Notes under the pieces: model-generated
Seen by the model: the letters and a program-made list of their open reading frames with translations, nothing else
Databases searched by the model: none
What the model was told of the DNA's origin: nothing
Part shown: piece after piece, positions 1-64,000 of the stretch
Numbering within the stretch: the first letter of the stretch is position 1
How the letters are laid out: every line of letters begins with the position of its first letter
Source: Pseudomonas pergaminensis
GTDB taxonomy: Bacteria > Pseudomonadota > Gammaproteobacteria > Pseudomonadales > Pseudomonadaceae
Assembly (NCBI RefSeq): GCF_024112395.2
Contig: NZ_CP078013.2
Location: 3,038,001-3,102,000, forward strand
Length of the DNA stretch: 64,000 bases
Direction of reading: 5' to 3'
Program-made: the position numbers and the translations under genes

Positions 1-1084
1 CGGTCACCTGCTGGTCGCGCACAGCCCAGCCGGCGGCCATGCCCAGCAGTGCCACGAACATCGGCCAGGGGCGGGTGGCACGTTCCCAGTCGCGCCAGAA
101 GTACGGGTCACCGCCGGGCGTCAGGGCACAGAGTGACGGGAATTGGTTCAGGAGGGTTTCGCTGAGCGTACGGCAGGCGTTCCAGTCGGGCTCGCCAAAG
201 CGTCGGGCGAACCGCTGGCGTTGTTCCAGCGGCATGTCGCCGAACAACAACCTTGCGGCGCGACACTGCGCATCGCGCGAATCCAGGCTGGCCTGGGCGA
301 AGGTGTGCGCCTTGAAGCGCTCGAGTGCATTGCGCGCCTTGAGTTGCGACCACTCGGGTTCGGGGCAGGGGTTTTCCAACTCTTTGTCGGACCAGGCCTG
401 TTGGGCACATAGGGTGTCGAACAATGCCTCGGACCAAAACCGGCTCGCCAGCAGGGTGCGGGCCAGCAGGTCGTTGATCCGTGCGTGACGGGCCAGCGGC
501 TTGAGCCATTCGGTGTGGTTCAATTCGGTCAATGCGGCCTTGAACGCCTCGACCTGTTGTTGATCAAGCAACCCGACCAACCGCTGCTCGACGTGCGTAA
601 ACATCTGCTCCAACAGCACGCCGAGGCGGTACTCGGGTAGGCAATTCGGTACTTCGCGTTGCCAGGGGCTGAGCCAATGCAAGTGGGTGACGGCCCATTC
701 GCTGAACGCCGGGTCGGCCGATATCAGGCAGCGCTGCAGCAACAGGGCCTCGAATGCATCGGCACAGTCACTGTCCATGGCCTGCCGGTAGCGGTTGGCG
801 AGATCGCTGGCAGTGGCGCCTGCGATCAGGGCTTGAGCCTGTTCGCCACGGGTGTCGGCTTCGTGCGTGGCCGGTTGCACGATATCGACAGGCACCGGTT
901 GCGGCGAATCAGCGGCCGCGTCGAAGCGGTGCCACTCAAGGGCGTGCTCATAGGCCTCACGCAAGCGCTGGAAGCCGCTGGGGTCTTCGTCCGGGCGATG
1001 CTGCTTGAGCAACACCGCGTACTGGCGCTTGATTGTGCGCGTGTCGGCGTCGCGCGTCAGTCCAAGTACTTCCCAGCAACTCAT
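1..1084 (-). CDS. J-domain (DnaJ-like) protein, C-terminal end outside window
   Basis: The minus strand is open from an ATG at 1084 to the left edge (361 codons, no stop), so the protein is incomplete. The first 45 residues read as a J domain: it opens MSCWEVLGL, then a helix TIKRQYAVLLKQ, then RPDEDP, then FQRLREAYEHAL. The usual HPD loop reads RPD here (KQHRPDEDP), a variant I associate with a subfamily of long J proteins with a degenerate middle and a C-terminal membrane segment; that part is not visible. J domains stimulate the ATPase of Hsp70 chaperones, so a DnaK-like partner just left of the window is plausible but unseen. It is divergent from the AraC regulator, with 130 bases between. 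The gene type is clear; its client and partner are unknown. Confidence 0.8.
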   Translation of the reverse strand, partial: MSCWEVLGLTRDADTRTIKRQYAVLLKQHRPDEDPSGFQRLREAYEHALEWHRFDAAADSPQPVPVDIVQPATHEADTRGEQAQALIAGATASDLANRYRQAMDSDCADAFEALLLQRCLISADPAFSEWAVTHLHWLSPWQREVPNCLPEYRLGVLLEQMFTHVEQRLVGLLDQQQVEAFKAALTELNHTEWLKPLARHARINDLLARTLLASRFWSEALFDTLCAQQAWSDKELENPCPEPEWSQLKARNALERFKAHTFAQASLDSRDAQCRAARLLFGDMPLEQRQRFARRFGEPDWNACRTLSETLLNQFPSLCALTPGGDPYFWRDWERATRPWPMFVALLGMAAGWAVRDQQVT

Positions 1085-1214
1085 CGGTTCAACATCCTGT
1101 CAGTAAAAATCCGGGCGCAGAATACCTGAGACCTGTTACGCGGCGCCTACTCTTTTATCGCGTGACTGCCTAAGATGGCGGCATTTCACCCCACCCAGGG
1201 CACGGACCGCGCCA

Positions 1215-2231
1215 ATGTCGGAAAAAGACACCATCTCCCTCCACCTCGTGCGCGAAGCCTTGTTGCAAAGCTGCGTCCCTGGGGCGGCCACTGCCGAAGT
1301 GCTGCTTAAAGCCGGGATTGATCCGGCACTGTTGGCCGAGCCCAATGCACGGGTCTCGGCCACCACCTACGCGCGCCTATGGCGTCTGCTGGCGCGGCGC
1401 ATGGACGATGAGTTCTTTGGCATGGACCCGCGCAAGCTCAAGTCCGGCAGCCTGGCGTTTCTCTGTCGCGCCACGATGGCGCAACCCACCCTGGCCACCA
1501 GCCTGGAAATTGGCCTGGGGTTCCTGTCGCTGATGCTGGAGCGGATGCCCGCTGAACTGGTGCGTCAACAGAGTTTGGCAGAGATCGTATTGCTGGAACC
1601 CGAGTCCGAACCCAATCGGGCCTTCACCTACTTTACCTACTGGATGATCGTGCACGGCGTCGCGTGCTGGTTGGCGGGGCGGCGGATTCCGATCCTGGCG
1701 ATTGAACTGCGTTGTCCGAAACCGGACTTCTGCGACGACTACCAGGTGATGTTTTCCGACAACCTGCGTTTCGATCGGCCGCGTACCCGCATGATCTTCT
1801 CCGCCGACTGCCTGGACCTGCCGATCAAGCGCAGCACAGAGGAACTCAAGCGCTTCCTGGCCCATGCGCCGGCCAACATCCTGGTCAAATACCGCGACCC
1901 GGACAGCCTCGCCACTCGCATCAAGCATGACCTGCGCCAGCGAGCCCCCGACACCTGGGAGGAAACCGAAGGCCTCGCCGCCAGCCTGTGCATCTCGGCC
2001 TCAACCTTGCGGCGCCGATTGGCAGAAGAAGGGCAAACCTACCAAGGCCTCAAGGACAGCGTGCGCAAGGAACTGGCCATTGTCTGGCTGGCTGAACCGC
2101 AGATCAGCTTTGCGGAGATCGCCGCGCGGCTTGGGTTCGCCGATACCAGCTCCTTTTACAAGGCCTTCCGCAAGTGGGCCGGTTCCAACCCTGGGCACTA
2201 TCGCAGCTTGATTTTGGATGGCGCTGAGTGA
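1215..2231 (+). CDS. AraC-family transcriptional regulator (arabinose-binding-type sensor)
   Basis: A 338-residue protein. Residues about 20-205 match the arabinose-binding-like sensor of the OruR/ArgR-like AraC subgroup (LLKAGIDPALLAEPNARVS, then a YARLWRLL helix). Residues about 235-330 carry the double helix-turn-helix: ETEGLAASLCISASTLRRRL for the first helix pair, then the conserved ISFAEIAARLGFADTSSFYK stretch and FRKWAGSNPGHYR. It would bind DNA in the cytoplasm in response to a small ligand that cannot be named from sequence. Length and domain order are normal for the family. The start at 1215 fits the family N terminus, although the upstream ribosome site is weak. Its target is not obvious: the J-domain gene is divergent and the following gene is separated by 196 bases. 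Confidence 0.9.
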   Translation: MSEKDTISLHLVREALLQSCVPGAATAEVLLKAGIDPALLAEPNARVSATTYARLWRLLARRMDDEFFGMDPRKLKSGSLAFLCRATMAQPTLATSLEIGLGFLSLMLERMPAELVRQQSLAEIVLLEPESEPNRAFTYFTYWMIVHGVACWLAGRRIPILAIELRCPKPDFCDDYQVMFSDNLRFDRPRTRMIFSADCLDLPIKRSTEELKRFLAHAPANILVKYRDPDSLATRIKHDLRQRAPDTWEETEGLAASLCISASTLRRRLAEEGQTYQGLKDSVRKELAIVWLAEPQISFAEIAARLGFADTSSFYKAFRKWAGSNPGHYRSLILDGAE

Positions 2232-2427
2232 GGCCGAGTACCACAAGGCAATGCGACTAATCCGATAGGAATCACGCACCTCCCAACGAAAGTGAAACAC
2301 TCGGCAACGTGCTCAATTTGCAACCGCAATACATGGATAAACACGCCCGAATGGCTCAGGACAACTCCTACATCATGTAAAGGTAGCGGTTTACAGAATG
2401 AAGTCTCCTAAATACTGGAGTACTTAT

Positions 2428-5400
2428 ATGAGTGTGCAAACCGTTAATACTGGGGGCGTGTCGAGACCTAACTATTCTCCTAACGGCCGAGATGAAACAG
2501 TCAGGCGTGAGCTGTCTGATCCGCAGGAGACCGCCCAATCGGGTGTATCAGCTAATGAACCTGTTTCGCGAACTTCCTCTGGGGGGGTGGACGAGGCCAT
2601 TAAAGCGGCAAAAATAGAGGACGATAAACTGGCCGCAACTGTAGCAGATTCGCACGTAGACATCGGATGGTGGACGTGGCCGTCGGATAAGTCATCGGTG
2701 GGTCAGTGGCTCAAACTTTACAATAAATCATGGAACTCCGAGGCGTTGCAGACCTGGGTAAAGGCGCAGAACTTAGTGCCTGACTCACTTCGTCTTCGGG
2801 GTTCCACGCTCACCGCACAAAAAAGGGTCGATGGTAAACTTACCGCCGTCAAGTTTACCCCGTCAGACAAGTCGGGTTGGTGGCCGCTAGGACGCCAAGC
2901 TATTGAGAGTGCTGCCATGCTGGACCCGCAACGTACAGGCCTGGCTGGTAATGGCAACGCTAAACTCTCACCCAAAGAGGTCATGGCATTCTACGGAGGA
3001 ACCTGGCCGATCAACACTGTCGAAGCCCGCGAACTCAAGAGAGATGGTTTCCCTGCCATAAACGCTGCTGATAATCCCACACGTGGACCTATGGCTCAGC
3101 AATCAACATTGCGCCAGTATCAGGACACGGAGCAAGAATCCGCGTTGATAAAAACATTACTTGGCGCTATCAAGGATAAACCGGACGATGAAAAAATCGA
3201 TTTAGGGACGATCCGGTCGGACATTGTACCGGGGTCATCACTTGCCTCTGCCAATTCGTCAAAACCCGAGCTATTGAAGAAGCTGAGGCAACTTCCCCAG
3301 ATGGCTTCTATTCTGCTAGCGCACCAGGCGGATTGGTATGCTCCCACTCGCCTGGTAGATGGCCAATTGTTCATAAAGAGCCGTGGTAAATCCGGGACGT
3401 GGAAAAATGTGACCGCGCAAGTTCGAGCCAATGCCGTATTGGCCCCTCTGCTCGATAACGCTATCGAAAAGGCCAAAAGTACCGGGGGTATCATCAACTC
3501 GGGAGCAAGGGCCGACGCCGTGCAGATGCTGCGTGCTTCCGGACTTGACGACTTTCCCAGCACACCCACGGTGAAGGAACTGCGGAACCTGATCAACTGG
3601 AAACTTAATCCAATCCCACCTGGAAGTTCACTTGGCAGCTATGGCCGGGAATATCTGACGGATTCCGAAACGCCGAGCGCCGACCATCGCCACCGAGTGC
3701 GCCGTACTGCGACTGACAATGACCCGGACGCAAAGTTAACCCTATTCGATTGCTCGCCTAAACCGTGGGCCGGTAAAACCTTGGAGCAAATACGTAAGAA
3801 TGCCGACAAACTCATTGCCCAGGCGTTAAGCCAAGGAGAAGGGTTGGCACGTAGCCAAACCATTCTCACCCGGTTTGACGGCGAACTCCCTTTCGCGATC
3901 GCGGACGCCACTCCCGGTGATCGACAACAGTTGCTGATGCTACGCGATATGCTTCGCGTTGATATAGACCTGGGTAAAAAACGTAATCTTATTGCGGGCT
4001 ACAACCTGTATTCAGCATCGAATGCGGGGAAAAAGCTGTCTGAGGTGCGGGATGAGTTGGAAAAACACATAAGTGTCACTAAAAAGCTCCCCATGGAGCA
4101 GGCTGTACTGATGACGCATGCCTTGCTGGCGACGGTCGCTCCAGAGTTCCTGGTTAAGGGGGCTGGCGCGGAACGGGTGGGGAGTTTGACGCATGTTAAC
4201 TTGCGTATTCAGACCGCCCTCGTGGAAATGGCCTCTCAAGGCAGTTCGCGGGAAATGGATGTAGCGCAAGTCAGCTCACGCAGTGTCTTGACGCCTATAA
4301 CCAGCAGCCATGAGGAATTGCAAACCGCGCTGAGCGCGGGGCCTATTTATGACTGGGCCCTTGCACAGGGGGTTGTCACCGCCGAGGACGATTACTCGGA
4401 ATCAGCAGTCAAGCGGGCACTCACAAGCTACAACCAGCGTCTTGAAAACTACAGCGCGATGAACAGTGATCTGGATAGCGCTCGCATGGGTGTTATTTCC
4501 CGTTCTGAAATGGCGAAGCAAGCGTTAGAGAAAGTGTCTCCAGGTAATGAGAATTTTTTCAGTAAGCGCATCATCTATGCTGAACCAGACTCGTTGATAT
4601 ATAAAACCGTAAAAGCAGTTAAGGCTCTGCATCCACTTGTTCCGGACGGAACCACTGTTGATGGAAAATCCGTCTCAACGGCCGAGCATGCGGTTGGCAC
4701 CCACTCGATCTTGGATTTGTATATGTCGGGCGTGCTGACCGCAAAGAATGTGGACACCGTGCAATGGAAGTTTGCCAGCGCCGCAGATCGGCTTAAGTTC
4801 GAATCGCTAAAGTCTCAGTTGTCAAAGTTAGAGCCTTTAGGCGACGTGTTCGATGACGTGTTCAATGACGGAACCCAACACCTGGAAAAATTCGTCCTTC
4901 AGTCGGCCAGGGTCATTATGAGCGACATGCCTCTTGAAGACAGAGTCCGGTTAGAGTTCGGAGAGGTCTTCGTAGTGGGTGCATCCCCCTACCAATTATC
5001 GGACGGGAGCAAGCTCTCTCAAGCGCAGGCTCAACAAAAAATGGGGCCTCTAATATATGCCAAGGACACTTCAGGCGATCAGTGCTATGAAATGCTTCCC
5101 TCAGGAGAGGGCTACGTCCTGCGTCCAGAGTACTTGCCGGCGATGAGAGCCCTGGCCGACCATGATAAGAAGTGGGTGCGCGTCTATAAAAATAGCTATC
5201 CGGAGTTGCCGGCTGACCTCGACATCTTGAGCTACTTTCCTGCAGATAAACAAGATCGAAGCGAATCCAACCAGGTGCCGAACACCTTTTCATCCAAGAG
5301 AACCGATGAACTCATTAAGACCTTCAAGGAAAATCAGTTATTCCTGAATCGTAAGTTGATGTTGGAAAGCGCCAGGGGGGTAACAACGAATGAGGCCATT

Positions 5401-5943
5401 CAGAAGCGATTTGAAGCAGCCGAATCATTTATTATCAATACGATAATTCCTTTCAAATCCAATATTGAAGACCTCGCGTCAGGCGATCCCAAACGCATGG
5501 CGATGGGGGCAATCGGACTCGGGTTGGAAATTTTCGGGGCGTTGTTTGTAGTAGCCGGTGCTGTCGGTGCAGCCGCAAAAGCTGCCACGACAGCGGCAAA
5601 ACTTGCGCAGTATGGTAGGGCCGCCCTCTCGATGTTCAATTTACCGGGTGCTGTTATAGACACGAGTAAAGCGTTGTACCGTCTCACATCTATCGGGGTT
5701 AGAAGCATAGGCACGCATGCGCCTAAAGCCTTGGCTAAAGGTGTTTCCAATTTCCGGTCGTTGGCGTCTAGTGCGGGTAAGAGTAATCATGGGTACTTCA
5801 GGAATTCATTTAAACCCTGGACAACCAATGATACGGTAGGGCTGCTGTCTAACACAGGGTTGATAAATACCGGAATCGGAACTGAGGCGTACGTCCAACA
5901 ACCCCCACGTGTTCCTTCGCAAGGTACTGCTGTAACCGTTTGA
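2428..5943 (+). CDS. Large protein of unknown function, possible effector/toxin
   Basis: An open frame of 1171 residues from the ATG at 2428, preferred over the upstream ATG at 2398 because GGAG stands seven bases before it. I do not recognise a named family. The N terminus is polar and rich in S, T, P and Q, with no signal peptide. The middle is mixed alpha-helical without obvious catalytic motifs. Near the C terminus (roughly residues 1015-1065) is a hydrophobic, Ala/Gly-rich stretch, IGLGLEIFGALFVVAGAVG, preceded by IIPFKSNIEDLASGD. An arrangement like this occurs in very large Pseudomonas proteins annotated as dermonecrotic-toxin or HopAC1-like effectors; the likeness is by eye only. Base composition is visibly less GC-rich than in the flanking efflux operon, which suggests acquisition. 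It is a single gene followed by a hairpin. An effector or toxin role is inference. Confidence 0.75.
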   Translation: MSVQTVNTGGVSRPNYSPNGRDETVRRELSDPQETAQSGVSANEPVSRTSSGGVDEAIKAAKIEDDKLAATVADSHVDIGWWTWPSDKSSVGQWLKLYNKSWNSEALQTWVKAQNLVPDSLRLRGSTLTAQKRVDGKLTAVKFTPSDKSGWWPLGRQAIESAAMLDPQRTGLAGNGNAKLSPKEVMAFYGGTWPINTVEARELKRDGFPAINAADNPTRGPMAQQSTLRQYQDTEQESALIKTLLGAIKDKPDDEKIDLGTIRSDIVPGSSLASANSSKPELLKKLRQLPQMASILLAHQADWYAPTRLVDGQLFIKSRGKSGTWKNVTAQVRANAVLAPLLDNAIEKAKSTGGIINSGARADAVQMLRASGLDDFPSTPTVKELRNLINWKLNPIPPGSSLGSYGREYLTDSETPSADHRHRVRRTATDNDPDAKLTLFDCSPKPWAGKTLEQIRKNADKLIAQALSQGEGLARSQTILTRFDGELPFAIADATPGDRQQLLMLRDMLRVDIDLGKKRNLIAGYNLYSASNAGKKLSEVRDELEKHISVTKKLPMEQAVLMTHALLATVAPEFLVKGAGAERVGSLTHVNLRIQTALVEMASQGSSREMDVAQVSSRSVLTPITSSHEELQTALSAGPIYDWALAQGVVTAEDDYSESAVKRALTSYNQRLENYSAMNSDLDSARMGVISRSEMAKQALEKVSPGNENFFSKRIIYAEPDSLIYKTVKAVKALHPLVPDGTTVDGKSVSTAEHAVGTHSILDLYMSGVLTAKNVDTVQWKFASAADRLKFESLKSQLSKLEPLGDVFDDVFNDGTQHLEKFVLQSARVIMSDMPLEDRVRLEFGEVFVVGASPYQLSDGSKLSQAQAQQKMGPLIYAKDTSGDQCYEMLPSGEGYVLRPEYLPAMRALADHDKKWVRVYKNSYPELPADLDILSYFPADKQDRSESNQVPNTFSSKRTDELIKTFKENQLFLNRKLMLESARGVTTNEAIQKRFEAAESFIINTIIPFKSNIEDLASGDPKRMAMGAIGLGLEIFGALFVVAGAVGAAAKAATTAAKLAQYGRAALSMFNLPGAVIDTSKALYRLTSIGVRSIGTHAPKALAKGVSNFRSLASSAGKSNHGYFRNSFKPWTTNDTVGLLSNTGLINTGIGTEAYVQQPPRVPSQGTAVTV

Positions 5944-5969
5944 ACTCCATGAGTTGCTTGTAATGTTTC

Positions 5970-5996
5970 GAGCACGGATGCTCAACAGTCTTTATT
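5970..5996 (+). terminator. Possible rho-independent terminator after the large protein gene
   Basis: A five-base stem GAGCA/TGCTC with a four-base loop starts 26 bases after the stop codon at 5943. It is followed after a few bases by a T-rich run. The stem is short and the T-run is offset, so confidence is modest. Confidence 0.45.
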
Positions 5997-6062
5997 TTTT
6001 TTATGCATACACCACGCACTGCTGCGTTGGATTTTTATTCGAAAGAATCACATAAAAGCTTT

Positions 6063-6097
6063 CAAAAAAAACCCCGTGACCGAATGGACCACGGGGC
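6063..6097 (-). terminator. Rho-independent terminator of the mexEF-oprN operon
   Basis: Read on the minus strand, a CCCCGTG stem, a short loop and its complement CACGGGG are followed directly by a run of eight T. It lies 43 bases beyond the oprN stop, where the operon should end. The A-rich other side could also help stop transcription arriving from the left. Confidence 0.85.
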
Positions 6098-6139
6098 AAA
6101 AAATTGGCTGGATGCGACCAACCAAAGGAGCTCTTTACA

Positions 6140-7555
6140 TCACTTGGCGCTGGCGACCACCGTGTCCGGCTGCCAGCCACCACCGAGTGCCTTGTAGATC
6201 GCAACAATGCCGCGATACAGGTCTACTTCGGCTTGGGCCTGGGAGTCTTCGGCGGCCAAACGTTCACGCTGGGCGTCGAGCAATACCAGGAAGTCCACAG
6301 TGCCCTCGCGGTAGCGGATTGCGGCCAGGTCGGCGGCGGCGCGGCTGGATTCGCTTTGGCGGATCAGCGATACCAAACGCTGCTGGCGCTTGCCGTAGTC
6401 ACTGAAGGCGTTTTCGGACTCTTCCAGCGCCAACAGCACTTGCTGCTCGTAGGTTGCCAGGGCGCCATCCGCCTCGGCATCGGCGCCACGCAAACGGGCG
6501 CGCACGCTGCCCAGGTCAAACGCGGCCCAGGTGATGCTCGGGCCAAGGGCCCAGGCATTGGCGGCGGACGAGCCGATCTGCGAACCGCGCCCGGCGGTGA
6601 AGCCGAGGAAGCCGCTGAGGCTGACCCGTGGGAACAGGTCGGCCTTTGCCACGCCGATGCGCGCGGTGGCGGCGGCCAGTTTGCGTTCGGCGCTGAGGAT
6701 GTCCGGGCGACGTTGCAGCAGTTGCCCCGGGTCGCCAATCGGCAACGCCTTAGCGATCGCCGGCAGGTCTTTCGGCCCCAGGTCGACGGTCAGCTTGTCG
6801 GGACGCTGGCCGAGGAGGGTGGCGATGCGGTTACGCTCACGGACTTGTTCGGCTTGCAGTTGCGGCACGCTGGCTTCGACTGCCGCGAGGCGTGCGTCGG
6901 CACGCTCCACGTCGAGTTGGTCGCCCACACCGGCATCCCGCAGGCTGACCGTGATGGTGCGCGATTCCTGCTGGTTCTTCAGGTTGTCCAGGGCAATGCG
7001 TTCACGCAGTTGCGCGCCCCGCAATTGGCCGTAGGCGTCCACCAGTTCGGCAATCATGGTGACTTGCAGTTGGTACAAGTCAGCCTCGGCAGCCTGCTGG
7101 TCGGCGTCGGTGGCTTCCAGGTTGCGCTGGATGCGGCCGAACAGGTCCAGCTCCCAGGCCATGTCCAGGCCGAGGTCGTAACGCTCGGTCTTGACGCGGC
7201 TAGTGGTCTGGCCTGGGATCTGGCCTTTGCCTTGGTCACTGCTGACCCGGCTGGTGATGGTCGGCATGGCGTCATTGCTGGCGTCATCGCGGATCGCACG
7301 GGCCGCCCGCAGGCGGGCAAAAGCGACGCGCAGATCACGGTTACCTTGCAGCGATTGGGTCACCAACTGGTTGAGGGTCGGGTCCTCGAACTGCTGCCAC
7401 CAGATGCCTTCGAACTTGGCATGGTCATACTTCTTGGCATCGGCAGCGGCCGTGATGTTGGCCGCCTCCGGGGTTTGGGTCTTGTAGTCCGGGCCTACGG
7501 CACAGGCGCTCAGCGCCAGTACCAGCAAGCTCGGCAGGAATACTTTCACGCTCAT
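6140..7555 (-). CDS. oprN: Outer-membrane efflux lipoprotein of an RND pump (OprN-type)
   Basis: A 471-residue outer-membrane factor of the OprM/NodT family: a trimeric channel that carries drugs through the outer membrane for a tripartite RND pump. The N terminus is a lipoprotein signal, MSVKVFLPSLLVLALSAC, with the lipidated cysteine at 18, followed by AVGPDYKTQ, typical of the family. Two long helical OEP repeats follow (for example SLQGNRDLRVAFARLRAARA near residue 90). Its start overlaps the mexF stop by four bases (ATGA), so it is translationally coupled. The length matches P. aeruginosa OprN. The symbol rests on gene order and partner identity. Confidence 0.93.
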   Translation of the reverse strand: MSVKVFLPSLLVLALSACAVGPDYKTQTPEAANITAAADAKKYDHAKFEGIWWQQFEDPTLNQLVTQSLQGNRDLRVAFARLRAARAIRDDASNDAMPTITSRVSSDQGKGQIPGQTTSRVKTERYDLGLDMAWELDLFGRIQRNLEATDADQQAAEADLYQLQVTMIAELVDAYGQLRGAQLRERIALDNLKNQQESRTITVSLRDAGVGDQLDVERADARLAAVEASVPQLQAEQVRERNRIATLLGQRPDKLTVDLGPKDLPAIAKALPIGDPGQLLQRRPDILSAERKLAAATARIGVAKADLFPRVSLSGFLGFTAGRGSQIGSSAANAWALGPSITWAAFDLGSVRARLRGADAEADGALATYEQQVLLALEESENAFSDYGKRQQRLVSLIRQSESSRAAADLAAIRYREGTVDFLVLLDAQRERLAAEDSQAQAEVDLYRGIVAIYKALGGGWQPDTVVASAK

Positions 7556-10500
7556 TGCTGTGTCTCCAGCTTCAAGGCCTTGGCCGCTTTGCGCGCTTCG
7601 CTGCGCTCCACATAGCGACGGATCAGTACGTAGAACACTGGCGTCAGCAACAGACCGAAGAAGGTCACACCGATCATCCCGGAGAACACCGCCACGCCCA
7701 TGGCATGACGCATCTCGGCACCCGCACCGCTGGACAACACCAGTGGCACCACACCCATGATGAAGGCGAACGAGGTCATCAGGATCGGCCGCAGACGCAG
7801 ACGGCAGGCTTCCAGTACCGCAGCGAGCGGGTCGAGGCCTTCTGCCTGTTTATCCTTGGCGAACTCGACGATCAGAATCGCGTTCTTACACGCCAGGCCC
7901 ACCAGTACGATCAAGCCGATCTGGGTGAAGATGTTGTTGTCGCCGCCCGAGATGATCACCCCGGTAATCGCCGACAGCAGCGTCATCGGTACGATCAGGA
8001 TCACCGCCAATGGCAGGCTCCAGCTTTCGTATTGGGCGGCCAGTACCAGGAACGCCAGCAGTACGCAGAGCGGGAACACGAACAGTGCGGTGTTGCCCGA
8101 GAGGATTTGCTGATAAGTCAGGTCGGTCCACTCGTAGGTCATGCCGTTGGGCAGTTCCTCTTTCAGCAGTTTCTCGATCGCCGCTTCAGCCTGGCCAGAG
8201 CTGTAGCCGGGTGCAGCGTTGCCGTTGATTTCAGCGGTGATAAAGCCGTTGTAGTGCATCACGCGGTCCGGCCCGGAGGTGTCGCTGACCTTGATGAAGG
8301 TCGCCAGCGGGATCATCTCGCCTTTGTTGTTGCGCACTTTCAGCTGGCCGATCTGGTCTTCGTCCAGGCGGAACTGCTGCTCAGCCTGCACGTTGACCTG
8401 GTAGGTGCGGCCGAAGCGGTTGAAGTCGTTGGCATACAACGAGCCCAGGTAGATCTGCAGGGTGTCGAAGATGTCGCTGATCGCCACGCCGTGGGTCTTG
8501 GCCTTTTCGCGGTCGATGGCAGCATCGACCTGGGGTACGTTGACCGTGTAGCTGGTGAACAGGCCGAACAGTTCCGGCGTGGTGCGGCTCTTGGTGATGA
8601 TGTTCTGCACTTCTTTGTACAGCTCGTCGTAACCCAGGTTGCCGCGGTCTTCGATCTGCAGGCGGAAACCACCAATCGTGCCCAGGCCCTGTACCGGCGG
8701 CGGTGGGAAGATCGCCATGTAGGCTTCCTGGATGCTGCTGTACTTGCCATTCAAGGCACCGGCAATCGCACCGGCGGACATGCTCGGGTCCTTACGCTCG
8801 TCGAACGGTTTCAAGGTCACGAACACGATGCCGCTGTTCGGGCTGTTGGTGAAACCGTTGATCGACAGGCCCGGGAACGCTACGGCGCTTTCCACGCCTG
8901 GTTGTTTCAGGGCGATGTCGGACATGCGCTTGATCACGTCTTCGGTGCGATCCAGGCTCGCGGCGTCCGGCAATTGGGCGAAGGCCACCAGGTATTGCTT
9001 GTCCTGGGCCGGTACGAAACCGGTCGGCGTGTGGGCAAAGCCCAGCCAGGTCAGGACCATCAGGCCGGCGTACAGGAACAGCGCGATACCACTGCCACGG
9101 ATCACGCGGCGCACGGTGCCGACATAACCATGACTGGCCTTGTCAAAGAAGCGGTTGAACGGTTTGAACAACCAGCCGCCCAGCAACTTGTCGAGGAACT
9201 TGGAGAAACCATCCTTCGGCGCGTTGTGGCCCTTGAGCAATACGGCAGCCAGGGCAGGGGACAGGGTCAGTGAGTTGAACGCCGAGATCACCGTGGAGAT
9301 CGCAATGGTCAAGGCGAACTGCTTATAGAACTGCCCGGTCAAGCCGCTGATGAAGGCCGCAGGTACGAACACCGCACACAACACCAACGCGGTGGCGATG
9401 ATCGGGCCGGTCACTTCGCTCATGGCCTTTTCAGTAGCCGGGAACGGTTCCAGGCCCAGTTCGATGTTCCGTTCGACGTTCTCCACCACCACGATGGCGT
9501 CGTCCACCACGATACCGATGGCCAGTACCAATCCGAACAAGGACAACGCGTTGAGCGAGAAGCCAAACAGGTGCATTACCGCAAACGTACCGATCAACGA
9601 TACCGGTACCGCCACCAACGGAATGATCGAGGCGCGCCAGGTCTGCAGGAACAGGATCACCACCAATACCACCAGGATCAGCGCTTCGAACAGCGTGTGC
9701 ACCACCGCTTCGATGGAGCCGCGCACGAAGATGGTCGGGTCATAGACGATGCTGTAGTCCATGCCTTGCGGGAAGCTCTTTTTCAGCTCCTCCATCTTGC
9801 CGCGTACTTCGTTGGAGATCTCGATGGCGTTGGAGCCAGGGCGCTGGAAGATCGGAATCGCCACGGCCGGCTGGTTGTTGAGCAACGAACGCAGGGCGTA
9901 TTGGCTGGAGCCCAGCTCCACCCGTGCGATGTCTTTGAGGCGGGTGATTTCACCGTGATCGCCGGAGCGAATAATGATGTTCTCGAACTCTTCCTCGGTC
10001 ACCAGGCGACCTTGGGTGTTCACCGACAACTGGAACGCAGTGGCGGTCGGTGCTGGTTGCGCACCCAGGGCACCGGCGGCGACTTGACGGTTCTGCTCAC
10101 GGATTGCCGTCACCACGTCAGTGGCCGTCAGGTTGCGCGAAGCGGTCTTGTTCGGGTCCAACCATACACGCAACGAGTAGTCGCCCATGCCGAACAGTTG
10201 CACGTCACCCACACCGCCCAGACGCGCCAACTCATCCTTCACATTGAGCAAGGCATAGTTGGACAGGTACAGCATGTCGTAGCGCTGATCCGGGGAGGTC
10301 AAGTGCACCACCATGGTCAGGTCGGGGGAGGCCTTGTCCACGGTGATACCGATGCGTGTCACTTCCTCAGGCAGTTTCGGCTGAGTCCGGGTCACGCGGT
10401 TTTGCACTTGCACCTGCGCGTTGTCCAGGTCGGTGCCCAGGGCGAAGGTGATGGTCAGGGTGAGCTTGCCGTCGGCGGTCGACTGCGAGGACATGTACAA

Positions 10501-10731
10501 CATGTTCTCGACGCCGGTGATCGCCTGCTCCAGCGGCGCGGCCACGGTTTCACCGATGACTTTAGGGTTGGCGCCCGGGAAGTTGGCACGTACCACGACG
10601 GTCGGCGGCACCACTTCCGGGTATTCGCTGATCGGCAATTGGAACAGCGAGATCGCGCCGGCGATCAGGATCAGCAGCGAAAGCACCGCTGCGAAGATCG
10701 GCCGCGAAATGAAGAACTTGGAAAAATTCAT
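7552..10731 (-). CDS. mexF: RND efflux transporter, inner-membrane pump (MexF)
   Basis: A 1059-residue AcrB/MexF-type proton-driven multidrug transporter, full length for the family. It opens MNFSKFFISRPIFAAVLSLL, the first membrane helix, followed by the periplasmic porter part (YPEVVPPTVVVRANFPGANP, ITGVENMLYMSSQS). Around residue 410 is VVDDAIVVVENVER, with the paired aspartates of transmembrane helix 4 that relay protons. A second half of the same architecture follows, ending in a basic cytoplasmic tail. It lies 15 bases after mexE and overlaps oprN. In P. aeruginosa, MexEF-OprN exports chloramphenicol, quinolones, trimethoprim and signal precursors such as kynurenine and HHQ, and is switched on by MexT; no MexT-like gene is visible here. 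Confidence 0.95.
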   Translation of the reverse strand: MNFSKFFISRPIFAAVLSLLILIAGAISLFQLPISEYPEVVPPTVVVRANFPGANPKVIGETVAAPLEQAITGVENMLYMSSQSTADGKLTLTITFALGTDLDNAQVQVQNRVTRTQPKLPEEVTRIGITVDKASPDLTMVVHLTSPDQRYDMLYLSNYALLNVKDELARLGGVGDVQLFGMGDYSLRVWLDPNKTASRNLTATDVVTAIREQNRQVAAGALGAQPAPTATAFQLSVNTQGRLVTEEEFENIIIRSGDHGEITRLKDIARVELGSSQYALRSLLNNQPAVAIPIFQRPGSNAIEISNEVRGKMEELKKSFPQGMDYSIVYDPTIFVRGSIEAVVHTLFEALILVVLVVILFLQTWRASIIPLVAVPVSLIGTFAVMHLFGFSLNALSLFGLVLAIGIVVDDAIVVVENVERNIELGLEPFPATEKAMSEVTGPIIATALVLCAVFVPAAFISGLTGQFYKQFALTIAISTVISAFNSLTLSPALAAVLLKGHNAPKDGFSKFLDKLLGGWLFKPFNRFFDKASHGYVGTVRRVIRGSGIALFLYAGLMVLTWLGFAHTPTGFVPAQDKQYLVAFAQLPDAASLDRTEDVIKRMSDIALKQPGVESAVAFPGLSINGFTNSPNSGIVFVTLKPFDERKDPSMSAGAIAGALNGKYSSIQEAYMAIFPPPPVQGLGTIGGFRLQIEDRGNLGYDELYKEVQNIITKSRTTPELFGLFTSYTVNVPQVDAAIDREKAKTHGVAISDIFDTLQIYLGSLYANDFNRFGRTYQVNVQAEQQFRLDEDQIGQLKVRNNKGEMIPLATFIKVSDTSGPDRVMHYNGFITAEINGNAAPGYSSGQAEAAIEKLLKEELPNGMTYEWTDLTYQQILSGNTALFVFPLCVLLAFLVLAAQYESWSLPLAVILIVPMTLLSAITGVIISGGDNNIFTQIGLIVLVGLACKNAILIVEFAKDKQAEGLDPLAAVLEACRLRLRPILMTSFAFIMGVVPLVLSSGAGAEMRHAMGVAVFSGMIGVTFFGLLLTPVFYVLIRRYVERSEARKAAKALKLETQQ

Positions 10732-10746
10732 CTTGAGTCGTATCCC

Positions 10747-11988
10747 TTAACCGCGTGGAGTCGCAGCGCTGGCAAGTTTGGGCGCGGCTTTATCCGGCGC
10801 CACTTGTTCCAGGTTGCTGGCTTCAAGCGCTTGTCGTTGTTGGGCCAAGGCGGCGAGGGTTTCCTTGCTGGCCATCGGAATGGTTTCCGGGGCGACCGGC
10901 GAGCCAGGGCGCACGCGCTGCAGGCCCTTGACGATAATGGTGTCGTCCTTGTTCAGGCCGCTGCGCACGATGCGCAAGCCTTCGATCTTCGGCCCCAGTT
11001 CCACCGCGCGATAGGCCGGCTTGTCGCCGTCCATCACCAGCACAAACTTCTTGCCCAGGTCGGTGCCGACAGCTTCGTCGTTGATCAACACGGCGGAGTA
11101 GGTGCCGCTGCCGACCAGCTTCAGGCGTGCATACAGCCCAGGGGTGTATTCGCCCTTGCTGTTGTCGAACACGGCGCGACCACGGATGGTGCCGGTGGCT
11201 GGGTTGACCTGGTTGTCGACAAAGTTCATCTGGCCCAGGTGCGGGTTGCCGGTCTCGTTGGACAGGCCCAGGTAAACCGGAGTGGTCGCACCACGACGGC
11301 CTTGTCGGGCCAGTTCGGTGTACTTGAGGAACACACGCTCATCGGCGTCGAAGTAGGCGTAGACCTTGTCGGTGGAGACCACGCTGGTCAGCGCGGTGAC
11401 GTCGGCGGTCACCAGGTTGCCGGCGGTGATTTCAGCACGGCTGACACGGCCGCTGATCGGCGCGGTCACGCGGGTAAAGCTCAGATTCAGCTTGGCCAGA
11501 TCCAACTGCGCCTGGATCCCGGCGACGGCGGCGCGGGCTTCCTGGGCGGACGTGGTGCGCGAGTCGGCCAGTTCGGCGGAGATCGCATTGCTCTGGCGCA
11601 GGCGCTCGCCACGTTGCGCTTCGTTATCGCTGCGGGTTGCCGCGGCGCGGGTTTGTTGCAACTGGGCTTCAAGGCGGCGCACTTCAGCCTGGAACGGACG
11701 CGGGTCGATCTGGAACAGCAGGTCGCCTTTCTTCACCAGGGCGCCTTCGGTGAAGGCCACCTGATCGATCTGGCCGGACACGCGCGGACGGATCTGCACG
11801 GTTTCCGGGGCTTCCAAACGACCGGTGAACTCATCCCACTCGTTGACCGGTTGTTCCAGCACCTTGGCCACGCTGACTTTGGCAGCTGGCATGGCGGCCG
11901 CTTGTTCCGGGCTCTTGCCGCACGCGCTCATCACGACCACGGCCAAAATCGCCAGAGGGAAGCGCAAATGTTTGAGTGACTGTTCCAT
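10747..11988 (-). CDS. mexE: RND efflux periplasmic adaptor lipoprotein (MexE)
   Basis: A membrane-fusion protein that joins the inner-membrane pump to the outer-membrane channel. The start chosen at 11988 gives MEQSLKHLRFPLAILAVVVM then SACGK, which matches the known MexE N terminus; the frame extends 13 codons further upstream without a better start. The lipobox cysteine is residue 23. The lipoyl/barrel-sandwich half motifs are visible (RPRVSGQIDQVAFTEGALVK, GDLLFQIDPRPFQAEV), as are the coiled-coil hairpin (RRLEAQLQQTRAAATRSDNE) and the beta-barrel part (DKVYAYFDADERVFLKY). It is the first gene of mexE-mexF-oprN. The 200 bases upstream hold a near-perfect palindrome that may be an operator. 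Confidence 0.94.
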   Translation of the reverse strand: MEQSLKHLRFPLAILAVVVMSACGKSPEQAAAMPAAKVSVAKVLEQPVNEWDEFTGRLEAPETVQIRPRVSGQIDQVAFTEGALVKKGDLLFQIDPRPFQAEVRRLEAQLQQTRAAATRSDNEAQRGERLRQSNAISAELADSRTTSAQEARAAVAGIQAQLDLAKLNLSFTRVTAPISGRVSRAEITAGNLVTADVTALTSVVSTDKVYAYFDADERVFLKYTELARQGRRGATTPVYLGLSNETGNPHLGQMNFVDNQVNPATGTIRGRAVFDNSKGEYTPGLYARLKLVGSGTYSAVLINDEAVGTDLGKKFVLVMDGDKPAYRAVELGPKIEGLRIVRSGLNKDDTIIVKGLQRVRPGSPVAPETIPMASKETLAALAQQRQALEASNLEQVAPDKAAPKLASAATPRG

Positions 11989-12073
11989 GAGGTGCATCCG
12001 CCAATGTATTTGAGATGGGCGGATCATGCGCGGCGATGTGCTATGTCACGAATCGAATGAAGCAAAGGTAACT

Positions 12074-12088
12074 ATCATTCGGAATGAT
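12074..12088. promoter_or_regulatory. Palindrome upstream of mexE, candidate operator
   Basis: ATCATTC, one central G, then GAATGAT: a perfect seven-base inverted repeat 86 bases upstream of the mexE start. Its size and position suit a dimeric repressor or a LysR-type activator such as MexT, whose sites include an ATCA half. Which protein binds is not shown. Confidence 0.5.
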
Positions 12089-12192
12089 ATAAGCGAGCGA
12101 TTAGCCCTCTAGCATGGGGGTTTCGTTAGGGGGCTATCAATGAGCTTAATGGCAAAGGACTGTTGCTGAGCATGCAAGGAACCTGAGTCGCT

Positions 12193-13614
12193 TCATGCGG
12201 GTCTCGAAACCTGCCCTTCGTTATCGGGGCGGCGGGTAGCTTGTACGCCCTCCCGATACCAACAGGACTGGCCCACCGGCATCGGACTTAAAATTGACTC
12301 CCAAGGCGATTCCTTGCACATCGTCGGCTGCTGCTTTCGCAACTCAAAGTGACATGCGGTGTAATAGGGACAGCGCCTGCGAACAGGGTCAACGTGTTCT
12401 TTAACGGCTTGGGTGTCCATAAAGCCATCCTCACTCAGATGCAACTTCATATAATGAAATGCCGCATGAAGTTTGTGACTGCCAAAGCTGCGTTCATCAG
12501 TCATGTCTTGGGGGTTGCCATAAAAGACGATCTTATCGCGACATGGCTGATCAAGGTCTCCGTGGCCCTCCGCTAGGATTCTGCAGCACGTCAGGTCCGC
12601 GATGATTCGGCCCAATGTTGTCGCGCGAGTTTCTTCCGACGTCGATTTCAGGTGGTCGAGCGCATCCAGCTCGAAAAAGGGCGTGGCGCGCCGATTGTGC
12701 AGATTCCTTTCCATTAGAGAGGCTATATATTTGACTGCACTCGCCATTTCCTCATGCTTGGGGAAGTAACCCTCCATTGTGGTGGCGAGGTTTTGGATCT
12801 GAGTGATATTGGCGTCCAGAATTTTGACCTGATAGTCCGCCAATGCGTTTCGCCTGACTGACGGGTCGATTTTACCCAGACTAGACATCAACTTGAAAAA
12901 TACTTGGGGTGCGTCACTGCTCTGTAGAGCCGTTATTGCACAGGCAATAACGTCATCCCTGGAGATGTTAGGAACAAGGTAGCGAGACAATTTGTAGATG
13001 AGTTGGTAAGGCGCGATAGGAGGGGTGGGTGGGCAATCCTTGAATATCGCCATATAGCGCTCTTCACATAGATAGGCTAAACCTTCGATAATCTCAAGCG
13101 CACCTATTTCAGCCGCATAGGCCACAGGCTCTGATCCTAGGATCACGTCACATTTAATGACGGTGCCTTTTTCTGAGTGATCATCCATGCTTTGCAGAAG
13201 AGGTTCGTCAACCGTCCTCGCGCTGACAACCTGAAAGTCGTTACGCGATCGCGTCAACTCCACGGGATTGCTTCGGGGTCTGCGGCCATTTTGAAACAGC
13301 GAGTAGTTGCGCCGAACTGCCTTGGCATGGTTCAAACTAAGGGTATCGAGTGGCGTCGATATCCCGGTAGCGTCGAGTTTCCAGCGGAAATCAGACCAGA
13401 GAATAATCATTGCGGTAAAACAATACATTCCGTTGATCGTCGAGGTGTTGTGGGTGTAATGAAGCCACTCATGCAAGAGAAAACAGTTTAATTTTGGATT
13501 TTCCAAGTCCAATTGGGCTCCCGCTCCTATGATGTTCGCCAGTTCGTTGGGCAGCGAAATCAGCATGAAATCCGGCGCATAGATAGGAGTAATTTTCACA
13601 TTTAAGTCCGTCAA
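12193..13614 (-). CDS. Unrecognised HExxH protein with C-terminal cysteine cluster
   Basis: A 473-residue protein that I cannot place in a named family. Residues 48-52 read HEWLH, an HExxH zinc-metallopeptidase signature flanked by hydrophobic residues (LNCFLLHEWLHYTHN). A glutamate-rich helix further on (IIEGLAYLCEERY, around residue 175) could supply a third ligand. The C-terminal 60 residues contain four cysteines spaced C-x5-C-x11-C-x17-C (415, 421, 433, 451), which may hold zinc or an iron-sulfur cluster. There is no signal peptide, so a cytoplasmic location is likely. The start is uncertain: the longest frame begins at TTG 13614, and a GTG at 13599 is an alternative. It is an isolated gene between two well-known operons with lower GC than either, suggesting a late insertion. 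Peptidase activity is inference from the motif. Confidence 0.7.
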   Translation of the reverse strand: MTDLNVKITPIYAPDFMLISLPNELANIIGAGAQLDLENPKLNCFLLHEWLHYTHNTSTINGMYCFTAMIILWSDFRWKLDATGISTPLDTLSLNHAKAVRRNYSLFQNGRRPRSNPVELTRSRNDFQVVSARTVDEPLLQSMDDHSEKGTVIKCDVILGSEPVAYAAEIGALEIIEGLAYLCEERYMAIFKDCPPTPPIAPYQLIYKLSRYLVPNISRDDVIACAITALQSSDAPQVFFKLMSSLGKIDPSVRRNALADYQVKILDANITQIQNLATTMEGYFPKHEEMASAVKYIASLMERNLHNRRATPFFELDALDHLKSTSEETRATTLGRIIADLTCCRILAEGHGDLDQPCRDKIVFYGNPQDMTDERSFGSHKLHAAFHYMKLHLSEDGFMDTQAVKEHVDPVRRRCPYYTACHFELRKQQPTMCKESPWESILSPMPVGQSCWYREGVQATRRPDNEGQVSRPA

Positions 13615-13715
13615 GTGTCTTCAATTTAAGGCCTTCACGGCTTTGTAGCTGATTCAATCATGGTTTTCCTCTTGTGAGACGAGTTTATTGCGATGTCGCA
13701 GTTGAAAATGGGTGA

Positions 13716-15338
13716 TCATGCCGCCGTCGCCGTCACCTGCCGACCAGGAATGGCCGCAATCAATTCCCGCGTGTAGTCACTCGCCGGCTGATTGAATATC
13801 CGCTCCACCGAGCCTTGTTCAATCACCCGGCCATTGCGCAGCACCAGCACTTCATGGGCGAAGTTGGCCACCACCGACAGGTCGTGGGACACCAGCACAT
13901 AGGCAATGCCCATCTCCCGTTGCAGCTCTTCCAAAAGATCAAGAATGTGCGCCTGCACCGACACATCCAGCGCGCTGACCGGCTCGTCCAGCAGCAACAG
14001 GTCCGGTTTCAACGCCAGTGCCCTGGCGATGGCGACGCGTTGGCATTGGCCGCCGGACAATTCGCGCGGCAGCCGGTCCAGGTAGCTGACGGGCAAGTGC
14101 ACGCGACTGATCAATTCCCGCGCGGCCTGTTCCAGGGCCGGGCCCTTTAGCACGCCGAATGACACCAGCGGCTCGACAATGCTGTCGAACACGGTAAAGC
14201 GTGGGTCGAGGGCGGCAAACGGGTTTTGCTGCACCAGTTGCAGGCGCTGGCGCAGCGGGCGGAAGTCGCGCCAGCTCAAGTCGGTGACGTCCCGTTGCTC
14301 GAACCAGACCCGACCCTGTGTGGGTTTTTCCAGGCCGAGGGCGATACGCAGCGCGGTGCTCTTGCCCGATCCGGACTCGCCCACGATGGCCAGGGTCTGG
14401 CCGGGAAAGACCTGCAGGTTGAGGTCTTCGAGGGCAACGAACGTCGAATCCTCCCCCTTGACCTTGGGCAGCGCAAACGTCTTGCCCACATTGTGCAGGC
14501 TCAGTATCGGTGGTTGCGCCGGGTCAATGCGCACCAAGGGCTCACGGCGCTTGGCAAACGCGGGCGCGGCGGCAATCAGCGCGCGGGTGTAGTCGTGTTG
14601 CGGCGCGCTGAGGATCTGGCGTGGCGGCCCCTGCTCGACAAGTTCGCCTTGCTGCATCACCAGGATCCGATCGGCACGGTCGGCAGCCACGCCCAGGTCA
14701 TGGGTGATGATCAACAGCGAAATCCCACGCTCACTGACCAGGCGTTGCAAGTGGTCGAGAATCTTGCGCTGCACCGTCACGTCGAGGGCACTGGTGGGTT
14801 CGTCGGCGATGATCAAGCGTGGGTTGCCGGCCAGGGCAATGGCGATCAGCACGCGCTGGCGCATGCCGCCGGAGAGTTCATGGGGGTACTGGCGTGCGCG
14901 CAGCAGAGGCTTGTCGATGCCCACCTGTTGCAGCAGTTCGACAATGTCGGCATCCACGGCGGGGTAGCGTTTGCCCTTGGCCAGGATCGGCGCCTCGGCA
15001 ATCTGCTGGCCGACACGCAGGGTCGGGTTGAGGCTGACCATCGGGTCCTGGGGCACCAGGCCCACTGTGCGCCCGCGCAGGCTGCGTTTCTGGCGCTCGT
15101 TGGCGTGGGTGAGGTCGTTGCCGTCCACCCAGAGTTGGCCGGTGCTGATCTGCGCATTGTCTGGCAGCAGGCCGAGGATGGCATTGGCGAGGGTCGACTT
15201 GCCCGAGCCGGACTCGCCGACAATCGCCACCGTCTCGCCGTGGGCGATAGCGAACGACAGCGTGCGCACCGCTTGATTGACGTGCCCGCCGGAGCGGTAG
15301 CTGACACTGAGTTGGCGAACATCCACTAAAGCGTTCAT
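13716..15338 (-). CDS. Fused double ATP-binding subunit of a peptide-type ABC importer
   Basis: Two complete ABC ATPase domains in one 540-residue chain, equal to DppD plus DppF. Domain 1 shows Walker A GESGSGKST, signature LSGGMRQR and Walker B LIIADEPTSALD. Domain 2 repeats them as GESGSGKST, LSGGQCQR and LLLLDEPVSALD. Both domains therefore look catalytically complete. The start at 15338 (MNALVDVRQLSVSYRS) has GGAG nine bases upstream and overlaps the stop of the permease gene by four bases; 45 additional in-frame upstream codons are out-of-frame permease sequence. It powers uptake through the two permeases encoded just upstream, at the cytoplasmic face. It is the last gene of the operon. 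Fused ATPases of this type are common in Pseudomonas peptide, glutathione and siderophore-type importers. Confidence 0.93.
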   Translation of the reverse strand: MNALVDVRQLSVSYRSGGHVNQAVRTLSFAIAHGETVAIVGESGSGKSTLANAILGLLPDNAQISTGQLWVDGNDLTHANERQKRSLRGRTVGLVPQDPMVSLNPTLRVGQQIAEAPILAKGKRYPAVDADIVELLQQVGIDKPLLRARQYPHELSGGMRQRVLIAIALAGNPRLIIADEPTSALDVTVQRKILDHLQRLVSERGISLLIITHDLGVAADRADRILVMQQGELVEQGPPRQILSAPQHDYTRALIAAAPAFAKRREPLVRIDPAQPPILSLHNVGKTFALPKVKGEDSTFVALEDLNLQVFPGQTLAIVGESGSGKSTALRIALGLEKPTQGRVWFEQRDVTDLSWRDFRPLRQRLQLVQQNPFAALDPRFTVFDSIVEPLVSFGVLKGPALEQAARELISRVHLPVSYLDRLPRELSGGQCQRVAIARALALKPDLLLLDEPVSALDVSVQAHILDLLEELQREMGIAYVLVSHDLSVVANFAHEVLVLRNGRVIEQGSVERIFNQPASDYTRELIAAIPGRQVTATAA

Positions 15339-16234
15339 CGCTGGATCTCCTCGAAGGTGCGGGCGATATGGTTGAGGCTGAACACCACGGCCACCAGAAA
15401 CAGGCCGGGCAGCAGCGACACCCACGGTGCAGTGATCAGAAAGTGCCGTCCGTTGGCGATCAAGGTGCCCCATTCGGCTGCCGGTGGCGCGGCGCCAAAC
15501 CCCAGGAAACTCAGACCCGCAGTCGCCAGGATGGCCGCGCCAAAGTCCAGGGTCGCGAGTACCGCCACTGGCCCCCAGGCGTTGGGCAGGATGTGCCGCA
15601 GCAAGGTGCGGCCCCAGCTTGCACCGCCCAGGCGCGCGGCCTCGACGTAGGGCAATGTCTTGACCCGCAGCACTTCGGCGCGGGTGGTGCGCGCAAACCC
15701 TGGAATGATGCCGATGCCCACGGCGATAGCCACCGGCACGGTGCCGAAGCCGATCGCCGTCACGATGGCCAGGGCCAGCAGTAGGCCGGGCAGGGCGAGC
15801 AACACATCGACAAAACGCATGATCACCGCATCAATGCGCCCACCGGCGAAGCCCGACAGGATGCCCAGGCCCAGGCCGCCGAGCAGGGCGATGCCCACGG
15901 CGAGAAACGCCGCCAGCACCGAAAGGCTGGAGCCGAACACCACGCGGGTGTACAGGTCGCGCCCCAGCTCATCGGTGCCGAACCAATGGCTCAGGTTGGG
16001 CGCGCGGAGCTTGTCGATGGGGGACGTGGCGTAGGGGTCGAAGCCGCTCAACAGGTGCGGGGCTACGGCGGCCACCAGCGCGAATACCACCACCAGCAGC
16101 GCCAGGCTGAAACCGGGCCTGCGCAGCAGCGGCAACACCACCGCCGTGGCGCGTTGCAGGCGGCTGCGGCGGCGCCACAGCGCCGGGCTGGCCGGGAGGG
16201 CGCTGCGGCCCAGGTTCTGCTCAAGGATCGTCAT
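15335..16234 (-). CDS. ABC transporter permease, DppC/OppC type
   Basis: A 299-residue inner-membrane permease. After a basic N-terminal tail comes a first helix (FSLALLVVVFALVAAVAPHL), then FDPYATSPIDKLRAPNLSHW and the FGTDELGRDLYTRVVFGS signature of the DppC class. The C-terminal half holds the coupling EAA loop (YVEAARLGGASWGRTLLRHI) that contacts the ATPase. It pairs with the DppB-type permease whose stop lies three bases upstream, and its own end overlaps the ATPase start by four bases. The length is normal for the class. The substrate cannot be read from this protein alone. Confidence 0.93.
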   Translation of the reverse strand: MTILEQNLGRSALPASPALWRRRSRLQRATAVVLPLLRRPGFSLALLVVVFALVAAVAPHLLSGFDPYATSPIDKLRAPNLSHWFGTDELGRDLYTRVVFGSSLSVLAAFLAVGIALLGGLGLGILSGFAGGRIDAVIMRFVDVLLALPGLLLALAIVTAIGFGTVPVAIAVGIGIIPGFARTTRAEVLRVKTLPYVEAARLGGASWGRTLLRHILPNAWGPVAVLATLDFGAAILATAGLSFLGFGAAPPAAEWGTLIANGRHFLITAPWVSLLPGLFLVAVVFSLNHIARTFEEIQR

Positions 16235-16237
16235 GGT

Positions 16238-17188
16238 CTAGGACACCTTTGGCGTGTGAGAAATACGCGGGTCGAGCCACGGATAGAGCAGGTCGACCAG
16301 CAGGTTCACCAGTACAAATGCCGCTGCCGACACCGCGACGATTGCCAGCACCACCGGTATGTCCTGGCGCAATACCGCTTCCTGGGCCAGGCGGCCAATG
16401 CCGGAGCGGGCAAAGATGGTCTCCACCAACACCGCGCCCGACACCGTATTGCCCACCTGCAAGCCGATCAGGGTGAGGATCGGCAGTGCGGCATTCTTGA
16501 ACGCATGCCGTGCCTGCACCTGGCCACGGCTCAGGCCCTTGGCGTAGGCCGTGGCGATGTAGGACTCTCTCCACACCCCCTGGAAACTGCGTTGCAGCAC
16601 TTGGGCGTACACCGCCGCACTGGGAATTGCCAGGGTGATGGCCGGCAGCACCAGGCTTTCGAAACCCCGGCTGCCAGTGGCGGGAAACCAGCCCAGGCCA
16701 AACGCAAACACCTGGATCAGCAACAATCCCATCCAGAACACCGGCACCGAAAACCCCAGCGACGGCAGGCGCGCCAAGGCCTGCTTCAACGGCTGCCAGC
16801 GGATATAGGCCGTCAGGTAGGCCAGGCCGATCCCGCCCAGCAGCGACAGCACGATGGCCAGGCCGGCCAGGGACAAGGTCTGCGGCAGGCGTTCGGCGAG
16901 CAGCTCGGCGACCGGGCGATTGAGCGAGAGTGACTGGCCGAAGTCACCGCGCAGTGCGCCGAGCAGCAGGTCGAAATACTGTTCGAACAGGCCCTTGTCC
17001 AGCCCGTAGAAAGCCCGGGCCTTGGCCAGGTCTTCCACCGACAGCGAGTCGGCTTCCATGCCCGACGCACTGAGCATGATCGACAAGGTGTCACCCGGCA
17101 GCAGATAGAGGATGAAATACGTGATGCTGTACGCCCCCCACAGCACCAACAGGGCTTGGCCAACGCGACCGATCAAGTAACGGCTCAT
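16238..17188 (-). CDS. ABC transporter permease, DppB/OppB type
   Basis: A 316-residue inner-membrane permease of the dipeptide/oligopeptide/nickel group. It starts MSRYLIGRVGQALLVLWGAY with the class-typical first helix, followed by YFILYLLPGDTLSIML. The EAA loop is visible near residue 215 (ESYIATAYAKGLSRGQVQAR). The start overlaps the stop of the solute-binding gene by four bases, so the two are translationally coupled. With the next permease it forms the membrane pore of the importer. Confidence 0.93.
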   Translation of the reverse strand: MSRYLIGRVGQALLVLWGAYSITYFILYLLPGDTLSIMLSASGMEADSLSVEDLAKARAFYGLDKGLFEQYFDLLLGALRGDFGQSLSLNRPVAELLAERLPQTLSLAGLAIVLSLLGGIGLAYLTAYIRWQPLKQALARLPSLGFSVPVFWMGLLLIQVFAFGLGWFPATGSRGFESLVLPAITLAIPSAAVYAQVLQRSFQGVWRESYIATAYAKGLSRGQVQARHAFKNAALPILTLIGLQVGNTVSGAVLVETIFARSGIGRLAQEAVLRQDIPVVLAIVAVSAAAFVLVNLLVDLLYPWLDPRISHTPKVS

Positions 17189-18813
17189 GGCGTGCCGATC
17201 TCGATATCACCCAGCAGCGCGAAGCCCTCGGCGGTCCAGCGGAAGTTCTTCACCTTGGGCGACGTCGCCGCCTGCCACACGCGCTCGTACACCGGGAAGG
17301 CAGAGCTTTCATCGATCAGCAGGTCCTGCAAGTCACCATAGGCCGCTGCGCGTTGTTGGCCTTGGGTCGCGGTGATACCGGCATCGAACAAGCCCTTGGC
17401 TTTTTCCAGCACCGCCGGTTCGTAGGTGTTGGTGGCCACCGTTGAGCTGTTGGCGCTGCGCGGATCGAGGATGGTCTGCAGGATGATCGGGTCGGCGCGG
17501 GTCATGTAGTTGATGGTCAGGTCGTAATTGCCGGCAGAGTTGTTGGCGACCCATTCGGCGCGAGTGACCACGCTGAGTTTCAATTCGATACCGACCTTGC
17601 GCAGTTGGTCCTGGATCAAGACGTCGCCAGCGGTCTCGGCGGGGCTGATGTTGTAGCTGAGGGTCAGGCGCTTGCCGTTTTTTTGCCGGTAACCGTCCGT
17701 GCCCTTGGCCCAGCCGGCTTGGTCCAGCAAGTGTTCAGCGCCCGCAGGGTCATAGGCGAGCTTGTTGCCCTGGCTTTTGAAGTAAGGCGTGGTCACATCG
17801 AAGATACCGTCCACCACCGGAAACTCGCCGTTGTAGACGGTGCTCGCGTAGCTCTTGCGGTCGAGGGCCTTCTGCACCGCCAGGCGTACGTGCTGGTCAG
17901 CGAGGATGCGCTCGCCACGGGTGTTGGGGTACAGGTTGAGCGCAGGCCCTGGCAGCGAGCGGCTCTGGATGGTCGCACCCTTGGACTGGAACAGTTTCAG
18001 GTCGACTTCCGAGAACGGGTTGCGTGGCCACAGGATGTCGGCCTTGCCTTGCAGGAACAGACCGTTGCGCACGCTTTCTTCGGGGATGTAGCTGATGTCC
18101 ACCGCATCCAGGTGCGCTTCCCCCTGGTTTTTCATATTGGCCGAGGCCCAGGCGTAGCCCTTGCGCTTGGTCAGGTGCGCACCGACTTCCGGCGTGTAGC
18201 TGGCCAATACAAAAGGCCCGGTGCCGATGATCTTGCCCAGTGAGCGCTCCTTCACCGTCAGTGCGTAGGAGGCGGGGGCGAGGATCGCCAGGTTGGTCGT
18301 CGACGTGGCTTGCAGGAAGCCGGCGTTGGGCTTGGACAGCACCAGCTTGACGGTGAAATCGTCTACCACCTCGGCGTGGTCGAAGCCCGCCAGGTAGGTG
18401 GCGCCAAAGGTCGCTGGCAGTTCAGTAGCCAGTGCCTTGTCACTGTCGAACGCGGTTTTCACCGCCTTGGCATCGAAGCGTTCGCCGTTGCTGAAGGTGA
18501 CGTTATCGCGCAGGTGGAAGGTGTAGGTCAGCGCGTCGTCACTGACCTCCCAGCTTTTGGCCAGCCAGGGAATAATCTTGCCGGTCTCCGGGTCCTGGTC
18601 GGTCAGGGATTCGGCGACATTGCGCAGCAGCACCCGGTGTTCCAGCCAATAGACCTGGAACGGGTCGACACTGACCAGGGTGGTGTTGTCGCCAAAGAAC
18701 GCGATGTTCAGAGTCTTGCCGGCCTGGGTGTCATTCCCGGGCGAGCAAGCAGCGAGGCTCAGCGCCAAGGCGCAAGGGGCCAGCAGACGGCTCATCAAGT
18801 TGGAGGTATTCAA
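17185..18813 (-). CDS. Solute-binding lipoprotein of the peptide-type ABC importer
   Basis: A periplasmic binding protein of family 5 (SBP_bac_5; DppA/OppA/NikA). The frame is open far upstream, but the convincing start is TTG 18813 with GAGGG seven bases before it; the next in-frame ATG at 18795 lacks a ribosome site. The product (542 residues) has a lipoprotein signal, MSRLLAPCALALSLAACSPG. Family features follow: VSVDPFQVYWLEHRVLLRNV, LTYTFHLRDNVTFSNGERFD and VRLAVQKALDR. It would capture substrate in the periplasm after the TonB receptor upstream brings it through the outer membrane. The pairing with a TonB receptor resembles the sppR-sppABCD arrangement I recall from P. aeruginosa (PA2057-PA2061), which favours a siderophore-like or peptide substrate; this is inference. 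Confidence 0.9.
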   Translation of the reverse strand: MNTSNLMSRLLAPCALALSLAACSPGNDTQAGKTLNIAFFGDNTTLVSVDPFQVYWLEHRVLLRNVAESLTDQDPETGKIIPWLAKSWEVSDDALTYTFHLRDNVTFSNGERFDAKAVKTAFDSDKALATELPATFGATYLAGFDHAEVVDDFTVKLVLSKPNAGFLQATSTTNLAILAPASYALTVKERSLGKIIGTGPFVLASYTPEVGAHLTKRKGYAWASANMKNQGEAHLDAVDISYIPEESVRNGLFLQGKADILWPRNPFSEVDLKLFQSKGATIQSRSLPGPALNLYPNTRGERILADQHVRLAVQKALDRKSYASTVYNGEFPVVDGIFDVTTPYFKSQGNKLAYDPAGAEHLLDQAGWAKGTDGYRQKNGKRLTLSYNISPAETAGDVLIQDQLRKVGIELKLSVVTRAEWVANNSAGNYDLTINYMTRADPIILQTILDPRSANSSTVATNTYEPAVLEKAKGLFDAGITATQGQQRAAAYGDLQDLLIDESSAFPVYERVWQAATSPKVKNFRWTAEGFALLGDIEIGTP

Positions 18814-18857
18814 TGGGGTGCCCTCATGTGGCGTTGCGGGTGCATGCAAGGTGTGGA

Positions 18858-21278
18858 TCAGAAGTCGTACGCCAGCTTGGTGTACCAATAGCCGCCGCCT
18901 GGGTAGAACGGTGGGTTGCCGTAGGCCGCCAGGCCGAGGTTGCTGTACACGGCATGTTTGTCGGGGCGTACGTCGAAAATGTTGGTGCCGCCGATGCTGA
19001 CGGTGAGGCTGTCGACGAAGGTGTAACTGACGTCCAGGTCGGTGATCCATTTGGCGCCGAAGCTACGGTCGCCCGTCGGGTTGACGGCCAGGGTCTTCAC
19101 CGCGCCGTAACGGGCGGTCTGCAGGTTGACGGCCAGGTCCTGGACCTTCCAGTTGGCGCCCAGGATCCATTTGGTCTTGGGTGATGCGTCGGTCAGGTCA
19201 CCTTCGCGGTCGCGGCCCACCAGGGTCACGCCCGAACCTGCCAGCGCACTCGGCGTGTCGCGGGTGCCTTCGATGGTGGTCTTGTTCCAGTTGAAGCCCA
19301 GGCTCCAGCGCACATCGCCCCAGGTATCCAGCGGTGTGGTGTGGTCGGCCACCACATCCAGGCCCTTGGTGCGCGTATCGAAGGCGTTGGTGTAATAGTT
19401 GACCCAGGTACCCGTGGGCACGCCCTGGGCGGCGAGAATGGCGTTGATTGCGCCATTGCCACGGTCATAGATATTGCTGGTCAGGGCAATGCGGTCATCG
19501 ATGTCGATCAAATAGGCATCGGCGGTGATGCTGGTGCGTGGCGCCGGTTGCCAGGTCAGGCCCAGCCCGAGGTTGCGGGATTTCTCCGGCTTAAGGTCAT
19601 CGCCGCCAAGGGCCTTGGCCAGGTTGCTGCCCGACGGCGTCAGGCGCGTCACGGCCGGCACCACATTGCCGTTCACATCGGTCGCCACCCGATTGTCGGC
19701 CACGGTGTAGCCGATCTGGGTCAGGGAGGGCGCCCGGAAACCGGTGCCGACGGTGCCGCGCACAGCCACAGTGTCGGTCAGTTCGTAGCGTGAGTTCACT
19801 TTGAGGCCGAAGGTATTACCCGAGTCATCGTCGTAATGCTCGACCCGGCCAGCCATGTCGAGGAACCAACGGTCGGTCAGGTCGAAGCCCAGGTCGAGGT
19901 AACCCGCGTAGTTGTTACGGATCAGGCTCACTTCATCTTCGGGGCGAATCGTCACGGCAGCCTGCGCGCCGGAAGCGGCGGGGTAGGTGCCAGTGATATA
20001 CGCCTCTGGGTCGCCGGCGAACGTACTGAAGTGCTCCCAGCGATGCTCCAGGCCGGCCGATACCTGCACTGGCGCCGTCAGGCTGAACAGGCTGTCGTAG
20101 CGGCGGGTGAAGTCCAGGTTGTTGACCCACTGCTCGAAGCGGAAGGTCGCCAGGTTGTCGAACTTGGTCGGTGAAGCGGTGCCCAGCGACGGGTTGATAT
20201 TCAGGTCGCTGGAGTGGTGCACGTTGTTGCGCCCGTAGGTGGTGCTCAGGTCCCAGTTCCAGTCGGCAACCAAGCCCTTGCCGCCGAACAGGAACTGGTA
20301 GTCACGGTCCTTGATGTTGTTGAGCGGGAAGTAACCGTCGGGGAACACCTCAGGCACTGCCGCCGTGCCGGTGGGCAAGCGGAAGTAGTTGGCGGCCTCG
20401 GCGTCCCGCTCGCCATAGGTAGAGAAGGAGTACAGCGTCAAGTCTTCCAGGGGCAGTTCGGCGTTGTAGGCCAGGTTGAAGGCCTTGAGGTCCGGGTCGC
20501 CGTTCTTGATCGCCACCCGGTCCCAGGCCGCTTGTTTGGCCGGGTCGGCGAAGGCGCGCACGGTGCTGTCGGCCTTGTCGTTCCACGAGGCACTGCCGCG
20601 TTTGCGCGCATCGGCCGAAAAGTGGAAGAAGCCGCCTTGGCCGAGTTCAAAGCCCTGGTCACCCGCCACCTTGATGGTTTCGCCCTGGCCGGAATACAGC
20701 TGGCCGTAGCTGGTTTCCAGGTGGCCGCCACTCTTGGTGTTCTTGAGAATAATGTTGATCACACCCGCCACCGCGTCCGAACCGTACTGTGCGGCAGCGC
20801 TGTCTTTGAGCACCTCGATATGGTCCACGGCACTCACCGGAATCAAGTCGATATCCACCGCGTTCGCGCCGCTGTTATCGATGGAACCGCGCTGGCCGGT
20901 GGCGCCGTTGTGCCGGCGTTTACCGTTGACCAACACCAGGGTGTAGGCCGGCCCCAGGCTGCGGTTGCTCAGCGGGCGGGCCACCGAGTTATAGCCGGCG
21001 ATGTTGGTGCCGAAGTTGAACGAGGGCAGCAGCTTGGCAATCGCCTCGGACAGTTCGGCACGACCGGTCTTGAGCAACTGGTCGCTGTTGATCACATCGA
21101 TTGGCGCCGGACTGTCCGCCACGGTGCGCTGCTGGCCCCGCAGGCCGGTTGAAATCACCGTGACGGTGTCGAGCTTGGCGTCTTCGGCAAAAGAGGGCGC
21201 AGCAGTCAGGAGCAGGGAGCCGGTCAGGAGTGAAAGAGGTAATTTCTTGAAGTGCGTGGGGAAGGCGATGTCTGGCAT
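18858..21278 (-). CDS. TonB-dependent outer-membrane receptor
   Basis: An 806-residue receptor that moves a scarce compound across the outer membrane using TonB energy. A signal peptide (LPLSLLTGSLLLTAAPSFA) is followed by a TonB-box-like DTVTVIST and the plug domain: SPAPIDVINSDQLLKTGRAE, YTLVLVNGKRRHN and GSDAVAGVINIILKN are plug hallmarks. The rest is a 22-strand-type barrel ending WYTKLAYDF with a terminal phenylalanine, as required for barrel insertion. It is the first gene of the operon with the ABC importer, 44 bases before the binding protein. The region upstream is AT-rich and has a short GATAATTATC palindrome, so iron-dependent control is possible. Ligand unknown. Confidence 0.93.
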   Translation of the reverse strand: MPDIAFPTHFKKLPLSLLTGSLLLTAAPSFAEDAKLDTVTVISTGLRGQQRTVADSPAPIDVINSDQLLKTGRAELSEAIAKLLPSFNFGTNIAGYNSVARPLSNRSLGPAYTLVLVNGKRRHNGATGQRGSIDNSGANAVDIDLIPVSAVDHIEVLKDSAAAQYGSDAVAGVINIILKNTKSGGHLETSYGQLYSGQGETIKVAGDQGFELGQGGFFHFSADARKRGSASWNDKADSTVRAFADPAKQAAWDRVAIKNGDPDLKAFNLAYNAELPLEDLTLYSFSTYGERDAEAANYFRLPTGTAAVPEVFPDGYFPLNNIKDRDYQFLFGGKGLVADWNWDLSTTYGRNNVHHSSDLNINPSLGTASPTKFDNLATFRFEQWVNNLDFTRRYDSLFSLTAPVQVSAGLEHRWEHFSTFAGDPEAYITGTYPAASGAQAAVTIRPEDEVSLIRNNYAGYLDLGFDLTDRWFLDMAGRVEHYDDDSGNTFGLKVNSRYELTDTVAVRGTVGTGFRAPSLTQIGYTVADNRVATDVNGNVVPAVTRLTPSGSNLAKALGGDDLKPEKSRNLGLGLTWQPAPRTSITADAYLIDIDDRIALTSNIYDRGNGAINAILAAQGVPTGTWVNYYTNAFDTRTKGLDVVADHTTPLDTWGDVRWSLGFNWNKTTIEGTRDTPSALAGSGVTLVGRDREGDLTDASPKTKWILGANWKVQDLAVNLQTARYGAVKTLAVNPTGDRSFGAKWITDLDVSYTFVDSLTVSIGGTNIFDVRPDKHAVYSNLGLAAYGNPPFYPGGGYWYTKLAYDF

Positions 21279-21386
21279 GGAGGTAACCTGGAGGGTGTGG
21301 GTGCGTCCTCCGCCAGGTATGGGGTCGGTCTGTGAAATGAAGATATATCTATAAAAAAACCTTGTGGAAAGTCTTTTTTGGAATAA

Positions 21387-21396
21387 GATAATTATC
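21387..21396. promoter_or_regulatory. GATAATTATC palindrome upstream of the TonB receptor
   Basis: A ten-base perfect palindrome in the AT-rich gap between the TonB receptor and the divergent CigR-like gene. It shares the GATAAT/ATTATC halves of the Fur consensus but matches the full 19-base consensus poorly, so it is only a hint of iron control. Confidence 0.3.
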
Positions 21397-21517
21397 AGTT
21401 AATATTATTTATATCTGAAATAAAATTACCTATTTTTATTATGTGAAAAACAGGCGCGCTGCTTATCGCCAATGTCGACTACATTCCAAGGGACGTTCCC
21501 TTACGGAGAAGACGATC

Positions 21518-21979
21518 ATGTTCAAACCCCGCACGCTGGCGGTTGCTGTTACTTGCCTCGCTCTGGTCCTGGGCCCAGTAGCGGCGGTGGCCGACCCTGG
21601 CAACGGCAAGGGCCAGGGTTCCGCAAAGGGCAACGCACAAGGCGGCCAGGGACATGGCAACCAGGGCCACAAGGGCAAAGGCGCAGACGCCGATGATAGG
21701 GGGCACGCCCCCAGTATCGACCGTGGCAGCATCCTGGGGGTGCTTGGTGGCTATCGTGACTATTGGAGCCCAGGCCCATCACTGCCGCCTGGCATACAGA
21801 AGAATTTAGCGCGAGGCAAACCGCTGCCTCCAGGCATTGCCAAGAAGCTCGATGGGCGCCTGCTGGGCAGGCTGCCGCATTATGACGGCTACGAATGGCG
21901 GCAGGCGGGCAGCGATCTGATCCTCGTGGCTATTGCTTCCGGCCTTATTTATGAGGTGCTCGAAGGGGCTTTCGATTAG
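21518..21979 (+). CDS. CigR-family (anti-virulence regulator-like) exported protein
   Basis: A 153-residue protein from the ATG at 21518, preceded by GGAGA at nine bases; a longer in-frame extension to 21443 lacks such a site. An N-terminal signal (MFKPRTLAVAVTCLALVLG then PVAAVA) is followed by a low-complexity segment of G, K, Q, N and H (residues about 32-65). The conserved tail motifs are PSLPPGIQKNLARGKPLPPG, IAKKLDGRLL and a closing hydrophobic helix, ILVAIASGLIYEVL. This is the signature of the CigR group, named after a Salmonella inner-membrane protein said to restrain virulence genes; the role in Pseudomonas is unclear. It is divergent from the TonB receptor. Confidence 0.85.
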   Translation: MFKPRTLAVAVTCLALVLGPVAAVADPGNGKGQGSAKGNAQGGQGHGNQGHKGKGADADDRGHAPSIDRGSILGVLGGYRDYWSPGPSLPPGIQKNLARGKPLPPGIAKKLDGRLLGRLPHYDGYEWRQAGSDLILVAIASGLIYEVLEGAFD

Positions 21980-22104
21980 GGCGCCGAAGCCTGACGGTGG
22001 GGGCACTGGCACGCGGTCGAACAGATTGAGTTTACCGGGAAGGGTGCGTGCACAAGTTCACTGGCGCAGTCGGATGATGACTCAGGCTCGACGCTTTCCA
22101 GCCA

Positions 22105-22521
22105 TCAGGCCTGCACCGCAGGGCCTTTCAACTCGATCTGATTATCATCAGGGTCATTGAGATACATCGATAACCCGGTTCCCTCCGCGCCATACCTCAT
22201 CACGGCCGCTTCAGCGGATACCCCGGCCGCCGCCAGGTGCTGGAGAATGGCCTGTTCATCGAACGGCTCGACCCGCAGGCAAACGTGATCGACATTGTGT
22301 CTTTGCTTGCCTGCCGGCTGCCCACCCTGACGCCCGATCGGCCCGTTCACATCAACCAGGTCAATCATGGATGTGCCAGCGCTCAGGTGAATCATGCCGA
22401 GGGCATCACGGCGTTTTTTGACATCACACCCCAGCACGGATGTGTAGAACGCCAGGCTGCGCTCAATGTCCTTGACCCGCAAAACAACATGATCGATACG
22501 TTGAAGGGAAAAACTGCGCAT
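22105..22521 (-). CDS. VOC-family (glyoxalase-fold) protein
   Basis: A 138-residue vicinal-oxygen-chelate protein. The start at 22521 (MRSFSLQRIDHVVLRVKDI) has GGAG eight bases upstream; longer in-frame starts are poorer. The two beta-alpha-beta-beta-beta modules are visible: IDHVVLRVKDIERSLAFYTS with the first metal-ligand histidine, and VDHVCLRVEPFD with the second, ending YLNDPDDNQIELKG, where the last glutamate is a usual metal ligand. Members include glyoxalases, dioxygenases and fosfomycin-resistance enzymes; no subclass can be chosen. It is a single gene, convergent with the CigR-like gene. Confidence 0.88.
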   Translation of the reverse strand: MRSFSLQRIDHVVLRVKDIERSLAFYTSVLGCDVKKRRDALGMIHLSAGTSMIDLVDVNGPIGRQGGQPAGKQRHNVDHVCLRVEPFDEQAILQHLAAAGVSAEAAVMRYGAEGTGLSMYLNDPDDNQIELKGPAVQA

Positions 22522-22631
22522 TTCCATCACTCCTGATTCTTGCCGTTGTCGAATGGGACATTGTTCAGGGTAGCCGCACTTCGTTTTATTTCTGCCTCGC
22601 CTTGCCAAATGCACCTGCCGGGTCAGTCACA

Positions 22632-22821
22632 CTGACCGGCAACGAGCCTGTGATGCGCATCGCCTCGGACCTCGGACCTCGGATACGCCAACGCCAGCCA
22701 CTTTGCGACGGCGTTCCGCAAGCAGTTCGGAATCAACCCGTCGACACTTAAAAAGGGTACGCGCGGTAGATCGTTTCAGGGTGCGCTCCGACAACGTCTA
22801 CGCAGAACATTAACCAGTTGA
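22632..22821 (+). pseudogene. Fossil C terminus of an AraC-family regulator
   Basis: Only the second helix-turn-helix region survives. Codons from 22632 give LTGNEPVMRIASDL, and after a frame change GYANASHFATAFRKQFGINP followed by STLKK, a classic AraC-type C terminus of the siderophore-regulator sort; the frame ends at TGA 22819-22821. The break is explained by a seven-base tandem duplication (CTCGGAC repeated) near 22667. No N-terminal part was found to the left. It sits just upstream of the two-partner secretion genes. Confidence 0.7.
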
Positions 22822-22963
22822 TATTAATTAGTATTTTTGCGCTGGGTAGGAGCAGCGGGTATCAAAACCGAAACATACTGGTACATTTAATTGACGCCAT
22901 CAAAACGCCACCCTAAGATCGCTGAAAAAATAGTGGCACAAGGCCATTTAGAGGGATCTAAAA

Positions 22964-24685
22964 ATGTGGCGTTCGGTACGTCGGACCAGGCTCAGCCTGC
23001 TGTCCGCTTTTTTTGGCCTGAGCACAAACGTTATGGCCCAAGCCGCGCCCCTGCAGAATACGCCAGGCGTCACCGACCTGATCCGCGATCGTCAGGATCG
23101 CCTGCTCGAAGAGCAGCAGCGCCGCCTCGAAGAACTCAAGGATCTGCCCGGCAAAACCGCTGCCTCCGACAAACCGACAGCCCAGGCAGACACCCGTTGC
23201 TTCCTGATCAAAACCATCGAGCTCACCGGCGCTGACGCCCTCTCCGAAGGCGAGCGCGACAACTTGCTCAAGCCTTACATTGGCCAGTGCCTGGGCGTAC
23301 CACAGCTCAATGATCTGCTCAAGGTCATCACCGACCGCTACCTCGCCAAAGGCCTGGTCACCAGCCGTGCCTACCTGCCGCAACAGGATCTCTCCAGCGG
23401 CAATCTTAAAATCCAGGTGGTCGAGGGCAAGCTGGAAGGGCTGAAGGGCGCCGAAGGCAGCGGCATTACCGACCGCCAACTGGCGATGAGTTTTCCGGGC
23501 AAGCCGGGTGACTTGCTCAACCTGCGTGAAATCGAGCAGATGGTCGACCAGTTGAACCGTTTGCCATCGAACCAGGCGCAGATGGAACTGGCGCCAGGCA
23601 AAGCGGTGGGCGGCAGCGATGTGTTGGTCAAAAACACCGCGCAAAAGCCTTGGCGCGTTGGGCTCTCGCGCAATAACGGCGGCCAGCGCAGCACGGGCGA
23701 GCAGCAGTGGGGCGCCAACCTCGATTGGGATAACCCGCTGGGTCTGGCTGACCAACTCTCACTGCGCGGTGGCCACGATGCGGTGAGCGACCACCAGAAA
23801 ACTTCACGCAACTCGATGCTCAATTACAGCTTGCCGTTTGGCTGGTGGACCGCCTCGTACAGCTACAGCGAAAGCGAATACCGCTCGCGGCCCGAAGCCA
23901 ACAACTTCAAGTTCAAGCAGACCGGTGACAGCCAGAACCACCAGTTGCGCCTGGAGCGCGTCATACACCGTGACGCCTTGAGTAAAACGTCGCTGAGCAC
24001 GGGCGTGGCTTACCTGCGCACCAACAACTACATCGAAGACAGCAAGCTGGCCCTGAGCAGCAACCGCCTCAGCGAAGCCCAGTTCGGCATCAATCACGGG
24101 CGACGCATCGGCGGCTCATTTCTCAACATTGACCTGGGTATGCAGGACGGCATCGGCGCCTTCGACGCCCAGGCCAATCGCCACGCAGGCCCCGGCCAGC
24201 CGGATGCGCGCTACCGCAAATACACCGCCACGGTGAGCTACTTGTACCCGTTCCAACTGTGGGGTGAGTCGTTCAGTTTCAGCAGTTTGATGACCGGCCA
24301 GCACAGCGAAGACGTGCTGTTCAGCCCGCAGCGCATGAGCCTGGGCGGGCAGTCGTCGATTCGCGGTTACAAGGACCAGATGCTCTCCGGCGACAGCGGC
24401 GGTTACTGGCGCAACGACCTGCGCTGGAGCCGCCCGGTGACCTGGGCCTGGCTGCAGCCGGTGTTGTCCGAATACGGCACCAGCCTCGGTTACGACCGCG
24501 GCGTGATCAGCCACGACCGCTACAACGCCGAGCAGCACGGGCGCATGAGCAGTAACTCCCTGGACCTGTTTGCACGCGGCAAGAACGTCGCAGCGACAGT
24601 GACCTTTGCACACTCTTTGGAACGACCGGACGCGATCACTGAACGCGAAGCGCCGATCTATTTCCGCCTGGATTTTTTCCTTTAA
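22964..24685 (+). CDS. TpsB-type outer-membrane transporter (ShlB/FhaC/CdiB family)
   Basis: A 573-residue two-partner secretion transporter that exports the large adhesin encoded 33 bases downstream. It opens with a signal peptide ending VMAQA, followed by an N-terminal alpha-helix rich in Q, R and E (LLEEQQRRLEELKDL) that plugs the pore. Two POTRA domains follow: CFLIKTIELTGADALSEGER, and VTSRAYLPQQDLSSGNLKIQ then VVEGKLEGL. The C-terminal 16-strand barrel contains the conserved loop-6 type motif SLGGQSSIRGYKDQMLSGDS and ends in FFL, with a terminal hydrophobic residue. The length is typical. The pair is very likely co-transcribed. It is called CdiB-like because its partner ends in a toxin-like module with a small gene after it. 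Confidence 0.95.
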   Translation: MWRSVRRTRLSLLSAFFGLSTNVMAQAAPLQNTPGVTDLIRDRQDRLLEEQQRRLEELKDLPGKTAASDKPTAQADTRCFLIKTIELTGADALSEGERDNLLKPYIGQCLGVPQLNDLLKVITDRYLAKGLVTSRAYLPQQDLSSGNLKIQVVEGKLEGLKGAEGSGITDRQLAMSFPGKPGDLLNLREIEQMVDQLNRLPSNQAQMELAPGKAVGGSDVLVKNTAQKPWRVGLSRNNGGQRSTGEQQWGANLDWDNPLGLADQLSLRGGHDAVSDHQKTSRNSMLNYSLPFGWWTASYSYSESEYRSRPEANNFKFKQTGDSQNHQLRLERVIHRDALSKTSLSTGVAYLRTNNYIEDSKLALSSNRLSEAQFGINHGRRIGGSFLNIDLGMQDGIGAFDAQANRHAGPGQPDARYRKYTATVSYLYPFQLWGESFSFSSLMTGQHSEDVLFSPQRMSLGGQSSIRGYKDQMLSGDSGGYWRNDLRWSRPVTWAWLQPVLSEYGTSLGYDRGVISHDRYNAEQHGRMSSNSLDLFARGKNVAATVTFAHSLERPDAITEREAPIYFRLDFFL

Positions 24686-24718
24686 CCTGATTACCGCCTT
24701 CGGGCATAGAGACAAGAC

Positions 24719-27700
24719 ATGGATGTTCGCCAGTTTGCCTTCCTCGTGCGCCAGCCTTCTGCGGCCCTGAAAAGCCGCTCTACCTTCCTGGGCTTGCCCA
24801 AGCGCGGGGTGGCGCTGATTTTGGCCAACGCCATGTTCTGGCAACCGTTGCTGGCGCAGGCGGACGGTATTGTGGTGAACGCGCCGGGCACCACGCTCGG
24901 GCAGACGGGCAATGGCGTGCCGATCGTCAATATTGCTGCACCGAACGCCAACGGGCTTTCGCACAACCAGTTTCATGACTACAACGTCGGCGCCAACGGG
25001 GTCATTCTCAACAACGCCACGGATCGCACCCAATCGACCCAATTGGGCGGCATCATCGTTGGCAACCCGAATTTTCGCGGCACCGCGGCCAACATCATTC
25101 TCAATGAGGTCAACGGCGGCAGCCCCAGCCAACTGCGCGGCTACACCGAAGTGGCGGGGCAGTCGGCCCATGTGATCGTGGCCAACCCGTACGGCATCAG
25201 TTGCAACGGTTGCGGCTTTATCAACACGCCGCAAGCAACGCTGACCACCGGCAAGGCCGTGATCGAAAACGGCCAGATCAACCGCTATCAGGTTGACCAG
25301 GGCACCGTCGCTATCGAAGGCGCAGGCCTGAACGCCAGCAACATCGACCAGTTCGAAATCATCACCCGCGCCACCACGATCAACGCGCAGATCCAGGCGA
25401 AGAAGCTCACCATCGTGGCGGGCCGCAACGATGTGGACGCACGCACCCTCAACGCCACGGCCCGCGCGGCGGATGGCAGCCAGGCGCCGGACCTCGCGAT
25501 TGACTCATCGGCGCTGGGCGGGATGTACGTCGGCGCCGTCAAGCTGATCGGCACTGAGGCCGGCGTGGGCGTACGGTTGTCGGGCGACATGGTTGCAGGC
25601 GGCGACATTCAAATTGATACCGCCGGCAATGTGGTGATGGGGCAGGCTTCGGCGGGCACGGCGATTGCGGTCAAAGCTGCCAGTGTGCAAACGCAGGGCG
25701 CGGTTTACGCAGGTTCCGATCTGTCAGTGAGCACTCAAGGCGCCCTGACCAACAGCCAGACCCTCGCGGCCAAAAACAGCATCACGCTGGACGCCGGTGG
25801 CCGCTTGACCAACAGCGGGATTATCGAAGCGGGCGTCAACGCCGATAACAGCCGCAACGCCCAGGGCGACGTGCGCCTGAGCGCGCAGGCCATCGATAAC
25901 ACCGGCAAGACCGTGATTGCCAGCCGTGACCTCACGCTCAATACCGGCGAGTTGACCAATCAGGGCGGCACCTTGAGTGCTCAGCGTGACGCGCAACTGA
26001 ATACCACGCGGCTGGATAACCAGAACCAGGGCCGCATCCTCAGCGCGGGCAACCTCGGGATCAACGCCACTCAACTGCTTAATAGTCAGGGCGGCCTGAT
26101 CACCAGCACCGGCAACCTGACGGCCGGCATCGGCCAACTGATCAACCGCCAGGGAGAGCTGTCGAGCCTTGCGCAGGTCACGTTGCAGTTGAATGCGCTG
26201 GATAACGTGGCGGGTCTGGTGTCGGCGGGGCAGTCGTTGAGCCTGAACGTGACAGGCCAGGTCAATAACCAGGGCGGTCGCATCGCTGCGCGCCAATCGA
26301 CCCAACTGACGGCGTCTGGCCTGGATAACCGCAACGGCGAGCTGGTGGCGACTGACCTGGTGTCGGTAACGGCCGCGCTGGACAACAGCAGCGGCAGGAT
26401 CCAGGGCGACCGCACACTCGCGATCACCAGCGACGCGCTCACCAACACACTCGGCACGTTGGCGGCAGGCAACTCGCTGGCCCTCACCGCTGCAAGCCTG
26501 GACAACACACAAGGCAAGCTCACCAGTGACGGCGCATTGACGGCGAAGATTGCCGGCCAGTTGCTGAACCAGACAGGCCTGTTTGCGGCCAAGGGCGATG
26601 CACGCCTTAACCTGGGCAGCCTGGACAATCGCCAGGGTAATGTTGTCGCCAATAACCTCGACCTGCAGCTGGATGGCCCGCTGAATAATCAGCACGGCAC
26701 CTTGCGTGCAGAGGCCCGTTTTGGCCTGAAGGCCGGTGAGGTGGACAACAGCGCAGGCGGGCGCATCAGCAGCGGCCAGACGCTCACGGCCAATGTCGTA
26801 AGCCTTGATCAACACAATGACGGCCGGCTTTTTGGTCAGGGCGATGTCAGCCTTGACCTCAACGGTGGCCATCTGAACAACAGCGGTGGCGTGATCAATG
26901 CGCCGGGGCGTCTGCTGCTGAGCAACCTCGCAGGCGTTGACAACACGGCAGGTGAAATCTCCAGCAGCCAGGCATTCAGTCTGGCCGCTGATTCGTTGAA
27001 CAACGCCGGTGCCAAGCTTCTAAGCGAGCAAGCGCTGACCGTGCGCATCGCCCGTGCCCTCGACAACACCCAGGGCCTGGTATCGGCCAACGCTTTGGAT
27101 TTACGTGCGGGCAGCGTGGATAACCGAGGCGGTACGTTGAGCGCCGGTGACGGCCTGATCGCACAGATCGACGGGGCCCTGGATAACCGCAGCGGCAAGC
27201 TGTTGGCGCGTACCGCGACGCTCACTAGTGCGTCGCTGGACAATCGCCAAGGGCTGCTGCAAAGCGATACCGCGCTCAACCTCACCAGCCTGGGAGCGAT
27301 TGATAACCGCCAGGGCACGTTCAGCGCAGGGCAGCGTCTTGATATCAGTGCGGCGAGCCTGGACAACGGCGGCGGCAAGCTGGTCAGCGATGGGCAATTG
27401 ACGGCGCGCATTGCCGCACAACTGCTCAACAGGGCCGGCCTGTTCAGCGCCGGGACCTTTTTGCAAGTGAGCGCCGCCAGCCTTGATAACAGCGCCACGG
27501 GCAACCTCAACGCCAAGGGCCAACTGGCTGTCACGCTGTCCGGCGCGCTGAACAACGACACAGGCACCCTCAGCAGTGACGCCAGCCTGAACCTGAAGGC
27601 CGGCCAGGTGGCTAACAGCAATGGCGGGCGTATCAGCAGCCAGTTGCAACTCACGGCAAGCGTCAGCGGCCTGGACCAACACAACGGTGGCGGCCTCTAC

Positions 27701-30700
27701 AGCCAGTCGGGCGTCAGCCTGGACCTGAACCACGGACACCTGAACAACCAAGGCGGTTTGATTCATGCGCCGGGTGCACTGCTGCTGAGCAACCTCGCCA
27801 GCGTCGACAACCAGGGCGGCGAGATTTCCAGCGCCCAGGCGCTGGATTTAACCGCCGACAGCCTCGACAACCGCAGTGGCAAACTGCTCAGTGAACAAGG
27901 CCTGATCGTGCGTATCGCCCGAGCCCTGGACAACACCAAGGGCTTGATCGCCTCGACGGGGCTCGACCTGCGGGCTGACAGCCTGGTCAACGCCGAAGGC
28001 GAGTTGAAGGTGCGTGACGATGTGAAGGTGCTCGTCGCCACCGCGCTGGACAATCGACTCGGCAAAATCGTCGGCGCTACCACCGCCCTCAACAGCCAAA
28101 CACTGGATAACAGCGCTGGGCTGCTTCAGGGCGACAGTTTGCTGACCGTCTCCAATACGGGTATCGCCATCAACCGTGGCGGCCGCGTGATCAGTGGTCA
28201 ACGCCTTGACCTCTCGATCGGCCAGTTGGACAACCGGGGCGGCAGTGTGGTGTCGGCGGGCCCTATGCAGCTGCGCGGCACGACGCTGGATAACCGCGAA
28301 AACGGTGTGCTCAACGCCCGTCAGTCACTGGCCGTGACTGTCGACAACGTGGACAACCGTGGCGGCACAGTGTCCAGCGTTGCCGACCTCAACTTCACTG
28401 GCAAACAATTCGACAACAGCGCGGGCGGCCGTCTGCTGGCCAACGGCGCGTTGAGCCTGACCCTCGAGCAACTCAACAACGGGCAGGGCACCGTGCGTAG
28501 CGATAACGCCCTGACCCTGCAAACCACCACACTGAACAACGACAGCGGCCGCATCAGCAGTGGCGCGGCGCAGCAACTGGTCACCTCCGGCGCCCTCAGT
28601 AACCGCAGCGGTGAACTGCTCAGCGCCATGGCGCTGACGGTTACCAGTGCCAGCCTCGACAACAGTGGCGGCAAACTGACCGGTGACGGCGCCGTGCGCG
28701 TGACCACCGGCGCCCTGAATAATAGGAGCGGCGGGCGCCTGACCGGCGTCGATCGCCTGGACCTGACGGCAGGGCAGGTGGACAACCGGTTCGACGGCCA
28801 TATCGCCAGTAACCAGGCGCTGACGGTCAGCGTTACAGACCTGGATCAGCGCGGTGGTGGTCAGCTCTATAGCCTCAGTGATTTGAGCCTGGACATGAAC
28901 CATGGCGCCCTCAATAACACGGGTGGGCTGATTCATGCGCCGGGGCAGTTGCTGCTCAAGAACCTCTCCACGGTCGCCAACCAGAACGGCGAAATCTCAA
29001 GCGAGCACGCTTTCTCGGTCGCTGCGCAAAGCCTGGATAACAGCAACGGCGCATTGCTCAGCGATCAGGCGCTGAGCCTCACGCTCGACCAGGCACTGAT
29101 CAATATCAAAGGTCGGATTTCTGCTGCAGGCCTCAGTGCCCAGGCGGCTCGACTGGACAACACCAGCGGCGTGTTCAGCAGCTCCAGAGACCTGACGCTG
29201 ATACTCGGCGCCGACCTGCTCAATGACCACGGCGAGGTGTCCAGCGGCGGCGCCAGCGTGGTCAATGCGATGACCTTGAATAACCGCAACGGCGGCCAAG
29301 TGATGGGCGATATCAGCCTGGACCTGACGACGACCGGCGCGCTGTTCAATCAGGGCGGTACCGTGGGTGCCGGCCAGCGTTTGAATATTACTTCGGCCAG
29401 CCTGGACAACAGCCAGTCCGGCAGCCTGGTGACTGACGGCGACCTGACTGTGAAGGTCGACGGTGTGCTCGACAACCAGTCCCAGGGCGCCGTACTCGCC
29501 AAGGGCGTGATGGCGATTGAAGCGGGTAGCGTGGACAACCGCGCGGGCCGCTTGTCCGGTCAAAACTTGCTGACCTTGCGCAGTGCCAGCCTGGATAACC
29601 GTGGCGGCGCGGTGCGTGCCAATCGGGACGTGAACCTGCAAGTCGGCCAACTCGACAACCGCGCAGGCGTGCTCAACAGCAAGCAGGCGCTGACCATCAC
29701 CGGCCAATCCCTAAATAACGGGAACGGCTTGGCCAGCGCTATCGGCCCGGTGCGCCTGACCGTGGATAGCGTCGACAATGCCAAAGGCCGCATTGCCAGC
29801 CAGGATGACCTGAACGCTACCCTCGGCGTGTTGAACCAGCAGGACGGTCAACTGGTTGCCCAGGGTGATCTCACCCTTAAGGCCCAGAGCGTGGATAACC
29901 GCGACGGTGGTCTGCTGGCGGCAACAAAAGCGCTGAAACTCACGATCGACACCGTCGACAACCGCGCCGGGGAAATCTCCAGCCAGCAAGCTACCACGCT
30001 CAGCGGTCAACACCTCGACAATAGTGGCGGCAAACTGCTTGCCGGCACAGCGCTGGAACTGGCGATGGCTGAGGTGATCAACCAGGCCAAAGGTCTGGTC
30101 TTCGCCCAGGACGCACGCTTTACCGGCACGCGTCTGGACAACACCGATGGCACCTTTGGCGCGCAGCACGCCCTGGCGGTGCAGCTTTCGGCGGGCCTGG
30201 ACAACACGCGCGGCAAACTCAGCAGCGAAGGTGCCCTGACGCTGGCAGCTCAGCGCATCGACAATACCGGCGGCGGCATTTCCAGCGCCGGGCCGCTGAC
30301 CCTCACTAGCGCCACCGACCTGCTGAATAACAGCGGCACTGTCGAGAGTGCCCAAGCGCTCGCATTGACAAGCGCCAGCCTCGACAACAGCCAAGGCCTG
30401 CTCAAGAGCCAGGGCGCCACGACGCTCAATACCGGGCTGTTCAATAACGGCGTCGGTGGTCGAGTAATCAGTGCCGACACGCTTGACCTCACAGCCACCC
30501 AATTCAACAACAGCGGGCATCTCGCCAGCGTCGGCATCCTGAATGCCAACCTCACCGGCCTCACGCAACTGGGCGGCGCGGAGCTGGTAAGCAGCACGCA
30601 GCTGATCCTCGACTTGCATAACGGCGAACTGGTCAACGCCGGTTTGATCAACGCGCCGCTGCTGATGCTCAACCACGTCGCCAGTATCGATAACAGCGAC

Positions 30701-33700
30701 GGCGAAATCTCCAGCCAGAACGCATTTGCCCTGGCCGCCAAAAACCTCACGAACAACAACGGCAAACTGATCAGCAACCAGGCGCTGACCCTGCGGGTGG
30801 AACAGCTGTTGGCCAACGTCAAAGGTCATATCAACGCGGCCAGCCTCGACGCCCGCAGTACTCGTCTGGACAACACAGACGGCCTGCTCAGCGGCCGTGG
30901 CGAGGTCACGCTCAGCGCCTCCGAGCTGATCGACAATACGCGCGGCAGTGTGATTGCCGACGGCAGCTTGCTGCTGACCGGCGCAGCCCTGGATAACCGC
31001 ACGGGCGAGATCGCCGGCAAGGCCCAGGTCACCGTCAACGTTGACCGACTCGACAACCGCAACGGCAAGCTGATCAGCACCGATGCGCTGCAACTGCGTG
31101 GCGCCACTCTGGATAACCGCAACGGTCTGGCAGGCGCTACAAAAGCGCTGAACATCGAGGTGGGCAGCATCGACAACCGCGCGGGCGAGTTGACGGGTAA
31201 CGCCGATATGACCGTCACCGGCCAGTCGTTGAATAACAGTGATAAAGGCGTGGTGTTCGCAGGCGCAGCCTTGAGCCTTGCGGTTGATCAGGTGATCAAC
31301 CGCACCCTCGGCGAATTGAATGGCCAACGCCTGAACCTTACCGGCACTTCGCTGGACAACACCGGCGGCAAGCTGCTGAGCCAGCAACCGCTGGTGCTGG
31401 CGCTGGCAGGCGATCTGGATAACAGCCAGGGCGTGCTGAGCAGCGAAGGCGCATTGGATGTAAAGGCGCGCAGCCTGAACAACAGCCAGGGCAGCCTGTC
31501 CAGCGCCAAGGGTTTGAGCGTGGCCGTCAGCGGTACGCTGAATAACCAGCAAGGCAAGTTGGTGACGGATGGCGGCCTGACACTGGGCAGCGCCAGTCTG
31601 GGCAACCAGCAGGGCGTGATCAGCGGCAAAGGCCCGGTGGTGCTGACCACGGGCGAATTGAATAACCAGGCCGGTCGTCTCAACAGCGGCGATACCCTGA
31701 CGTTGACCACCGCGCAGTTGAACAACGGTGGCAGCATCGGCAGCGCCAAGGCCCTGACCGCCAGCGTCAGCGGTTTGGCTCAGCAGGGCGGCAAACTGTT
31801 CAGCAACGCAGGCCTGAGCCTTGACCTGAACAACGGTCAATTGGATAACCAGGGCGGCTTGATCAATGCGGCCGGCCCGTTGCTGCTCAATAGGCTTGCC
31901 ACGGTTGCCAACAACAACGGCGAAATCTCCAGCGGCCAGGCCTTCACTTTGGCCGCGCAAAGCCTCGACAACAGCAACGGCAAACTGCTGAGCAATCAGG
32001 CCCTGATCGTGCGCGTCGATCAGGCCCTGAGCAACGTCAAAGGTTTGTTCGGTAGCGCCAGCCTCGACGCCCACGCGGCGGCTGTCGACAACCGTGGCGG
32101 CACCCTGACCAGCCGTGGCGACCTGCGATTGACCAGTGACGGCTTGCTGAGCAACGGCGATCGAGGCTTGATCAACGCGGCGCAAGCGCTGAACGTGCGC
32201 AGCGCCGACCTGAACAACCAAAATGGCAGCTTGCTGGGCGGCGCCGTCACCCTCAACGCCATGGCCCTGGACAACACGGCCAGCGGCCTGATCAACAGCC
32301 AGAGCAGCTTGAACCTGACGGCCGCCAGCCTCAACACCGGCACCGGCGGCGAAGTCTCGGCCAAAGGCGCGATGACCCTGGGCCTGACTGCCTTGGCCGT
32401 GGCCGGGGGGCGGATTATCGGTGAGCAGGGCATGAGCCTTGATCTCAACGGCAGTGATTTGGATAACCGTAACGGCTTGATTCTCGCCAACGGACCCCTG
32501 ACCCTTAACAACCTCCGTGACCTTAATAACAGCAACGGTGAAATCTCCAGTCAGCAGGGTTTTTCCCTGACGGCGCGCAGCCTGGACAACAGTGGCGGCA
32601 AGCTGATCAGCAGCCAGACGCTGGGCGTCAATGCCGCCAGCCTGAACAACAGCGCCAAGGGGTTGCTGTCTGGCGCGCAAGGCCTGAACGTAAGCGGCGG
32701 CAACCTCGACAACCGTGACCACGGTACGCTCGTCAGCCGCAACGGCTCGATTGATATGCGCTTGAGCGGCACCCTGCAAAACAACACCGAAGGTGCGTTG
32801 GTCAGCCAAGGTCGACTGGATGTCAGCGCTGCCAGCGTGGATAACCGCGGCAGTGGCGTGCTCTCCAGCGGCGCCGGGCAGACATTGGCAGTGACCGGCG
32901 CGCTGGTAAACGGCGATGGCGGGCTGATTGAAAGCGGCGACACGCTGGGTGTGCAAGCCGCCACGCTGGCCAACCAGGGCACCATCAACGCCCAGCGGGC
33001 CTTCACCTTCACCGGTACCGACCTGACCAACAACGGCGGCAGCCTGCTCAGCAACGGGCAGGTGACCCTCGACTTGCTCGGCAACCTCAACAACAGCGGC
33101 GGCAAAATCGCCAGCGTCGGGCCGCTGCTGCTGCAGCGTGCCAACCAGGTCTATAACGATGCCGATGGCAAAATCATCAGTCAGAGCCTGCTGACGCTGC
33201 TCGCTGGCGGCCTGGACAACAGCGAGCGCGGCACCATCGCTGGCAAGGAACGCGTGGTGATCACCACCGCCGGCATTGTGCAAAACCACACGGACGGCCT
33301 GATCTACAGCCAGGACGCCGACGTGCAACTGAACGCGGCAGGCTTGAACAATGCCAAGGGCAATGTGCAGGGTCAGACCGGGCTTGGTCTGGGGATCAAT
33401 GGGGATGTCGATAACCGCGGCGGCACCCTGGCCAGCCTCAAAGGCCTGCTGGATGCGCGCCTGACCGGCGGTTTAAATAACGGCGGCGGCATCATCCAGG
33501 CTCAAGGTTTGAACCTGATTGCCAACCGCGTCGACAACCAGACCGGGCGCATCGCCGCGCAGACAGGCGATGCCGTGATCAACGCCAGCGCTTTCGCCAA
33601 TGCCAATGGCGGCGTGTATGCCAAAGGTCTGGTGCGGGTGGCCGGGCAAACGCTGGACAACAGCGCAGGGCAAATCGCCGGTGGCGTGATTGACCTGAGC

Positions 33701-36700
33701 GCGACGGGCGCGCTGACTAACCGCGCTGGCGTGGTTGAAAGCGACAGCACCTTGAGTGTGGTGGCTGACAGCGTCGATAACGGCGCTGGCAAACTGCGCG
33801 CTCTGGGCGGCGGGGGCAAGACGCTGTTCCAGATCGGCAACCTGTTCAATAACCGCAACGGTGTGGTGGAAACCGCCAACACCGACCTGACCCTGGCGGC
33901 CAACAGCTTCCTGAATAGCGACGGGCGATTGCTGCACGTGGGCGACGGCAACTTCGACATTTCCCTGCCAAACGTCACCGGCGCCGGTGGCAGCATCGTC
34001 ACGCGGGGCGGCCTTACGCTCAACGCTGACACCTGGAGCAACAGCAGTGTTATCCAGGCGGGGCGATTGAACGTCAACGTCAATAACTTTACCCAGACCG
34101 ACACCGGGCAACTGTTGGCGTCCACGCGCCTGGAAGGCAAGGGCGGCAACTGGACCAACAACGGGCTGATTGCCAGTGACGGCAGCATGGCGCTGCAGTT
34201 GACCGGCACGTATCAGGGCAACGGCAAGGTCAGCAGCGTGGGAGCGCTGGATATGTCGGCAGCGCAACTGACCCTCACTGAACTGGCGAGCATTGCTGCA
34301 GGCGGTGCCACCACGATCAACGCTGCCGGCCAGTTGACCAACCGCGGACGGTTGACCTCCAACAGCGCCTTGACCGTCAACGCAGGTGATGTGACTAACT
34401 TCGGCACACTGGCCAGTGGGCAAAACCTGCTGATCAACGCACAAACCCTGACCAATGACCTCATTCGACAGAATCAAGGCTCGTTGCTGCTCAGTGGCGG
34501 CGACATGAAGTTGCAAGTGGGCACACTGACCAACCGCTACAGCGATATCTACAGCCTCGTCGGGGTTGAGGTGGGCGGGTACAACGGCGCTGAACGTGCG
34601 ACGCGGGTGGATAACCTGTCGGGGCGGATTGAGTCTACGGGGGATATGTCGCTGAAGTCGGCGGTTGTGACGAATAAGATGGAGAGTTTTAGTGTTAAGA
34701 CCACTAACGCCGTCTCTGCCAATATCGGTGTCCGGTGTTTTGGCTGCAACTCTGCCGGGCAGAATGGTGTGTTCAGCTCCCATCTTGTCTGGCAGCAAAA
34801 TTTTAATGTCGAGAGCACCGGGGAGCAGGTGGTCGCCAATATCGTATCCGGCAAAAAGCTGAGCGTGCTGGGCGATAAGTTCGAAAACTTTAACTCGGCC
34901 GTTTCTGCCGTAGGTGACATCAATATTGCGGTCGCTGACTTTAATAACACCGCCAGTTCGCTGGGGAGCTATCAAAGCCTTAAATATATAAATATGCAGC
35001 CCGGCGTTGGGCTGTGGTCGAGAATATTCGCTTATAACGCGGCCAATGATCCGACGTATAACCGCACTATTCACTTCTGGAATGCCGCCGAGCAAGAAAC
35101 CATCGTTGGGCTTAAACAACCCACCGATCGCAACCAGACTATCGCGACCTACAAGTTGAATTTCGGACCGAAAGGGGGCGTCGGTGCTTCTGTTCCTAAA
35201 GCCAACTTCATACCGGGTGTCACCGTCCAGGCACCGGCAGAAATCCTCGGTGCCACCCCATTCGCTGAAAAGATAATTGCCGCCGCAGGGGCGACTTTTT
35301 TACCCGCGATCATTCAAGCTGGCGGTAACGTTTCCATCAACGCCACCAACAAAATCACTAACGGCGTCGAACGCTCTTTCGTTACCACGGCCACCGGCGC
35401 ACCACGCAGCACCAATACCCAAGCCGCAGGCACCGGCAATACCACGGTCATCAACCTCAACCGCCAATTGCCGCCAGACCTCGCCCAACGCAAAGTCGAC
35501 CCACTGACGCTGCCCGGCTTCAGCCTACCCAGCGGCCAAAACGGCCTGTTCCGCGTGAGCGGGCAAGGCACCGCCACCCAGCAAACCGCTCAGTCGGGCA
35601 CTGGCTCGCAAAGCTGGACCATGGGCGGCGCCGATGTAAGCCTGGCCCAGCGTCAGCAGGCGCTTGCTGAAAGCCAAGGCCGTACGCTCCAGCTGGATGG
35701 TGCGACTCAGGTCACGACCAGCACCCGCCAAGTCTCGGTCGCGTCGCGTGAAGCTGGCGGCATCACCGCCGAGGCCCGTGCAATCAATGCCTCAGGCACC
35801 GGCAGCGCCGACACCGTTACCGGTCTTCCGGGCCGCACTTCCGGCGCCGATATCACGCGGTTGGACGGCATCACTGCCGCCAATCAAGCGGGTACGCCCG
35901 CCGTTAACGGTATTGATCTAGCGGGTCTAAACCCTTCCGACCGCGATCCGAGCGCCGCCGTGACCACGCCAGCAGGCACGCCGACCCTGGTTGTGCCGGG
36001 CGTGTCCACCGTGGACCGAAACACCCGCGTCAGCGCCAATCAGGCCGGTGATTTCAACCTGCCCGGCATCACCCCTCTGGCGGCCACAACGGCGGGCGCT
36101 TCCGGGACCGTCAGCGGGCAAACCCTCAACCGCGTGCAAGGCTTGCCGGGCAGCAAGGTAGTCTCGCAGCCGCATAAATACCTGATCGAAACGAACCCGG
36201 TACTGACCGACCTCAAACAGTTCATGAGCTCGGATTACCTGCTCGCAGGGCTGGGCTACAACCCCGACGACAGTGCCAAGCGTCTGGGCGATGGCCTCTA
36301 CGAACAACGACTGATCCAGCAAGCCATTGTCGACCGCACCGGCCAACGCTTCATCGACGGTAAGACCTCGGACGAAGCGGTATTCCGTTACCTGATGGAC
36401 AACGCCATCCGCAGCAAACAGTCGCTGGACCTGTCGGTAGGCGTGTCGTTGACGGGCCAGCAAGTGGCCGCGTTAACCCACGACATCGTGTGGCTGGAAG
36501 AGCAGGTGGTCAACGGTGAAAAAGTCCTGGTGCCCGTGGTGTACCTGGCGCAGGCCGATAATCGATTGGCGCCTAACGGTGCATTGATTGTGGGCCAGGA
36601 CGTCAGCCTTATCGCCGGTAAAAACCTCGAGAACGCCGGTACTCTGCGAGCGAGTAACAACCTGTCGGCCGTCGCGGGCAACGACCTGATCAACAGCGGC

Positions 36701-39667
36701 CTGATTGAAGCAGGTAACCGCCTGGACCTGCTGGCGGGCAATAACATTGTCAATAAATCCGGCGGCATTATCGCCGGACGCGATGTGTCGTTGACGGCCG
36801 TCAACGGCGACGTGATCAACGAACGCAGCGTGACCCGAGCGGGTTATGACGTCGGTTTTTCGAAACAGACTGATTACATCGACAGTGCGGCGCGCATTGA
36901 GGCTGCGAACGACCTCAGCCTCGGCGCGGGTCGCGATGTCACCAGCAAAGGCGGCGTGCTGGAAAGTGGTAATGACACCACGATCGTTGCAGGGCGTGAC
37001 GTCAACCTGATATCTGCGCAGCAGCACGACACCATGAATGGCGGGAAGCGTAATCGTGCCGAGGAAATCACTCAGAGCGGTTCTGACGTAGAAGTAGGGC
37101 GTGACCTGAAAGTCAGCGCGGGGCGTGACTTCACGGCGATCGCCAGCGACATCGAGGCCAAGCGTGATATCTCGATGAGCGCGGGTGGCGACCTGTATCT
37201 GGCGGCAGGTGCAGATGAACAGCACTCTTACAGCAAAACGTCGAGCACCAAACGTCAGGAAGATCACGTCAGTCAAGTCGGTACAACGGTAAGCGCCGGT
37301 CGTGACGTAACTTTAATTGCAGGTAAGGACTTGGCGCTAATTGCCAGTCGTATCAGCGCTGGGGATGAGGCTTATCTGGTCGCAGGTAACAACATAGGAC
37401 TGCTGTCCGCTGAAAACCGCGACTACTCGCTGTACGACATGAAGCGAGGAGGAGGCTTCGGCTCAGGGAAGTCACAACGTGACGAACTCACCAAAGTCAG
37501 CAACGTCGGCAGTGAAATCAAGTCCGGTGGTGACCTTACAATCAAAAGCGTAAGCGATCAGAAGTTTCAAGTTGCCAGGTTAGACAGTGGCGAAGATTTG
37601 ACGATCGTCAGTGGAGGTGCAGTCAGCTTTGAAGGGATGAAGGACCTTCATCAGGAAAGTCATGACAAGAGTAAAAACAGCTTTGCCTGGAATAGCATGA
37701 GCGGTAAGGGCAACACTGATGAAACCTTCAGGCAGACTCAGATGGTTGCCAAGGGAGATATCGTCATCCAGGCAGTAGAAGGTCTGCATATCGATGTAAA
37801 GCAGGTTAGCCAACAGACCGTAAGCCAATCCATTGATGCGATGGTGAAGGCTGACCCCCAACTGGCATGGCTCAAGGAAGCCGAACAACGTGGGGATGTG
37901 GACTGGCGTTTGGTGAAAGAGATACACGAGTCCTACAAATACAGCCATTCAGGGTTAGGAGGCGGGGCGCAGTTAGTCATTGCAATTGTGGTGGCTTATT
38001 TCACGGCGGGACTTGCGAGTGGGTTGATTGGGGCGGGAGCTGAAATTGGTTCAGGCACCGCCATGGCGGCAGCGGGTACGGCATCCGCGTCAGCTGTTGC
38101 AGGTGGCGCGGCAGCCGGTTCAACGGTAGCTGCGGGCTGGGCCAACGTGGCGCTTACTGCGGTAGCAACCAGCGTTGCGAGCAACGCTACCATTAGCTTT
38201 ATCAATAACGGAGGCAATTTAGGTGCGGTGCTTGGGGACATCACGTCCAGCAGTGCACTGAAAAGTTATTTCACTGGCGCTCTTGCGGCAGGGTTTACGG
38301 CAGGGGTCCTGGATCCGGCGTTTGGGGTCACGGGCGATAACCTCAATAAAGTTACGAAGGGATTTGACCTCGGCTCTTTAGCTGATATTGGAAAATTTGC
38401 TGCCTATTCCGGCGCTCAAGGGGTCGCGCAGGCTGCGATTGGCACCGCTATAAAAGGGGGGAGTCTGGGGGATAACCTGAAAAATGCCCTTGGCTCCCAA
38501 CTGCAAAGCACATTGCAGGCGGTTGTTTTCAACGCGGTGGGCGATTACGCCAAAGACAAGGAGTGGGTAGATTCCGGAGGAGAAAAAATTGCGATGCATG
38601 CGTTGGTCGGTGGGTTGTTGAGCCAGGCAGGTGGCGGCAGCTTTGCAACCGGGGCACTTGCTGCGGGCGCCAACGAAGCGCTGGTCACCACACTGTCGAA
38701 AGCAGTGAACAACAACCCCGGTTTGTTGCTTGTGGCATCGCAATTGGTAGGGATCGCTGCGGCAAGCGCTACCGGGGGGGATGTACAAAAGGGCGCGGAT
38801 ATCGCAAAAAGCGCGACGGCATACAACTATCTAAACCACCATGAAGTTGATGATTTGGTCAAGGATTTGAAGGGCTGTCGCAGCGCTGCAGATCCGAAAT
38901 TGTGCCGAACCGATATTGCTGCGCAGTACAAGACGATAAGTGACAAAACGACAAACTCGAAACTCGGTGGATGTGCCGGAGAGACAGGCTGTTTTGAACA
39001 GTTGGAGGTAGTCGATGGAGCTACAAAAGCGCTGGACCAATACGCCTCCGACAAAGACCTTGGACCAGAAGAAAAAAGCATTATTCAAGACTTTCAAGAA
39101 AGTAACTTTCATGATTATGTGATTGCGCGTAACATTTGGTTGTCGGGATTTCTTAAAGAAGTCACACCCATTATTCTCAGTGGCGGTGCAGGTGCGGTCA
39201 CAAAGGCAGAGGGCACTGCAGGGAAAACAGCTGCAGCGGAAACGGAACTTGGCGGGGGTGCAAAAGCAACAGCTACTCCACGCACTCCACTAGCTGGTCC
39301 TACTGAAAACTGGAAAACTTTTGTTAATGCTGAAAAACAGATTCAACTGGAAGCAGGTGCTGGGCAGCGTGTAGATCAAGTGATCAATGAAACTCTATCT
39401 GGTAAGAAAAATTTCACGAGCTCTATGACGCTCACAACCGATGAGGCTCTATCGGCAGGGCAAAAATATCTCGGTCCCGAGTACAGGGAAATCGGTAAGC
39501 CCGGCTCTGGTGTGTTTCACAGCGCTGATGGCACTAAGGAGTTCCGTATCGACTCAGGATCTATATCAGGAGCACACGCTCCGGGAGTTCCGCATGTACA
39601 TTTCGGAGTTAAAGACCCTGTGACTGGAAAATATATTTCTAACAATCATGTTCCCTATGCGGACTAG
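24719..39667 (+). CDS. Filamentous haemagglutinin/CdiA-like giant exoprotein with C-terminal toxin-like module
   Basis: A 4982-residue TpsA exoprotein. An extended signal peptide (to about residue 48, ending PLLAQA) precedes the TPS haemagglutination domain (about 48-210) with NPYGISCNGCGF. Residues about 330-3250 are dense FHA repeats, built from many short LDNxxGxL units arranged in about seven larger blocks. Around 3815-3955 is the pre-FHA2 region (YLLAGLGYNPDDSAKRLGDG), then FHA-2 repeats (about 3958-4295) and a DUF637-like hydrophobic Ala/Gly region (about 4415-4660). Near 4701, AYNYLNHHE stands where VENN motifs usually lie. The last 130 or so residues form a variable tip ending HAPGVPHVHFGVKDPVTGKY then NNHVPYAD, with histidines fitting a nuclease active site. 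The predicted role is surface-displayed contact-dependent inhibition or adhesion. The activity of the tip is inference. Confidence 0.93.
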   Translation: MDVRQFAFLVRQPSAALKSRSTFLGLPKRGVALILANAMFWQPLLAQADGIVVNAPGTTLGQTGNGVPIVNIAAPNANGLSHNQFHDYNVGANGVILNNATDRTQSTQLGGIIVGNPNFRGTAANIILNEVNGGSPSQLRGYTEVAGQSAHVIVANPYGISCNGCGFINTPQATLTTGKAVIENGQINRYQVDQGTVAIEGAGLNASNIDQFEIITRATTINAQIQAKKLTIVAGRNDVDARTLNATARAADGSQAPDLAIDSSALGGMYVGAVKLIGTEAGVGVRLSGDMVAGGDIQIDTAGNVVMGQASAGTAIAVKAASVQTQGAVYAGSDLSVSTQGALTNSQTLAAKNSITLDAGGRLTNSGIIEAGVNADNSRNAQGDVRLSAQAIDNTGKTVIASRDLTLNTGELTNQGGTLSAQRDAQLNTTRLDNQNQGRILSAGNLGINATQLLNSQGGLITSTGNLTAGIGQLINRQGELSSLAQVTLQLNALDNVAGLVSAGQSLSLNVTGQVNNQGGRIAARQSTQLTASGLDNRNGELVATDLVSVTAALDNSSGRIQGDRTLAITSDALTNTLGTLAAGNSLALTAASLDNTQGKLTSDGALTAKIAGQLLNQTGLFAAKGDARLNLGSLDNRQGNVVANNLDLQLDGPLNNQHGTLRAEARFGLKAGEVDNSAGGRISSGQTLTANVVSLDQHNDGRLFGQGDVSLDLNGGHLNNSGGVINAPGRLLLSNLAGVDNTAGEISSSQAFSLAADSLNNAGAKLLSEQALTVRIARALDNTQGLVSANALDLRAGSVDNRGGTLSAGDGLIAQIDGALDNRSGKLLARTATLTSASLDNRQGLLQSDTALNLTSLGAIDNRQGTFSAGQRLDISAASLDNGGGKLVSDGQLTARIAAQLLNRAGLFSAGTFLQVSAASLDNSATGNLNAKGQLAVTLSGALNNDTGTLSSDASLNLKAGQVANSNGGRISSQLQLTASVSGLDQHNGGGLYSQSGVSLDLNHGHLNNQGGLIHAPGALLLSNLASVDNQGGEISSAQALDLTADSLDNRSGKLLSEQGLIVRIARALDNTKGLIASTGLDLRADSLVNAEGELKVRDDVKVLVATALDNRLGKIVGATTALNSQTLDNSAGLLQGDSLLTVSNTGIAINRGGRVISGQRLDLSIGQLDNRGGSVVSAGPMQLRGTTLDNRENGVLNARQSLAVTVDNVDNRGGTVSSVADLNFTGKQFDNSAGGRLLANGALSLTLEQLNNGQGTVRSDNALTLQTTTLNNDSGRISSGAAQQLVTSGALSNRSGELLSAMALTVTSASLDNSGGKLTGDGAVRVTTGALNNRSGGRLTGVDRLDLTAGQVDNRFDGHIASNQALTVSVTDLDQRGGGQLYSLSDLSLDMNHGALNNTGGLIHAPGQLLLKNLSTVANQNGEISSEHAFSVAAQSLDNSNGALLSDQALSLTLDQALINIKGRISAAGLSAQAARLDNTSGVFSSSRDLTLILGADLLNDHGEVSSGGASVVNAMTLNNRNGGQVMGDISLDLTTTGALFNQGGTVGAGQRLNITSASLDNSQSGSLVTDGDLTVKVDGVLDNQSQGAVLAKGVMAIEAGSVDNRAGRLSGQNLLTLRSASLDNRGGAVRANRDVNLQVGQLDNRAGVLNSKQALTITGQSLNNGNGLASAIGPVRLTVDSVDNAKGRIASQDDLNATLGVLNQQDGQLVAQGDLTLKAQSVDNRDGGLLAATKALKLTIDTVDNRAGEISSQQATTLSGQHLDNSGGKLLAGTALELAMAEVINQAKGLVFAQDARFTGTRLDNTDGTFGAQHALAVQLSAGLDNTRGKLSSEGALTLAAQRIDNTGGGISSAGPLTLTSATDLLNNSGTVESAQALALTSASLDNSQGLLKSQGATTLNTGLFNNGVGGRVISADTLDLTATQFNNSGHLASVGILNANLTGLTQLGGAELVSSTQLILDLHNGELVNAGLINAPLLMLNHVASIDNSDGEISSQNAFALAAKNLTNNNGKLISNQALTLRVEQLLANVKGHINAASLDARSTRLDNTDGLLSGRGEVTLSASELIDNTRGSVIADGSLLLTGAALDNRTGEIAGKAQVTVNVDRLDNRNGKLISTDALQLRGATLDNRNGLAGATKALNIEVGSIDNRAGELTGNADMTVTGQSLNNSDKGVVFAGAALSLAVDQVINRTLGELNGQRLNLTGTSLDNTGGKLLSQQPLVLALAGDLDNSQGVLSSEGALDVKARSLNNSQGSLSSAKGLSVAVSGTLNNQQGKLVTDGGLTLGSASLGNQQGVISGKGPVVLTTGELNNQAGRLNSGDTLTLTTAQLNNGGSIGSAKALTASVSGLAQQGGKLFSNAGLSLDLNNGQLDNQGGLINAAGPLLLNRLATVANNNGEISSGQAFTLAAQSLDNSNGKLLSNQALIVRVDQALSNVKGLFGSASLDAHAAAVDNRGGTLTSRGDLRLTSDGLLSNGDRGLINAAQALNVRSADLNNQNGSLLGGAVTLNAMALDNTASGLINSQSSLNLTAASLNTGTGGEVSAKGAMTLGLTALAVAGGRIIGEQGMSLDLNGSDLDNRNGLILANGPLTLNNLRDLNNSNGEISSQQGFSLTARSLDNSGGKLISSQTLGVNAASLNNSAKGLLSGAQGLNVSGGNLDNRDHGTLVSRNGSIDMRLSGTLQNNTEGALVSQGRLDVSAASVDNRGSGVLSSGAGQTLAVTGALVNGDGGLIESGDTLGVQAATLANQGTINAQRAFTFTGTDLTNNGGSLLSNGQVTLDLLGNLNNSGGKIASVGPLLLQRANQVYNDADGKIISQSLLTLLAGGLDNSERGTIAGKERVVITTAGIVQNHTDGLIYSQDADVQLNAAGLNNAKGNVQGQTGLGLGINGDVDNRGGTLASLKGLLDARLTGGLNNGGGIIQAQGLNLIANRVDNQTGRIAAQTGDAVINASAFANANGGVYAKGLVRVAGQTLDNSAGQIAGGVIDLSATGALTNRAGVVESDSTLSVVADSVDNGAGKLRALGGGGKTLFQIGNLFNNRNGVVETANTDLTLAANSFLNSDGRLLHVGDGNFDISLPNVTGAGGSIVTRGGLTLNADTWSNSSVIQAGRLNVNVNNFTQTDTGQLLASTRLEGKGGNWTNNGLIASDGSMALQLTGTYQGNGKVSSVGALDMSAAQLTLTELASIAAGGATTINAAGQLTNRGRLTSNSALTVNAGDVTNFGTLASGQNLLINAQTLTNDLIRQNQGSLLLSGGDMKLQVGTLTNRYSDIYSLVGVEVGGYNGAERATRVDNLSGRIESTGDMSLKSAVVTNKMESFSVKTTNAVSANIGVRCFGCNSAGQNGVFSSHLVWQQNFNVESTGEQVVANIVSGKKLSVLGDKFENFNSAVSAVGDINIAVADFNNTASSLGSYQSLKYINMQPGVGLWSRIFAYNAANDPTYNRTIHFWNAAEQETIVGLKQPTDRNQTIATYKLNFGPKGGVGASVPKANFIPGVTVQAPAEILGATPFAEKIIAAAGATFLPAIIQAGGNVSINATNKITNGVERSFVTTATGAPRSTNTQAAGTGNTTVINLNRQLPPDLAQRKVDPLTLPGFSLPSGQNGLFRVSGQGTATQQTAQSGTGSQSWTMGGADVSLAQRQQALAESQGRTLQLDGATQVTTSTRQVSVASREAGGITAEARAINASGTGSADTVTGLPGRTSGADITRLDGITAANQAGTPAVNGIDLAGLNPSDRDPSAAVTTPAGTPTLVVPGVSTVDRNTRVSANQAGDFNLPGITPLAATTAGASGTVSGQTLNRVQGLPGSKVVSQPHKYLIETNPVLTDLKQFMSSDYLLAGLGYNPDDSAKRLGDGLYEQRLIQQAIVDRTGQRFIDGKTSDEAVFRYLMDNAIRSKQSLDLSVGVSLTGQQVAALTHDIVWLEEQVVNGEKVLVPVVYLAQADNRLAPNGALIVGQDVSLIAGKNLENAGTLRASNNLSAVAGNDLINSGLIEAGNRLDLLAGNNIVNKSGGIIAGRDVSLTAVNGDVINERSVTRAGYDVGFSKQTDYIDSAARIEAANDLSLGAGRDVTSKGGVLESGNDTTIVAGRDVNLISAQQHDTMNGGKRNRAEEITQSGSDVEVGRDLKVSAGRDFTAIASDIEAKRDISMSAGGDLYLAAGADEQHSYSKTSSTKRQEDHVSQVGTTVSAGRDVTLIAGKDLALIASRISAGDEAYLVAGNNIGLLSAENRDYSLYDMKRGGGFGSGKSQRDELTKVSNVGSEIKSGGDLTIKSVSDQKFQVARLDSGEDLTIVSGGAVSFEGMKDLHQESHDKSKNSFAWNSMSGKGNTDETFRQTQMVAKGDIVIQAVEGLHIDVKQVSQQTVSQSIDAMVKADPQLAWLKEAEQRGDVDWRLVKEIHESYKYSHSGLGGGAQLVIAIVVAYFTAGLASGLIGAGAEIGSGTAMAAAGTASASAVAGGAAAGSTVAAGWANVALTAVATSVASNATISFINNGGNLGAVLGDITSSSALKSYFTGALAAGFTAGVLDPAFGVTGDNLNKVTKGFDLGSLADIGKFAAYSGAQGVAQAAIGTAIKGGSLGDNLKNALGSQLQSTLQAVVFNAVGDYAKDKEWVDSGGEKIAMHALVGGLLSQAGGGSFATGALAAGANEALVTTLSKAVNNNPGLLLVASQLVGIAAASATGGDVQKGADIAKSATAYNYLNHHEVDDLVKDLKGCRSAADPKLCRTDIAAQYKTISDKTTNSKLGGCAGETGCFEQLEVVDGATKALDQYASDKDLGPEEKSIIQDFQESNFHDYVIARNIWLSGFLKEVTPIILSGGAGAVTKAEGTAGKTAAAETELGGGAKATATPRTPLAGPTENWKTFVNAEKQIQLEAGAGQRVDQVINETLSGKKNFTSSMTLTTDEALSAGQKYLGPEYREIGKPGSGVFHSADGTKEFRIDSGSISGAHAPGVPHVHFGVKDPVTGKYISNNHVPYAD

Positions 39668-39670
39668 GAT

Positions 39671-39880
39671 ATGGATATGTCTATCGTTCGGAAGGGTATT
39701 GTTATCACTGGCGAATATTCTGGTTGGGAAATTGTTGTTGCGGACGACCGTGATGGCGACACTGGCGGGTATTATCTTTACTTGAAGAAAAGTGATGTTG
39801 AAGGGTTTGACTACTGGTTCGAGCATGAGGCAGGGCTTCAGGCTCAGCTAGTTGATTTTGAGGTGGAGTGGATAGTTTAG
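39671..39880 (+). CDS. Candidate immunity protein for the exoprotein tip
   Basis: A 69-residue acidic protein that starts three bases after the stop of the giant exoprotein (an alternative ATG at 39677 has a better-spaced AGGA). It is rich in D and E and in aromatic residues (DDRDGDTGGYYLYLKKSDVE, DYWFEHE), with no signal peptide, so it should stay in the cytoplasm. Position, size and charge are those of an immunity protein that neutralises the toxin tip in the producing cell. I do not recognise the family; the assignment rests on context. Base composition is clearly less GC-rich than the exoprotein body, like the tip itself, as expected for an exchangeable toxin-immunity cassette. Confidence 0.72.
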   Translation: MDMSIVRKGIVITGEYSGWEIVVADDRDGDTGGYYLYLKKSDVEGFDYWFEHEAGLQAQLVDFEVEWIV

Positions 39881-39904
39881 TAAGTTAATTAGCATGGCTT
39901 TTAT

Positions 39905-40270
39905 TTGGCCGTCGGTGCAAAAAAAATAGTTAATGCCACTTCCCATAAGGCTGACGATATTCGTTTTTCGCAGAATACCGTTACATTCAATAAGACAGAT
40001 AAAGATGGGGGAGCTTTCACTTATAGCGATCTAGTGAAAAGTATGAAGTCTAATGGGTGGAAGGGCGATCCGGTGGATGTGGTAAGGATGCCTGATGGGA
40101 AGTTGAGCTCTATTGACAACACTCGTATTGCTGCGGCCAGGGAGGCAGGGATAGATGTCAAAGCAACAGTTAGAGGGTTTGATGATTTGCTTAGCGCCTC
40201 TGAGATAAAGCGATTTACAATTCCCAAGAAAGGATTTGTTCCCAAAATGTCGGCGCTGATTGAAAACTGA
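39905..40270 (+). pseudogene. Orphan toxin tip (spare CdiA/Rhs C-terminal module), cut by an IS
   Basis: A frame of about 120 residues without a convincing start (TTG 39905 is the first possibility; stop TAG at 39890). The core (VTFNKTDKDGGAFTYSDLVK, GWKGDPVDVVRMPDGKLSSI, DNTRIAAAREAGIDVKATVR) resembles a ParB-nuclease-like C-terminal domain that I associate with Rhs and haemagglutinin toxins. It is not joined to the exoprotein and follows the immunity candidate, the usual place for a silent spare toxin tip. The IS21-family element begins at 40248, so the last eight residues (MSALIEN and the stop) come from the IS and the natural end and its immunity gene are missing. Confidence 0.68.
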
Positions 40271-40416
40271 CCCACCCTGCCGATTGAAAAATGACCCAGG
40301 ACGGATTGCTGATTTTTGCCCCAGCAATTGTGGATAAGCTTAGCAGTCGTGATCCGGTTGACGATGCATCAAGCCCCGCCACATGTAGGCATGCAGCAGG
40401 GCGCTTATGACGCGGA

Positions 40417-41220
40417 TCAAAACGGCTGATCGTCCTCGTTATCATCTCCATCCTTGCGCTTTCGTTCTCGTGATTTGATCTTTGTCTGGGCGGCCAAGGT
40501 GCTGTGTTGAAGGCGGTAAGACTCGTTGCCCGTTTCGACGATGTGGCAGTGGTGTGTCAGCCGATCCAGCAACGCCGTAGTCATCTTGGCATCACCAAAT
40601 ACGCTCGACCATTCTGAGAAGCTGAGGTTGGTGGTGATAACCACGTTGGTGTGCTCGTACAGTTTGGACAGCAGGTGAAATAACAGAGCGCCGCCACTCT
40701 GGCTGAAGGGCAAATACCCCAGCTCATCAAGTATCACCAGGTCTGTGCGAAGCAGCCCCTGGGCGATCCGTCCTGCCTTGCCATCGTACTTTTCACGCTC
40801 CAGCAGATTCACCAGATCCACCGTAGAAAAGAAGCGCACGCGTTTGTTGTGGGTCGTGATTCCGGATACAGCCAAGGCACTGGCCAGGTGTGTTTTTCCA
40901 GTTCCCGGCCCACCAATGAACACGACATTCTGCGCGGTCTCAGTGAATGCCAAGCTGGATAGATCGCTGACCAACCGGGCATCAGCGCTGGAAGCGCTGA
41001 AGTCAAAGCCGGCTAAATCACGGTGCATGGGGAGTTTTGCCATGTTCATCTGGTGGTTCACCGAGCGCACCGCGCGATCCGCCTGTTCCTGTTGAAGCAG
41101 ATGCTCCAGCAGCCATTTCGATGAAGCCGTCGAGGCGGCTCCTTGAGAGACCAGTTCGTCCCAAGCACTGGCCATGCCGTGCAGGCGCAGTTCTTTGAGT
41201 TCTGTCATTAAGTCACGCAT
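40417..41220 (-). CDS. istB: IS21-family helper ATPase IstB
   Basis: A 267-residue AAA+ transposition helper protein. The start at 41220 ([20 protein letters not shown]) has GAGGAG upstream and overlaps the istA stop, the usual coupled arrangement. Walker A is visible as [11 protein letters not shown], Walker B as [12 protein letters not shown], and sensor-1 as VVITTNLSF. IstB selects target DNA and stimulates the IstA transposase. It appears intact, but with istA broken the element could move only if IstA came from elsewhere. Confidence 0.93.
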
Positions 41221-42711
41221 TGCGGTTCTCCTCATCGGTCGTACGGAGCCGGTCGTAGCGAGCCGTATTGGCAACAGGCGCCACCTTGAGTTGCAGGCTG
41301 GTTTCTACGCAGGGAGGTGGTGCCGTGGAGGTCAGGCGGGCAAGAACATTGAGGATGTGATCGGCGCTCAGACTTCCCGATTCAAGTACCAGCTCCACGG
41401 CCACCAGCACCGGTTCGAGACCGGCGATAGGCACAGCAGCCAGTACCTGCATCATGATTCGATCACCGTTGGTGTGACGCCTCAGTCCCCGCTTGAGAAG
41501 CAGCAACGGCTTCGGTAGATCGGCAAATGGCGCGCCATTACGCAGTGCACCGGGCTTGCGTTCGATAAGCGGGATGTAATGCTGCCAGTCAAAACTGGCC
41601 TGATCTCGATCAAAGAGGCGCTCGTGACTGGCAATCACCGTTTCATCGGCGATGACCACGATCCGGGATGGATAAAGACGACTGCTAACCCACTGGCCGA
41701 CGCGCTCACATGGCACTGAATAGCGATTTCGCGCCACGCTAATCAGGCAGGTGCTGGAGACCCGCACGGTACGTTCGACGTAGCCATCAAACGCTGTCGG
41801 CATCGGCATCATTTCGACCCGCTCCAGCTCCAAGACCTCCGCCACCGTCAGCCCGTTGTACTGCGGATGCACCAGCTCGCTCCAGAGTTTCCGGCAGCGT
41901 TGACCGAGCCAGATATTCAGTTCTTCAAAGGTGTGGAACATGCAGTTTTGAGCATCGAGCCAGATACGCCGCCGGCTGTCCTGTACGTTCTTTTCGACGA
42001 TGCCCTTTTTCCCAGCCGGAGGCTACGTTGCAGAAGTCGGGATCGAACAAGTAGTGGGCACACATGACAGCAAACCGGGCATTCACCGTGCGGCCTTTGC
42101 CTTTGTTGACCTTGTCGACAGCCGTTTTCATGTTGTCGTAAATGCCGCGACGCGGCACTCCGCCAAGCGCTTCAAACGAGCGTGTATGAGCGTCGAACAA
42201 CATTTCGTGCCCTTGGCTGGGATAAGCAACCAACCAGAACGCACGACTGGCACACAGCTTCATGCGGGAGACCTGGATGCGTCGAAACAGGCCGCCGATA
42301 GCAGACCTTCTTCGCTCCAGTCAAATTGAAAGGCCTCACCCAGAGCAAAAGTCAGTGGCACAAAAGCGCGTAAAAACTTGCCTTGCTCACCTCGCCAAGA
42401 GCTTACAAACGCCGTGAGCTGGCTGTAGCCGCCGTCGTAACCCTCGGCCTTGATCTGCTCGAAAAGCGCTTTAGCGCTCCTGCGGTTGTGTTTTGGCCGG
42501 AACGAATCGGCCTTGAGCGCCTGTTCCAGCGTCTCGTGGAAAGGGCTGAGTTTGTTGAAGGTTGCGCACCGTTGGTACGCCGGCTGAGTGGCTTCGGGCG
42601 CTCTGACCCATTTCGGATGGTGTTTCTAGAAAGCCCGGTACGCTTGGCTATCTGATGCAGCGAGAGCTTGTCGCGGAAGTACATCCGCCGGATTTTTCCC
42701 AACATTTCCAT
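41213..42711 (-). pseudogene. istA: IstA transposase, broken by at least three small indels
   Basis: The IS21-family transposase reads in pieces. From 42711, MEMLGKIRRMYFRDKLSLHQ continues to TGLSRNTIR, where the frame is lost (about 42600). A second loss falls after FDWSEEGLL (about 42300), just before a frame reading MKLCASRAFWLVAYPSQGHE, and a third at a five-A run after NVASGWEK (about 42005). The frame then resumes to the stop at 41213 (FEELNIWLGQRCRKLWSELV). Each break is explained by one missing or extra base. The helix-turn-helix and most of the catalytic core remain recognisable. As read, no functional transposase can be made. Confidence 0.85.
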
Positions 42712-42834
42712 GCTGATCACCCTGTGTTCTCCTGCTCGAAAAGTGAGCAGAAGCAGTTGAACACCTGGGTCAGTTTTCAGTCGGCAGAACAGCCTCTACT
42801 GGGTCAGCTTTCGGTCAGCGGCAACAGAGTGGGG

Positions 42835-42922
42835 AACCACTGCCGTATAGGCAGCTCAGAAATTACTGTTGATGTCAGCAAGGATCTGTTGAGAATTCAC
42901 TGCCGTACAGGCAGCGGGACCT
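42835..42922. CRISPR. Relic type I-F CRISPR mini-array (two degenerate repeats, one 32-base spacer)
   Basis: Two 28-base units at 42835-42862 and 42895-42922 enclose exactly 32 bases, giving the 60-base period of type I-F arrays. The first unit keeps the CTGCCGTATAGGCAGCT stem-loop core and the AGAAA end of the I-F repeat consensus I remember and differs at about four positions. The second keeps TTCACTGCCG and AGGCAGC, but its last seven bases have diverged, as terminal repeats do. No third repeat and no cas gene is nearby. The IS21-family element ends eight bases to the left. It is probably a fossil. Confidence 0.72.
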
Positions 42923-43111
42923 TGGTCAGGCTTGGTATAGAGCTTTATGGTGAGCAGGTTTGTTCCGTTAGATTGTTATTCCTGTGATACTGAATGGCCA
43001 TATTTCGCCTCACCGGTTGTCGCCAAACACTTTGATGATGCCGGCAGTTCATTGCTGTCTGCTTAGCTCGGAAGAGGGACGACGTAGCCATAAACGACTA
43101 AAGGACACTAT

Positions 43112-46100
43112 ATGAGCTTGGATAGCCATCCTGCCAAGGCCATGCCATCGAACAATACCGCCACGGGCAGCAACGCAAGCTCCTCGGCGGGAGCCGTCGC
43201 TGCACTAGCAGGTTATGACTATCAGCTCAATGTATCGGAGCTGGCGGCTCTTCGGCTGCTGCTGATTACTAAATCTGCCACGAGCCTGACTTTGGAACCT
43301 GCCAATGAAGAGGATCTGGAGGCTGATTTAGAACCCTTTGAACCGAGTCCGGTAGTCCCTAAGGCATCCTTGGCCAACGGGTACAAGTTGGTCATGCAGG
43401 TGAAGTTTTGTTCGGGTGATCCTTGGTCGGTTGCGGACTTCACCAGCCTGCTCAACCACGGTAAAAAACGACGGCCTGCCAAGCATCACCTTGATGATCC
43501 CGACACCCATTTCCTGCTGGTGACCAACGCAGACGCGACAGGTGTTACTCGCGATCTGCTCGTCTCGGATTTTGAGGAAAAACCCGATCCGGCTTCGTTT
43601 CCACCCTCACTCAGACAGACACTGACGAAGACCCCAGAGGGTCGTGTAGCCATCTGGGGAGGACTTACTAACGAGCTCATAGAGTTCAAGATCAGGGAGA
43701 TCCTGTCTGACTTGCTGCGCATTCCTCACTCTCGCCTGAAGGCGTGTCGTGAGAAGCTGAGGTCAGAGTCACTCCGTCGCATGCGTGGCACAGGCCCTGG
43801 GGTCTGGACTCGCGATGAACTACTGGCCATCGTACGTGAGCATGGTGGCTTTCTGGCGAGTGCGGCGGAGCTGGACGCGTTTGTCGAACCCTCTAATTTT
43901 GAGGCGATGCTGTCCCACTTTCGTAAGCAAGGCGCCATTGTCATTACCGGTCCTTCCGGGACGGGCAAGACACTTGCTGCACTTGCGCTGTGTGAGCGGG
44001 CCCGGTTAGCGGCGCCAGGCCTTGATGTCGTCACGGTGAATCCTGCCGAAGGTCCGTCAGTTACAAGACGCCTGGTCAATTCAGGTCCCACATTATTTTA
44101 CCTGGAGGACCCCTGGGGGCAGTACAGCCTCAGATCGGGTTCTGAGAGTTGGACGGAGCAATTGCCCAAGTTGCTACCTGGTGCACGCGCTGGCAACCAG
44201 TACGTGGTCACGTCACGTGCTGATGTAATGAGGGAGGCTGAGGCGGAGCGGGGTCTTAAACTATGGTCAATGGAACTCAATGCTGATCACTACAGCGACG
44301 GCCAACTGGCTAAAATCTATGAGAAACGCATGGCCGCGATCGCCACGCCCCTGCAGCCCAAAGCTCTGGAATTCAAGCGCGAAGTGCTCGCAGCCTTGGA
44401 GACACCACTGGAGCTGGATCTGTTTTTCACAAACCTCTCTGAAGGTCCTGAGGCCGGCGAGCCGGATTATGCTTTTCTAAGCCGCCTACTAGACCTAGCT
44501 CATCGCGATGCGGTCGAGGGTGTTGTCGTCAAGTACCTGAAAGCGGTAGACCAAATAGGGCTGTCGGCTGTGGTGTGGGGGCTGGTGGCGGCGCGTGGTC
44601 ATTTCGATCGAGAACAACTGAGTGCTGTCCTGCGCCGATTGCGCCGCATTGATCCTCCCTTGGGAGCGCAATTGGACGGTGCTGTTGATCGGATGATTGC
44701 AGCTCGACATTTACGCCAGCCCAACCGTAAGGTCACCTTCTCCCATACGAGCGTTCGCGCAGGCTTTGCGACGTTTCTCAAAAAAAACTGGTCCTGCAGT
44801 GAAAGCGCTCTCAATGCGCTTTTATCAGCCCTGGTTTCATTGACCGGCGACCAGCGTGACTGGGGATTGGAGACCGCTGCACGTGTCTTGAGTAAGGCGC
44901 TCAGTTTCAGTGAGGATCTGACGGACAGTTATGACGTGTTTGCAGTGGATCATGCCAGTCAAGTCGCGATTGATGAATGGCTTGATGAGTCGCTTTTCGA
45001 TCCTCGCTCTGAGCTTATGCCTCTGCTAGAGCTCGCTGCTGATATCGGATCCGTCGACTCCATCCCTTCAGAGGTTGCCCGCTGGATAACCAAGGGGCGA
45101 AGGAGAGGCGGGGGCTTCTTCATTGATGGTTGGGCGCCGCCAACGTTTAGCGACAAGTGGTACGACCGTGTGTGCGCCGATCCTCGCTCGGCGGTGATCG
45201 TGGAACGTTTCGTGCGCAAGTATTTGTCACAAGATTTCGGAGAGTACAGTCGGCACTTCGTGCCTCAGCTTGATCGGATTGCCCCTGGGTTGGCGCCGGC
45301 TTTTATCGAGGTGGCGCATACTCTAGTCGGTACCCCCTTCCATTCAAATGCTCATGTGATTGCCGCGGGAGCTATAAGGGACTTGCCGGGATACGAGGCC
45401 GTGTTAGTCGAAGCCTTGGCAGAGCTTGAGGCGTTACGGTTGCCAAACCCGCGAAATGTCAAAGAGTGGACAGCCATTGAAGACGGTGAGCACGACATTA
45501 CGTATGAGGAATGGTACTACTCTCGACCAGATGATGAAGGTGAGGCTTCACGCATTCTTGTTGCGACTTACGTTTCAACTAAGCGCTCCTCGGGATACTG
45601 GCAGCACCTTGCCAATCATCATCATGCCAAAAGCTTGGTCAACGAGTGGGCGCGCAACATTCAAGACTCTAGGCTTAAAACCGGTGAGGATGAGCTACTC
45701 AGCATTTTGAACATTGCCTTGGGCAGTAACAGTGAGGATCTCGCGTGGAGAGTTGCTCACAAGCGTTGGTACCCTTCGCTGGAAAAACCGTTGCTGGATC
45801 GAATGCTTTCCTTGCCTGAGGATGAAGACCTTCGCAATTCGCTCATGCTCTGTGCTTACACTGTCGCTCCCGCAGTCCTGGTTGAATGCTTCAAGGCACT
45901 CATGAGTTCACCGGTGGCCCTCATTCACCTTTTGGTGGACTTCAGCGTGGTGGTGAAGGAGGAGGAGGGCAGTCTTTTTGACCTGCGTTTTCTCCCTATT
46001 GAGGCCACGGAAATCCTGGGTGCTCTTTGTGCTACGGGCCCCTCACAAGGTGTTGGAGGTCCGGCGCTGTCTTTGCTGGAGTCTGCTGCGTCAGATTGTT

Positions 46101-47119
46101 CATTGACCGTTCTGGCTCGGATTGTGCCGATCATGATTGCGAGTGGCGGTGTGCCGACGAGTAACATCGAGCGCTGGCTGGATGAAAGCATAGAGGCTGC
46201 GAGCGCACTCGCAGCGGCGCAAGCGGCAATAGCAATAGACAGTGAGCCGCTCGTCTGGCGTGCCTTGAGTCATCGCCGTGCTGACGCCCGCTGTGCGGCA
46301 CTTGAATACCTGGCACCTAGGCTACCGGATCCGTTGCCCCTTCAGTTTCTCGATCTGAAGAGTGATCGAGGAAGCCGAGTGCGCCTTGCACTCGTTAACG
46401 AGTTGAGCAACCGACCACATGCAGACCATTTACCGGTCTTGATGGCAATGTCGAAAGATCGCTACTCAGAAGCTAATGCAGCCTATGACGAGCCAACCTT
46501 TTACCGGATTGCACGCGAGGCAGTGAATGCGCTTGAGGGGTACGGGGAGCTGTCTTATGAGCATGGAAGGCAGCTTATCGACTTGGCGAGAGCGACCGAA
46601 GATCGCACCTTGCGCCGTATTGCACTCACAACCGCTGCCAGCCTGTGTGAGGCCGAAATCCGCCAGCAGATTTGGGCCATATTGAAGAATAAGGACCTAC
46701 TGCCGTGGGCCCGTGCCGACGCCACAGAGGCATTGGCTTTGGCGCCTTTTGTTGAAGCAGACATTCTGAGTAAGATCACCCCCAAGCGGTTGATGAGTGT
46801 GTCTGCAACATTAGCTGCTTCACTCACGGCCTTGGTGAGCCGGCATTTTCCTGTCGCTGAGGCTGCCACCTTCCTTGAGCAGATTGGGAAGTCTCAGACA
46901 CACCGAGCCTTACTGCTGCTGGGCGTCTACGAGCTGGAAAGTCGTGATCTTGCAGTGGCTATGGGGCTTCTTGATCTACTGGATGATGGTCACCCGGCTC
47001 GAAAACTACTTGATGACGACGGCACACTCTTACCGTCTAACGTGCTCGATGACCTTGGCGATGTCAGAATTCGCAAGCGGGTAGGGGAGTGGCTGAAGGA
47101 TCGTATTGAGGAAAATTAG
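43112..47119 (+). CDS. STAND NTPase (nSTAND3-type) with N-terminal Cap4-like nuclease domain
   Basis: A 1335-residue protein with AGGA six bases before the ATG. Residues about 25-200 resemble the DUF4297/Cap4 dsDNA-nuclease domain: GAVAALAGYDYQ, an acidic EEDLEADLE, then QVK at 96-98, the PD-(D/E)xK catalytic half. A STAND NTPase follows, with Walker A GPSGTGKT at 280-287 and Walker B LFYLEDPWG at 328-336, the latter typical of nSTAND3. The rest (about 420-1335) is helical with weak HEAT/ARM-like repeats (RADARCAALEYLAPRLP, RGSRVRLALVNELSNRP), suited to sensing a target. This is the plan of antiphage Avs-like proteins: a phage protein binds the repeats, the protein oligomerises and the nuclease degrades DNA. 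That role is inferred from architecture and neighbours. Confidence 0.85.
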   Translation: MSLDSHPAKAMPSNNTATGSNASSSAGAVAALAGYDYQLNVSELAALRLLLITKSATSLTLEPANEEDLEADLEPFEPSPVVPKASLANGYKLVMQVKFCSGDPWSVADFTSLLNHGKKRRPAKHHLDDPDTHFLLVTNADATGVTRDLLVSDFEEKPDPASFPPSLRQTLTKTPEGRVAIWGGLTNELIEFKIREILSDLLRIPHSRLKACREKLRSESLRRMRGTGPGVWTRDELLAIVREHGGFLASAAELDAFVEPSNFEAMLSHFRKQGAIVITGPSGTGKTLAALALCERARLAAPGLDVVTVNPAEGPSVTRRLVNSGPTLFYLEDPWGQYSLRSGSESWTEQLPKLLPGARAGNQYVVTSRADVMREAEAERGLKLWSMELNADHYSDGQLAKIYEKRMAAIATPLQPKALEFKREVLAALETPLELDLFFTNLSEGPEAGEPDYAFLSRLLDLAHRDAVEGVVVKYLKAVDQIGLSAVVWGLVAARGHFDREQLSAVLRRLRRIDPPLGAQLDGAVDRMIAARHLRQPNRKVTFSHTSVRAGFATFLKKNWSCSESALNALLSALVSLTGDQRDWGLETAARVLSKALSFSEDLTDSYDVFAVDHASQVAIDEWLDESLFDPRSELMPLLELAADIGSVDSIPSEVARWITKGRRRGGGFFIDGWAPPTFSDKWYDRVCADPRSAVIVERFVRKYLSQDFGEYSRHFVPQLDRIAPGLAPAFIEVAHTLVGTPFHSNAHVIAAGAIRDLPGYEAVLVEALAELEALRLPNPRNVKEWTAIEDGEHDITYEEWYYSRPDDEGEASRILVATYVSTKRSSGYWQHLANHHHAKSLVNEWARNIQDSRLKTGEDELLSILNIALGSNSEDLAWRVAHKRWYPSLEKPLLDRMLSLPEDEDLRNSLMLCAYTVAPAVLVECFKALMSSPVALIHLLVDFSVVVKEEEGSLFDLRFLPIEATEILGALCATGPSQGVGGPALSLLESAASDCSLTVLARIVPIMIASGGVPTSNIERWLDESIEAASALAAAQAAIAIDSEPLVWRALSHRRADARCAALEYLAPRLPDPLPLQFLDLKSDRGSRVRLALVNELSNRPHADHLPVLMAMSKDRYSEANAAYDEPTFYRIAREAVNALEGYGELSYEHGRQLIDLARATEDRTLRRIALTTAASLCEAEIRQQIWAILKNKDLLPWARADATEALALAPFVEADILSKITPKRLMSVSATLAASLTALVSRHFPVAEAATFLEQIGKSQTHRALLLLGVYELESRDLAVAMGLLDLLDDGHPARKLLDDDGTLLPSNVLDDLGDVRIRKRVGEWLKDRIEEN

Positions 47120-47426
47120 TCTTACGTCAAATGTGTCGGGTGCTAGACCGCTCAGCGGTTCACTGAATCGATTTCTCCACCCGTTACAACCTTGATTACG
47201 ACGTTGCCTTGTCGATTTGCAACCAGTCACCAACGTGCTCGATAGCGAATCCATTTCCCGAACGATGAACCCCTAGGTGGGTAGGGTACAACTTGACTAT
47301 CGATTCGGTAATTTCCGCCCGGTCTGGGCTGATCGGAGCGGTACCATTGATAGGTTGGTGGATGAGAAGACACGGGTGCATCCAGTGCCTTACTATGCCC
47401 CAACTGACATAGCGTTTCTTCCATTC
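47120..47426. other. Gap between the STAND gene and the NERD-helicase gene
   Basis: No gene is evident. A short perfect inverted repeat, ACCGCT-C-AGCGGT, lies shortly after the STAND stop, but it has no T-run and is not a clear terminator. The end of the gap may belong to the next gene if translation starts at GTG 47277. Confidence 0.4.
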
Positions 47427-49805
47427 ATGGCCAAATTCTTTCCAGCACTCGATCATGCGGAATTCCGCAGCAAAGGCGAATTTACGCTTTTTCAGGAACT
47501 AGCGGCACTTGACGATGGGTTTGTCGTCATCCATTCGCTACCTTGGCTACGCGGCCGGACAAAGCGGGTGTACTCGCAGGATCTGCAGGACTACCTGCGA
47601 GTTTCCTTAGAGAGAAGGCACCTGTCTGGCGAGGTGGACTTCGTAATCTTACATGCGGAGCTGGGTATGCTTTGCATAGAGACGAAGTCAGGTTTGTATC
47701 AGCCGTCGGGCGTTCGATTCATTCACGAACGTCACGGTTATGAAATCGATCCTCTGAATCAGGTCAAGGACAACGCTTTCGTCCTCGTCGATATGTTGCA
47801 ATCGTGGCAGATGAAGTGCCCAGTCGGTTATGCAGTGCATTTTCCAGACTTCGATCTGGAGAGCTCGCAAATCGCCAGTGCATACGTGCCGCTCGACCGG
47901 CAGTTGCCCGACGGTATTCTAATCCTCCAAAAGCACCGTCAGGACATGCCTTCGCGCATCGTGCAATTGATGGCGCACTGGAAGTCCGCACTGAACTACG
48001 ACATCAAGGATAATTTCAGCCATGAAATCAAACAATTTCTCGACTCCGTCTGGCCGCGGGAATTACGGGACGGGGCTCTTGGCCGGAAAATTGTTGCGGA
48101 CAGCGAGTTGTGGCTTCAATTAGACAAAAAGCAGGCGAATCAGGTGGCATTGTGCGTAGACTCTGATCGAAGGTTGATCGCGGGATTTTCGGGCAGCGGC
48201 AAGACGTTGATAGCGCGTTCTCTTGCTGAGCAGTTTGTCGCTCGGGACCTCAAGGTACTGTTCCTTCTGAAGAACCGCCAGATTACGCATAAGGTGGCCG
48301 CTCAATTGAGCCAGTTTGGCCGGGCGGTGACTGTTCAAACCTTTCATTCCTACTGCGAGTCCCAGGGCAAGCGGAACAGGGAAAACAGCTCCGGCGAGCC
48401 CAACTATGACGAGCATCACCTAGCCCTGCATGGGTCGGTAGATCAACAGTACGCGGCGTTGATCGTCGATGAGGCCCAGGCGCTCAATGAGGCCGATCAC
48501 TTGGCGCTGCGCGACCATTTCGCCAACGCACGCAAGTTCGTTTTTGCTGATGAGCTCCAGGTCCTACCCGGGATCGAAAAAGGCAGTTCCTATCGATTTC
48601 TGGAGGATACCTATGGCGAGCGATTCTTCTATTTGGCAACGGTCTACCGGAATCCCGGAGGCATCACTCAGACGATGATGGAGATGCTACCGCCACGACA
48701 TGAGGTGAATTGCCCTCGGCCGATCTCCGTGGAGGACTTGTCCAGAAGCATTAGCTGGGATGTCTCCAAGACAATCCAGACCATGATGGCGAGCCTTGCT
48801 AAATCAGGTGTGATGAACGAGGACTTGATCGTGCTAAGTCAGTTCTCCTCGTCGCTTGATGAGATCAAAGTTCCACGCTCCACGATCTCGGCGTATCGCG
48901 GTATGGAGGCGCCAGTCGTCATCGTCGTAGCAGGCTTCGAAATGGATGACATCACATTGGCTTGCGCTCTCGGGCGAGCTACCACTCGTGCCTATATCAT
49001 CGTACCTATCGAACTGCTTGTGGGTCAGAGCAGCGTAAAATCAGATTTCCTGCGCAAAGGCTTGGAGAATATTGATCGAAAATCAGTGCTCGATCAGGAT
49101 GCCCGTGCTCCGGCCCCACGATTTATCGTTAACAGAATGCGAAAATACGCCGACTTGTACGGAAGACACGAAATCTTCGGCGAAGGATTTGTTTACGCAA
49201 GCCGATGGAGGCGGTGGGTATATGAAGGCGGCGGCAGGTGGAGCAATCGCGGAGTTCAGCTTTGGGGCTGGTGGATATCGCTATCGACAGGTCTTCCCAT
49301 AGCTGGAATCGACGTTGTGCGTAATGAACTGACAGAGGGCTATCTTAAGCCCTGCACCGAATGCAATACGATGACACCGCATAACATGTATGGCGCATGT
49401 CTGACTTGCCTCGTGGAGCCATTGGACGAGGCCAAGGTTTTTGAGGTCGCCCAGCAGGCGGTTGAATTGGGTACTGCGCGATCAATGAAACGCGGGCAAT
49501 CTTTAATCAAGGTGGCGGCACTGGTCGGCAATTTTGAATTTCCGCGCTCTAATGACCCTGTGTGTGGGATTACTGAAGTCCCTGTCCTATTCCTCGCCAC
49601 TACGATCGTCGAGTTTCGGATGCGCAACGAGGCGACCGTTGCCACCAAATCCCAAGTAGTACAATGGTTGCGGGAAGGGTTGGTACCCAGTGATTTAGAT
49701 GACTCCATCGAGAGCATTGCGGGCCGCGCGATAGGCAGTCTCTGTGGGCAGAAGCTCATGGTGAAGATTGAGGCCGGAAAGTACCGGCTTACCGATTCTC
49801 AATAG
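47427..49805 (+). CDS. NERD nuclease - SF1 helicase - zinc-ribbon fusion protein
   Basis: A 792-residue protein counted from ATG 47427; the frame is open to GTG 47277, but NERD proteins typically begin like MAKFFPALDHAEFRSKGEFT. Residues about 10-130 form a nuclease-related (NERD) domain with the restriction-fold residues GEVDFVILH, then IETKSG (E69, D71, E85, K87). The superfamily-1 helicase part has Walker A GFSGSGKT (253-260), Walker B VDEAQ (347-351), VYRNPGG and AYRGMEAPVVIVV. Two CxxC pairs (643/646, 658/661) form a zinc ribbon, followed by a winged-helix-like tail. NERD-helicase fusions occur in defence islands and may degrade foreign DNA. It is separated from the STAND gene by 307 bases, so a shared operon is possible but unproven. 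Confidence 0.85.
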   Translation: MAKFFPALDHAEFRSKGEFTLFQELAALDDGFVVIHSLPWLRGRTKRVYSQDLQDYLRVSLERRHLSGEVDFVILHAELGMLCIETKSGLYQPSGVRFIHERHGYEIDPLNQVKDNAFVLVDMLQSWQMKCPVGYAVHFPDFDLESSQIASAYVPLDRQLPDGILILQKHRQDMPSRIVQLMAHWKSALNYDIKDNFSHEIKQFLDSVWPRELRDGALGRKIVADSELWLQLDKKQANQVALCVDSDRRLIAGFSGSGKTLIARSLAEQFVARDLKVLFLLKNRQITHKVAAQLSQFGRAVTVQTFHSYCESQGKRNRENSSGEPNYDEHHLALHGSVDQQYAALIVDEAQALNEADHLALRDHFANARKFVFADELQVLPGIEKGSSYRFLEDTYGERFFYLATVYRNPGGITQTMMEMLPPRHEVNCPRPISVEDLSRSISWDVSKTIQTMMASLAKSGVMNEDLIVLSQFSSSLDEIKVPRSTISAYRGMEAPVVIVVAGFEMDDITLACALGRATTRAYIIVPIELLVGQSSVKSDFLRKGLENIDRKSVLDQDARAPAPRFIVNRMRKYADLYGRHEIFGEGFVYASRWRRWVYEGGGRWSNRGVQLWGWWISLSTGLPIAGIDVVRNELTEGYLKPCTECNTMTPHNMYGACLTCLVEPLDEAKVFEVAQQAVELGTARSMKRGQSLIKVAALVGNFEFPRSNDPVCGITEVPVLFLATTIVEFRMRNEATVATKSQVVQWLREGLVPSDLDDSIESIAGRAIGSLCGQKLMVKIEAGKYRLTDSQ

Positions 49806-50564
49806 CCTCGTAAAGGTGGGGGCATCCTTTTCAAACCATCCAAAGCATGCCCTCAGATGCGCCCCCAATGTACCAATCCACTGGAAGTGGATGGAGCTCC
49901 ATGGTTTGTGGAAAGGCAAAAATGATCAGATGAACAGCCTGCCCGACGACGCCTAGAGACTCTCAGGATCGCCAAAAAACATTTTGACTGGGCTCTAGAT
50001 CGGTATTTACAGCCTGAAAAAAACAAATTTTGCCCCCAGTTTTGCCCCCAATTGCACAGGGTGGGCGAGCGATCGCGAATGGCTATTTCTGACCCGGAGC
50101 GGGGTGGCCGTGACTGGCATTCAGTGCGCCTTTGTGTACTGGATGACCAACCCGAATCTGGAAAATTCTTGGTCGTTAGATGAGTCGATATCCTTAATCG
50201 GAGTTGTCCGGGCCGCCTTTCAGCACCTGTCCTGAAATTGGCAGCGTGAAATGCTCATGCTCTGCGAGATGTTGCAATGGCGCCGGTCGCCAGAGAGATC
50301 GATCCGCGTGTCCATCGACAACCGGAGCGTAATGCCAGGCGCCTGGCCACGGAAAGCGCTTAAGAAGCGGTTGTTCGGTATTGAAAGTGGCAGGCAACGT
50401 TGCGCATCGTGCTTCTGGTGGTGGGTCTCGATAATCCGGTCGGGCCCATAACTTCCCGCTTCAATTGGCCACTGAGTCGGCGGGCAGCGAAGGCGCTCAG
50501 GTTGCATGTTGAGGCGGGCGCCTTACCTTCGCTGTTCATGGACAGCTAAGCCTTTGGGCCAGGA
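49806..50564. other. 759-base stretch without a convincing gene
   Basis: Several short frames on both strands overlap each other and lack ribosome sites or recognisable motifs, so none is called. The notable sequence is a direct repeat of TTTTGCCCCCA separated by a few bases at about 50027-50050. The stretch looks like degraded accessory DNA between two unrelated modules. Confidence 0.4.
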
Positions 50565-50921
50565 TCAGTCATTAGGCAAGTGCAATTGCACTTCCATGGC
50601 GTCATGAAGGAGTCGGACGACCTCGATCACGTCGTCGCTTGCTACACGATAAAACACGATATGGCGTGGGCTTTTGACCGCCCCATGGGGCTGTTTGGCC
50701 TGCTGGCGTGAATAGATGAGGTGATAGCTGCGAAGGCCCGGTGCCAGCTCACCGCGTTCGTAGCTGCCAATGCGATAAGGCGTGTCGGCAATCGCTTGCA
50801 GCGCGGCGAGGATTAGCGCCTGATACCGCTGGCGTGCTTGATCGCCGAACTGCGTCTGGGAGAGCCTGAGGATGTCGACAATGTCGGCGCGCGCCGCGTT
50901 GGAAATCCGATACTGCGACAT
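50565..50921 (-). CDS. parE: ParE/RelE-family toxin of a type II toxin-antitoxin pair
   Basis: A 118-residue ParE-superfamily toxin. It opens MSQYRISNAARADIVDILRL, the usual N-terminal strand and helix, and ends RHIVFYRVASDDVIEVVRLL then HDAMEV, matching the family C-terminal strand with the conserved FYR and RLLH. Known ParE toxins poison DNA gyrase, while RelE relatives cut mRNA on the ribosome; the RLLH ending fits ParE better. It lies two bases downstream of the antitoxin gene on the same strand, as expected for coupled expression. A central insertion (RQQAKQPHGAVKSPR) makes it slightly longer than many homologues. Confidence 0.9.
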   Translation of the reverse strand: MSQYRISNAARADIVDILRLSQTQFGDQARQRYQALILAALQAIADTPYRIGSYERGELAPGLRSYHLIYSRQQAKQPHGAVKSPRHIVFYRVASDDVIEVVRLLHDAMEVQLHLPND

Positions 50922-50923
50922 GC

Positions 50924-51214
50924 TCAGTGTTTCTCGCGCGCGGGTAGGGTTGCCTCCAGGCTCAAGCCCTCGAGGTAGTGCTCCAGATCCCCTTCGTTCA
51001 ACCTAGTAAAGCGCCCTTGCTCAAGGTCCATGATGCCGATAGAGGTCGCCTGACGCAGGGCCTCAATTTTGGCGGTGTCTTCGGCGACGCGCTGTTCCAA
51101 TAGCCGCAAACCTTCTCGCATCACTTCGCTGGCATTCTGATAACGGCCGGACTGCACCAGGTCATGGATAACCTGTTCCTGGTGAGGGGTGAGTACAACG
51201 TTTCGCGTCGCCAT
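50924..51214 (-). CDS. parD: ParD-family antitoxin
   Basis: A 96-residue antitoxin with an N-terminal ribbon-helix-helix DNA-binding part (MATRNVVLTPHQEQVIHDLV, then QSGRYQNASEVMREGLRLLE), which is the ParD pattern, and a flexible C-terminal tail that wraps the toxin. The start at 51214 has GGAG nine bases upstream. It precedes the toxin, the normal order, and would repress its own promoter. The pair may stabilise the surrounding island. Confidence 0.92.
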   Translation of the reverse strand: MATRNVVLTPHQEQVIHDLVQSGRYQNASEVMREGLRLLEQRVAEDTAKIEALRQATSIGIMDLEQGRFTRLNEGDLEHYLEGLSLEATLPAREKH

Positions 51215-51415
51215 GATTAGCTCCAGCTCTGGACATACAGGTCCTTTCGACTATTGGCATATTATGCCATTTTACCTGCCAGCACATAGTTTGGGATTTG
51301 TATCTGACGGACTGTAAAGTGTGGGGCCATCCTATGCGCCGGACAGATGGCCCGGACTGTATGCGCACATAGTCCAAGCAAGGCTGTCGCATGCGGGACG
51401 TCGTGGACAGCTTAA

Positions 51416-51631
51416 TTAGTGCGGGCCTCGGGCCTTCAGTTTTGCAAAGCCTTGTTTGATGTGTCCGGCGTTCTCTCCAATCGTTTGTAGCGCGCCGCGG
51501 ACATTGTCGCCTGTGTCCGTCGTACCCTGGCGCTCAATCCATAACGTCAACTCCATCACTGCCGCTTCTAAGGCGAGCTGGTTTTGGTACAGACGCTCAA
51601 GGACATCAGGCAGTGAATATTCAGTGGGCAT
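51416..51631 (-). CDS. Small conserved hypothetical protein
   Basis: A 71-residue protein from ATG 51631, with GGAG nine bases upstream; the longer frame to 51739 is unsupported. The sequence (MPTEYSLPDVLERLYQNQLA, then LEAAVMELTLWIERQG, ending GHIKQGFAKLKARGPH) is a soluble two-helix protein, probably with a coiled-coil segment. I recall similar short proteins in other Pseudomonas but know no function. It is divergent from the OLD-like nuclease gene and 201 bases from the parD start. Confidence 0.6.
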   Translation of the reverse strand: MPTEYSLPDVLERLYQNQLALEAAVMELTLWIERQGTTDTGDNVRGALQTIGENAGHIKQGFAKLKARGPH

Positions 51632-51760
51632 CGTTTCGACTCCAATGAAGGAGCCGAAAGCGTAGCAGTGGGGGAGGCGGATGTCCTGAGCCACCCGTGA
51701 GTTAAGGGCATGAAACGGCTTAGAGTGAGGGGTCAGCATTCGCCAAAAGCTGCCGATGCG

Positions 51761-51787
51761 ACAGGCAGCAGACGGCCAAAAGCGGAC
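51761..51787. repeat. Intergenic repeat copy 1 (ACAGGCAG..CGGCCAAAAGCGGAC)
   Basis: A 27-base stretch with 24 bases identical to a second copy at 57568-57594. Similar text is scattered in many Pseudomonas intergenic regions; its role is unknown. It lies just upstream of the OLD-like gene. Confidence 0.5.
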
Positions 51788-51881
51788 TGCCGTTAAGAGT
51801 AGCCACGTCTACGTAGACGACGTGATGGCTTTTCGCTTACCTTCGTGCCCATTCGCGTTCGATCAACAAGGACAAACGGAC

Positions 51882-53891
51882 ATGCTGTTGACATCTGTAA
51901 AGGTTGGCCCTTTCCGCTCAATCAATGAGCAGCAAACAACTGAGATCGACCCCCAGGTCACTGTCTTGGTGGGGATGAATGAAGCCGGAAAGACGGTCTT
52001 TCTCAGAGCTTTACATAAAGCCAAGGATGCGCTGGACAAAGAGAAATTCGACATCACCGAAGACTATCCACGCAAAGACCTGCTGACATATAAGCGACGC
52101 CACGAGGAGTCGCCTGAAGACGCCGTCATTTTAACCTACGTAATCGACGACGCTGAGGCATCTGAAATCAACGCCAAAATCGGTTGTGACATAAAGGCCG
52201 GATTCAGATTCACAGTGTCACGTAACTACAAAAATGCTAGTTCAATTGGGTTGAGCATTCCCGAAGCGCCAATACTAAAAAACTTGGCAACTACCGTAGG
52301 GCTGAGCGAAGGTGCAGTAGCCGTCCTCAGCAAAGCCACTTCGCTGAGAGAAGCACTATTAGGCCTGAAAGGCATCAGCCTGACGAACGAGGCTGACACA
52401 GAATTCGTCCAAGGGCTCGAAACCCGTGTGAGCGGTGCCCGTGCGGACTGGTCGTCAGTATGTACCTACGAAGCTTGGCAGTTGCTATCACCCCAGATTC
52501 CTAGCTTTCTTTATTTCAGCGACTACGACCTTCTGCCTGGAAAACTCAATCTTAAAGATCTTGCGAATCGCTTAGCCGCCGCAAGCAAAGATCCGGCTAA
52601 TGCCCACAAGCAGATCGAGCCAAAGCATCAAGCAGTGATCGCCCTACTACGCATGGCGGGAGTTGAACTGGACGACTTTTCGAATGGCACCTCCTATGAA
52701 GAACTGAAGGCACAGATCGAATCGGTATCGATCAACCTAACTGATCAGATTCTGGAATTCTGGAAGCAGAACGAAGACCTCGAAGTCGAGATCGATATTC
52801 GGCCTGATGCGTCAGATGCCGCCCCATTTAACGACGGGCCTAACCTCTACCTGCGGATCAAAAACAAAAGACATCGTGGAGTGACCACCCCATTCGATCA
52901 GCGCAGCCGAGGCTTCATCTGGTTCTTTAGCTTTTTAGTGTGGTTTGACAGCGTCCAGCAGCAACTCAGCGTGGTCGGCAGTACAACCAGTAAAAATCTT
53001 GTGCTGCTTCTGGACGAGCCGGCCCTGGCTCTGCATGCCCTCGCTCAGTCTGATTTTTTGCGTTACATCGACGATCTTGCTGAGACCCACCAGGTCATCT
53101 ACACGACTCACTCACCGTTCATGGTGAATTCAGATCGCCTGTACCAAGTGAGGGTAGTGGAAGACAAGCCACGCCAAGGGACAGTGATTTCTTCTAACCT
53201 TTCCGGGTCGGATTCCAAGACAATTTTCCCACTGCAGGCCGCCCTAGGTTGGAATATTGCTCAAAACCTATTCATCGCCGAGCGAAACTTGCTGGTCGAG
53301 GGCATTTCGGAACTCACTGTACTCCAAGCGATGTCTAGAGCCGTCGAAGAGACTGGAGGAGTAGGACTTGATCCCCAAATCACGATCGTCCCCGTGGGGG
53401 GCTTGAGCAACGTAGCGACCTTCGTGTCACTCCTGGGAGGTAATGGGTTAGCATTTGCTGTTCTGCATGACTACAGCGGCAAGAGTGATCAGAAGCTCGA
53501 CGCCATGGTGCAGCAAAAATTGCTAAATCAAAAACAAGTCTTTAATTTCTCACAATTCAAAAACCTAGGAGCGGACGAAGCGGTCGCTGTTGCCACCGAC
53601 CTCGAGGATCTCCTAGACCCCAAAGCGTATCTCGAACATTTCAACGAGGTCTATTCCAAAGCTCTTGCTGGAACAGTCTTAAAACTGGAGGATCTGCCGC
53701 AAGCAGATCGGATCGTACAAAGGATTGAGAAGCAGCTGATAAGCAGTCAGGTCAGCGTTCGACCAACTCCTGGATACAATCATTTTGCAGTGGCTGCTGC
53801 TTATGTGGCGGTACCGCCTAAGAAGATCAGTAAAGACGTAATTCAGCGATTCTCGAAGCTTTTCGAGACGATCAACCAAGCATTGAGCTGA
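51882..53891 (+). CDS. OLD-like ATPase with C-terminal TOPRIM nuclease domain
   Basis: A 669-residue protein from ATG 51882, with AGGA upstream; the frame extends further but without a ribosome site. An SMC/ABC-type ATPase occupies the first two thirds: Walker A GMNEAGKT (31-38), a long helical insert, then Walker B LLLLDEPALALHA (about 374) and a TTHSPFMV switch. From about residue 470, LLVEGISELTVLQA and later VPVGG and VLHDYSG mark the TOPRIM domain of the OLD family, which cuts DNA. Relatives include OLD of phage P2, GajA of Gabija and several stand-alone defence nucleases. No UvrD-like helicase follows directly, so this is not a classical Gabija pair. It faces the IS1182 element. Confidence 0.85.
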   Translation: MLLTSVKVGPFRSINEQQTTEIDPQVTVLVGMNEAGKTVFLRALHKAKDALDKEKFDITEDYPRKDLLTYKRRHEESPEDAVILTYVIDDAEASEINAKIGCDIKAGFRFTVSRNYKNASSIGLSIPEAPILKNLATTVGLSEGAVAVLSKATSLREALLGLKGISLTNEADTEFVQGLETRVSGARADWSSVCTYEAWQLLSPQIPSFLYFSDYDLLPGKLNLKDLANRLAAASKDPANAHKQIEPKHQAVIALLRMAGVELDDFSNGTSYEELKAQIESVSINLTDQILEFWKQNEDLEVEIDIRPDASDAAPFNDGPNLYLRIKNKRHRGVTTPFDQRSRGFIWFFSFLVWFDSVQQQLSVVGSTTSKNLVLLLDEPALALHALAQSDFLRYIDDLAETHQVIYTTHSPFMVNSDRLYQVRVVEDKPRQGTVISSNLSGSDSKTIFPLQAALGWNIAQNLFIAERNLLVEGISELTVLQAMSRAVEETGGVGLDPQITIVPVGGLSNVATFVSLLGGNGLAFAVLHDYSGKSDQKLDAMVQQKLLNQKQVFNFSQFKNLGADEAVAVATDLEDLLDPKAYLEHFNEVYSKALAGTVLKLEDLPQADRIVQRIEKQLISSQVSVRPTPGYNHFAVAAAYVAVPPKKISKDVIQRFSKLFETINQALS

Positions 53892-54181
53892 TTTTTTTGG
53901 TCGCCAACCTAGAGCATAAACCTTGCTGTTCCGGCCTCATGCCATGTGAGCTATCAGGCCATGGTCACTTGCAGTAGGTTGCCCAAAGCTCATTAACTCC
54001 GGTAGCGAAGCTTTGGCTCATCATAGTGATAAACGAGGGAAATCAGATGTCCGCTTTGGGTCCAGGCTGTGTGAAAACGCACTGAATACGTCGAAAGTTG
54101 AGAACTACGAGCATTGTCTGCGACAACCAGCAGACGGAAGCGCGAATTGCCTTAGTCAGCTACATAGACATTCGTAATGCT

Positions 54182-54207
54182 GTTTGGGCCGCGTTAGCGG
54201 CCCAAAC
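54182..54207. other. Perfect 11-base-pair hairpin in the IS1182 element
   Basis: The stem GTTTGGGCCGC, a GTTA loop and the exact complement lie 31 bases beyond the transposase stop. No T-run follows on the minus strand. It may shield the transposase from outside transcription or end its own message. Confidence 0.6.
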
Positions 54208-54237
54208 GGCTACTAACGGGCGAGCAAGTGGCTGGAT

Positions 54238-55674
54238 TTACGTCCTGATCGCCTCAAGCAGTCCTACTATGCCGAAGATGCTCATCATTCGTTTGAGGTT
54301 GTAGGCGAGTACATGAAGACTCATTTCGGTACTTACCCGCGGAAGTGTTTTGGTCAGGAAGTGGGTGGCTCCCATCCAATATTTGAGCGTTCCAAAAGGA
54401 TGCTCAACAGTCTGGCGGCGAACCTTCATCTTCCCCGGGTCATGTTCTAGCCGAACCTGCATCGCGTCGATTACCGCCTCATGTTCCCAGCGCTTCACAC
54501 GGCGCTCCTTACCCGTCGTACATTGCTTTTGCATTGAGCAGGACTGGCAGCCCGAGAAGTAGTAACAATGCAATAACATGCCGTCTTCCATCGACGAATG
54601 CCGCCTGGTTAGTAACTGCCCCGCAGGGCATCGATACTCGTCCGACGCAATAAGATAGATGAAATCCTGCTTGCCGAATCTGCCTTCGGCTTTGCTGCCA
54701 GATGTGAGGGGTTTCGGTACGAAGGTAGTGATGCCGGCTTGCTCGCAAGCAAGGATTTCCAGACCTTTGTAATAGCCTCGGTCGGCCACCACCGTTAGCG
54801 TTTCAGCCTCGATTTCTTCACGCGCTTGGTTCGCCATATTGCTCAGTTGCCCACGATCATTACCAACGTTGGTCACCTCATGGGCAACGATCAGATGGTG
54901 TTTGTCGTCGACAGCTGTTTGTACGTTGTAGCCAACCGTTCCGGTGCCTCGGCCGCTCGTGGCCATTGAGCGTGCATCTGGATCGGTAAGAGAGATCTGC
55001 TGGTCTGGACTGTCGTGCAGCTGCGCCTCAATTTCCTTGAGTTTCTGCATCTGCTGTTTCAGCGTTTCGATTTTTTCTTTCAGTCGCTCGGCTTTGGCCT
55101 CGGCCACTTCTGGCGTTGCCCGATCCGCCGAATCCATCGCCGCCAGATAGCGATCAATGCTCTGCTCGATCTGTTGCATGCGCGCCTTCACTTTGCCCTG
55201 GGTGAAGTTACGGTCGCGGTTGTTGACGGCTTTGAATTTGCTGCCGTCGATGGCGATGATCGATTGGGAGAAGAGATTGAGGTTGCGGCAAAGCACTACG
55301 AACTGGCGGCATACGCTGCGAATGGCTTTGCCGTTGTCTTTGCGAAAGTCGGCAATGGTTTTGAAGTCCGGAGCCAAACGCCCCGTTAGCCACATCAACT
55401 CGACGTTGCGCTCAGCCTCACGCTCAAGCCGGCGGCTGGACTGAATCCGATTGAGATAGCCGTAGATATAGATCTTCAGCAACACCGCTGGGTGACAGGC
55501 CGGACGACCCGTTGCGGCAGGATCGACGCCCTCAAAACCAAGTGCGCCCAGGTCGAGTTCATCAACGAAAACATCGACCACACGCACTGGATTTTCTTCG
55601 GCTACGTAATCGTCCAGACACTCCGGCAGCAAGGTGACTTGCGTCCGAGCCTCACCTTCAATAAATCGCTTCAT
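54238..55674 (-). CDS. IS1182-family transposase
   Basis: A 478-residue DDE transposase, apparently intact. It starts MKRFIEGEARTQVTLLPECL and has the family's N-terminal domain (HPAVLLKIYIYGYLNRIQSS). The catalytic core shows IIAIDGSKFKAVNNRD, LTVVADRGYYKG and QTVEHPFGTLKYWMG, which carry the three acidic residues. A cysteine-rich stretch near the end (CYYFSGCQSCSMQKQC) is typical of the group. The long coiled coil around residues 155-215 is also usual. It is the only gene of the element and is transcribed towards the OLD-like gene. Confidence 0.93.
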   Translation of the reverse strand: MKRFIEGEARTQVTLLPECLDDYVAEENPVRVVDVFVDELDLGALGFEGVDPAATGRPACHPAVLLKIYIYGYLNRIQSSRRLEREAERNVELMWLTGRLAPDFKTIADFRKDNGKAIRSVCRQFVVLCRNLNLFSQSIIAIDGSKFKAVNNRDRNFTQGKVKARMQQIEQSIDRYLAAMDSADRATPEVAEAKAERLKEKIETLKQQMQKLKEIEAQLHDSPDQQISLTDPDARSMATSGRGTGTVGYNVQTAVDDKHHLIVAHEVTNVGNDRGQLSNMANQAREEIEAETLTVVADRGYYKGLEILACEQAGITTFVPKPLTSGSKAEGRFGKQDFIYLIASDEYRCPAGQLLTRRHSSMEDGMLLHCYYFSGCQSCSMQKQCTTGKERRVKRWEHEAVIDAMQVRLEHDPGKMKVRRQTVEHPFGTLKYWMGATHFLTKTLPRVSTEMSLHVLAYNLKRMMSIFGIVGLLEAIRT

Positions 55675-55840
55675 GATCGCCCCTGCTACGATCTCGACGA
55701 TGAAAAGGTTAGACGATTACTGGCCCTTTCTCACAGCCTGGCCCCAAAGAGGACGTAAGCTTGCCCCTCATCTCGTGGCATAGCAGCATAGTGAGAATTT
55801 ACTCCTTCGCTATCACCTATCACGCACCTCCAAGGTCACC

Positions 55841-56137
55841 ATGTCCATAAATCTTGCTGAGCTACTGAAAACCGTAGACGACGAACAATCATTCATCGGC
55901 TTCATTGAAGCTCTAGGTATGGATTTCGCCGAGGAGCGTTTGCTGGAGGAGACCTCTCCGTCGTTTGCCTATGGACCGGGGGCGTTGGGGTGGGAAAACG
56001 GCTCTATTGATACCTTTCTTGATGCTGCCGCAGCGTGGGCGACTGCCAGCTCACGCAGTTCCCCTGTGAGTGCCAGTAGATCAAACGTATGGCAACGCTG
56101 TGCGGCCATTTTGCTGGCTGGTAAATTTTATGAATGA
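55841..56137 (+). CDS. Small DUF7660-like protein
   Basis: A 98-residue soluble protein. The conserved pattern, an N-terminal helix with FIGFIEALGMDFAEE, then GPGALGWENGSIDTFLDAAA then AWATAS, and a closing WQRCAAILLAGKFYE, matches a family I know as DUF7660. The function is unknown; members often lie near secretion-system or polymorphic-toxin genes and may be immunity-like, but that is speculation. The gene stands alone, 87 bases after the IS1182 end. The ATG at 55841 gives the family N terminus MSINLAELLKTVDDEQS. Confidence 0.7.
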   Translation: MSINLAELLKTVDDEQSFIGFIEALGMDFAEERLLEETSPSFAYGPGALGWENGSIDTFLDAAAAWATASSRSSPVSASRSNVWQRCAAILLAGKFYE

Positions 56138-56738
56138 GCCCAGCCATTGCTGTTCGAAGGACAACGACCGAACGAAGGCTGCCGGTCGTGAAAGTCCACT
56201 ATCGACTCATACTGTTTTAAACCGCAGGTCTTGAACTGCTCGGCGGTGTTTTCACACAGCCTGGGTCGATGGCTGCCGGTCGAGGATGACCGCTTTCGAG
56301 CCATTGAGGGATTAAAGGGACGGATTTATTTACACGCTATTCGTACGACACAAAGCACGGGCGTCGACCCTATTGTTTTGCAGAATGAGTACATGTCCTA
56401 CACCAAGCCCTGAAACGGAAAAGTCCGAGGCGACAGTGCCTTGCTCCATTGCCTACGCTTGCGTCAGAATCCGCCGGATTGTGCGCTTGAGTGGGCGTCT
56501 CTAAGGTGGCTCGGTCGCTGAAAACTCAGTGATCGGGTTTAGTAGCCTGGGGTTATTCCAGTCAGTGCATAAGCTTCATCTATCGGACGGTCCCGTCCGC
56601 GCTTGATGGTGGCTGTGTGCAGGGCGTCCTCGGGCGCGCCGGCTTTCTTGGAATCCCCGGTCTACTAACCTGCGCACAGCTGCCACCCCTTTGTTTAGTG
56701 GCTCAGAGGTGGCGGCCCTAAAGTGGGAAATTCCAAGC
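56138..56738. other. 600-base stretch without a convincing gene
   Basis: Only short, overlapping frames with no ribosome site or motif. The frame 56231-56413 is not convincing. At its right end (56682-56713) lies an inverted repeat that leads into the DUF6124 pseudogene. Confidence 0.4.
56682..56713 (+). promoter_or_regulatory. GCCACC/GGTGGC stem-loop leader before the DUF6124 gene
   Basis: A six-base inverted repeat with a 20-base loop, ending 25 bases before the ATG at 56739. A stem-loop of this kind in front of DUF6124-type genes is something I recall from fluorescent Pseudomonas; it may be a 5' leader structure. Function not shown. Confidence 0.4.
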
Positions 56739-57070
56739 ATGTTCAAAGTCACGCCCAACCCTCCAAGTACTCCAGACCTGAAACTCAATCAGGCCGCGCA
56801 TCGCGCTATAGACCACTACCTCAATCCAGAAACCGCCCCACCTCTTCCGCCACCGACCCTGTTCAACGTCGCCGCCGACGCCAGCACCGAAACCCTGATC
56901 ACCAACAGCTACGAAACCTTTTCCTCAGTCACTGCCTTGCTGCTCGACTGTCGGAAGATCTGACCGGGAAACAGCGCGATGTGGCGCTGGCGATTCACCA
57001 GTTGAGTGAGTTGGGGGTTTTGTTGATGGATAGGCTGATGGAGCGCGAAGCAGCTGTAGCCGGAAACTGA
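56739..57070 (+). pseudogene. DUF6124-family small protein gene with a single-base frameshift
   Basis: From ATG 56739 the product begins MFKVTPNPPSTPDLKLNQAA and continues to TLFNVAADASTETL, the N-terminal signature of the Pseudomonas DUF6124 family. After SVTALLLD the frame ends early (CRKI, stop at about 56961). The family C terminus, LSEDLTGKQRDVALAIHQLS then ELGVLLMDRL, continues in the next frame to the stop at 57070. One missing base near 56951 explains it. The full protein would be about 110 residues. Family function is unknown. It is either a true pseudogene or a base-calling error. Confidence 0.8.
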
Positions 57071-57239
57071 GACTTTAAAGTCTGTAACGCGGAAGATCAG
57101 CGAGTCGTCGTCATTACATGAGGACGGCGCGCTGATTTTCAGGTTCGGCGGAGGGCCGCTGGCGGCCAAAATCAGCCCTTCCGCAAATCTCCAAACGCGT
57201 TTAAAAACCAGATATCGGCACAAGGTTAGGCGAGACGTC

Positions 57240-57479
57240 ATGACACTTTCCAAAGGCAATATCATAAAGCTGATCGAGGTTGACCAAACAAAGGTAGTGC
57301 TCTCTGATTGGCTGAACTCCCGGGAGGCGGCTCCTGGAGATATCGCGGAGGTGGAAGCGATTTCGATGGGGGAGGCTGGATGTATCGTTCGCTTGCTGTG
57401 CGAGTCACATGCAGGATCTCTCGAATGGAGAGCTTCATATTTTGAGGCTGGATTGACCTATGAGGTGCTTCATAGCTAG
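57240..57479 (+). CDS. Small hypothetical protein
   Basis: A 79-residue soluble protein, MTLSKGNIIKLIEVDQTKVV onward, with AGGCGAG just upstream of the ATG. It is predicted to be mostly beta-strand, with an acidic centre (AAPGDIAEVEAISMGEAGCI) and the end LEWRASYFEAGLTYEVLHS. The family is not recognised. Nearby genes give no functional hint. Confidence 0.55.
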   Translation: MTLSKGNIIKLIEVDQTKVVLSDWLNSREAAPGDIAEVEAISMGEAGCIVRLLCESHAGSLEWRASYFEAGLTYEVLHS

Positions 57480-57567
57480 CCCAATGATGTCCCCTCTTGA
57501 ATGTCTGTTTAGGGCCGACCTCCACCTATCGCCACAGTCAGCTTGGGGTCGACTGCTGACCTTTCTT

Positions 57568-57594
57568 ACAGGCAGAAATCGGCCAAAAGCGGAC
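57568..57594. repeat. Intergenic repeat copy 2 (ACAGGCAG..CGGCCAAAAGCGGAC)
   Basis: The second copy of the 27-base intergenic sequence at 51761-51787, same orientation, three mismatches. It sits in the 291-base gap 57480-57770, which otherwise shows no gene. Confidence 0.5.
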
Positions 57595-57770
57595 GCTTAT
57601 CGGTGCATGATCGAACTAAGTGCCGCCGGCGCCATAAAATTAATGTCTGACCAGTATTTTGCGCACCTAGAAGAAGCACGCGGAAGGGGTTCAACCTGAG
57701 ACAGGCTTTTAGTGATATTTTTAATACTCGGCCAATTTGAACCCCAAAACAATTAACCGCAGGAAAGAGT

Positions 57771-58022
57771 ATGTCCGACATACCCATGATTAAATCGACG
57801 GAAGTGTTCTCTCGCCTTAGCGCATTTCATCCCAGTATCGAAGTTTGGCCAGATAGCGAGTTTTCGAATGATGGTTATGCTTACTACTGGTTGGTGGCGC
57901 ACAGCGATGGCGCGACCCGTATGCTTTCCTATGTCCGCTGCAAAGACGGTGGCTGCGAGCAGCGCACCTATGATGTTGAGGGCGATGATCTTTGGATCCC
58001 AGCTGGAACGGCCGTAGCCTGA
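57771..58022 (+). CDS. Small hypothetical protein
   Basis: An 83-residue protein with a good ribosome site (AGGAAAG) before the ATG. The sequence MSDIPMIKSTEVFSRLSAFH continues to YYWLVAHSDGATRMLSYVRC, then KDGGCEQRTYDVEGDD. It is probably a small beta-rich cytoplasmic protein. No family is recognised. It converges with the HEPN-like gene 80 bases further on. Confidence 0.6.
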   Translation: MSDIPMIKSTEVFSRLSAFHPSIEVWPDSEFSNDGYAYYWLVAHSDGATRMLSYVRCKDGGCEQRTYDVEGDDLWIPAGTAVA

Positions 58023-58102
58023 CTTTTCCTCGTTACCGGCGTTCGCCACGTTCTACACGCAAAAGGCGGTCGTAAAGTCGTCAAGCGACAAGCTGCCGTC
58101 GT

Positions 58103-58609
58103 TCAGCTGTCCGCCCCGAAGTCTCTCAACATCTTTCGCATTTTCCGCTTTGCCACTTCAAGCTTGGCAGTGTTGGCTTGAAGGTCGGAGGTAAACCACA
58201 TCACGCCTGCTAGGAAGCTTCCGAACAGATCCTCGAACTTAATAACGGCATATTCCGCCGGGTTTTTCGCTGTGAGCTTCGCATCCCCGGCTACATAAAC
58301 GAGCTTTCTTAGTGATGAGTTTGTCGTATGACCCGCCGCCTCGGCAGTGCCCATGTGCAAGATGCCGTTACGCGCAACCCAAAGCTCATCAGCGGTGCAG
58401 GGCAGAGGATTTTTTGACAGCATGTAATCGTTCACCCAGGCAGCGAAATCCCTCGGGCCATGCTTATCTGGCTCCACTGAAAGCCAGGACATCTGGTCTA
58501 TCGCTGTGTAGGTCAGCATCACAGCAGCAAGGTTATGCCCACCGTTACGAAGGTGGGTGATGCTGTCCGCTAGGTTTGCCGCAAACTTGAAAACAGTGTG
58601 CTCGTTCAT
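58103..58609 (-). CDS. HEPN-like small protein
   Basis: A 168-residue, helix-rich protein. Residues 73-90 read ADELWVARNGILHMGTAE, with R80 and H85 in an R-x4-H arrangement, the catalytic motif of HEPN RNases in toxin and defence systems. A preceding stretch, GGHNLAAVMLTYTAIDQMSW, is also compatible with the HEPN four-helix bundle. No nucleotidyltransferase partner lies beside it, so it may act alone or be a non-toxic relative. The ATG at 58609 begins MNEHTVFKFAANLADSITHL. The HEPN call is by motif and eye only. Confidence 0.65.
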   Translation of the reverse strand: MNEHTVFKFAANLADSITHLRNGGHNLAAVMLTYTAIDQMSWLSVEPDKHGPRDFAAWVNDYMLSKNPLPCTADELWVARNGILHMGTAEAAGHTTNSSLRKLVYVAGDAKLTAKNPAEYAVIKFEDLFGSFLAGVMWFTSDLQANTAKLEVAKRKMRKMLRDFGADS

Positions 58610-58666
58610 ATGACATCCAAGCTGTCGCAGGTGGTGGGAGGGTTGAGGTATTCGCTCATGGGTTGC

Positions 58667-59299
58667 CTAACGACTAACCTTGCCCGAGCGCACGTCGAGG
58701 TACAGTCGATTGGCTTTAGTCATGCCACCGCAGTACATGAAATACATACCTTGACCTTGCGCGGGGGATGACATCCACCCTCCGACTTCCTCAAAGTCCC
58801 GTGCAGTGCAGGTACCATTATCTATGAGCTCACGGGCTGTTTTGGCGAACTGATTACGGTAGAGACGGTAATCGTCCGAGCTTTTGATCAACGCGTTGTC
58901 ACCGCTGGCATCCTCACCTGGATCGGCGGGCCTATCCTTTGTAAGTGACTTTGTTGGTACCCACTCTGCGAACATCCCGTTTACGATGCCGTTGCTGGCA
59001 ACGCACGTGGAGTTCCCACTCTTCACATATTCACTGGTACCGCCTGAGCAAGAGCCTGAGTAGGGCTTTGTAACGCGGACCCAAGCGCCTTTCGTCTCCA
59101 AAACCTCTACTCCCTCGCGAAACATTAGCTGACCGGTAACCCCGCATTTAACGGACGGACAGGTATGGCGCGACACTCGGTCGGCAGACACCCAGAGATT
59201 TGGTTCTGCAACAGCAATGTTTGTGGTCATCAAGAAAGCCATGGCCGTGAGCAATACGGGTGGGGTAATACAGCGCTGCATTTTGACTATGATGGTCAT
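58667..59299 (-). CDS. Exported SH3b-domain protein
   Basis: A 210-residue protein with a signal peptide (MQRCITPPVLLTAMAFLMTT, then NIAVA), so it is likely periplasmic. Residues about 32-120 look like a bacterial SH3 (SH3b) domain: NLWVSADRVSRHTCPSVKCG, GQLMFREGVEVLETKGAWVR, then a Cys-containing insert. The C-terminal part (about 130-210) has two further cysteines and no motif I know; several cysteines suggest disulfide bonds. An A-rich site with AAGGA precedes the ATG at 59299; an alternative start at residue 7 is possible. The role is unknown; SH3b domains often bind peptidoglycan. Confidence 0.7.
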   Translation of the reverse strand: MTIIVKMQRCITPPVLLTAMAFLMTTNIAVAEPNLWVSADRVSRHTCPSVKCGVTGQLMFREGVEVLETKGAWVRVTKPYSGSCSGGTSEYVKSGNSTCVASNGIVNGMFAEWVPTKSLTKDRPADPGEDASGDNALIKSSDDYRLYRNQFAKTARELIDNGTCTARDFEEVGGWMSSPAQGQGMYFMYCGGMTKANRLYLDVRSGKVSR

Positions 59300-59488
59300 G
59301 TCGTTTTTTCCTTCCTACGACCAATCGTGATGATTAGGGACGATCAATGCCCTTCCAGGTAAGATCATTTCCTTACCTGAATCGATGCGAGCGACGACCC
59401 AGTTGCCGCGACCACCGTAGGTGGTTGCAGCAACCGTAAGGGTTGTCTTTCAAGATTTTCCAGTCGGTTGCACGAGGATAAGGCTTCG

Positions 59489-59707
59489 TTACCGTCGCCC
59501 GGCTTTAAGCTCGGCCAAACGCGCCTTTTTCGCGTCACTAGCTTCATGATCCAGCATGTCTTTCTCAGTTTGGGTGATCAGATCAAAGTCCCCGAGAGCA
59601 AGCTGATAACCCCACGCGGTGTTATAAGCACCCTCAGTGCTCTCGACGTCCACCGCTGTTTTGATTGATTTGATGTACTGGCGAGCCTTTTCTAGTGCAT
59701 TCGGCAT
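59489..59707 (-). CDS. Small hypothetical protein
   Basis: A 72-residue, charged, helix-rich protein, MPNALEKARQYIKSIKTAVD then VESTEGAYNTAWGYQLALGD. The start at 59707 has AGGGA upstream. A GC-rich stem-loop precedes it. The family is not recognised. Similar short cytoplasmic proteins are common cargo of integrative elements, but no role can be given. Confidence 0.6.
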   Translation of the reverse strand: MPNALEKARQYIKSIKTAVDVESTEGAYNTAWGYQLALGDFDLITQTEKDMLDHEASDAKKARLAELKAGRR

Positions 59708-59730
59708 GTGTCGTCCCTTTTTTTGAGAGC

Positions 59731-59741
59731 GCGAAAACCGC
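59731..59741 (-). promoter_or_regulatory. Leader stem-loop (GCGGTTTTCGC type), copy 1
   Basis: Read on the minus strand, GCG-GTTTT-CGC lies 24 bases before the start of the 72-residue gene. Just upstream is a second inverted repeat, AAGCCC/GGGCTT, within CCTAAA/TTTAGG arms. Related stem-loops precede two other genes in this cluster. Confidence 0.4.
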
Positions 59742-59883
59742 ACTCCTAAACCGCCGAAGCCCGTAAGGAGGGCTTTTAGGCGCAGTTATTTTTCCTGTAA
59801 TTCGGCTTAGATCTTCTTGACCCTATCGGTCGCGTACGCATTCGTGAGGGTGCCCCAGCTCACGCATCACGTCAGCGCATAAA

Positions 59884-60213
59884 TCAAGCCGGCATAGGGT
59901 TACCGTCAAAGCCATGAGCTTCTTCTTGATCGCGAAGAACTGCACGCGTCGTCTTGTCCGAGATTGGAGTACCACTCAGGCAGTCGTCGTACAGCTTGAC
60001 CATGGTCGGAATCTCGCTCTCGGAGTATTCGTTGTTCTTGCCCAACCGCTTGCTGCTAGCGGTCAGGATCGAAGCGATAGCGTCATGGGGAACGTCTGCC
60101 TGATCCAGCTTGTAGGCGCGCTCAATAGCGTGGCCGGCGCGATCAGTTGGACCCGAGAATTTCTCCAGGCCGTCCGTGATCGCCGCAATGGTGTTGTCGA
60201 TGGTTTTTTTCAT
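59884..60213 (-). CDS. Small hypothetical protein
   Basis: A 109-residue soluble helical protein, MKKTIDNTIAAITDGLEKFS onward, with the repeated pattern AGHAIERAYKLDQADVPHDA. The start is uncertain: 60213 is taken because the following residues are helix-like, but ATG 60237 is possible. The end, AVLRDQEEAHGFDGNPMPA, is polar. No family or function recognised. Confidence 0.55.
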   Translation of the reverse strand: MKKTIDNTIAAITDGLEKFSGPTDRAGHAIERAYKLDQADVPHDAIASILTASSKRLGKNNEYSESEIPTMVKLYDDCLSGTPISDKTTRAVLRDQEEAHGFDGNPMPA

Positions 60214-60308
60214 TTGCTGTCTCTGTTGAGTTGCCATCCGCACGTCGGGATGGTCGTTCCGACTATACGAATCTCGTGATGGCCCGCAAGGTGGTGGCGC
60301 TTTTTTTT

Positions 60309-60881
60309 CTATGGCAATTGGCAGTAGAGCGGGAGCTGATAAATCTCAGCCTTGCTGACTTCCCCTAGCCCCTTCCCAGTCATTACCTTTTTGGTCAGCG
60401 CATCTGCCAGATCGCATATTGGTTTCATGTTGAGGGTGACCAGAGTGAATGCTTCATTCTGAAGCGCAATCAACAAATCCCTGGACGAAAAGCTTTGGCT
60501 GAACGGCAACGAATTGTGGAGCAAAACGGTTAGCTCTCGTGTAATTGCATAATCCTGGCCGGCGCCTGTTTCCCCGGCCTCAAGAATGAGTTGTGCTGCT
60601 TGGGCATTAACTTTCTGTTGCCCCCGATCTATGGCTTCACCCATCGCTCCGGCTAGCTTGATTAGCGCTCGCCGCCGTACAACAGCACGCATCTCTTCGA
60701 TCGTCTCGAACCGCGCATCAAAAGTAGTGTTGGCTTTGCCCCTATGGGCTTCTAACGATTGGATTTCCAACTTGATTTCTTGCGCGTCAAAACCCAACGC
60801 AACCGCAATAATCCAGTGTGCCGCCTCATGCTGGGAAAGAGCGACAACTCGCTGAATAAGCTCAATAGGCTCGATGGGCAT
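60309..60881 (-). CDS. HEAAH-motif (M41-like) metallopeptidase-type protein
   Basis: A 190-residue protein. Residues 18-22 read HEAAH in the setting VVALSQHEAAHWIIAVALGF, which is the zinc motif context of FtsH-type (M41) peptidases, without the AAA+ part or membrane helices. A later stretch (RALIKLAGAMGEAIDRG) corresponds to the LAGxxAE region of M41 enzymes, with GE in place. It may be a stand-alone peptidase-like domain; activity is unproven. It lies 15 bases downstream of the GIY-YIG gene on the same strand, so both may share a message. Confidence 0.7.
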   Translation of the reverse strand: MPIEPIELIQRVVALSQHEAAHWIIAVALGFDAQEIKLEIQSLEAHRGKANTTFDARFETIEEMRAVVRRRALIKLAGAMGEAIDRGQQKVNAQAAQLILEAGETGAGQDYAITRELTVLLHNSLPFSQSFSSRDLLIALQNEAFTLVTLNMKPICDLADALTKKVMTGKGLGEVSKAEIYQLPLYCQLP

Positions 60882-60896
60882 CGTCTTTTTCTTAGT

Positions 60897-61349
60897 TCAG
60901 AGAGCCTTTTGGCTGGGTACAATTTCAGAAACCCAATCGTATTGAGTTCCCTTCATCAATCGTGTCGTCGGCTTGTTGAAAAGGGTTGAACGCCACCGAA
61001 GTATCAGAAACTCCTCGACTTCTTTTCGCCCAAAAGGTACCAAAACGAAGGAAAGCATGTAGGTTTTCGAAAGTATGCTGATCAATCCCGGCTGGTCACC
61101 AACGTCAATGCTGAACTGCCTGCATGTGAGCCGAGCGAAAGTATGATTTTCGACCCGAGTCAAGTCCCTCATTCGCGACCTTAAAGATGAAGTTTCTCCA
61201 ACGTAGAGAGGGGTGGCATCTCTCCAGAGAACATAGACACCTGCATCCTGTGGCACGTCGCTCGCCCATTTCTGGCCTTCCGCTACGATTCTGCGCGGCG
61301 CGACATGGAGGGCGGCTTCATAATCGCGGAGTGACTGTTTAACGCTCAT
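60897..61349 (-). CDS. GIY-YIG-type nuclease-like protein
   Basis: A 150-residue protein. The GIY-YIG signature is read as AGVYVLWRDATPLYVGETSS (GVY at 37-39, YVG at 49-51), followed by an arginine at 57 or 59, then glutamates in KEVEEFLILRW and an asparagine in LFNKP, which fit the catalytic glutamate and closing asparagine. Small GIY-YIG proteins are homing or repair nucleases, or parts of defence systems. It is closely followed by the HEAAH gene and preceded by another small gene, 15 bases either side. Confidence 0.75.
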   Translation of the reverse strand: MSVKQSLRDYEAALHVAPRRIVAEGQKWASDVPQDAGVYVLWRDATPLYVGETSSLRSRMRDLTRVENHTFARLTCRQFSIDVGDQPGLISILSKTYMLSFVLVPFGRKEVEEFLILRWRSTLFNKPTTRLMKGTQYDWVSEIVPSQKAL

Positions 61350-61364
61350 TCGGCTTTTCCTACC

Positions 61365-61604
61365 TTAGTGGGACTGATGCTTCTCCATATAGCGAAGCAC
61401 CTCGAATCGATCAGCATGGACCAAGGCGCATGCTGAATAATCACCTTCCCAAACAGCCGTAGCCCAAGTTCCCTCTAGCCCTGCATGCCAGAATGCTCCC
61501 CATTTCCCATTTGGTAGCTCCAGCAAAAGCCATTCTGGAAATGGACACTTCCGTGCCAGGCTCAAAACATATTCGTCATGATGCGGTTCGCTCGGCATTC
61601 CCAT
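61365..61604 (-). CDS. Small hypothetical protein
   Basis: A 79-residue tryptophan-rich protein ([20 protein letters not shown], then [20 protein letters not shown]). A ribosome site (AGGAG) lies about ten bases before ATG 61604. The frame sits tightly between the AbiV-family gene and the GIY-YIG gene, suggesting one transcription unit. No family recognised. Confidence 0.6.
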
Positions 61605-61627
61605 ACAGTGTTGCTCCTTTTTCCGCC

Positions 61628-62308
61628 TTACCTTGGACCTAAAACGAATTCTTCCATCTTGTTGTGGCCTTCATCTTGGAAGCCTTCGACCTGCATGGCA
61701 CTGTAGCAGTTAACCAAGGCTTGCTTCATTCCCTGGAAGTCTTTGTTCCAAACCGGTTTCAAGTGCTCAACCCATAGCTGGATTTCGCGCTCGGTTACTG
61801 GCGACCGTTGACTGAAAAGTTTGGCGGAGTTCACCAGAGCAGTGGCAAGTTCTACGTCGATGACATCGGCGGGGACTGACCAATGAGCTCCCGCACCTAG
61901 GCAATCGGTGTAGAAGCCCAGCTGTTTTACTTGATCCAATACATTCGGATGATCGGAGGCATCATCGTAGATTGGACGTAGATCACTAAGGTGCTTCGCA
62001 CCCTTTGCTACTAGATCAGCGAAAATCCAGTGACAGTTCTTGCTTGTGTGGGATCGGTACCTTCTCCACTCCAACTTCAATGCTTTGTCATCTACCGTTA
62101 AGACGATAGCTCTGAGGATGGAAGCTTTTCCAGATTCTTCGATGGCAAGAGCAGCAAGGGATGCAGCGGTAGCATAGCTTCCCGCGTCCAACAGGGTCTG
62201 GGCATCAGTCGCCAATCGGCGGGCATTGGCGTTTGACGCATTGATTCCTTCTGCGATCTGGGCGCAATCCAAAAGCCCTTTGTAGGATTCCAGTTTGGTT
62301 TGCTTCAT
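61628..62308 (-). CDS. AbiV-family abortive-infection protein
   Basis: A 226-residue helical protein. The family hallmark is [20 protein letters not shown] at residues about 45-64 (AIEESGK), preceded by [18 protein letters not shown] and followed by [14 protein letters not shown]. This matches AbiV, a HEPN-related protein first described from lactococci, where it stops phage growth by binding a phage protein and halting translation. The mode of action in Pseudomonas is unknown. It has no partner gene, as in Lactococcus. It is the upstream gene of a tight row of small genes. Confidence 0.8.
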
Positions 62309-62333
62309 AGGTATTCAGTCATCCATGATATTC

Positions 62334-62660
62334 CTAGCTGTTCCAGATCTTCCAAACAGGCTGCGAGGTCTCGCAGGCAGTGATCCAGTCGCCGATCTCC
62401 TGAATCATTTCCTGGGCACGTTCTTCGTCGATTTCGCCGCCATCCAACTGCTCCCATACGAAGCCTAGGAACGCACCGACGTCGTTGGGGAATTTCACGT
62501 GGTCTTGATGTAGGTTCGATTCAAGGAAAGGCACACCTTCTCGATCAGCGTCACCAAAGATCGCGACGTGGGAAATGTGCCATCCAGCTTCTATCTTTTG
62601 TACCTTGAGCGTCGTGTTAGCTGACCACCGACGCGTCCAATAGGTGAGTTTGAAATCCAT
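62334..62660 (-). CDS. Small hypothetical protein
   Basis: A 108-residue acidic protein, MDFKLTYWTRRWSANTTLKV onward, ending WITACETSQPVWKIWNS. It is probably alpha/beta and soluble. A GC-rich stem-loop lies upstream of the ATG at 62660. It is 25 bases upstream of the AbiV-family gene. I do not recognise the family. Confidence 0.6.
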   Translation of the reverse strand: MDFKLTYWTRRWSANTTLKVQKIEAGWHISHVAIFGDADREGVPFLESNLHQDHVKFPNDVGAFLGFVWEQLDGGEIDEERAQEMIQEIGDWITACETSQPVWKIWNS

Positions 62661-62684
62661 AAGTAATCCTTCGCGTATGGGGTA

Positions 62685-62700
62685 GACGCCAAAGCGGCGC
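62685..62700 (-). promoter_or_regulatory. Leader stem-loop (GCGCCGCTTTGGCGTC type), copy 2
   Basis: On the minus strand GCGCCGCTTTGGCGTC lies 24 bases before the ATG at 62660. The arms CGCC/GGCG enclose a GCTTT-like loop. Compare the copies at 59731 and 63290. A stronger inverted repeat (CAGCCCATGCTGGG core) lies just upstream of it. Confidence 0.4.
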
Positions 62701-62758
62701 TCCTCTATGGCCTCGGCCCAGCATGGGCTGGGCTTGGGCGGTATCGCGCTTTCCTGTG

Positions 62759-62950
62759 TCAGGCGCGTTTAGCGCGCAGGGTAGCCAATGTAGCGTCAAT
62801 CTTGGCCTCGGCGTCGCGGAACTCCGTTTCTTCCTCGCTACCAGTCACAAACGAAACAGACTCATGCCCCCAGCTCAGAATAATGAGGTCACGCAGCGTC
62901 AGCTTGACGCTGATTTCCGAATCGAGGTTTTGCTCGGTGTATTTGTCCAT
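62759..62950 (-). CDS. Small hypothetical protein
   Basis: A 63-residue protein from ATG 62950, with AGGAAAACGGC upstream; the longer frame to 63043 overlaps the preceding gene and is not supported. MDKYTEQNLDSEISVKLTLR then DLIILSWGHESV, with an acidic, helical tail EETEFRDAEAKIDATLATLR. No family recognised. It follows the next gene by 16 bases, so the two are probably co-transcribed. Confidence 0.6.
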   Translation of the reverse strand: MDKYTEQNLDSEISVKLTLRDLIILSWGHESVSFVTGSEEETEFRDAEAKIDATLATLRAKRA

Positions 62951-62966
62951 GCCGTTTTCCTGCAAT

Positions 62967-63269
62967 TCAGTAGCGTGGCGGCGGACTGACTGCTTGCTGA
63001 AAACCGCCGCCCTCCGGTAACTGGCTAGGAACCTTGAGGGCATCGCTTAAGGCTTGATCCTTTTCCTGAGTCAGTTGCACTGTCATCGAGGAACTAATCA
63101 AGTCATGCTCAACCAGCGCGGTCAGATAGCCCGTCACCTTCGATGCCGACGGCGACCAAAGAGCGGAGTCATGGCGATAGCGACGCACCTCGTCGACCAT
63201 CTTGGCAACGCATTGACGGGCTCGCGCGATGGTGTCGGGGCTGTCTTGCTCAATCTGGATCAAAGGCAT
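62967..63269 (-). CDS. Small hypothetical protein
   Basis: A 100-residue helical, soluble protein, MPLIQIEQDSPDTIARARQC onward (VAKMVDEVRRYRHDSALWSP), with a proline-rich end. The start at 63269 has AGGAA eight bases upstream. A leader stem-loop precedes it. No family recognised. Confidence 0.6.
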   Translation of the reverse strand: MPLIQIEQDSPDTIARARQCVAKMVDEVRRYRHDSALWSPSASKVTGYLTALVEHDLISSSMTVQLTQEKDQALSDALKVPSQLPEGGGFQQAVSPPPRY

Positions 63270-63289
63270 CACAGAGTTCCTTATTCACG

Positions 63290-63306
63290 GACGCGGAAGC
63301 CGCGCC
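63290..63306 (-). promoter_or_regulatory. Leader stem-loop (GGCGCGGCTTCCGCGTC type), copy 3
   Basis: On the minus strand the arms CGCGG and CCGCG, with a two-base loop, lie 20 bases before the start at 63269. It resembles the copies at 62685 and 59731 in position, composition and the central GCTT. Confidence 0.4.
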
Positions 63307-63357
63307 CTGGTACCGCCAAAGGCCCAATCAAGGACCGCTGGTGTGCAGCGATCTTTC

Positions 63358-63594
63358 CTACTCGAATTCCAGTAGCCCTTGCTGACGCGCCAGATCGACG
63401 GCATAAATAAAGATTTGCTCCGACACCGTCGAACGCGAACCACGATCTACCGGCCATTGTTGATCCCTGACGCTACTGCGCGCGATCACTATTGGTGCTG
63501 GAAGCCCTTGGGAGCAGAAATAGAGATCGAATCGCCCCTTGCTACCAAGATATGTGCAATCGCCAGGGAGTTTTGGATGCTGAGGTTGAGACAT
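63358..63594 (-). CDS. Small hypothetical protein
   Basis: A 78-residue protein from ATG 63594, with GAGGAAAACGAT directly upstream. MSQPQHPKLPGDCTYLGSKG continues to RFDLYFCSQGLPAPIVIARS, a short beta-hairpin-like protein, then VSEQIFIYAVDLARQQGLLE. No family recognised. The same strand and tight spacing suggest it belongs to the same small-gene cluster. Confidence 0.6.
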   Translation of the reverse strand: MSQPQHPKLPGDCTYLGSKGRFDLYFCSQGLPAPIVIARSSVRDQQWPVDRGSRSTVSEQIFIYAVDLARQQGLLEFE

Positions 63595-63766
63595 ATCGTT
63601 TTCCTCAATGATTCGGTTTTTCCTGGAGCGAGGTGGAGCACGCTTCAAGCGCTTCGCCTGTCAGCACATTCAGCTCAATCGCTCGCTCGCGAATGCCATC
63701 CAGATTATTTCTGTAGAAACCTGGCGACCCAGAACGCTGGATTGCAGGAATGGATTCGAGCCAGTG

Positions 63767-64000
63767 CTACATGTCTATCAAGCGATACAACAATTCCCTC
63801 AGAGGCCCAGCGACGGCTGAGGAAAATTGTGCGAGCGAAGAAGCTGCGGCCAACAGATCTGGAATGTGCTTTTGAAAATCGCCGTCATCGGGATCGATGT
63901 TGATGACACCATCATCCTCGGAATATGCGGAGTCGCTTGTTTCTATGAATCGGTCTAATGATCGGTTAATTCTGAGCAACGACGGGTAGAAGTTGAGGAT
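63767..64000 (-). CDS. Unrecognised protein, N-terminal part outside window
   Basis: The minus strand is open from the right edge to a stop at 63767, giving at least 77 C-terminal residues (ILNFYPSLLRINRSLDRFIE to GPLRELLYRLIDM). The stretch DDGVINIDPDDGDFQKHIPD is acidic. No domain is recognisable from this tail. The TTG inside it is probably not the start, because the frame continues past the edge. Confidence 0.55.
   Translation of the reverse strand: MLNFYPSLLRINRSLDRFIETSDSAYSEDDGVINIDPDDGDFQKHIPDLLAAASSLAQFSSAVAGPLRELLYRLIDM

Follow-up and report, generated by a model that had tools for sequence, protein, structure and literature searches.

Positions 42835-42922 of the window, by which we mean the whole 64,000-nucleotide stretch of Pseudomonas pergaminensis DNA analysed here (G000:C1:3038001-3102000, from a genome assembled as a single contig of 6.6 Mb), carry a type I-F CRISPR unit that consists of two 28-nt repeats around one 32-nt spacer, with a period of 60 (28+32). 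We consider this unit most probably, at roughly 0.8, to be the leader-distal stub of a lost type I-F array that is decaying without selection. The first-pass annotation had described the locus as a fossil type I-F array, and this description is supported by the repeat, the spacer length, the decayed terminal repeat, a PAM-flanked protospacer on plasmids and the lack of any match to Csy4, Csy3 or Cas1.

All parts of the unit are read on the forward strand. The first repeat (AACCACTGCCGTATAGGCAGCTCAGAAA, 42835-42862) retains an intact hairpin and 3' TCAGAAA and departs from the consensus in its first three nucleotides; it is followed by the spacer (TTACTGTTGATGTCAGCAAGGATCTGTTGAGA, 42863-42894), whose protospacer lies in a plasmid dndB-like gene, and by the second, terminal repeat (ATTCACTGCCGTACAGGCAGCGGGACCT, 42895-42922), in which the stem is intact in the window and the 3' tail is decayed. 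The claim of two degenerate I-F repeats exactly 32 bases apart is thereby confirmed. Compared with the commonest I-F repeat among the Pseudomonas genomes displayed (CTTCACTGCCGTATAGGCAGCTCAGAAA), copy 1 is changed only in its first three bases (AAC; AGC in Pseudomonas cichorii), so that its core had rightly been called intact, and copy 2 is changed at the first position, at one loop position and throughout the last seven bases. The loss of these seven bases had been likened to the decay of a terminal repeat, and the likeness holds: the terminal repeats of three other arrays of the genus (L014, L015, L016) are decayed in the same manner, which is why copy 2 looks like a leader-distal end. The CTGCC-loop-GGCAG hairpin within a 28-nt repeat, compared with other arrays of the genus, is that of type I-F, as are the spacer length and period given by the one spacer of exactly 32 nt, and the core and TCAGAAA tail are those of other Pseudomonas arrays. 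The hairpins of the two window repeats are predicted to fold at -8.6 and -9.9 kcal/mol. An 18-mer core, allowing up to 3 mismatches, occurs at two places in the window, both in the array (shuffled sequence gave a mean of 0.15 matches, and at least two in 2 of 100 shuffles), and two cores at period 60 were found in 11 of 95 genomes, compared to 0 of 95 with a reversed-pattern control. The Rfam model CRISPR-DR4 scored copy 1 at 32.2 bits (E 1.9e-5) and copy 2 at 21.1 bits (E 0.047), both below the gathering score of 35.

The spacer matches 29 plasmid records across all 32 nt, at best with 30/32 identities: 4 records at 93.8% (E 3e-5), 9 at 90.6% (E 1e-3) and 16 at 84.4% (E 0.7), the last of these individually non-significant and annotated as DndB in 15 of 16 cases. 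Altogether, 28 of the 29 matched genes are annotated as DndB and one as hypothetical. Eight of the 29 protospacers were read (5 of the 13 closer ones and 3 of the 16 at 84.4%), and CC, the type I-F PAM, stands directly 5' of the protospacer in all eight. The comparison of the spacer with phage and plasmid sequence that the first-pass annotation had proposed, with a CC PAM in view, thus led to plasmids. The best phage matches are gapped and fall in cyanophage capsid genes (31 nt at 90.3%, E 6e-3), and a phage origin was set aside because the plasmid match is better (E 3e-5, ungapped over 32 nt, with a PAM); viral contigs gave no match to a 29-nt pattern of the spacer in which one position was left free. 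The target gene encodes a DndB protein of family PF14072 (E 1e-81), and two plasmids that carry the dndB-like target, pPp1290 and pGRT1, are typed as conjugative; the DndB-family gene was seen at L040:2331-3938 and L041:2331-3938 on conjugative Pseudomonas plasmids. Within the 3-kb flanks on pPp1290 and pGRT1, no further dnd gene is listed in the gene table of the collection, which is incomplete, and an ArdR-annotated antirestriction gene lies near the dndB-like gene in pGRT1 (L041). The plasmid DndB-family gene is possibly an anti-defence candidate. The match and the PAM are observed, and the spacer was probably acquired from a dndB-like gene of a conjugative plasmid.

A one-genome-per-species scan with the 28 fixed spacer bases returned one record, P. 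cichorii MAFF 302096, which carries the same mini-array with an identical 32-nt spacer. Among 398 genomes of the genus searched with up to 3 mismatches, the spacer is present in three, namely, the window's own, P. cichorii and G280, and the place in G280 is a two-mismatch protospacer on the reverse strand. All 8 protospacers read are mismatched by the spacer at the same two positions, 3, which is within the seed, and 20, and these are the same in both species; mapped onto dndB, the difference at position 3 is synonymous and that at position 20 would replace F307 by L. Because both species carry the same spacer letters, the shared mismatches would reflect either drift before the block was shared or an unsampled dndB variant as the source.

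The homology to P. cichorii extends over 42826-49829 (7004 nt, 98.5%) and spans the stub and two forward-strand genes, an nSTAND3 NTPase gene of 1335 aa (43112-47119), which is the downstream neighbour of the stub, and a NERD-domain/SF1 helicase-like gene of 842 aa (47277-49805). The nSTAND3 protein has a weak NCBIfam match, and the helicase-like protein has partial matches to PADLOC models, the best to RTasNERD-Hel (E 9.7e-26); together, the two genes (43112-49805) form a candidate defence system. A 574-nt DNA query found some match in 38 of the 398 genomes and a full-length match in two, the window's own and P. cichorii. The window and P. cichorii differ at 2/88 positions in the array, 0/189 in the adjacent intergenic stretch, 25/4008 in the STAND gene and 73/2529 in the NERD gene, small numbers, too few for a rate test, that give no apparent sign of special conservation of the array. 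Megablast of the common block against the plasmid collection gave no match; as a possible mobile element, it is a stretch with 98.5% identity between two species and undefined borders. At its right edge (49829-49982), P. cichorii has about 470 extra bases, followed by 170 bases of homology (92%), and further to the right in the window, 51756-53891 encode a defence-like AAA ATPase with an OLD-like TOPRIM domain. On the other side of the stub, P. cichorii DNA further upstream matches a TIGR03747 integrating-conjugative-element gene (2 plasmid records, 70%); a query from this region gave some match in 9 of 119 genomes of the genus. These matches leave uncovered the approximately 180 nt adjoining the P. 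cichorii stub, apart from 29 nt of it in G012, and when the same 180 nt are read as 61 residues, no plasmid match is obtained. About 57 kb past the right end of the window, L089 (G000:C1:3159037-3159184) matches, at 74% on the DNA level, the conjugative-element gene region found upstream in P. cichorii.

To the left of the array lies an IS21-family element (40248-42826, reverse strand), with the ends TGTCGGCGCTGATTGAAAACTGACCC and TGTTGCCGCTGACCGAAAGCTGACCC, IstB as one 285-aa ORF and transposase matches split over two ORFs (41925-42263 and 41213-41941). The array had been placed next to an IS21 end, and indeed only 8 bases (42827-42834, forward strand) lie between them, identical in P. cichorii. 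The end of the element coincides exactly with the left border of the P. cichorii homology, and the sequences that border it, CCCAAAA to the left and GAGTGGGG to the right, show no target-site duplication. Upstream of the stub, P. cichorii has other DNA, without this element, and IS21 as the cause of the stub is therefore rejected: it is a later neighbour. On the far side of the element, the stretch 24719-40270 holds a 4982-aa ORF, whose repeats were recognised by eye as filamentous-haemagglutinin-like, and a small ORF (39905-40270) that runs into the IS21 end.

We searched the window genome for the Csy4, Csy3 and Cas1 families and found no match to any of them, while the E. coli control genome was positive each time; the search comprised these three families, with Cas8f, Cas5f and Cas3 outside it, and a plasmid absent from the assembly is possible. 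The original remark that there are no Cas proteins in the window accordingly extends, for Csy4, Csy3 and Cas1, to the whole genome, and the search for cas6f/csy genes suggested along with it found neither Csy4 nor Csy3. The alternative offered at the same time, a mini-array still readable by an I-F effector elsewhere in the genome, is thus unlikely as judged from the three families. Since no cas genes of its type were matched (Csy4, Csy3, Cas1), the locus is an array remnant rather than a system, and the stub is inert in the window strain, as no Cas6f or Csy3 was found. When Csy4 was tested in 33 genomes of the genus, that is, the 38 matching the 574-nt query minus five in which the listed match lies in the STAND gene only (G007, G095, G106, G137, G340), 14 were found to have it and 19 to be without. 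Among the 19 are the genome of the window itself and G280, whose match is its protospacer; in at least 9 of the 17 others (G006, G009, G037, G115, G294, G370, G382, G392, G430), the repeat lies within the listed match, and the arrays themselves were inspected for G006, G009 and G037. I-F repeats without Csy4 therefore do not look rare in the genus Pseudomonas, and as a fossil the stub looks ordinary.

The search for leader DNA that had likewise been proposed found none beside the stub in the window or in P. cichorii. When the 160 nt upstream of either stub were compared in the forward sense with 8 I-F leaders, five of them from P. cichorii itself, 33-186 of 200 shuffles reached the score, and in the reverse sense 16-155 of 200 did so, with two exceptions, both for the P. 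cichorii upstream sequence, against leaders L019 and L027 (4 and 5 of 200, at the low scores 22 and 21). In the leader-leader controls, which were positive, the score was reached by 0 or 1 of 200 shuffles. No promoter-like site was found in 42650-43150, a result that is little informative because shuffles average only 0.4 such sites.

The state of the repeats differs between the two species. The mature crRNA extends, by the cleavage rule, over an 8-nt 5' handle, the spacer and the hairpin, and nearly all of these bases are intact in the window copy; its 3' part departs only in the first base and one loop base, and the GTACA loop is also seen in array L014. In repeat 2 of P. cichorii, a stem G is replaced by A, which takes the fold of the lone repeat from -9.9 to -4.3 kcal/mol with another structure; when the whole 60-nt P. 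cichorii crRNA is folded, its minimum-energy structure still contains the damaged stem, with a mismatch in it (-9.5 vs -16.2 kcal/mol).

Taken as a remnant, the stub would comprise the last spacer and terminal repeat of the array, along with the nearly whole repeat that precedes them. Its separation from the leader and cas genes would have preceded the sharing of the 7-kb block between the lineages, as suggested by the identical spacer, the identical 8-nt border and the lack of a leader in either species. An IS21 insertion 8 nt upstream of repeat 1 would have followed in the window strain, and the exact coincidence of the borders, along with the missing target-site duplication, suggests that DNA to the left of the element would subsequently have been lost or replaced. 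The spacer mismatches at positions 3 and 20 to all 8 protospacers read and the stem change in repeat 2 of P. cichorii speak for decay. Several points count against it: nearly all bases of the mature crRNA are intact in the window copy, the damaged stem still forms in the predicted 60-nt P. cichorii crRNA, an identical 32-nt spacer in both species would follow from maintenance too, and an unsampled dndB variant may account for the spacer mismatches.

A different, improbable reading is that the repeat-spacer-repeat of the block lets resident I-F Cas proteins exclude conjugative plasmids bearing dndB. P. cichorii encodes Cas1f, Cas2-3f, Csy1, Csy2, Csy3 and Csy4, a full I-F system, and the contig that bears these genes also has several I-F arrays with the same core, some with the TCAGAAA tail, so that reading of its stub in trans would in principle be possible. 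The unit lies beside the same two defence-like genes in both species, its plasmid target is PAM-flanked, and excerpts of two papers describe viral mini-arrays that use host CRISPR (PMC11656645) and suggest host Cas use for plasmid orphan arrays (PMC9071438). However, the absence of a leader and the mutated second stem, the latter in the very species that bears the Cas proteins, make the P. cichorii stub probably inert or weak; the promoter search, as far as it is informative, points the same way, seed position 3 is mismatched to all 8 protospacers read, and STAND homologues at 46-48% (L043-L045) have no adjoining repeats. Quite improbable, too, is the more elaborate proposal of a transferable nSTAND3 and NERD-helicase cassette that carries its own one-spacer I-F guide against the dndB-like gene of rival plasmids and borrows the I-F Cas proteins of a recipient when these are present.

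In CreTA, a spacer partially matches a promoter, and Cascade represses it. A guide regulating the neighbouring nSTAND3 gene in this way is very improbable: the unit and the STAND start codon, 189 nt apart, are on one strand, and unit and gene are shared together, but the best spacer match in 42923-43130 is only 16/32 on either strand, by which regulation through the nSTAND3 promoter is mostly refuted. Moreover, the sole CC-flanked site in the window that passes the seed filter (about 46692, reverse strand) lies inside the STAND gene and agrees at 15 of 27 counted positions, the window genome has no match to Csy4, Csy3 or Cas1, and no repeats were seen at the STAND homologues inspected. I-F-like repeats, sought over 25 nt with up to 8 mismatches allowed, are absent from 13 further loci that hold STAND homologues or fragments; these loci represent 9 separate sites in 9 genomes, mostly with about 1.5 kb per side, and leave out L051-L057.

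There is similarly little reason to regard the unit as an RNA anti-CRISPR (Racr), a repeat mimic that would sequester Cas6f and Cas7f. It resembles a Racr in being an I-F repeat without cas genes, and one Racr against I-F is already known, but the excerpted description presents Racrs as solitary repeat units, often directly after a promoter (PMC10651486), whereas here two repeats enclose a 32-nt spacer with a PAM-flanked protospacer. Finally, a dispersed Pseudomonas palindrome that is CRISPR-like by chance, which the first-pass annotation had itself held up against its own reading, is hardly credible: the core is a short palindrome, and CTGCCGNNNAGGCAG occurs at 8 places in the genome, but the I-F flanks are missing at 6 of the 8, a 223-nt query spanning the region has no second match in the genome, and the full-length match to the plasmid dndB-like gene over exactly 32 nt, with a CC PAM in 8/8 read, identifies a genuine CRISPR unit. 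A longer palindrome, CAGCCCTGCCGATAAGGCAGGGCTGCC, is present in two copies 627 bases apart (L007 and L008, G000:C1:4901856 and 4902483); these are not CRISPR repeats.

The remnant of a lost array is thus best compared with the type I-F arrays of Pseudomonas, with which it has in common the 28-nt repeat, the core, the TCAGAAA tail, the 32-nt spacer, the CC PAM, a plasmid target and a decayed terminal repeat, and from which it differs in its single spacer, the lack of a leader, the absence of a Csy4, Csy3 or Cas1 match and the altered 5' end of repeat 1. Orphan arrays on plasmids are well described, with decay and use in trans as the two readings given in the excerpted source (PMC9071438); like them, the stub is short, cas-less and plasmid-targeting, but it lies on the main contig, in a block without a plasmid megablast match. 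The mini-arrays known from viruses to exploit host CRISPR, as excerpted (PMC11656645), similarly have one spacer and repeats resembling those of a related host, a likeness that holds here for core and tail in P. cichorii, where, however, the stem is mutated; the window host has no Csy4, Csy3 or Cas1 match. In the titles and abstract openings of the literature on orphan or degenerate arrays and on plasmid DndB, the locus is not named, and a search for I-F arrays of P. cichorii brought up no paper. The finding is correct, and it is of a kind already known.

These observations indicate that CRISPR memory can outlive its system: the stub keeps a recognisable plasmid target and occurs in two species, in both of them joined to defence-like genes of another kind. 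Were the P. cichorii mini-array active, guides for a resident CRISPR system could be delivered by defence cassettes, and if the cassette were to carry its own guide as proposed, a stand-alone defence would be combined with a borrowed one.
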